Shown: positions 1 to 25,579 of the stretch, in pieces
How the letters are laid out: each line of letters begins with the position of its first letter
Position numbering within the stretch: the stretch's first letter is position 1
IMG/VR virus record: IMGVR_UViG_3300028607_001926
Location: 1 to 25,579 of that record
Source of the DNA: a virus
Strand: one strand, 5' to 3'
DNA: 25,579 nucleotides
Translations under genes and position numbers: made by a program
The notes under the pieces: model-generated
Databases searched by the model: none
Seen by the model: the letters and a program-made list of their open reading frames with translations, nothing else
Told to the model about the DNA's origin: nothing

Positions 1-28
1 ACAAGGACTTAGTGAGATTACTTTGCAT
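1..28 (-). CDS. Possible start of a further minus-strand gene, cut by the window edge
   Basis: An ATG at 28-26 lies directly after the stop of the gene at 29-280, and its nine visible codons (M-Q-S-N-L-T-K-S-L) stay open to the edge. A GAGG sequence lies about 11 bases upstream, rather far for a ribosome binding site. The close packing of this operon makes a further gene here likely, but too little is visible to name a product. Confidence 0.35.
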
Positions 29-280
29 TTATTTAGGATCCTCAAAAACCTCCATCAACTTAAAAGTTCTTTCTTTCTCTTTAACATCGTTACACGAAGT
101 TCCTAAAATCTTTAACTCTAAAGTACCATAATAGTTCCCTCTATTAAATCGTTTTATTATAAATAATAGACTCATCCAAAAGGGGGTACCTTTTCCAAAC
201 TTATTAATGTCAAAAGAACGTTCTAGTTCATCTACTACTGATTTAATAATAGATTTTTTAGCTTTTTCTGAGTAATTCAT
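29..280 (-). CDS. Hypothetical protein, 83 aa
   Basis: I do not recognise this small protein. It is mixed-charge and lysine-rich near its N-terminus, with a central stretch (about residues 33-52) that is aromatic and hydrophobic but too short and interrupted to call a membrane segment confidently. No metal-binding or catalytic motif is visible. Its ATG overlaps the stop of the upstream DUF6734-like gene by 4 bases (ATGA arrangement), so the two are probably translationally coupled and made together late in infection. The clean overlap and unbroken frame support a real gene; function unknown. Confidence 0.6.
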   Translation of the reverse strand: MNYSEKAKKSIIKSVVDELERSFDINKFGKGTPFWMSLLFIIKRFNRGNYYGTLELKILGTSCNDVKEKERTFKLMEVFEDPK

Positions 281-1449
281 ATTTTTACTAAATCCTTAAT
301 ACGCCTCATCAGGGCTGGGTTTACCTCGGAAATTCTCCTTTCCATACCTTGTATAATATCAGAATTCTTTTTTGCCGTCCCACCCATAAGGTGAGAATAA
401 CCTAATGCTGAGATATAAAAGATATCTCCCCTTTTTCTTGGGGGAATTAAACATTCGGGAGTTACCCCTCTACTTCTACAAATAGCCCCTAATAAATATT
501 GTTCAAATATAGTATTAAACCAGGATAGCATAGCTCCTTTACCTTTTCTATATAAGTAATCCCAACCCTCTCTATTAAACTCGTGGAATAATAATTCATC
601 CACCTGTTTTTTGTATTCTTGAAATAGAGAGATATTAGTACCTCCCACTATGCCCACATGAACTGGAGTTCTAGAAGACCTATTAGCTTTGTCTTGTACC
701 CAAGCATTAGGTAAATGAATTAGATGTTCTTCAGCTAATTTAATAGGGGGAAGATAATGTATAGGGATCATTGAGGCATCCTCTAAATCCTGACAGGCAA
801 CCTCAGCAGTTTCAAGTCTTTCTGGTAAAGGTTGCCACAATATTACATCACCATCAATATTAATAAAGGGTTCTTTTTGTTTACTATAAGCAACTATTTT
901 ACCATAAGCCCAATAATTTCCATTTACATCTTCAATATCCTCTAAACAAGTATCAACTTTAGTAAAGGGTAATTGTAAAGTGTCAAACAAAATCTTTTTT
1001 CCTAAATTATCAGTATATAAATGGACGTTCTTATAAAATTTAGCAGCCTGAATAACACTTAAAGCCCAACACGTCCAATGGTGTTGTTCTTTAAAAAAAC
1101 CTCCTGTAGGTCTATGATTATCTTTTGTGGGTTTAAAAGGTTTAGTCCAAAAAGAATAAACAAGGTTAATATCTCTTTTCTCTTTAGGTTTTATCCAAGT
1201 TGAAATATCATTATTAATTAACCAGCCCCCAATTCCATAATCATCTAAATAATAACATCCCTTCATACCATACAAGCCGAAGTGGCCTTGGTATGATGGG
1301 ACTAAAGGGCTATCTGCATTAATCGCATCGGTAGGTATAGAGGAGGAAGCTAATATGAATCTTTCCATAAGGCCGTTGTCTTGATTATCTCCCCCTAAAC
1401 TGGTATAGGCAATAGAGGCTCCACCGCCTTTCTGCTCTATAAGCTTCAA
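277..1449 (-). CDS. Glycosyltransferase-like protein (DUF6734-like), 390 aa
   Basis: Probable GT-A-type sugar transferase. From residue ~95 it follows a pattern I associate with DUF6734: an L-V-Y-S-F-W strand opening the fold, a Y-T-D-N-L-G turn at 145-150, a W-A-Y-G-K-I-V-A-Y helix near 180-188, and I-D-G-D-V at 198-202, which supplies the D-x-D metal/nucleotide-sugar motif (D199, D201). The first ~90 residues are an extension rich in Gly, Asn and aromatic residues, not part of the catalytic fold. The start used is TTG at 1449, just after the stop of the HNH-like gene; the next Met is residue 28. Lying among structural genes, it may glycosylate a virion protein; that is inference. Family assignment is from memory of the pattern, not a search. 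Confidence 0.62.
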   Translation of the reverse strand: MKLIEQKGGGASIAYTSLGGDNQDNGLMERFILASSSIPTDAINADSPLVPSYQGHFGLYGMKGCYYLDDYGIGGWLINNDISTWIKPKEKRDINLVYSFWTKPFKPTKDNHRPTGGFFKEQHHWTCWALSVIQAAKFYKNVHLYTDNLGKKILFDTLQLPFTKVDTCLEDIEDVNGNYWAYGKIVAYSKQKEPFINIDGDVILWQPLPERLETAEVACQDLEDASMIPIHYLPPIKLAEEHLIHLPNAWVQDKANRSSRTPVHVGIVGGTNISLFQEYKKQVDELLFHEFNREGWDYLYRKGKGAMLSWFNTIFEQYLLGAICRSRGVTPECLIPPRKRGDIFYISALGYSHLMGGTAKKNSDIIQGMERRISEVNPALMRRIKDLVKI

Positions 1450-1452
1450 AGC

Positions 1453-1824
1453 TTATTTCTTCTTCTTCTTTTTAGACCCCTTATTATGCCCACCCTTTTC
1501 TGGGTGTAATTTATTATGCTTAGCAGGAGATACTTTAACAAGGTTACTTGGTTTATTATTTTTCTTGTTACCATCTTTATGATGTACTACCTTCCCATCA
1601 TTGGGTTTAGCCCTGGTTAATCTGCGGCGATAAGTTTTACTAGTTCCACCTTTCCAACGCCCATTACTTTTACCGAATCTTTTATTACCTTCTGATCCGT
1701 GAGTTTTAGGAGTAGACTTCTTTTTCTTAGGAGACTTCTTAGCAGTCTTAGGTTTTTTATTAGGCTTATCACCTAAAGTCTTCTTTTTATTTATAGTTTG
1801 AAATGAGCTGGTATTAACAGCCAT
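1453..1824 (-). CDS. HNH-like nuclease domain with lysine-rich tails, 123 aa
   Basis: Residues ~55-108 match the layout of phage HNH/homing-type nucleases: an N-G-R-W-K-G-G segment at 54-60, then V-V-H-H-K-D-G-N (79-86), an N-N-K-P-S-N-L segment (89-95) and a distal histidine (H103 or H107). The conserved H81/H82, N90 and distal His fit the beta-beta-alpha metal finger that cuts DNA. Both flanks are extremely basic: residues 13-40 and the last 7 are nearly all Lys, Pro, Ser or Thr. The tails resemble those of neighbouring tiny proteins, so this may be a virion- or DNA-associated protein built on an HNH fold rather than a mobile homing enzyme. A clear ribosome site (AAGGTG, 4 bases before ATG) supports the start. 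Confidence 0.62.
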   Translation of the reverse strand: MAVNTSSFQTINKKKTLGDKPNKKPKTAKKSPKKKKSTPKTHGSEGNKRFGKSNGRWKGGTSKTYRRRLTRAKPNDGKVVHHKDGNKKNNKPSNLVKVSPAKHNKLHPEKGGHNKGSKKKKKK

Positions 1825-1832
1825 TAGTCACC

Positions 1833-2060
1833 TTATAGTGGGGCATCGCCACCGCCGGCAGCTGGGTCAGTAACTTTAGCATCTGCTTGAGCTGCAGGAG
1901 GTTTCTTTTTCAGAGACCTCTTAACGGGGCTGCTAGGGTTAGTGACAGTAGAATCTAACCACTCTGAAGCCATACCCATTTCATTCTTTTTATATTTACC
2001 CCACTCAGCCTTAGCATCAGGGGAAAGTAAGGGTGGTTTATTTGCTTGATCTTTACTCAT
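1833..2060 (-). CDS. Small proline/lysine-rich protein, 75 aa
   Basis: No known family recognised. The protein is Pro-, Lys- and Ala-rich and looks largely disordered. Residues ~15-33 carry D-A-K-A-E-W-G-K-Y-K-K followed shortly by A-S, nearly the same motif as in the C-terminal part of the Hint-domain protein at 3564-4343 (D-A-Q-W-K-E-Y-K-K, then A-S). This points to a shared binding or targeting segment. The tail is Gly/Ala/Asp-rich. Its ATG overlaps the stop of the preceding 48-aa gene by one base (TAATG), so translation is probably coupled. A minor structural or chaperone protein is plausible from position only. Confidence 0.6.
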   Translation of the reverse strand: MSKDQANKPPLLSPDAKAEWGKYKKNEMGMASEWLDSTVTNPSSPVKRSLKKKPPAAQADAKVTDPAAGGGDAPL

Positions 2061-2206
2061 TATTTTTTCCCCTTTTTTCTTGGACGGCCTTTAGATGGGC
2101 CAGACTTATACTTATTACCACTAGATCTAACACCATCTTTATAACGGTTATCCATTTTCTTATGTAATCTTTTAGCTTTCTTTTGAGCGGATTCTTTTTT
2201 TGCCAT
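2060..2206 (-). CDS. Tiny lysine/arginine-rich protein, 48 aa
   Basis: This short frame begins with ATG (2206-2204), ends with TAA (2062-2060), and shares one base with the genes on both sides through TAATG junctions. The product has 15 Lys and 5 Arg in 48 residues, with a Gly/Pro/Ser-rich second half ending R-P-R-K-K-G-K-K. Such composition suits nucleic-acid binding or charge neutralisation, but no fold or family is recognisable. Coupled junctions on both sides, no frame interruption, and similarity in style to its neighbours argue for a real gene. Confidence 0.55.
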   Translation of the reverse strand: MAKKESAQKKAKRLHKKMDNRYKDGVRSSGNKYKSGPSKGRPRKKGKK

Positions 2207-2292
2207 TACTTCTTAGTCCTTTTCTTGTGTTGCTTATAAGCTTTTTTATAGGCTTTCGTGCCCTTTTTATATTCCTTATAATGTTTTGGCAA
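2206..2292 (-). CDS. Tiny lysine/tyrosine-rich protein, 28 aa
   Basis: A 28-codon frame opens with TTG at 2292-2290 and ends in TAA at 2208-2206, overlapping the next ATG by one base. An AGAGG element lies 9 bases before the TTG, within the stop region of the upstream gene. The peptide has 12 Lys, 4 Tyr and an internal repeat-like pattern (K-A-Y-K-K-A-Y-K-Q). With no family match and a non-ATG start it is the least certain gene of this small cluster, but it fills the only gap and keeps the TAATG coupling seen in its neighbours. Confidence 0.4.
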   Translation of the reverse strand: MPKHYKEYKKGTKAYKKAYKQHKKRTKK

Positions 2293-2305
2293 CTCCTAGT
2301 ACCTC

Positions 2306-3421
2306 TTAAGGTTTATAATCATCATCCCACCCTATAACACTAGGTTTAGTTAATGGAGTATATTGTACCGTGTACCAAATAAGTACGCTTCCCCCATTAT
2401 TTATACCCCCAGGTGTATCAATAACACATAGCCCACCAGAAGCGTTAGTCACACTGCAATTTGCGGTTATATTCTGATCAGCTCCAAATGTACCCCCATT
2501 AGGGTCTTCAGCAATAACTGTATCAATAGAATATAATGATTCATTAAAAGGGGATCCTATTAGAGTTACTTGGAAGATGGTACCCCCACCTCCCAATACC
2601 GTACAAGATTCGGGAGAAGTAACACCATCTCTATAATAAGTACCACCAGCGTAAAGGATACCTCTACCTAGTCTACCTTTAAAGGGTGTTGCATTACCAT
2701 CTACTGCATTAAGCTCTACATCCCAACCTCCCTCCGACCACTTTATAGCACTACTAGCTAAAAAGCTTTTATATTGTTTCTTTCTACCTCTAGTATCTTG
2801 AACCTCAAAGGAACCAGATATTTTATGATGCTGATAAATCGGTACGCCGGCATAATCTTGAACTCCTGTATAATAACTAGAGGTAATATCAGGTATAGCT
2901 CCAGCTAATACATCCTCTTTATCATAGAATTGCCGCTGGTGATCCATTAACAGATTTACCCCTCCAGAGAATTGAGAGTCAATAACCATACCACCATCAG
3001 TAACAAAAGTCTGATTAGCATCAATCAAATCCCCATTACCATCAGTTCCGTCTTTCTCCATAGCAAGAACAATAACCGCCCCATTTCTTTCTGGGTTTAT
3101 TCCACAAACTCCATCTCTCCTAGCAGCTTTCATCCAATTAATTAAGCCTGTAGCTAACCAAGTTCCCGAGGTAGTATCACCACCACTTTGATCACCATAT
3201 CCTATTTTCTCAGCGGTAGATTCTGAGGATTTTAAACTTACGTCAACTGTACCTGTTGCAACGTTACCTTGAGCATCGGTTACTTTAAATATACGTGTAT
3301 TTATATTACCGGGTGCTATATCTTGACATGTTATTTGAGCTTCGCCCCCATGAAACTTTTTAGTGCTTGTATTAAATGCTCTCCACTGGCCCCAATCATA
3401 TTTATTTACGGGTATTGCCAT
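2306..3421 (-). CDS. Candidate virion protein, glycine/asparagine/threonine-rich, 371 aa
   Basis: I do not recognise a family. The protein is rich in Gly, Asn, Thr, Ser and aromatic residues, mostly predicted beta-strand with many turns and no membrane segment, typical of tail, decoration or fibre-like phage proteins. The first ~65 residues read like a small beta-sandwich domain (F-K-V-T-D-A-Q-G-N followed by V-D-V-S-L); the middle and end have repeated glycine-rich loops such as L-G-G-G-G-T and D-T-P-G-G-I-N-N-G-G. An AAGGAG ribosome site 6 bases before ATG supports the start. It lies downstream of the portal among small structural candidates. It is not obviously a major capsid protein; structural role is inferred from position and composition. 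Confidence 0.55.
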   Translation of the reverse strand: MAIPVNKYDWGQWRAFNTSTKKFHGGEAQITCQDIAPGNINTRIFKVTDAQGNVATGTVDVSLKSSESTAEKIGYGDQSGGDTTSGTWLATGLINWMKAARRDGVCGINPERNGAVIVLAMEKDGTDGNGDLIDANQTFVTDGGMVIDSQFSGGVNLLMDHQRQFYDKEDVLAGAIPDITSSYYTGVQDYAGVPIYQHHKISGSFEVQDTRGRKKQYKSFLASSAIKWSEGGWDVELNAVDGNATPFKGRLGRGILYAGGTYYRDGVTSPESCTVLGGGGTIFQVTLIGSPFNESLYSIDTVIAEDPNGGTFGADQNITANCSVTNASGGLCVIDTPGGINNGGSVLIWYTVQYTPLTKPSVIGWDDDYKP

Positions 3422-3423
3422 AT

Positions 3424-3561
3424 CTATCTCCTTTTCTTTAATTTATCTTGTTTATACCCACTAGCGTAAGCAGCCTTAGCTACCGACTGGGCTTTCTTCT
3501 TTGACCTAAAAGGTCCTTTGCTTCCCCAATACCACCCCTTAGACGTTTTCTTTAAAGGCAT
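3424..3561 (-). CDS. Tiny basic protein with an F-R-S-K motif, 45 aa
   Basis: The frame runs from ATG (3561-3559) to TAG (3426-3424), starting next to the stop of the Hint-domain gene and ending 3 bases before the start of the following 371-aa gene. The peptide holds W-Y-W-G near residue 10, then P-F-R-S-K-K-K-A-Q-S at 17-26 and a Lys/Arg-rich tail. Small phage proteins with an F-R-S-K-A-Q-like motif are common beside structural genes, but their function is not established here. Packing between neighbours and its consistent basic composition support it. Confidence 0.52.
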   Translation of the reverse strand: MPLKKTSKGWYWGSKGPFRSKKKAQSVAKAAYASGYKQDKLKKRR

Positions 3562-3563
3562 AT

Positions 3564-4343
3564 TTACTTCTTCTTTGGTGGCGGTGGCGGTGGTGGTGGC
3601 GCAGATTTTGCGCTACTACTAGCTTTTTGTAGTAAAGCTCCAGCCCCAGTAGGAGGTTTACGTGTGCCTTTACCAATAGTAGTAGGACCAGGTCCCGCAA
3701 CTCCTATTAAAGAGTCTGAAGCTAAAGGATTACTGGACTTTTTATATTCTTTCCATTGAGCATCTGGATTATTATCACCTCCTAAAGCTGTATTTGAGTC
3801 CTGCCGCCTAGCTTGTGGGACATTATCATCGGGGGGTTTGAGTGGGTCATTATGCTTATTAGTGTTATGAACTAAATAACCATCAGCATAATAATTATGA
3901 GTATTAGTCACCTCAAAATTATAAACGGTGTAAGGAGTGTCATCCAATTCAAGAGAGTGAATTGTATGTAACTCACCATCTAAATGCAGAATCTTATCTC
4001 CCAATTCTAATTCACCGGCTGTAACCCACTCCCCCTCTAAATAAAAAGGGTGATTAGTGGTAGTCTTAATTAGACCATTAATAATTAAACCGTCTTTATT
4101 TGCCTCATGAGCGTATACCTCATAAACAACCGCGGTTTCAGCCCTATCCGTTTTCAAATTCTTACTAACAACTTTATCACCCATCTTAACATCCTGGATA
4201 GACTTTATGCCGTCTCCCATAATAATTTCTGTGCCCCCTTGAAAACACCCAATATTATCATCACCTGGGGATACACCTGTATCTAAAGTAAATCCACTAC
4301 TTCCTGGTCCGGCTTTTCTACCCCTTCTCTTTTTTCTTGCCAT
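3564..4343 (-). CDS. Hint-domain (mini-intein-like) protein with proline/lysine tail, 259 aa
   Basis: Residues 33-160 form a Hint/intein module of about 128 aa. It starts with Cys33 (C-F-Q-G-G-T-E-I), has a block-B-like T-T-T-N-H-P-F at 94-100, and ends with V-Y-N-F-E-V (140-145), N-T-H-N-Y-Y and L-V-H-N (157-160) followed by Thr161. Cys at the N-end and His-Asn plus Thr at the C-end are the residues needed for protein splicing, and there is no room for a homing endonuclease. Splicing would join a 32-aa basic N-part to a ~99-aa C-part that carries D-A-Q-W-K-E-Y-K-K and ends in eight prolines plus K-K-K. A GGGAGA ribosome site precedes the ATG. Host-protein function is unknown; splicing itself is inferred. 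It could instead be a bacterial intein-like cleavage domain. Confidence 0.82.
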   Translation of the reverse strand: MARKKRRGRKAGPGSSGFTLDTGVSPGDDNIGCFQGGTEIIMGDGIKSIQDVKMGDKVVSKNLKTDRAETAVVYEVYAHEANKDGLIINGLIKTTTNHPFYLEGEWVTAGELELGDKILHLDGELHTIHSLELDDTPYTVYNFEVTNTHNYYADGYLVHNTNKHNDPLKPPDDNVPQARRQDSNTALGGDNNPDAQWKEYKKSSNPLASDSLIGVAGPGPTTIGKGTRKPPTGAGALLQKASSSAKSAPPPPPPPPKKK

Positions 4344-4361
4344 TTTTATTTCTCCCTATTA

Positions 4362-4565
4362 TTAACTTAGCTCGTCTCTTAGATCATCATCAGTTAAATT
4401 TGAGATGATTAAGTTTCTTAGATTCTTATTTTTAGAAAGGTCAAAAGCATAAAGCTTGTCCTGGCCTTTAAGCCTTAAAATTAAAATTGACTCTTCAACC
4501 ATTAAATCCAATTCTTCTTCAGACTCTTCCATATCATCAAGTATAATCCCGGTTAATTTATCCAT
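4362..4565 (-). CDS. Small acidic protein, ~67 aa
   Basis: An acidic helical protein, rich in Glu, Asp, Leu and Ile, with an E-E-S-E-E-E-L-D cluster near the N-terminus and a D-D-D-L-R-D-E-L-S end. I recognise no family. The frame also opens with TTG at 4577, but the ATG at 4565 has a GGGA element about 7 bases upstream, so the shorter form is preferred. It lies between portal and Hint genes. Its acidity contrasts with the strongly basic proteins downstream, so a partner or chaperone role is possible but only inferred. Confidence 0.6.
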   Translation of the reverse strand: MDKLTGIILDDMEESEEELDLMVEESILILRLKGQDKLYAFDLSKNKNLRNLIISNLTDDDLRDELS

Positions 4566-4590
4566 AATATATCCCAATCTAAAATCATTT

Positions 4591-6366
4591 TTAATATTTG
4601 TCCTTAATAACCTCTGGATCTCCTTTAATTACTGGCTCATCCTTTTTAGGTTTAGGTTCTGTTTTAGGTTCACTATTTATGCCAGGTTTATTACTGGTCT
4701 TAGGCTTATCCCCGCTAAATTTATCAGGTTTTTCTTCTGGAAACAATTCTTTTTCACTTAATATATTAGCTAACTCCTGTCTCCAATTATAACCCGCTTT
4801 TGCTGCAAGAGTAGCAGCCGAAGCTATTCCAATCTCTTTATGGATTTTAAATACTTGAGCCTGAGCAGTAATATCTTCCCTAATAACTTCAGGAAAGTCT
4901 AAAGCAAAAGGAACCTCCTCAGTATCAACCGGCTTCATAGTCATTGTGGGTTTCAACATAGCCTCAGCCTTAGCCCTAATTACTTTAGACTCTAACCCCT
5001 CTAAAACCATTTCATTTATATTACCTAATACCTCCAATAAGCTTTCTTGAGTATAATCGGGGATTCTAACCCTTTTAGGTAAAGTCCCAGCTTCTACCGC
5101 AGCGTGAATAACTTTTCTATACATTTTCTCAAATGATTCTGACAAGTATTCCTGTTTACCCCTTATATATTGACTAAAGGGTGTATCAGCTTTCCTAATA
5201 GAAGCATAGACTTCTTCCCCAGATCTTTGATTTAAGATGTGGATTGGTAAACTAGTTCCAGCCCCTATTGTATATAATATAGCTAGACCGTCTTCTTTGG
5301 CATCATCAGCATTAATCTGAGCTTTCTCAATCCTATATTTTATATCCTCAGTTTCTAATAACATAACTCCACCTTTAGGAGCCCTTCTCTCTCTTTGAGT
5401 AGTTTCCGGTAATCTACCCCTTATTTCTTTAATCCAAACCACCTTAGCTCTTTCATGATTTAACCGGATCCGATCCATTAACCAATCTTCATAATATTTT
5501 AAATGTTTAATTACGGGCTGTAAAGGAACTCTGCCCCTTATCTCCCCATCAAGGCCAAACTTAATAAATTGAATTATTGGGGCTTGTTTAAGTTTATGTT
5601 TTGATCTAGCCTTTTTAAGCCCCTGTATAGAGGTTTCATATTGATACTCATAATCACAATCAGCTAACCAATGATCCGCTTTATATTGTTGATTTGTTCC
5701 CGCAAGAGAATAATCATATTGTTGGTGATAAGAAAAAATGTTTTCTATGTCTCCCGGGTGCGTTTCTATATCTACAATCTCATTAGGTTTTATTCTCCTA
5801 ATTTTTACTTCACCCGTTACTTCATTAATATAGTAGGCAATAAATAGTTCCCCTTGTAGATATAGCATTCTTATAAACTCTTTTTCGCGTTGGACCATTC
5901 TGTTATCAGCTCTAAACTTATTAAGAACTTTCATTACCTTAGGATTCTCACAATTAATCTTAAGACCCCCTCCCACCGTGTAGTGCACCCAATTTTCTAT
6001 TATGCTTCTACAATGAGGATCTACATGATATTTCTCTACTACTGCATCTTGCATCATCCATAATTGGTCTTGGGTTTGAGTATTTGACCACCAGGAAGAA
6101 GAATTATAATCTTTAGCATAAGTACCAATAAAAGCCTCATGGATTTGTTTCTCAGTAACAGGTTCATTTGGATCATGTTGTTCATATAAATAAGAATAAT
6201 CTTGCGGCTCATTATCTATTAGGGCCCCAGTGGGTTCACCTCCTCTTATGTGCCACCTCTTCTCTTCATTAGTAGCCATTTCAGCTGCCTTTGACGCAAT
6301 CTCTTCAGCTTTAGTCTTTCTTATAAATGATACCTTTTTAAATAAGTCTTTAATCTTCTTAAGCAT
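4591..6366 (-). CDS. Phage portal protein, ~591 aa
   Basis: Portal proteins form the dodecameric ring at one capsid vertex through which DNA is packaged and ejected and to which terminase and tail attach. The protein has portal-like features: a charged helical N-terminus, a W-W-S-N-T segment before a conserved helical region ending in V-G-G-G-L (around 135-139), a Y-L-Q-G-E-L-F-I strand/helix near 170, a long central alpha/beta wing, and a C-terminal helix plus Lys/Pro-rich tail. Size fits lambda-like portals. It directly follows the terminase nuclease gene. The frame extends to an ATG at 6378, but the ATG at 6366 is better placed behind GAGGA (6 bases), giving an 8-base overlap with the terminase stop. 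The Lys/Pro/Glu tail (last ~50 residues) is probably disordered. Confidence 0.85.
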   Translation of the reverse strand: MLKKIKDLFKKVSFIRKTKAEEIASKAAEMATNEEKRWHIRGGEPTGALIDNEPQDYSYLYEQHDPNEPVTEKQIHEAFIGTYAKDYNSSSWWSNTQTQDQLWMMQDAVVEKYHVDPHCRSIIENWVHYTVGGGLKINCENPKVMKVLNKFRADNRMVQREKEFIRMLYLQGELFIAYYINEVTGEVKIRRIKPNEIVDIETHPGDIENIFSYHQQYDYSLAGTNQQYKADHWLADCDYEYQYETSIQGLKKARSKHKLKQAPIIQFIKFGLDGEIRGRVPLQPVIKHLKYYEDWLMDRIRLNHERAKVVWIKEIRGRLPETTQRERRAPKGGVMLLETEDIKYRIEKAQINADDAKEDGLAILYTIGAGTSLPIHILNQRSGEEVYASIRKADTPFSQYIRGKQEYLSESFEKMYRKVIHAAVEAGTLPKRVRIPDYTQESLLEVLGNINEMVLEGLESKVIRAKAEAMLKPTMTMKPVDTEEVPFALDFPEVIREDITAQAQVFKIHKEIGIASAATLAAKAGYNWRQELANILSEKELFPEEKPDKFSGDKPKTSNKPGINSEPKTEPKPKKDEPVIKGDPEVIKDKY

Positions 6367-7297
6367 AATAATCCTCATCGTCTATTTTAAAATCATCGTA
6401 AAAATCATCCCCAGTACTAGCCTCTTGAGAGTCCTCTGTACCAGCTCCATACTCAAATTCATTATTCCCTAAATTATAAGTACTACCCGCTAAACTTTGT
6501 AATAGGTCAATAGTACCTCTGGGTTTATGATCCACTTTATTCCTTTTATAATCTATCTCTGCCCCTAAAGCCTCTTTAGCCCAATATTCATGATACGGTA
6601 GAGCCAACCTATCATCATATAATGCATCCTTTAAAGACTGCATAGCAGAGAGTGTTTGCCCGTCAGTAGATACCCGGCGTAAACCTGTTCCATCTTTAGC
6701 TCTTTTATCATTAATCAATTTAGTAGAGGTTCTATCAATAGAAAGCCTCCCAACCCTAAAACCCTGAGATCTTAAAATTTGAATGGAGTCTACAGATTGG
6801 AAACCATCAAAGGTAATAACTGAAAGGTAAAAACCCCTTCTCTGTAATTCATATATAATATCTCTAATAGAGCTGATTAATATTTCATCCCCTCTACCAG
6901 CTTTAATCCTACCTAAAAAATCAAATTTAACAAAGGGCAATCTTACATCCTCAACAACTGATCCTGTATTATATACTTTATTCACTTGTCTAGTAACAAA
7001 GTGAGGGGCATAGCACATAGAAATACCTACTGCATCTTTTTTAAGTCCAAGGTCAATATGCATATATCTTGAATAGAGATGAGAACCTCCAGGTATAAAA
7101 TCATCATCAAATACATTTTGCTTCTCATTAAAGGGGTTTTTATAAGCCTGTTTTTCTACTTCTAAAATCTTCCTTTTTAATTTAAAAAATGGTCTAGTAG
7201 ACTCAGTAGGAATGCAAGCTATATCTCTCATAAAATTTTCAGGGTCTCTAAGAAAGTTGGCTTTTAATTCCAGTGGTATTTTTATTGTTTGTCCCAT
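6359..7297 (-). CDS. Terminase large subunit, nuclease half (separate gene)
   Basis: This is the C-terminal RNase H-fold nuclease of a phage packaging terminase, which cuts concatemeric DNA. The start region (I-K-I-P-L-E-L-K, then a D-P-E-N-F-M-R-D segment) is the usual linker that follows the ATPase domain. The nuclease shows Y-M-H-I-D-L-G-L-K-K-D-A as first metal-binding aspartate, V-I-T-F-D-G-F as second, and a late R-G-T-I-D-L-L-Q as third. The tail is acidic (many Asp, Tyr). The ATPase half is encoded 2.6 kb upstream at 9875-10813, so the enzyme must work from two polypeptides. An open frame extends 18 codons further up to 7351, inside the radical SAM gene, but the ATG at 7297 fits the domain start, overlapping the radical SAM stop by 16 bases. 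Confidence 0.85.
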   Translation of the reverse strand: MGQTIKIPLELKANFLRDPENFMRDIACIPTESTRPFFKLKRKILEVEKQAYKNPFNEKQNVFDDDFIPGGSHLYSRYMHIDLGLKKDAVGISMCYAPHFVTRQVNKVYNTGSVVEDVRLPFVKFDFLGRIKAGRGDEILISSIRDIIYELQRRGFYLSVITFDGFQSVDSIQILRSQGFRVGRLSIDRTSTKLINDKRAKDGTGLRRVSTDGQTLSAMQSLKDALYDDRLALPYHEYWAKEALGAEIDYKRNKVDHKPRGTIDLLQSLAGSTYNLGNNEFEYGAGTEDSQEASTGDDFYDDFKIDDEDYYA

Positions 7298-8271
7298 TGT
7301 TCCCAATAATTGTGTGGTAAATAGTCTGCAAGTTGGTAGAGAGAGTAACAACCCTGAATCTTGGAAGCTTCTTGTAGAAATCCTAAGAACTTTGGAAACA
7401 ACTTATGGGGCTTTTGCCATACAGCGGCTTCTTTAAATCTTTCCTCATTCCAAAACCAATTATAAATAGGCCTTATAGTAGAATCACAACCTAATGAATT
7501 AGCTAGTTTACTAAATTCCACCAGCTCTCTAAAATTTACAGTTTGAACTGTAAAATCTAAAGCTAGTTGACCAAGACCTTGAGTAGATAGATATTTAATA
7601 TTGTTAATTAATTTATCCCAATTAGCAGTAGGCCTAGTAATAGCGAAGGTCTTTTTAGTAGCAGCATCTAAAGAAATTCTAATATCCACCACCTCTGGAT
7701 TAGCTTTTAAAGTTTTTAATGAATCCCACATTTTAGGAGTTAAATTTAATCCATTGGTACAAATAGCAATCTTTTCTTTTTTATCTATAATCTCTTGAGT
7801 TAAAGACCTTAAATAATTAATTCGGTGCCTATTATAAAAGGTTTCTCCGTGACATCCTATCAATAACCTATTTAATTGAGGATCATTTAAAAGTTTAGCT
7901 ACCCAATCCCAAGTTTCCTCCATCCGACCATATTCTTTATATTTGATAACTGTGTCTCTACAAGTAGGACATCTTAGCTGACAACCAAAACTGGTTCCAT
8001 CAGAACAGGAATTTGGATATTCATAATCATCACCGTTTTTAGAAGAGCCTAGTTTAACCTTTTCCCAAACTTCTTGAGGAGATATAAGTTTTAAATCATC
8101 AATCGATACTTTATATTTACCTTTGAAACAATCATCCCAACTTTCCCCAAAATTTAGGCTGGTATAATCAACACCGTTATTCTCAGTAGTAAAATTTAAA
8201 TGTCTTAAAATAGGTCCATTATCTATAGTAGTATTTTCACTATACTGCAATAGCTCTCCTATACCAACCAA
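7282..8271 (-). CDS. Radical SAM enzyme, ~320-329 aa
   Basis: A radical S-adenosylmethionine enzyme: the C-x3-C-x2-C cluster motif (C97, C101, C104 counted from the TTG at 8271) binds a 4Fe-4S cluster that cleaves SAM to a 5'-deoxyadenosyl radical. Other barrel markers are G-C-H-G-E-T-F (139-145, equivalent of the G-G-E motif), C-T-N-G (171-174) and R-I-S-L-D-A (198-203). There is no SPASM-type cysteine cluster at the C-terminus, unlike the two other radical SAM enzymes in the window. The first ~90 residues are an unrecognised extension. Translation may really begin at the TTG at 8250, which has AGGAG 5 bases upstream. It separates the two halves of terminase; substrate unknown. Confidence 0.85.
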   Translation of the reverse strand: MVGIGELLQYSENTTIDNGPILRHLNFTTENNGVDYTSLNFGESWDDCFKGKYKVSIDDLKLISPQEVWEKVKLGSSKNGDDYEYPNSCSDGTSFGCQLRCPTCRDTVIKYKEYGRMEETWDWVAKLLNDPQLNRLLIGCHGETFYNRHRINYLRSLTQEIIDKKEKIAICTNGLNLTPKMWDSLKTLKANPEVVDIRISLDAATKKTFAITRPTANWDKLINNIKYLSTQGLGQLALDFTVQTVNFRELVEFSKLANSLGCDSTIRPIYNWFWNEERFKEAAVWQKPHKLFPKFLGFLQEASKIQGCYSLYQLADYLPHNYWEQWDKQ

Positions 8272-8728
8272 AATAAAATTTAGCTAAATCGGGTTTCCTT
8301 ACCATTACCTCAGCATAATACTTAACTCTAAAAGCTTGAATCCGTGCAGGCTCTAAATTTGAGATAGCTTTTCTGGTCTTAGGACCTAACCCCCCATCTA
8401 CCTCTATAGCTTTTGACCAATTTAAATTTTTATTATTAGCGGCCTGTTGTAATATTTTAACCGCTCTACTCCTACCCATATTTACGCACATATCAAAATA
8501 AATAAAGCGTAGATCTTTAGGTACTGACTCAACTTTATTCTTTACCCAATAATCTTGGTAATAAATCTCGATAGCCATAAGTTTAGTTAACTTCTTAATA
8601 TTTATATCAGGATAAGACCTCTTACTTACACCATACTTAGTTTCTCCACCAGGGTCTTGTTTATCATGTACATAACCACCCTCGTGTTTTAAAACCTCTT
8701 CAATAATGTCTTCAAATTTAGTCAGCAT
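8240..8728 (-). CDS. Endolysin, GH108-type N-acetylmuramidase, 162 aa
   Basis: This peptidoglycan hydrolase would open the host wall at lysis. Near the N-terminus is L-K-H-E-G-G-Y (13-19), the GH108 signature, whose glutamate (E16) is the presumed catalytic acid, followed by D-P-G-G-E-T-K-Y-G-V-S (25-35). The second half (about residues 90-150; D-G-G-L-G-P-K-T, then F-R-V-K-Y-Y) matches the peptidoglycan-binding domain usually fused to GH108. Length is normal for the family. No signal peptide or membrane segment is seen, so a holin is needed for export; a candidate with a C-terminal membrane helix is at 18541. It overlaps both neighbours by a few bases, inside the block separating the terminase halves. 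Confidence 0.9.
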   Translation of the reverse strand: MLTKFEDIIEEVLKHEGGYVHDKQDPGGETKYGVSKRSYPDINIKKLTKLMAIEIYYQDYWVKNKVESVPKDLRFIYFDMCVNMGRSRAVKILQQAANNKNLNWSKAIEVDGGLGPKTRKAISNLEPARIQAFRVKYYAEVMVRKPDLAKFYFGWYRRAIAV

Positions 8729-9198
8729 CCTAACCTCTTAATTAATTCATATAAAGTTCTAGTATCTTCATAAGCTCTATGTATTGGATATACTCTAATA
8801 CCCATGTATTTAGCCACCGTCCTCATTTTATAATTTGGTAATTCATAATCTAATCCTTTGACGTATTTTAGATAATCCTGGTACTCTAAACAATCAAATA
8901 CTGGATCTTTAGCTACTAAAAAACTTTTATCAAACGAAACATTATAACCAATAATACGATGGCCTTTCATAAATTTAAATAAAATACGAGATATATCACT
9001 AAAAGTAGGACAGTTCATTAAGTCTTCATCTAGTAGACCTGTTAATTTTTTAATGATAGAAGGGAGGGGTTTTGATGGCCGTAATAATTGTTGGTATTGT
9101 TCTTGGAATTTTAAGCCCCTAAATTTTAAAGCAGAGACTTCTATTATATCTTCTTTCTTAGGGCTAAAGCCGGTAGTCTCTAAATCAAAAATAATCAT
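8722..9198 (-). CDS. DnaQ-like DEDDh 3'-5' exonuclease, 158 aa
   Basis: The four acidic metal-binding residues and the general-base histidine of the DEDDh family are all visible: D5 and E7 (F-D-L-E-T-T-G), D90 (Y-N-V-S-F-D) and H140 with D145 (H-R-A-Y-E-D). The protein therefore probably removes nucleotides from 3' ends of DNA or RNA. At 158 aa it is only the exonuclease domain, with no polymerase attached, like the small stand-alone exonucleases carried by many phages. The start ATG overlaps the end of the sulfotransferase gene by 14 bases and its stop overlaps the endolysin start, so all are co-translated. Replication proofreading, DNA recycling or RNA processing cannot be told apart from sequence. 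Confidence 0.88.
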   Translation of the reverse strand: MIIFDLETTGFSPKKEDIIEVSALKFRGLKFQEQYQQLLRPSKPLPSIIKKLTGLLDEDLMNCPTFSDISRILFKFMKGHRIIGYNVSFDKSFLVAKDPVFDCLEYQDYLKYVKGLDYELPNYKMRTVAKYMGIRVYPIHRAYEDTRTLYELIKRLGC

Positions 9199-9868
9199 GG
9201 GTAGCTAAAACTTTTGGAAATCTGTTTTCAGATAGAAGCTCATATTTGCTTTTTGAGATTAAATTCATGTGATATAGTGCTTGGACACAGTCAAAGTCTT
9301 TCTGTAGGTATTTAGCAAGGTTCTTATATCCAAGGGGTGATAAATATGTAGAATATTTTTTTGTAGGTTTTTTCTCATTAGGTACCCTCTTAGTGCCAAA
9401 CAACTCCTTCATGTCTTCAGATAAAGTTTCAGTAGTGATCACACCTAAAATATCCTCATTTTGGCATTCTTCCAAAAAGTTTCCGATATAAAAATTAATA
9501 TCTTCTTTTATGTGGTGTATATAATTTTCTCTCAAAGAGAGGTCGTTTTGTATTTCTCCATCCGCTTTATAAAGGCTTTCCGCTAAATTGTTAACGGTTT
9601 TATATTTTTCTAGTAATTCTTTTTCGCCTTCGAACCTGTACTCTTGATTTGACCTCCCCAGTCCATCACAAACAATTCTAGTTCTCCAATTAAACGCCGA
9701 AACAAATCGGTAGATAGGGTTTCTAATTGAGATAACGTATTTGTTGCCATTGATATATTTAATTTCCTGCAGGTGTAGTCTAGAAAACTCGAAGCCGTGT
9801 TCCTCTAAAGACTTCGAAATACTCCCACCGCCACATTTTCCAATATGAATAAATATGAATTTGGTCAT
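9185..9868 (-). CDS. Sulfotransferase family protein, 227 aa
   Basis: Predicted PAPS-dependent sulfotransferase. The 5'-phosphosulfate-binding loop is H-I-G-K-C-G-G-G-S-I-S-K (residues 8-19), right after an N-terminal beta-strand. The 3'-phosphate-binding motif follows as S-I-R-N-P-I-Y-R-F-V-S-A-F (47-59), with Arg and Ser in the expected places. Spacing between the two motifs is short but normal for bacterial and phage members. The C-terminal half is less conserved. Likely acceptors are carbohydrate hydroxyls, given the many glycosylation genes nearby; this is inference. It begins 7 bases after the terminase ATPase stop and shows no clear ribosome site. Confidence 0.8.
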   Translation of the reverse strand: MTKFIFIHIGKCGGGSISKSLEEHGFEFSRLHLQEIKYINGNKYVISIRNPIYRFVSAFNWRTRIVCDGLGRSNQEYRFEGEKELLEKYKTVNNLAESLYKADGEIQNDLSLRENYIHHIKEDINFYIGNFLEECQNEDILGVITTETLSEDMKELFGTKRVPNEKKPTKKYSTYLSPLGYKNLAKYLQKDFDCVQALYHMNLISKSKYELLSENRFPKVLATHDYF

Positions 9869-9874
9869 ATAGGT

Positions 9875-10813
9875 TCATTCATTAATAATCTCTAAGGTGT
9901 CTATATCTACTTCAAAGCATTCCTCCATATTAAAGAATTTAGAACCTTTAGCGTCCCATAGGTTTCTCATTCTCCAAAACATGTTTAATTTCTCTACCCC
10001 TATAGCCTTAGCCTCTTTAACCTTTCGCTCAAGAAAGGAGTCGGGATAACGGGGAGAGCTTATCAATACTATTATACCTGGTATCTTACCCCTCTTCATA
10101 AAACGCGAGGTCATACGATTCATTACTGCATTATACATCTCCTCACCAGCATCATAAATATCATCTTCAGACTTATTTGAATCTTCAGTAACCTCTAAGT
10201 AGTTAGCCTCATCAATTACAGCCGAGTATACATTATAACCCAAAGCTGATAGGGCGGAACTAGTACCAGCATATACACAAGTGTGATTTCTATCAATACG
10301 GATTTCCCGAGCGTATCGGGGATTAGCAGGGAAGTAATCTTTATTAAAACCAGATTGGAATCTTTCCCAACAATAAGTAAATACCACCCTTCTAGACTGG
10401 GTCTCAGTTCTACTAAGAAGCATAATAGCGATCATTGAATTATCAGTTAATCCAAAATGTTTTTGAGGATTTTGGTGCATACTCATTTCATACCACAACA
10501 GCCATAGAATAACAGAAGATTTAAATGACTTCCCAGCACCGATAGCTTCTAAAAACACGGCTAAGTTTACCGTTCGCTTTTCTCTTTCCGCCCACAAGTC
10601 CACAAGGTCTTGATATACAGAATCATATAGATTACCCTCTAAACCTAAAAAGTAATCATCCATTAGCAGGGTATCTAGCGGGACATCCTTAAATTGTTCT
10701 ATAGTCTGTTTGTTCCAATCAAATAAAGTTCCACCCTCTTGATTATCATAATCATTTATCCATCTTTGAGCCTCATCTGCTAAACTATCTTTATAGCTTT
10801 TCTTGTCGCTCAT
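9875..10813 (-). CDS. Terminase large subunit, ATPase half (separate gene)
   Basis: This gene encodes the DNA-translocating ATPase motor of the packaging terminase. Visible motifs are a Walker A, L-E-A-I-G-A-G-K-S (88-96), a Walker B with catalytic glutamate, Y-S-A-V-I-D-E-A-N (196-204; E202), and a coupling segment V-L-I-S-S-P-R-Y (around 248-255). The protein ends at residue 312, just past the ATPase core, where intact large subunits continue through a linker into the nuclease. That linker and nuclease are found at 6359-7297, beyond four unrelated genes. The start overlaps the small-subunit candidate by 4 bases (ATGA). No intein or intron signature is seen at the break. Confidence 0.88.
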   Translation of the reverse strand: MSDKKSYKDSLADEAQRWINDYDNQEGGTLFDWNKQTIEQFKDVPLDTLLMDDYFLGLEGNLYDSVYQDLVDLWAEREKRTVNLAVFLEAIGAGKSFKSSVILWLLWYEMSMHQNPQKHFGLTDNSMIAIMLLSRTETQSRRVVFTYCWERFQSGFNKDYFPANPRYAREIRIDRNHTCVYAGTSSALSALGYNVYSAVIDEANYLEVTEDSNKSEDDIYDAGEEMYNAVMNRMTSRFMKRGKIPGIIVLISSPRYPDSFLERKVKEAKAIGVEKLNMFWRMRNLWDAKGSKFFNMEECFEVDIDTLEIINE

Positions 10814-11562
10814 TTCTTATCTTCCTCAATAACCTCTGCTACTATCTCTTCTGAGGCAGGCTGAAAATCAAATTCACCGCCTTTAATTCTACCCTGTGTT
10901 TTTAAAGGTACAATTACCTCATCTAATATAGACTGCATAATCCTTTTACCAACATTCTTAGCAGCGTTAGCTAAAATAATTTTAAATATCTGGTCCACGA
11001 AAGTTTTTACAGTTGCTGTATCTAAAGATACTTCTTTTTGGAGTTTAGGCCTTAGTTCTTTAGCTTTCAAAATCTTATCATTAATTTTAAGCATTAAGTC
11101 TAAATCTTGATTAGTTAAATAACCTTCATCCGGATTCTCATGATCTCTACGCCTACTCATAACATAGCTCATTATAGCATATAACCCTTTAATATCATCA
11201 TCTACCGAGGACAGATGTTCTTCTTGTACTATCTCAGCATTTTCTAAATATTCTAATAGATTAGCTGGTACACCAGCTTGGCGATTAAGTTGTAACCATA
11301 AGCTGGTATTATTAGGATTAGTTAATTGTCTGTCGTGATAAGAGCACTGAGCATAGCCCGGATGTTGAGTACCGTCTCCAGCTGCTTTCAAACAAAGATA
11401 GCCCGCTGGTTGATTATTTCTTTGAGTGCCACAAATTTTTCTAGTTCTTGTACCCTTCTTATCTAAAAGGTAAACTTCATAAGCGCTTACCTTATCAACT
11501 GAAGGCTTAGATTGAGTGGTTGTAAGGCTTTTCTCCGTATCTTTAACGGTAGGGTTCTCCAT
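10810..11562 (-). CDS. Probable terminase small subunit / zinc-finger packaging protein, 250 aa
   Basis: Located directly before the terminase ATPase, where the DNA-recognition small subunit usually lies. Residues 44-76 form a Cys/His cluster, I-C-G-T-Q then L-C-L-K-A then G-T-Q-H-P-G-Y-A-Q-C-S-Y-H (C44, C57, C73, H76). This resembles the G-T-x-H-P-G-x-x-x-C-x-x-H zinc motif found at the N-terminus of many phage small-terminase-like proteins. The rest is mainly helical and charged, suited to oligomerisation, with an acidic tail. An AAGGAG ribosome site 7 bases before the ATG marks a strongly translated gene. The assignment rests on position plus the zinc motif. Confidence 0.68.
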   Translation of the reverse strand: MENPTVKDTEKSLTTTQSKPSVDKVSAYEVYLLDKKGTRTRKICGTQRNNQPAGYLCLKAAGDGTQHPGYAQCSYHDRQLTNPNNTSLWLQLNRQAGVPANLLEYLENAEIVQEEHLSSVDDDIKGLYAIMSYVMSRRRDHENPDEGYLTNQDLDLMLKINDKILKAKELRPKLQKEVSLDTATVKTFVDQIFKIILANAAKNVGKRIMQSILDEVIVPLKTQGRIKGGEFDFQPASEEIVAEVIEEDKK

Positions 11563-11580
11563 ATTTGTTCTCCTTTTATC

Positions 11581-12273
11581 TTAGTCAGTGATAATCCACA
11601 TAGATTTATCGGTTGCTGCAAAAGCCAAAGCTTTAGCCTTATATGTAGTAGTATTTAGAAACTCTTTGAAAGCTTTAAATTCATGATTTTCCCAACCCTC
11701 ATAACCATGGGACTCATCGAATAGTATTACAGTCCCCTCAGAGATCTGGTCTTTGAGGTATGTAAATATAGTTTTAGTAGAACTATATAAATCACAATCT
11801 ATGTGGATGAAGGTAACGAAACCTGAATGAGAGGTAGGTTGGTTTATAAAAGAGGGTAGTGAATCTTCAAATAAGCCAAAAATAATCTTGGCTTTGTCGG
11901 GATCAAGAACAGGAGGATTTATATCTCCCTCTATTATTTGGGCAAAAGCTCCCTTCTCACTTTTAAACCAGGCTTCTGGTAAACCCTGGAACCAATCAAA
12001 AGTATATAATAATTCTTCTTTACTGGGTAGACGATCCATAAGTAGTTTTGCAGTTCTACCATCCCCAGTCCCAAACTCTAGCTGTAAACCTACATACTTT
12101 ATAGCTTTACAGCAGAATGAATAATACTTGTCTAACCCCACCCAAATACCACTATCAACGTATGCATGAAAATAGGTATAATCTTCATAACTCATATTAG
12201 AGATTCCATCTATAACATCCTTAAATTCCTCTAACTGGTTTTCCCGTTCTTCCCCTAAAAGTTCATCTGACAT
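11581..12273 (-). CDS. SAM-dependent methyltransferase, TylF/MacO-like, 230 aa
   Basis: A class I methyltransferase. The SAM-binding motif I is L-E-F-G-T-G-D-G-R-T-A (65-75). F-D-W-F-Q-G-L-P-E (92-100), I-H-I-D-C-D-L-Y-S-S (156-165) and V-I-L-F-D-E (182-187) follow. The D-x-D at 159-161 and the aspartate at 186 are the likely divalent metal ligands of the TylF/mycinose O-methyltransferase group, which methylates sugar hydroxyls. It could cap a glycan made by the neighbouring genes, though the acceptor is unknown. AAGGAG lies 5 bases before ATG. It is separated from the terminase small subunit candidate by only 18 bases. Confidence 0.82.
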   Translation of the reverse strand: MSDELLGEERENQLEEFKDVIDGISNMSYEDYTYFHAYVDSGIWVGLDKYYSFCCKAIKYVGLQLEFGTGDGRTAKLLMDRLPSKEELLYTFDWFQGLPEAWFKSEKGAFAQIIEGDINPPVLDPDKAKIIFGLFEDSLPSFINQPTSHSGFVTFIHIDCDLYSSTKTIFTYLKDQISEGTVILFDESHGYEGWENHEFKAFKEFLNTTTYKAKALAFAATDKSMWIITD

Positions 12274-12274
12274 T

Positions 12275-12679
12275 CTATCTCCTTGATTTTTTCTTTAGTT
12301 TTTTTCTTGCGGCTTTTGCCTTAGCTAATTCTTTATTACCGCCATCATATTGAATAGCATAGCCCGCCACTATCATTTCATGATTTACTGAGTGTTTATA
12401 TTCGGGCACAAAGATCTCACCCAAACAACGCCCATATTTACCTACCCCATGAGACTTAAGCCTTATCTTACCTTTATTTCTCTTAAGAATATCTTTTAAA
12501 TGTGCCTTAGAGGCTAATCCGCGTTTCTTTTCGGCCTTATCTCTAGTTCTAGACTCTGGGGTATCAATGCCATATAACCGGATACGAACTTTTTTATAAA
12601 CACTAAATCCGATATCTATAAGAGCATCAAATGTATCACCATCAACTAATCTTAACACAGATATTTCATATTCATACAT
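12275..12679 (-). CDS. Staphylococcal-nuclease-fold (SNase) protein, 134 aa
   Basis: An OB-fold thermonuclease-like domain fills the protein. Its active-site residues match those of Staphylococcus nuclease: D15 (V-D-G-D-T-F), R34 with D39 and E42 (R-L-Y-G-I-D-T-P-E-S), and R84 (K-Y-G-R-C-L-G-E), with the late V-N-H-E-M-I-V-A-G-Y-A segment also typical. A calcium-dependent phosphodiesterase acting on DNA or RNA is expected. No signal peptide is visible, so it probably acts in the cell, for instance in host DNA breakdown. The C-terminus is Lys-rich. The start shares one base with the stop of the preceding short gene. Confidence 0.85.
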   Translation of the reverse strand: MYEYEISVLRLVDGDTFDALIDIGFSVYKKVRIRLYGIDTPESRTRDKAEKKRGLASKAHLKDILKRNKGKIRLKSHGVGKYGRCLGEIFVPEYKHSVNHEMIVAGYAIQYDGGNKELAKAKAARKKLKKKSRR

Positions 12680-12831
12680 TAAAGTTTTTTTAATACCTTT
12701 TTTACCTTATTCCAAATTTGATCATCCTTTTTAGATTTAGTAGCCTTTACAGCTATATCTCCAACAAAGAATAATAACTTTTGCATACCGATTTTTTTAG
12801 CTAGCTTAGTGATTAGTATCTTTAATATCAT
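12679..12831 (-). CDS. Short helical protein, 50 aa
   Basis: The preferred start is ATG 12831, which has AAGGAG about 10 bases upstream. The peptide has a hydrophobic N-terminal half (I-L-K-I-L-I then L-L-F-F-V-G-D-I-A-V) and ends in a Lys-rich amphipathic helix preceded by K-K-D-D-Q. Small phage and prophage proteins with a K-x-D-D-x-I tail like this are common, often near lysis genes, but the function is unclear. The same frame runs upstream to GTG 12951, adding 40 Trp/Arg-rich residues; that start lies in the end of kdsA and has no well-spaced ribosome site, so the longer form is less likely. Confidence 0.55.
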   Translation of the reverse strand: MILKILITKLAKKIGMQKLLFFVGDIAVKATKSKKDDQIWNKVKKVLKKL

Positions 12832-12943
12832 ATTATTTTTTCTCCTTATTTTATTATATATTCTTATTAACCATCCCCAACGTCTTGTGTATACATTACA
12901 AGGTTTTTCTTTACCATTTGGAGCCCAATTAGTAAAATAGGTT

Positions 12944-13705
12944 TTATTCACCTTTTAGTTGAAATAGTAAATCATACAGTTTATCTAATTTCAACATACT
13001 TTTCCCATCACACAATGCTTTTTCTGGGTTATCATGGACCTCTATAAATAGGCCGTCTATACCTACTGCTACAGCCGCTTTAGCTAAATATGGGGTGTAC
13101 TCAGGGTAAGCACCACTACTGCCCCCAGCACAACCGATTTGAGTCGTATGAGATGCATCAAAGACTACTGGTACGAATTTTCTCATCTTCGGCAAGTTAA
13201 GCATATCTACTATCAAATTATTATAACCAAATATGTTTCCTCTTTCAACTGCGTATACCTCTTTACCCCCACTAGATCTAATTTTATCTATTACAGCTTC
13301 CATAGCCTCAGCACTCATAAATTGACCTTTCTTAACACAAATAGGTAAACCAGTTTTTGCCGCTGCTACAAGCATATCAGTTTGTCTACATAAAAATGCA
13401 GGAACTTGTAAGTAATCAACCGCCCCCTTAAGTTTATCAGCTTGATCCGGTAAATGAAAATCAGTTATAATCTTTACCCCAGCAAACTCTTTAATAGCTT
13501 TAAATATCACAAGGGACTTATCTAAACCAAAGCCTCTATAATTTTTCAATTTAGTCCTATTAGCTTTATCCCAAGAAGCTTTAAATATTAAGTCTATATC
13601 CAATGAGTCACATATCTTTTTAATCTCCTTAGCCATAAAAATAGCATGTGACTGAGATTCTAAAACACAAGGACCGGCTATAAGGAAAAAATTAGGTGAA
13701 GAGGG
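12944..13705 (-). CDS. kdsA: 3-deoxy-D-manno-octulosonate-8-phosphate synthase (KdsA)
   Basis: Condenses phosphoenolpyruvate with D-arabinose 5-phosphate to KDO-8-phosphate, the precursor of the KDO sugar of lipopolysaccharide and capsules. Motifs are clear: F-K-A-S-W-D-K-A-N-R-T, V-P-A-F-L-C-R-Q-T-D, V-K-K-G-Q-F, E-R-G-N-I-F-G-Y-N-N and V-F-D-A-S-H. The first ATG is at 13636, but conserved coding continues upstream in the same frame (F-F-L-I-A-G-P-C-V-L-E-S), including the Gly-Pro-Cys whose cysteine binds metal in the metal-dependent class. That part has no ATG, GTG, TTG or CTG and overlaps the end of the transaldolase gene one frame away. The end given (13705) marks a possible +1 shift point at CCCC; the true 5' end is unresolved. 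Other metal ligands (His of F-D-A-S-H, Glu of I-E-V-H) are present. Confidence 0.88.
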   Translation of the reverse strand, partial: PSSPNFFLIAGPCVLESQSHAIFMAKEIKKICDSLDIDLIFKASWDKANRTKLKNYRGFGLDKSLVIFKAIKEFAGVKIITDFHLPDQADKLKGAVDYLQVPAFLCRQTDMLVAAAKTGLPICVKKGQFMSAEAMEAVIDKIRSSGGKEVYAVERGNIFGYNNLIVDMLNLPKMRKFVPVVFDASHTTQIGCAGGSSGAYPEYTPYLAKAAVAVGIDGLFIEVHDNPEKALCDGKSMLKLDKLYDLLFQLKGE

Positions 13706-14273
13706 GTATACCGTCCTCTGTTAAAGGGTGATGCATCATCTTCTGTAAAACTGAATAAGGTATAGTTATAGCATCGGCTCCAACAACCGCTGCCTCTTCC
13801 ACATGTCTGGGGTGTCTAATACTAGCAGCCATTAATTCGGTATCTTTTATTACACATTTCATTGTAGATAATAATTCTTGAGAATTTACTCCCATATCAT
13901 CTGATCTCCCCATTAATACACAAATATAATGGGCTCCAGCCGCAGAAGCTAATAAAGCTTGATTAGGAGAATAAACTAAATGCATATTAACTTTAGTACC
14001 CTTTCTCCTAAAAGATTCTATAACTTTTAAACCTTCCATAGAAAAAGGAACTTTAGCAACAACCCCCTCTGGAAAATCCTCATACCCCTCCATACTCTCT
14101 ATATGTAATTCCTTATTCGGGCAAATATCATGGAAAAGCTTCATAAACTCTTCAGTGTTTTTTACCCCTTGTTTTTTAAAGAAAGTTGGATTGGTTGTAA
14201 CTCCATAAATCCAATCTAAGTCTTTAACCTCTTTAATCTCCCCCAAATCTCCGGTGTCTAAAAATATCTTCAT
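13692..14273 (-). CDS. talC: Transaldolase / fructose-6-phosphate aldolase family (TalC-like), 193 aa
   Basis: A small transaldolase-family TIM barrel. The Schiff-base lysine is K74 (V-V-A-K-V-P-F-S), the substrate-binding N-Q-A-L-L-A-S-A-A-G-A follows at 104-114, and the M-G-R-S-D-D motif at 121-126. E59 (L-H-I-E-S) sits where true transaldolases have Glu and fructose-6-phosphate aldolase has Gln, favouring transaldolase chemistry. Phage talC genes are known to redirect host pentose-phosphate flux. Here it lies between kdsB-like and kdsA genes, so a role in supplying sugar phosphate for KDO is attractive but unproven. At 193 aa it is about 20 residues shorter than usual, ending just before the normal C-terminal helix, where the kdsA coding region begins in another frame. 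Start overlaps upstream gene by 4 bases. Confidence 0.85.
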   Translation of the reverse strand: MKIFLDTGDLGEIKEVKDLDWIYGVTTNPTFFKKQGVKNTEEFMKLFHDICPNKELHIESMEGYEDFPEGVVAKVPFSMEGLKVIESFRRKGTKVNMHLVYSPNQALLASAAGAHYICVLMGRSDDMGVNSQELLSTMKCVIKDTELMAASIRHPRHVEEAAVVGADAITIPYSVLQKMMHHPLTEDGIPLFT

Positions 14274-14986
14274 CTCATCCTTTCCTCTAATTTTTTAATT
14301 TGGGTAGGAACATCTATCCCAAAGCCTACATGTTTAATTTTAAAAGCCTTTATCTTAAATCCTAATTCTAGTAGCCTAAGTTGTTCCAGGCCTTCAAATC
14401 TATCTAAGCAGGTTTCAGTGTTATGTTTTGAAAACCCCTCTAAAAACTGTCTAGAGAAAAATAAAACCCCCACATTTTTTTTAAGGGTGGAGGAGTTTAT
14501 CTCTCCATCCTTCCCCAAAGGAATAACCGCTCTAGAGATATAAATTAGGTAATCATTAACATCTAAAACTATTTTAGCAGATAATGGAGAGAGGGCATCA
14601 GATAAGTCATAAAAGTCACAATACAACGTTGCACAATCCCCTTTAAACATCTTAGACACTCTATTCACCTCTTCTGGGTCTATTGAGGGTTCATCTATTG
14701 GAAGAGTAATAAAAATCTCCCCTTTTAAAAGTTTATATATTTCTAAAACTCTATCAGTGGCACTGTTACATGACTCAGAGCTTTCAATAAATTCATAGTT
14801 TTCGGATTTAATAATAGATCTAACTTTTAAAAAATCTGTATGGGGAGAGGTTAAAATTACATTATTACTGATCTTATTAGCTAGGCTTAAAGCATGTGTT
14901 AGTAAAGCTTTACTTTTAAAAAGAGATATAGCCTTATTGGGAAATCTACTACTTTCTAACCTAAAAGGTACTATCACCGTTAGCAT
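14270..14986 (-). CDS. kdsB: CMP-KDO synthetase-like cytidylyltransferase (KdsB-like), 238 aa
   Basis: Activates a 3-deoxy-octulosonate-type sugar with CTP, giving CMP-sugar for transfer. The N-terminal nucleotide-binding loop is R-L-E-S-S-R-F-P-N-K (9-18), followed by the S-A-T-D-R segment near 74-78, L-P-I-D-E-P-S-I (where KdsB has Q-G-D-E-P), a K-I-V-L-D strand, S-R-A-V-I-P and the E-G-L-E-Q-L-R-L-L-E stretch near the C-terminus, with G-I-D-V-P-T at the end. These follow KdsB in order and spacing, though it is more divergent than cellular copies. A GGGAG ribosome site is 7 bases before the ATG. It is directly upstream of talC and kdsA, forming a KDO mini-pathway; no KDO-8-P phosphatase or arabinose-5-P isomerase is in the window, so the host may supply these. 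Confidence 0.8.
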   Translation of the reverse strand: MLTVIVPFRLESSRFPNKAISLFKSKALLTHALSLANKISNNVILTSPHTDFLKVRSIIKSENYEFIESSESCNSATDRVLEIYKLLKGEIFITLPIDEPSIDPEEVNRVSKMFKGDCATLYCDFYDLSDALSPLSAKIVLDVNDYLIYISRAVIPLGKDGEINSSTLKKNVGVLFFSRQFLEGFSKHNTETCLDRFEGLEQLRLLELGFKIKAFKIKHVGFGIDVPTQIKKLEERMR

Positions 14987-15794
14987 AATATATCTCCCAA
15001 CCCTGCTTATGTTTATCTCCTGATAAAAGTCCTCCTACATCGCACTTCTTACAAGGCTTACAGTTTCTATTAGTAAAATGGGTTTGTCTTATCTGTTTAA
15101 ATTTATCTCCATTCCAGACATTCAATAACCCCTCTTTAAAAGCGTTACCTAAATCAAAATCGTTAGACCAATCATGACAACAAGTAAAAACTCTCCCATC
15201 ATGATTAAGAAACAGGTGATACATTGTATAATTACAACCCCTGAATAAATAATCCGCATTTGAAAAATCAAGAAAGCCTCCTCTACTTGATAGGTTTTCT
15301 GTCTCGGAATTCTTATACCAAGGCCTTAATTCATAATTAAGTCCTGAGAGTAGATTATTAAATTCTTTAATCTGGTGATCCCCATCATATAGAGATACGG
15401 ATATAAGATCAATGTCTTTAACTTGGTCTTGATTTTTAAGTAAATCTCCATTAGTCACAAGTTGAATAGTCCAATCACCTTGACTAATCAAAGGGATTAA
15501 CTCGTCCCATTTAGGATGTAGCATCGGCTCCCCAAACCCTCCTAAAATTATTAACCCCTCATAGTTAATTTTCTTTAATTCATTGACAAGTTTATCAGCA
15601 TTAGCTAAAGATAAAGCTTTTCCTGTATCGGTGTATCCATGACCACGTGGACACATATTACATTTACGATTACAATGAGGAGTAAGGTTTAACTCTAATA
15701 TAGAGAACAGGGGAAATTCTTGAGCCCCCTCTAATAATTTATCGGCTAGGTCAAACTTTAAGGGTGAGGTTATAGTTATTCGGTTTTTCGACAT
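14961..15794 (-). CDS. Radical SAM/SPASM enzyme, 277 aa
   Basis: Radical SAM motif C-x3-C-x2-C at C41, C45, C48 (T-P-H-C-N-R-K-C-N-M-C-P-R), then L-G-G-F-G-E-P-M-L as SAM-binding G-x-G-E-P, and V-T-N-G. The C-terminal part is a SPASM/twitch cluster: R-V-F-T-C-C-H-D-W, L-G-N-A with N-V-W-N-G-D, and a final C-K-P-C-K-K-C. SPASM enzymes hold extra iron-sulfur clusters and modify peptides, proteins or small molecules. At 277 aa it is compact. It resembles in layout the radical SAM/SPASM enzyme at 20112-21239. It overlaps the methyltransferase and the KdsB-like gene, so is co-expressed with them; substrate unknown. Confidence 0.85.
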   Translation of the reverse strand: MSKNRITITSPLKFDLADKLLEGAQEFPLFSILELNLTPHCNRKCNMCPRGHGYTDTGKALSLANADKLVNELKKINYEGLIILGGFGEPMLHPKWDELIPLISQGDWTIQLVTNGDLLKNQDQVKDIDLISVSLYDGDHQIKEFNNLLSGLNYELRPWYKNSETENLSSRGGFLDFSNADYLFRGCNYTMYHLFLNHDGRVFTCCHDWSNDFDLGNAFKEGLLNVWNGDKFKQIRQTHFTNRNCKPCKKCDVGGLLSGDKHKQGWEIYYANGDSTF

Positions 15795-16411
15795 TTAGCT
15801 ATACAAAATCCAGTATCCTCAGTAGTTAATTCTATAAATTTAGTTTGGTGTTGAGCAAAAAACTCTACGGACCCAAAATTTTTGGATATTAGATTTAAAA
15901 GCTCCTTCTTAGGTAATTCACTGACATGATAAGGATTAGTTATATATGGTTTACCATTTCTGTATCTCAACATAGGAGAAGAAATAATTGCAGTACCATC
16001 CTTCTTTAAAAGGGTATTAATCTTTTTAAGCCATGTCTCCTGCTCAAGGATATGTTCAAGAGTTTCCAAAGATACGATTAAATCAAAACTATTTTCTTCA
16101 AGATCTAGGTCAAATAGGTCACTGCAAATAAAAGAGGTATTTGATTTTAAATAGGTCCGGGAAGCAAACTCTATAGTATTAGGATGCATATCAACCCCTA
16201 TAACAGCTTTAGCTTTATTAGCCAAAATATTAGACCCATAACCCGAGCCACAAGCACAATCTAATACTATACTTGAAGAGGTCAAAAATTTAGAGGCAAA
16301 TGTATACCTAGCAATATGCCGTTCAGTATTCTCCTTATCATAGTCATTCTGCTCTATGCCCAACAAGTCATTATGACTCAAATAAAGTCTGTCCTCTTTT
16401 ATCTGCCCCAT
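15776..16411 (-). CDS. SAM-dependent methyltransferase (Methyltransf_11-like), 211 aa
   Basis: A class I methyltransferase with motif I V-L-D-C-A-C-G-S-G-Y-G (49-59), acidic strand-2 end I-G-V-D-M-H, motif for adenine binding C-S-D-L-F-D-L-D, and F-D-L-I-V-S-L-E-T-L-E-H as motif IV and post-motif helix. The L-E-H-I-L segment is typical of UbiE/small-molecule methyltransferases often found in sugar clusters. It has no metal-ligand D-x-D like the other methyltransferase at 11581. Its ATG overlaps the upstream gene's stop by one base. Acceptor is probably a sugar or lipid-linked glycan, judged only from neighbours. Confidence 0.83.
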   Translation of the reverse strand: MGQIKEDRLYLSHNDLLGIEQNDYDKENTERHIARYTFASKFLTSSSIVLDCACGSGYGSNILANKAKAVIGVDMHPNTIEFASRTYLKSNTSFICSDLFDLDLEENSFDLIVSLETLEHILEQETWLKKINTLLKKDGTAIISSPMLRYRNGKPYITNPYHVSELPKKELLNLISKNFGSVEFFAQHQTKFIELTTEDTGFCIAKCRKTE

Positions 16412-17523
16412 TAATAAAACTCCTTAAATTCCTCAAATCCATAACAGGGGTCTTCTGAAGATTCTACCTTCATAACTGTGTTATCCAGGTCCCCACTACT
16501 TACTAACTTGCTAAATCCCCATATAACCCGATATGTTACTTCTTTAGTAAGTTCAAATAATATCTTTCTTAATTCATTAGGCTCTTTCTTAAAAAGTCTA
16601 CCTAAATATTCATCCACCACCTCTTCTTTCTTTTCAAGATCATTTTCTACATTTTCAAGAGAGAATAATTTTTCATCTCTAGTCCAAGTATCAACATATT
16701 GCTCAGCTACAATATAATGATCAGATAAAACGTCATAAAAAATAGCAGGAGTAAGGGAGTGAAAATATTTACAACCCCAATGAACCCCATAAACTGAAGC
16801 AAAGCCCGGATAATCTGAAGTGGCGTATTCAAATTTACTCATTACCTCCCGATGGTATTCAATAAAGGTTGGTCCGTGAGCTCCTAAAGTTACAATATCA
16901 AAGCCAAAAGTCTCTTTAATGTACAACCCTTGATAGTCCGCATCACCCATCATCAAACAAACAGTAAAGGGGTGGAATTTATCAGGTAAGCCTTTTAATC
17001 CTCCAAGATACTCCCGCATATTAGAGGGGAAGTTACGCCAAGTAGAATGATTGGGAAAAACTATAGTACCTTTCCTTTCAGGTATATTCTCCTGTTCTGG
17101 TAAGTATAAACCAGGGTGTCCCAATTTATGGAGAAAGGCGGGAGCTATTAATCCTCTCTCTATTATCCATTCATTTTCTCGTTTTCCATTAATCCACCAA
17201 TGGGGTAAAGGAGATAATTGAAAATCATTATATCCTGCTTCCGGTAAATAAGAATGAGTCCAAGAAATAGGCAAAGGAAGACTATCAGGCCAACCACAAT
17301 ATTTTCGAACAACATGGTTATAACCATAGATTCTAATACTATTGTTAAATTCTGGGTAAGTAGTATAGTTGGGGGGTGTATTATTTCTAGCCTCTATTCC
17401 CAACTTTTCAACATCTCCTTTAATATATTGCACAATGCTATTTTGCACACGATTCTTATAATCGTATGGAAGGTCTCCTGTAACCAGCTGCTTACCCTTA
17501 CCCTTTAATATTGTTTCTGGCAT
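16411..17523 (-). CDS. GT-B-like putative glycosyltransferase, paralogue B, 370 aa
   Basis: One of three related proteins in the window. Shared blocks with paralogue A (17505-18512) are Y-G-Y-N-H-V-V-R-K-Y-C-G-W (66-78), T-H-S (89-91), G-H-P-G-L-Y-L-P (135-142), R-K-G-T-I-V-F-P-N-H-S (150-160), P-D-K-F-H-P-F-T-V-C-L (180-190) and a Y-A-T-S-D-Y-P-G stretch before V-H-W-G-C-K-Y-F (233-254). The order of a substrate-binding N-half and an H-P motif followed by a Ser/Gly-rich loop recalls GT-B enzymes that use CMP-KDO or CMP-sialic acid. The match is by eye and no named family is asserted. The N-terminus is about 40 residues longer than in A. ATG overlaps the end of A by 19 bases; the adjacent pair may be a tandem duplication. 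Confidence 0.6.
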   Translation of the reverse strand: MPETILKGKGKQLVTGDLPYDYKNRVQNSIVQYIKGDVEKLGIEARNNTPPNYTTYPEFNNSIRIYGYNHVVRKYCGWPDSLPLPISWTHSYLPEAGYNDFQLSPLPHWWINGKRENEWIIERGLIAPAFLHKLGHPGLYLPEQENIPERKGTIVFPNHSTWRNFPSNMREYLGGLKGLPDKFHPFTVCLMMGDADYQGLYIKETFGFDIVTLGAHGPTFIEYHREVMSKFEYATSDYPGFASVYGVHWGCKYFHSLTPAIFYDVLSDHYIVAEQYVDTWTRDEKLFSLENVENDLEKKEEVVDEYLGRLFKKEPNELRKILFELTKEVTYRVIWGFSKLVSSGDLDNTVMKVESSEDPCYGFEEFKEFY

Positions 17524-18512
17524 ATTCTTTTAATTGTATCAGTTTCAACCTTTATACCTTCTGCATACCCACACCAACCCAACAAGATATCTTTACCTTC
17601 TTTACCATCTTTACGGTCGCATAGCTCGGATAAAAATCTATATACCCAATCTTCACATAGTAGAGATAGAAAATTTTTGAGCTCCTCTGGTGAGCGTTTA
17701 TACTTTCTTCCCAAATGGGCATCTACCAAATCACGAGATCTCCTTAAAACATCCTCTACTTGTTCTTGGGTAAAGACCTCTTCAAGGCACATTTGATTAT
17801 ATCCTGTATTTCCCTGTTTAGGAGCAAACACCATGGCTTTATTCTTACTATAAAAAAACTTACAACCCCAATGTAGAGCAAACCATTGAGGGGCTCCCCA
17901 ATAATTGGATAGGGCATATTCAAATTTATACATTAGCCGTTGATGACTAGCATAAAAAAGAGGACCACCATGGCCAATAGTAAGAAAATTAATACCTAAT
18001 GATTGAAGGAGTTCTAATTGGACTTGATGTATTTCGGGGAAGTGACCTATGGGACCGGGATGAAGACACACAGTAATGGGGTGGAACTTTTCAGGTAAAG
18101 CTGCTAATTCCTTAAAAAAGTCCATCCAACCTGTAACTAAATGTCCGTGTATTGAATGGTCAGGAAAGGCTATTGTACCCTTTCTTTCCCCTAAAGACTC
18201 TTCGGGTATTTCTGGTAGATATAATATAGGATGGCCTAGTGTACAAAGTACCTGTGGAACGAAATCCCTAATTGTTAACCCTTTAAAATCTCTGTTACCG
18301 ATAATCCAATAATATCTTAAGGGACTTAAGTAAAGATCCACAATAGGAGGTCCCTGACCATAAGAATGTTGCATAGTGATAGGGAGGGGGGTATTATCGT
18401 CCCAACCGCAGTATTGTCTAATCACATGATTAGCTCCATAAACAGTGGTTCTCGGCGCTAACTCAAAATACTTTGGTCCCTCATTACTGGGAATGTTCAT
18501 CTCAATAGACAA
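17505..18512 (-). CDS. GT-B-like putative glycosyltransferase, paralogue A, 335 aa
   Basis: Shortest of the three paralogues. Blocks are Y-G-A-N-H-V-I-R-Q-Y-C-G-W (25-37), M-Q-H-S (47-50), G-H-P-I-L-Y-L-P (93-100), R-K-G-T-I-A-F-P-D-H-S (110-120), P-E-K-F-H-P-I-T-V-C-L-H-P (140-152) and A-L-S-N-Y-W-G-A-P then L-H-W-G-C-K-F-F-Y (200-221). In known GT-B transferases with CMP-sugar donors, an H-P motif and a Ser/Thr-rich loop bind the nucleotide; the same spacing suggests such a role here. Start is TTG at 18512, backed by AAGGAG 7 bases upstream; the ATG at 18500 lacks a well-spaced site. No signal peptide or membrane helix, so cytoplasmic. Function is inferred. Confidence 0.6.
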   Translation of the reverse strand: MSIEMNIPSNEGPKYFELAPRTTVYGANHVIRQYCGWDDNTPLPITMQHSYGQGPPIVDLYLSPLRYYWIIGNRDFKGLTIRDFVPQVLCTLGHPILYLPEIPEESLGERKGTIAFPDHSIHGHLVTGWMDFFKELAALPEKFHPITVCLHPGPIGHFPEIHQVQLELLQSLGINFLTIGHGGPLFYASHQRLMYKFEYALSNYWGAPQWFALHWGCKFFYSKNKAMVFAPKQGNTGYNQMCLEEVFTQEQVEDVLRRSRDLVDAHLGRKYKRSPEELKNFLSLLCEDWVYRFLSELCDRKDGKEGKDILLGWCGYAEGIKVETDTIKRICQKQY

Positions 18513-18540
18513 CTTTAAACTCCTTAGTTTTTAATAATAT

Positions 18541-18873
18541 TTACTTGTTAAAGTAGTCGAACATAAATCCACTAACTACTAATGCTACACCCGAAATCGT
18601 CATCCAAAATACTCGTCTAACATTTTTCATGAAAGAGGTATTGACTTTAGTCTCAGCCCACAACCCCTCTTTAGGATCAAATAAATTTTCTTTTATAAAT
18701 TTAAGATCATCGGAAGTTTTCTGATGGGCTATAATCATGGATTGATGAATTTCTTTAATCTGTAAGTTTAAGCCTTCCTTTAATTCTTCTCTTTTAACCT
18801 CAGCCTGATCCAACCTATAAACTATTAATTCTAAATCCTTTTTATCTTTACCATTCATATCATTAATATACAA
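18541..18873 (-). CDS. Coiled-coil protein with C-terminal membrane helix, possible holin-like, 110 aa
   Basis: The first ~60 residues are charged and helical (many Glu, Lys, Gln), likely a coiled coil. A F-D-P-K-E-G-L-W-A-E segment follows, then a basic stretch (N-V-R-R) and one hydrophobic helix at about 88-106 (V-F-W-M-T-I-S-G-V-A-L-V-V-S-G-F), ending in a short tail. This layout recalls XhlA-like phage lysis accessory proteins, which lie on the inner membrane face and help the holin. The frame opens with TTG at 18873 (Met at 18858); neither has a strong ribosome site. It lies in the glycosylation block, far from the endolysin, so lysis is only one option; anchoring the modification enzymes to membrane is another. 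Confidence 0.6.
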   Translation of the reverse strand: MYINDMNGKDKKDLELIVYRLDQAEVKREELKEGLNLQIKEIHQSMIIAHQKTSDDLKFIKENLFDPKEGLWAETKVNTSFMKNVRRVFWMTISGVALVVSGFMFDYFNK

Positions 18874-18886
18874 TCAATGTTAGGTT

Positions 18887-20119
18887 TTACCCATAACATA
18901 GCTGGAATGCTATCCAATCGATATATTCTTGAAACCTATAACTCATAGTATTACTCCTTCTCAGGTCAGAAACCGTATGAGTTAAAGCTGTCTCATCATA
19001 TTTAAAAAGGTGTAGAGGTTTCATTAATCTAATACAATCATCCTCTTTATCATCTGCATAGATGGGATCGCTTTCTAGTTTATGATCCATCTTTGAAAAA
19101 TAAGTACGGATGGGTAATAAAGGAAGGTTTCGCCAATAAGCCAGGATAGTGAATATAGATTCATCACATCTCATCAACCCACCAAAACAGAAGTCTAAGT
19201 ATTTAAGGGTTATATCATCTATTAAAGAAGAGTGGAAAGCAAAAAGGCTAGAGTTCCACCACCTCGCCTGATTCTTAATCCCCCAATATACTCTATGATA
19301 TTCTACCCCCACCTCTTTATCCATTTTCTCTAACAGGTCGGGTAAATTTTTATAGGGGGACTTGTTTAACCCTTTATTTTTCAAACGATCGCTAAACTCT
19401 GCAAATACGTCATGACCTCCCAACTTATCTACTTGATGATCCGTAACAAAAGGTTGAGGAGTCATAGCTATATTCCACTCCGGTAAATTTATTAAGTCTT
19501 TAAACTTTCCAGTCCGGGGTCCTGCCGCATAGATATCCGCGTCTATTCCACAAATAATCTTATACTTTTTTAATTTGGGATCTAAAAGATATTTAGTCTT
19601 GATATAGCCAAAATCCTCAAACTGAGAATCCGGAGCCATCTCTAAAAGTTCTACATTCTTAATACCATAAAAAAGTCTACTGGCTAGAGAAGCCAAGTCC
19701 GCCGATACATAAACTCTAATGGTATAATCTCCAATATCAGTTAAGAGTAATAATGATAATATAGAAAGGTAAGAAGAATAGGCGTATAAGGGGTGCCCTA
19801 TTATAGAACTAACAAATATTATATCTTTATTCTTAGAGGGCTTACCATAATCTGAAATTAAAGGTATTCTAGTAACCCTTTCCCATAATACCTGTTTAGG
19901 AGCAAACCTATTATCGACGACTATATTTATAGTATCCCAAGCCATTTCTATAGGCCCTTGATTTTTCCCCTTTTTACTAGCACTACTAGCATCTTCAGTT
20001 TTCCATTTCAGCTTTGATAGAGAACTTAACTCTTCCTTGTTAATTTTTAAGGATTTAAATTTAAAGTCTACCTTTTTCTCTGCTTTCTTATCTACTTTCT
20101 TATCTACTTTCTTAGGCAT
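18887..20119 (-). CDS. GT-A-like glycosyltransferase with D-A-D motif, 410 aa
   Basis: Likely nucleotide-sugar-dependent glycosyltransferase. The Rossmann-like start is D-I-I-F-V-S-S-I-I-G-H-P (99-110). The metal-binding D-x-D is in I-I-C-G-I-D-A-D-I-Y-A (188-198; D193, D195), and further conserved W-W-N-S-S-L-F-A-F and M-R-C-D-E-S-I-F segments are typical of acceptor and active-site regions. The first ~55 residues are a Lys-rich leader (K-K-V-D repeats) encoded by a short tandem DNA repeat at 20088-20111, possibly a disordered tether. No membrane segment. Start overlaps the radical SAM/SPASM stop by 8 bases. Specific family and sugar are unknown; the GT-A call rests on the D-x-D and its strand context. 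Confidence 0.65.
   Translation of the reverse strand: MPKKVDKKVDKKAEKKVDFKFKSLKINKEELSSLSKLKWKTEDASSASKKGKNQGPIEMAWDTINIVVDNRFAPKQVLWERVTRIPLISDYGKPSKNKDIIFVSSIIGHPLYAYSSYLSILSLLLLTDIGDYTIRVYVSADLASLASRLFYGIKNVELLEMAPDSQFEDFGYIKTKYLLDPKLKKYKIICGIDADIYAAGPRTGKFKDLINLPEWNIAMTPQPFVTDHQVDKLGGHDVFAEFSDRLKNKGLNKSPYKNLPDLLEKMDKEVGVEYHRVYWGIKNQARWWNSSLFAFHSSLIDDITLKYLDFCFGGLMRCDESIFTILAYWRNLPLLPIRTYFSKMDHKLESDPIYADDKEDDCIRLMKPLHLFKYDETALTHTVSDLRRSNTMSYRFQEYIDWIAFQLCYG
20088..20111. repeat. Two perfect 12-bp tandem copies inside a coding region
   Basis: The unit TTATCTACTTTC occurs twice in direct succession at 20088-20099 and 20100-20111, followed by a partial TTA and preceded by CTTTC. It encodes the K-V-D-K repeat at the N-terminus of the GT-A-like protein. 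Copy number might vary between relatives by slippage, changing leader length without shifting the frame. Confidence 0.75.
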
Positions 20120-21239
20120 GTATGTATTGTCCTATTTTAGGCATGTCACATTCTTCAGTACATTTGATACAGGGAGATACATTGATGTGGTCTTTTCTAA
20201 ACTTATCATATAGATCCCCATTCCAAATATCATATAAACTGTCTTTACTAACATCACCTAAAAATACCTCATTATTATAATCTTCCATACACATGTGGAT
20301 CTCTCCATCAGATTTAACTGTTAGAGAATTCCAAGGATGTTTACAAAATTCGGACCAATGTATAGAGTCAGTTCCATAGAAGTCTTGGCCCTGTTCTGGG
20401 ACCTCTCTACCTCTTTGTTCTAAATACTCTTTTAAAGTTTTATCTTTTCTATACCATTGCTGATCTTCACTCTTAAGATAGATATAGGTGTCTGTACCTT
20501 CAAAGACCTCCCTCAATCTTCTATACTCTTCTTGTTGTAGCTCATTATGCCCAATATCAATCATAGTAATTATAATAGTAGTATCATAACCCTTCTTTTT
20601 CTTTATATCTAATATCTCTAGAGTTTTATGATAAGCCTCTGTGAAATTAGCAGCCTCTCCCCTGACATCCTTGAATTTTTTATCATCGGTACTTTCAAAG
20701 GAATATTTCATGTAGGTTAATCCTACAGCCATTATGTCGTCTGTAGCTTTTACATTTATGTTTGCTGGCGTGCAACTGAAGTATGACTCAAACCCTGCCT
20801 GCGAAAGTTTTTTGACGGCCGCGCCGATATTCTTATCAAGTAAAGGGTCTCCGTACCCATGCAGCTGGATAACTCTTGGTATTATGTGCAAAAAGAAATG
20901 ATTCTCACTAGGCGGATCGTCAGGACCTATATTATATTTCTTTATACAAAACTTTTCCCACTCTGCCCATAGCTCTTTACTATGAGGTTTAATTTGAGGG
21001 ATAATCTTATCATAAAACTCGAGATCTAAAAAAGTTATGTCTCTTGTCATCCTAGAAGTCCTGGGGCACATCTTACATCTCATATTACAGGCATTAGTAG
21101 TTTCTATATTATAAATAACAGGGTTTTTTGACCGGATGGATTCAAACTGATCATATATAGCTTGTTTGTCAGTAAGCTCTCCTGATTGAATCATCTTTAA
21201 AATAGGTTCTGACTTCATATAAAAATCGATATCTAACAT
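20112..21239 (-). CDS. Radical SAM/SPASM enzyme, 375 aa
   Basis: The radical SAM cluster motif is at C51, C55, C58 (A-C-N-M-R-C-K-M-C-P-R). H-G-Y-G-D-P-L-L is the SAM-binding segment, and a Y-M-K-Y-S-F-E-S strand and M-I-D-I-G-H follow in barrel order. The C-terminus has a SPASM cluster: F-C-K-H-P-W-N-S, M-C-M-E-D-Y, L-G-D-V with D-I-W-N-G-D, then C-I-K-C-T-E-E-C. It is about 100 residues longer than the enzyme at 14961-15794, mainly through an insert after the cluster motif (W-A-E-W-E-K-F region) and a charged segment before SPASM. Genes either side are putative glycosyltransferases and all overlap by 7-8 bases. Radical-based modification of a sugar or protein is likely; the substrate cannot be read from sequence. 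Confidence 0.86.
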   Translation of the reverse strand: MLDIDFYMKSEPILKMIQSGELTDKQAIYDQFESIRSKNPVIYNIETTNACNMRCKMCPRTSRMTRDITFLDLEFYDKIIPQIKPHSKELWAEWEKFCIKKYNIGPDDPPSENHFFLHIIPRVIQLHGYGDPLLDKNIGAAVKKLSQAGFESYFSCTPANINVKATDDIMAVGLTYMKYSFESTDDKKFKDVRGEAANFTEAYHKTLEILDIKKKKGYDTTIIITMIDIGHNELQQEEYRRLREVFEGTDTYIYLKSEDQQWYRKDKTLKEYLEQRGREVPEQGQDFYGTDSIHWSEFCKHPWNSLTVKSDGEIHMCMEDYNNEVFLGDVSKDSLYDIWNGDLYDKFRKDHINVSPCIKCTEECDMPKIGQYIHA

Positions 21240-22333
21240 AATATAACTTCCTCTTCTATAAGTTTTAATATTTCTTCTGGAGTACGTTTACAATCTATCC
21301 CCATACACCAATTTATAAGAGATTTAGCCTTTTTGTCTTTATGGGACCATTCTACATTATCTAAATGGAAAAGCTCCTTTCCTTTATGATATATGGGTCT
21401 ACCCCACGGGTTAAGCTCATCAGGAGGGATATGTTCCATTGTTCCTAAATGAGTTGCGACTTTACCTTTGTACCACCACTTAGGATTTAAAGGAGAATCC
21501 CAAGTTAGATCCCCCGGATGAAAAAACTTGCAGCCAGCATATAAAGCATAAGCTTTGCTAGAGTTTAGATAATGATCTACACAAGCATATTCATATTGAG
21601 ATAATAGGGTTAATTGTCTTTCCTGGAAATAGCTCTCCTGATTGAATCCTACACAAACAAGGTTAAAACCCCTACTCTCTAATTCACTGATATAGGATTT
21701 AACTCTTTCCTCCGGTCCTCGTATGGGCAGGGCATATTCTATATCATCAAAACGAAGACATATATCAATGGGGTGGAATTTATCCGGTAAGTTCTCCAAA
21801 ACTTTTAATAGGGGTTCATAATCTCTCAATGCTATTATTCTCTTACCATCAGATTCACTATAAGGCCTCAATAGGTTTTCAGGCAGAACTAGAGTACCTT
21901 TACGTTCACCCTTGAAAGAATTTTCAGCATATATTAAGGGATTACCTAATGCAAAAGTTTTAAAGGGATGATCTGGGTAATATGACAGGTAAGATTCTAA
22001 CACTGCTTTACTCCATATCCAGAAAAGCGGTTTAAACTTTGGAATTTTCTTAGCCCATTTATGATTAGATAGAAAAGTATCTTTGTTAGGGGGATTAATA
22101 GCTCCACTCCGTAGGCCTTGGGCAAAGGAGTGTTGCATAATAAAGGGGTAGAGTTTATCTTGCGGCCAATCTATGTAACGAGAAATAGTTTGGGCCATAC
22201 CCCAGTAATTATCCACCTGGTACTCTTTAGAATCACCTTGATGTATATGGGGAATATACTCCGTCATAACCCTTTCTAAAATATTAGGAGAACGGAGTTC
22301 AGTAAAAATATTATGCTTATTTACGTCTTCCAT
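21233..22333 (-). CDS. GT-B-like putative glycosyltransferase, paralogue C, 366 aa
   Basis: The most divergent of the three related proteins. It keeps Y-W-G-M-A-Q-T-I-S-R-Y-I-D-W (43-56), I-M-Q-H-S (65-69), G-N-P-L-I-Y (130-135), E-R-K-G-T-L-V-L-P (143-151), P-D-K-F-H-P-I-D-I-C-L (183-193) and Y-A-C-V-D-H then Y-A-G-C-K-F-F-H (249-272). The H-S of the central F-P-x-H-S block is replaced by P-E-N, and the late Ser/Gly loop is less conserved, so donor or acceptor may differ from A and B. It is separated from them by four genes, suggesting an older duplication. Start ATG follows the SpsF-like stop by 1 base. Function inferred as for A. Confidence 0.58.
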   Translation of the reverse strand: MEDVNKHNIFTELRSPNILERVMTEYIPHIHQGDSKEYQVDNYWGMAQTISRYIDWPQDKLYPFIMQHSFAQGLRSGAINPPNKDTFLSNHKWAKKIPKFKPLFWIWSKAVLESYLSYYPDHPFKTFALGNPLIYAENSFKGERKGTLVLPENLLRPYSESDGKRIIALRDYEPLLKVLENLPDKFHPIDICLRFDDIEYALPIRGPEERVKSYISELESRGFNLVCVGFNQESYFQERQLTLLSQYEYACVDHYLNSSKAYALYAGCKFFHPGDLTWDSPLNPKWWYKGKVATHLGTMEHIPPDELNPWGRPIYHKGKELFHLDNVEWSHKDKKAKSLINWCMGIDCKRTPEEILKLIEEEVILC

Positions 22334-22334
22334 A

Positions 22335-23099
22335 TTATAAATCTTTTAATTGTAATTGTGAATGTATTCGTTGGTTTTCCAAAAATTCCCTTTGCCTAAA
22401 AAAATTAATATCTCTAATATAAGGGTTCTCAGCTATTACTTCCACTATCCTCTTAAGTGGGACATAGTCAAATCCAATCAAATTAAGTATGCTCATAAAA
22501 AAATCAAGATCCTCTGGGTAATCTAAGGTCATTCTAGTATCATCTCTATAATATAATGGGCCTGCCTCTAACTCTGCTATTGAAAAAAGGCCTGTCTCTA
22601 AAAAGTATGGCCACATCATTTCTGTATCATCTGTGTCTTTTATCTTACAAACTTTTTTTAGTGCCGTGTTTAGCATTCCGTAGGTAAATGCCCCTGTGAT
22701 TATATAGGGGGCATGTATAAAATCATACGGCCTTACGCTCCACTGGTAAAACGCCAAATCTATCAACTCTGGCTCACAAAATAGGTCATCCCCATCCACA
22801 GTTATTATAAGGCCTGCATTAAATTTAATAGCTGCCTCATTCCATCTCTCTAACTTATCATTAGTGGGACCTTGATAAAACTTGATAGAATGCTTTTTAG
22901 CAATATCAACTAAAACCATATCATCAGGCTCATTAGTTGTACACAATACTATTTGGTCTGCTCTTTTAGATAACTTAACTCTCATTATAATATATTCAAT
23001 TATAGTAAGGCCTTGATCATTTAATAAAAGCGTGGCCTTATTGGGCAATCTAGTGGAGGCAGTTCTAACGGTTATAAAGATTGACTTAAGATTACCCAT
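22335..23099 (-). CDS. SpsF-like cytidylyl/nucleotidyltransferase, 254 aa
   Basis: Nucleotide-sugar synthase of the CTP_transf_3/SpsF type. The N-terminal loop R-T-A-S-T-R-L-P-N-K (12-21) binds the nucleotide. Other markers are C-T-T-N-E-P-D-D, P-T-N-D-K-L-E-R-W, I-T-V-D-G-D-D (metal site) and the late R-M-T-L-D-Y-P-E-D-L-D-F-F, characteristic of SpsF and related CMP-sugar synthases. It differs clearly from the KdsB-like protein at 14270-14986, so the phage may activate two different sugars. It overlaps the aminotransferase gene by 8 bases, a pairing common in pathways for amino sugars and sialic-acid-like sugars. The sugar it uses is not evident. Confidence 0.82.
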   Translation of the reverse strand: MGNLKSIFITVRTASTRLPNKATLLLNDQGLTIIEYIIMRVKLSKRADQIVLCTTNEPDDMVLVDIAKKHSIKFYQGPTNDKLERWNEAAIKFNAGLIITVDGDDLFCEPELIDLAFYQWSVRPYDFIHAPYIITGAFTYGMLNTALKKVCKIKDTDDTEMMWPYFLETGLFSIAELEAGPLYYRDDTRMTLDYPEDLDFFMSILNLIGFDYVPLKRIVEVIAENPYIRDINFFRQREFLENQRIHSQLQLKDL

Positions 23100-24321
23100 T
23101 AAGAAAGCCTGTAATTGTTTTTCTTAATACCTCACCCTGCCTTTTAGCAAGCGTGGGCGTCCTATAATTCGTTTTGAATTGCATAATATTGGGTTGGATA
23201 GATTCGGCCACAGGGCAAAGGCCCTTTTCATATTTTAAATTAGTATAATAGCTGTAGGGAGAGTAGTCAGCAAATCGCCCTGAGGTCATTAGGGGCTCAA
23301 GGTAGGGGACGCTCCAACAACCATATAGGCTTTCTCCCCCATTATCAATAAATGCCCTTCTAAATCTACCCCAGGATATGCCGAGCCCGCTCTTATTGTA
23401 TATAACGGCTAAAGAAAAATAAGAATGAGTTGAGTATGAGGGGATGGCTTGGGGCGTAAAGAAATCATAATCCTTTATAACCTCTAGAAGAGCGTGGGCT
23501 GAGTCAATTCTTAATTGCACTAGTTGGTCAATCCTTTCAAGCTGGGCTAGGGCCACGGCGGCTGAAAATTCATTTAACCTGTAATTCCACCCTAACTCGT
23601 CGTGCCTTTTAAATGAGGGGTGTTGAAATTTATCTACATCAATCTTTACATCTGACCCTTTGGCCGTTAGGGCACTAAAGCCGTGGCCACCTAACTTGCG
23701 TGCCATGTGAGCTACGCTTTCATCATTAGTGATAATAATCCCTCCCTCTCCGCAAGAGAGGTGCTTAGAGTTTTCAAATGAGTAACTACCTATTTTTCCA
23801 ATCGCCCCAATGGGCTCGCCCTTATACGTACTTAAATAGCATTGGGCGTTATCCTCAATAATAGGAACATAATACTTTTTGGAGATTACCTTTAATTCAT
23901 CCATTTCACAAGGTAGTCCATAAAGACTAACTGCTATGATCGCCTTAGTCTTTTTAGTTATCTTCCTTTCAACATCTTTTGGATCTAAAGTAAAAGTATC
24001 GGGCAAGACATCGGCATAGACTGGGACGGCATTAGCGTGGAGGGTACTAGTGGTATCCATAATAACAGTTAGTGCCGGTGATATTACTTCGTCCCCTGGT
24101 TTTACACCTAATGCAAATAGGGCAGCGTGGAGGGTTGCGGTTCCTGAGTTAAAGGCAACAGCGTAGTCGACATTGAATCTATCGGCAAAGGCTTCTTCCA
24201 GTCGCCCTACCCAACTTTGTTCACCCTTTCGTCCTAAACCTGATCCTCCCCAAGTTTCTCCCTCTAATACCTTAGTTACATATTTAATCTCGTTACCCTG
24301 GTATTTTGTGGGATTATTCAT
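23092..24321 (-). CDS. DegT/DnrJ/EryC1/StrS-family PLP aminotransferase, 409 aa
   Basis: Transfers an amino group to a keto-sugar using pyridoxal phosphate. Family features are F-N-S-G-T-A-T-L-H-A-A-L (57-68, phosphate binding), P-G-D-E-V-I-S-P-A (75-83), V-Y-A-D-V, I-I-E-D-N-A-Q (154-160, D157 pairs with the PLP nitrogen) and S-Y-S-F-E-N-S-K-H-L-S-C-G-E-G-G (179-194), where K186 forms the internal aldimine. Late W-N-Y-R-L-N-E-F is also typical. Length is normal. Next to a cytidylyltransferase it could make an amino sugar before activation; members act on many keto-sugars, so the substrate is open (one option is a KDO analogue aminated at C8, as described in Shewanella). GC-richer-looking codons than its neighbours hint at separate acquisition. 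No strong ribosome site before the ATG. Confidence 0.88.
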   Translation of the reverse strand: MNNPTKYQGNEIKYVTKVLEGETWGGSGLGRKGEQSWVGRLEEAFADRFNVDYAVAFNSGTATLHAALFALGVKPGDEVISPALTVIMDTTSTLHANAVPVYADVLPDTFTLDPKDVERKITKKTKAIIAVSLYGLPCEMDELKVISKKYYVPIIEDNAQCYLSTYKGEPIGAIGKIGSYSFENSKHLSCGEGGIIITNDESVAHMARKLGGHGFSALTAKGSDVKIDVDKFQHPSFKRHDELGWNYRLNEFSAAVALAQLERIDQLVQLRIDSAHALLEVIKDYDFFTPQAIPSYSTHSYFSLAVIYNKSGLGISWGRFRRAFIDNGGESLYGCWSVPYLEPLMTSGRFADYSPYSYYTNLKYEKGLCPVAESIQPNIMQFKTNYRTPTLAKRQGEVLRKTITGFLNG

Positions 24322-24361
24322 TTAGGTAAAACACTAAACTGTGAATTAAAGTCGGTGATCA

Positions 24362-24706
24362 TTATTTAGTAAACTGGATGAGCATAATGGTTGTAGCAAG
24401 GAGTAATGAGATTATAGTCCTCATTGTGAAACCTTCCCCCATGATAAACCAAGTAATAATAGGGAAGGTCATCATACTAGTAGCAAAGCCCATAAACCTG
24501 ACGGGCCACAACTCCCCAAAACCTAAATATCCTACCCTGGTAGCATAAATCAACAAATAGCTAATAGGTACCCCTAATACAGATAAGATAAAAGCGTGGT
24601 CCTTAAACCAGGGCCATTTTAATTGGGCATTCAATTGGAACCAGATTATTACTTGGGCGAACAATAAAATTATCAAACATATCAATATATTCCTATTAAT
24701 GATCAC
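24362..24706 (-). CDS. Small membrane protein with about four transmembrane helices
   Basis: Hydrophobic segments lie at about residues 8-25, 40-56, 70-88 and 92-111, separated by short polar loops (K-W-P-W-F-K-D-H, R-V-G-Y-L-G-F-G). Small four-helix proteins with a W-P-W-F-K/G-x-P-I-S-Y pattern occur in aquatic phages; transport and lysis roles have been suggested by shape, but none is known to me. The start is uncertain: GTG 24706 sits almost on its AGAGG element, while a TTG seven codons later has AGGA five bases upstream and fits better. It is the first gene of the minus-strand block, 40 bases before the aminotransferase. Confidence 0.6.
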   Translation of the reverse strand: MIINRNILICLIILLFAQVIIWFQLNAQLKWPWFKDHAFILSVLGVPISYLLIYATRVGYLGFGELWPVRFMGFATSMMTFPIITWFIMGEGFTMRTIISLLLATTIMLIQFTK

Positions 24707-24849
24707 CTCTTAATTTATACCTAAAATAACGAAGGCAACAATATATAAAGACAAAAAACCTATAAACTAATTGAACTACCTCAAAAAGTTGTCCTATATC
24801 ACATGTTTGTCGTTGCTTTGCACATAGATTATGTGATATAAGGGGATAT
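24707..24849. other. Divergent intergenic region at the strand switch
   Basis: This 143-base AT-rich gap is the only place where transcription directions diverge, so promoters for both the large minus-strand block and the short plus-strand genes are expected here. On the plus strand TTGAAC (24771-24776) is followed after 18 bases by TATATC (24795-24800), a weak sigma70-like pair. On the minus strand TATAAATT (24719-24712) resembles a late-type promoter element. Neither is convincing alone. The hairpin at 24795-24840 is listed separately. No small gene or RNA is seen. Confidence 0.45.
24795..24840. promoter_or_regulatory. 10-bp perfect inverted repeat before the plus-strand genes
   Basis: TATATCACAT (24795-24804) is the exact reverse complement of ATGTGATATA (24831-24840), separated by 26 bases. 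Inside the right arm lies a second, smaller palindrome, CACATA-GAT-TATGTG (24821-24835). The right arm ends one base before the AGGGG ribosome site of the gene starting at 24850. It may be an operator for a dimeric regulator or an RNA hairpin controlling translation; there is no T-run, so a simple terminator is unlikely. Confidence 0.6.
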
Positions 24850-25032
24850 ATGAAACTTACGATAGACACCACAGATGAAACATTCCAAATGGTCAGATGG
24901 TTAAATCTCGTAGTTGGATTATTAAACTTCTATTACTTTTCTCTTGGGGCTGGTTGGCTCCTAATGGGGATTGGAATACTGAATATAGGAGTATGGGTCA
25001 TGACTCGCAAGAACATTCTTGGGGTAAGATAA
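24850..25032 (+). CDS. Small membrane protein, 60 aa
   Basis: Start ATG 24850 is backed by AAGGGG 4-5 bases upstream, the best ribosome site of the region. The peptide opens with a polar piece (K-L-T-I-D-T-T-D-E-T-F) and continues with two hydrophobic stretches (about 17-30 and 33-50), perhaps a helical hairpin, ending in a basic tail. I recognise no named family. It leads the short plus-strand gene set that opposes the late operon, possibly early or middle genes. The following gene starts within its last 40 bases. Confidence 0.62.
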   Translation: MKLTIDTTDETFQMVRWLNLVVGLLNFYYFSLGAGWLLMGIGILNIGVWVMTRKNILGVR

Positions 25033-25208
25033 TAACCTTTCTACTTTATGTAGCTATTAATGAGTTTGGAGATTATTTGGATAAAAATCCAACAGGAGGA
25101 TATGCGTGTCCTTTAAATTGTGGAGTAGACCATAAACATTTTTATAAACAAAACAGCATACTACTTGATAGTTTAAAACTAGAGGATGTATCTAAAAATA
25201 TAAGATGA
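24993..25208 (+). CDS. Small hypothetical protein with Cys/His cluster, ~71 aa
   Basis: Starts at ATG 24993 inside the end of the 60-aa gene in another frame; an AGGAG lies just 1 base before it, unusually close, so the exact start is unsure. The same frame opens at 24897, but that part is antiphase to the well-supported first gene. Near residue 40 it has G-Y-A-C-P-L-N-C-G-V-D-H-K-H, which could bind a metal ion. No family recognised. Its stop overlaps the next ATG by 4 bases. Confidence 0.5.
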   Translation: MGHDSQEHSWGKIITFLLYVAINEFGDYLDKNPTGGYACPLNCGVDHKHFYKQNSILLDSLKLEDVSKNIR

Positions 25209-25465
25209 TGGCTAAGAAGACAAAGAAGACTGAGATGATCAAAAACGAGGAGTCAATCAGGAAAGCCTTAATGAAAGTCAAGGATCCCTGTCCTGTATGT
25301 AACAAGGAACTAGCAGTTAATGAAATATATACAAGTAGGATAGGATTGGTGGATGACAATGATTCTATAGTAGGTTGGATATGTCCTTATTGTAAAACAG
25401 AGTTTAATGTAGATTATAAAATCATCAAGTATTTAGGAAAGGGAGGCCCAGGAGGAGAGGCATAG
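25205..25465 (+). CDS. Zinc-ribbon protein, 86 aa
   Basis: Two C-P-x-C knuckles (C-P-V-C near residues 29-32 and C-P-Y-C near 60-63), about 30 residues apart, form a likely zinc ribbon. The N-terminal ~25 residues are Lys-rich and the tail is Gly-rich. Such small ribbon proteins can bind nucleic acid or partner proteins in phage gene control; no specific role is visible. ATG overlaps the previous stop (ATGA), so translation is coupled. Confidence 0.6.
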   Translation: MMAKKTKKTEMIKNEESIRKALMKVKDPCPVCNKELAVNEIYTSRIGLVDDNDSIVGWICPYCKTEFNVDYKIIKYLGKGGPGGEA

Positions 25466-25579
25466 GCTGAGAGGCCCTCAAAAATCACAGTTTTCCCAGA
25501 GAATTTTTTAAAAAAGCTCACCTTAACTTACCATTTCGAACCGAGAAATCTAACAGAGTCAAACATTATCCTGTAAGAG
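25466..25579. other. Right-edge region without a recognised gene
   Basis: No convincing open frame with a start and ribosome site was seen on either strand in these 114 bases. CTTAC (25526-25530) and GTAAG, close to the edge, could pair, and the minus strand has GGTTCGAAA resembling a tRNA T-loop, but flanking bases do not form tRNA stems. It may hold a promoter or the start of a feature lying outside the window. Confidence 0.4.

What the first reader, a model, noticed from the sequence alone, without database searches (positions are those of the whole stretch)
6359..10813. Terminase large subunit split into ATPase and nuclease genes, 2.6 kb and four genes apart
The 312-aa protein at 9875-10813 has Walker A, Walker B and coupling motifs but no nuclease. 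The nuclease with its three aspartate motifs is a separate gene at 6359-7297, starting exactly at the usual interdomain linker. Sulfotransferase, DEDDh exonuclease, endolysin and radical SAM genes lie between and overlap each other by a few bases, leaving no space for an intron core; no intein ends are present at the break. The packaging motor would therefore be assembled from two polypeptides made far apart in the operon.
Basis: partly seen in the sequence, partly recalled or inferred. Interest (0 to 1): 0.72.

Follow-up and report, generated by a model that had tools for sequence, protein, structure and literature searches.

The report
Packaging motor split into two genes
In a large group of uncultured tailed viruses, the DNA-packaging motor protein, which is normally one polypeptide, is encoded as two separate proteins (ATPase and DNA-cutting nuclease) with unrelated genes between them; this matters because the physical link between the two parts has been reported as essential for packaging in the best-studied phage, T4.

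Summary
The window (a 25.6-kb IMG/VR record) encodes a large-terminase ATPase (9875-10813, -) and a large-terminase nuclease (6359-7297, -) as separate genes, 2.6 kb apart, with sulfotransferase, DEDDh exonuclease, GH108 endolysin and radical-SAM genes between. Both halves match one continuous TerL in cultured Vibrio, Aeromonas and Gordonia phages; the break falls in the interdomain linker without loss of conserved residues. The split is not an oddity of this contig: 44 contigs with distinct nuclease sequences carry it, 34 related ones are intact, and a 62-row tree separates the states with one change (100/100). Nuclease start codons lie 2-6 residues before the first conserved strand in most members; both halves are under strong purifying selection and share a congruent history with the portal. 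In two contigs the halves abut (TAATG overlap) yet stay unfused. No second terminase, Rfam intron or intein ends were found at the break, although inteins interrupt the ATPase itself in several relatives. Best reading: an anciently split TerL acting as a two-subunit motor. Non-covalent association is inferred, not shown. No paper found describes this; known TerL splits are rejoined by introns, inteins or trans-splicing.

The parts
9875..10813 (-). TerL ATPase subunit, 312 aa (Walker A 10526-10540, Walker B 10208-10213, coupling motif SSP 10052-10060)
   Evidence: aligns with the N-terminal half of intact TerL in Vibrio phages (31-32% identity, E down to 9e-31) and ends at the linker
6359..7297 (-). 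TerL nuclease subunit (RNase H-like), 312 aa, ATG at 7297; catalytic Asp82 (7052-7054), Asp164 (6806-6808), Asp264 (6506-6508)
   Evidence: aligns with the C-terminal half of intact TerL; weak fold match to T4 gp17, P74-26 and G20c nucleases from a poor model
9185..9868 (-). sulfotransferase-like gene, variable cargo of the slot
   Evidence: phrog_3347, E 4.8e-5; weak PF03567; absent from the slot in other relatives
8722..9198 (-). DEDDh exonuclease, commonest resident of the slot between ATPase and nuclease genes
   Evidence: PF00929, E 1.5e-21; present between the halves in 26 of 35 split loci listed
8240..8728 (-). GH108 endolysin; other relatives hold an unrelated amidase (L037, L040, L093) or a DUF5675 protein (L014) in this place
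   Evidence: PF05838, E 7.9e-24
7282..8271 (-). radical SAM gene, variable cargo; 3' end overlaps the nuclease start by 16 bases
   Evidence: PF04055, E 2.6e-10
10810..11562 (-). conserved gene upstream of the ATPase, candidate small terminase by position only
   Evidence: upstream of the ATPase throughout the clade; no family match that names it
4591..6378 (-). portal protein, downstream of the nuclease
   Evidence: phrog_10963, E 2.8e-14; downstream of the nuclease across the clade

Best explanation
This is a large terminase that was split once, long ago, at its interdomain linker into two genes that are translated separately. The ATPase polypeptide would form the translocating ring on the portal and the RNase H-like nuclease polypeptide would dock on it non-covalently to cut the concatemer at the start and end of packaging. 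The gap left by the split became a slot in the late operon in which a DEDDh exonuclease, a lysis gene and variable cargo settled. Shown here: two genes, break at the linker, intact catalytic residues, own start and stop codons, single origin, selection, co-inheritance with the portal. Inferred: that the two proteins bind each other, and how the nuclease is coupled to ATP hydrolysis without a tether.
For: Both halves hit the same continuous TerL in cultured phages (e.g. PP534163 61323-62108 and 62205-62933). The break falls between the last strand of the ATPase half and the conserved 'IP.e....F' start of the nuclease half, with nothing conserved missing. 44 split and 34 intact distinct loci; one change on the tree, 100/100 support, 32 split against 30 intact. 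Most nuclease ORFs have an ATG, GTG or TTG 2-6 residues before the conserved start. dN/dS 0.03-0.06 for ATPase and 0.05-0.09 for nuclease in five pairs. ATPase and nuclease trees correlate (r 0.83) with no supported conflict, as with the portal. Single copy of each half and no other terminase in records up to 80 or 105 kb. L108 and L111 have the halves adjacent with a TAATG overlap, still as two genes.
Against: No protein or RNA data. In T4 the hinge is reported as essential: separated domains keep ATPase and nuclease activity but lose translocation (PMC9958956), so a working untethered motor needs an interface that sequence cannot show. Structure prediction failed (pLDDT 38 and 48), so no interface could be examined. 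The records are fragments, so a second terminase elsewhere is not strictly excluded. Three split members have no start codon near the conserved core (L046, L100, L103), and the nuclease reading frame is broken in the records holding L011 (two pieces, one with a stop) and L100; these may be sequencing errors.
Confidence: 0.82

Rival explanations
1. The ATPase alone is the translocating motor, and the nuclease acts as a separate enzyme recruited only to cut at initiation and termination, not as a stable subunit (a phi29-like or P74-26-like division of labour). This shares the two-gene reading with the best explanation and differs only in mechanism, so the two confidences overlap.
For: phi29 terminase packages with a C-terminal domain that has lost nuclease activity (PMC11476376). 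T4 nuclease mutants still package pre-cut linear DNA (PMC9958956). Separation into two genes would allow unequal amounts of the two proteins.
Against: Nuclease and ATPase are co-inherited without supported conflict and the nuclease gene stays next to the portal gene, which also fits stable association. Sequence cannot separate this from the best explanation.
Confidence: 0.3
2. The halves are rejoined, by trans-splicing of RNA or of protein, into a normal TerL.
For: Most mirusviruses outside two orders trans-splice TerL with ATPase and nuclease parts apart in the genome (PMC12768974). Several relatives here carry inteins inside the ATPase, and in L038 and L108 the intein at Walker B is divided over two ORFs.
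Against: No room for intein halves: the ATPase ends a few residues after its last conserved position and the nuclease usually starts 2-6 residues before its first. No Rfam intron in 12 sources. In L108 and L111 the ORFs overlap by one base, with no room for intron halves. Conserved start and stop codons would not be needed.
Confidence: 0.04
3. Misassembly or a decaying terminase in this contig.
For: Window and relatives are metagenome contigs; two relatives have a broken nuclease frame.
Against: Same arrangement in an independent contig at 99.4-100% identity (L015) and in 44 distinct contigs of one clade; catalytic residues invariant; dN/dS below 0.1 in both halves.
Confidence: 0.01

Closest known systems
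Intact TerL of Vibrio siphophages (e.g. vB_VneS_J26, PP534163), Aeromonas HJ05, Gordonia Chelms
   Same: homologous ATPase and nuclease domains, same order of domains, same motifs (about 30% identity)
   Different: one polypeptide with a linker; no slot genes inside it
Mirusvirus trans-spliced terminase (PMC12768974)
   Same: parts encoding ATPase and nuclease lie far apart in the genome
   Different: trans-splicing rejoins them; the splice site lies near Walker B; viruses of eukaryotes
Jug phage terL split by group I introns (PMC12363816)
   Same: terL in fragments in a phage genome
   Different: fragments attributed to group I intron insertion; here no intron and conserved start and stop codons
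TerL with inteins (e.g. Microcystis phage Mic1, PMC7156551)
   Same: same gene family interrupted; relatives L016, L037, L044, L046, L050, L100, L111 and L113 carry such inteins in the ATPase
   Different: in-frame inteins restore one protein; the ATPase/nuclease break here has no intein
phi29 gp16 (PMC11476376)
   Same: a packaging ATPase without nuclease activity in the same chain
   Different: keeps a vestigial nuclease fold as C-terminal domain; there the nuclease function is lost, here it is a separate gene
T4 gp17 (PMC9958956)
   Same: same two functions; isolated domains keep ATPase and nuclease activity
   Different: one polypeptide; hinge reported as essential for translocation

Membership tests
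Large terminase (TerL) | P-loop ATPase with Walker A, Walker B plus catalytic Glu, and coupling motif | tested here: met
   invariant across A1; homology to annotated TerL by tblastn; deep member L106 matches phrog_2 TerL
Large terminase (TerL) | RNase H-fold nuclease with acidic catalytic residues | tested here: met
   Asp82, Asp164, Asp264 invariant; tblastn to TerL; deep members match phrog_9 and phrog_2699 TerL. The fold itself is only weakly supported
Large terminase (TerL) | both domains in one polypeptide | tested here: not met
   separate ORFs in 44 distinct contigs
Large terminase (TerL) | works in packaging with small terminase and portal | not testable with these tools
   gene order (conserved upstream gene, ATPase, nuclease, portal) fits; no function tested
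Intein-fractured gene | intein halves at the ends of the fragments | tested here: not met
   ATPase C-terminus and nuclease N-terminus have no additional domain
Intron-split or trans-spliced terL | intron (halves) flanking the break | tested here: not met
   no Rfam match at gathering thresholds in window and 11 loci; overlapping genes across the slot; TAATG overlap in L108 and L111. Undescribed intron types cannot be excluded

The most novel reading that the evidence does not exclude
An entire virus lineage packages DNA with a terminase whose nuclease is never tethered to the ATPase, so that translocation needs no hinge-coupled nuclease domain. This would contradict a general role for the T4 mechanism, in which the linked C-terminal domain moves the DNA, and would favour an ATPase-driven mechanism with a nuclease recruited for cutting.
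Probability: 0.45. Interest if true: 0.82.

Novelty: new variant of a known kind. Interest (0 to 1): 0.7.

Why it matters
How TerL turns ATP hydrolysis into DNA movement is disputed, and whether the nuclease domain takes part in translocation is central to it. In T4 the hinge that joins the domains is reported as essential (PMC9958956). A lineage that has kept the domains on separate polypeptides over a long evolutionary span is a natural experiment on that point, and gives two small subunits that can be mixed in chosen ratios. It also means that terminase annotation and terminase-based virus classification will miss or truncate this clade: in the window neither half matches any Pfam or PHROG family at E 0.01.

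Tried and rejected
AlphaFold models with nine-row alignments were poor (pLDDT 38 and 48), so no interface analysis was made; the Foldseek ranking of T4 gp17 and the P74-26 and G20c nucleases at the top (E 0.016-0.042) is taken only as a hint. Profile searches against PDB sequences found nothing usable. One scan of genome contigs found no relative; the second found two distant ones at 27-30% identity, so no host was identified. Considered and rejected: misassembly, second terminase, intron, intein at the break, and the exonuclease as a necessary motor part (it is absent from the slot in nine of 35 loci listed and its tree agrees less well with the two halves). Literature searches with several wordings found no report of a two-protein TerL, but the library holds open-licence papers only.

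Full report
What is in the window. The genes concerned all lie on the minus strand. In transcription order: conserved gene 11562-10810, ATPase 10813-9875, sulfotransferase-like 9868-9185, DEDDh exonuclease 9198-8722, GH108 endolysin 8728-8240, radical SAM 8271-7282, nuclease 7297-6359, portal 6378-4591. The window is a single linear virus record of 25,579 bases. Neither terminase half matches a Pfam or PHROG family at E 0.01, so the identification rests on homology to annotated terminases: tblastn finds both halves in the same continuous gene of cultured phages, at about 30% identity, and some deeper split members match PHROG TerL families directly. The Walker A, Walker B and coupling motifs of the ATPase and three aspartates of the nuclease are invariant.

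Where the break lies. Aligning the halves with intact TerL places the break in the stretch between the last strand of the ATPase part (J26: FNVFIGD....RIL) and the conserved start of the nuclease part (J26: IPVEFKGEF). The split ATPases end just after the equivalent of the former, and the nucleases begin just before the latter. In the split loci examined the start codon usually lies 2-6 residues before the conserved core; exceptions are longer N-termini in L037, L045, L093, L106, L113 and L124, and no visible start in L046, L100 and L103.

How widespread. Six scans of IMG/VR and an HMM survey of all loci give 44 split and 34 intact loci with distinct nuclease sequences, some of them close relatives or fragments. 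After removal of near-copies, a tree of 62 (609 columns) puts 32 split and 30 intact members on two sides of one branch, support 100/100 and found in all of 200 bootstrap trees; a smaller set gave the same. A single origin is therefore well supported. No cultured phage in the 50,697 records showed more than about 35% identity to either half in the rows listed, and those inspected were intact.

What fills the slot. 26 of 35 split loci listed have the DEDDh exonuclease between the halves; nine do not (L045, L051-L053, L056, L085, L106, L113, L124), and these lie outside the main exonuclease-bearing group on the tree, although the base of the split clade is not resolved. Next to the exonuclease, the window's clade has a GH108 endolysin, L037, L040 and L093 an amidase-like protein (Amidase_2 confirmed in L040), and L014 a DUF5675 protein; L046 has a LAGLIDADG protein, L052 a weak metallophosphoesterase match. 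In L108 and L111 there is no insert: the ATPase stop and nuclease start overlap as TAATG. The order 'split first, inserts later' is my inference.

Function and selection. dN/dS is 0.026-0.064 for the ATPase and 0.047-0.088 for the nuclease across five pairs, lower than for the exonuclease (0.10-0.32). Distances on ATPase, nuclease and portal trees correlate at 0.83-0.84, and ATPase and nuclease trees share eight supported splits with none in conflict; exonuclease correlations are 0.57-0.72 with some conflicts, partly because it is short. This fits two halves that stay functional together; vertical inheritance of a linked gene block alone could also give much of this congruence.

Alternatives for the break. 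Inteins do occur in this clade, inside the ATPase at two positions in the Walker A region (L016, L044, L046, L050; and L037, L100, L113) and at Walker B (L050, L111; divided over two ORFs in L038 and L108), and inside the nuclease of L050. None lies at the ATPase-nuclease boundary. No Rfam intron was found. Searches for other terminases (PF17289, PF03354, PF04466) in 11 records found none, with the caveat that this family itself is not recognised by those models; the family's own profiles found no second copy in 19 records.

Literature. T4: separated domains keep their activities but lose translocation without the hinge (PMC9958956). phi29: a terminase whose C-terminal domain has lost nuclease activity (PMC11476376). 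Mirusviruses: trans-spliced terminase (PMC12768974). Jug phages: terL split by group I introns (PMC12363816). Mic1: two inteins in TerL (PMC7156551). From memory, not checked here: phage P2 annotation speaks of ATPase and endonuclease subunits of terminase, and some actinobacteriophage annotation lists ATPase-domain and nuclease-domain terminase genes apart; so split TerL genes as such may not be without precedent, and the novelty claim is for a deep, conserved, single-origin lineage.

Verdict. What is not shown is physical association of the two proteins and the mechanism of coupling.

Noticed in passing
window 3564-4343 (-): 259-aa protein with a Hint/intein domain (CFQGG...HN|T) inside a short lysine- and proline-rich protein; Hint-bearing ORFs also lie upstream of the conserved gene in L005, L008, L009, L011, L024.
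   Followed up: partly
L038 3145-4425 and 4383-4907; L108 2-2293 and 2265-2813: The ATPase gene itself is divided at Walker B by what looks like a split intein over two overlapping ORFs, so TerL is spread over three genes there.
   Followed up: partly
L050 3335-6076 and 6595-8007: Three inteins in one terminase: two in the ATPase (Walker A, Walker B) and one in the nuclease near Asp164.
   Followed up: partly
window 16411-17523, 17505-18512, 21233-22333 (-): Three paralogous proteins of 335-370 aa (26-38% identical) without a Pfam match, among glycan-related genes.
   Followed up: partly
window 12944-14986 (-) and 22335-24321 (-): Viral genes for sugar synthesis: DAHP/KDO8P synthase-like, transaldolase-like, two cytidylyltransferases and a DegT aminotransferase, suggesting surface glycan or LPS modification in a Gram-negative host (inference).
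   Followed up: partly
L113 7486-7926, L124 2551-2934: Slot protein that by eye resembles a GroES-like co-chaperonin; Pfam gave no match for L113.
   Followed up: partly
L011 record (33,934 bases) and L100 record (18,362 bases): Nuclease reading frame broken by frameshift or stop; error or pseudogene not decided.
   Followed up: no
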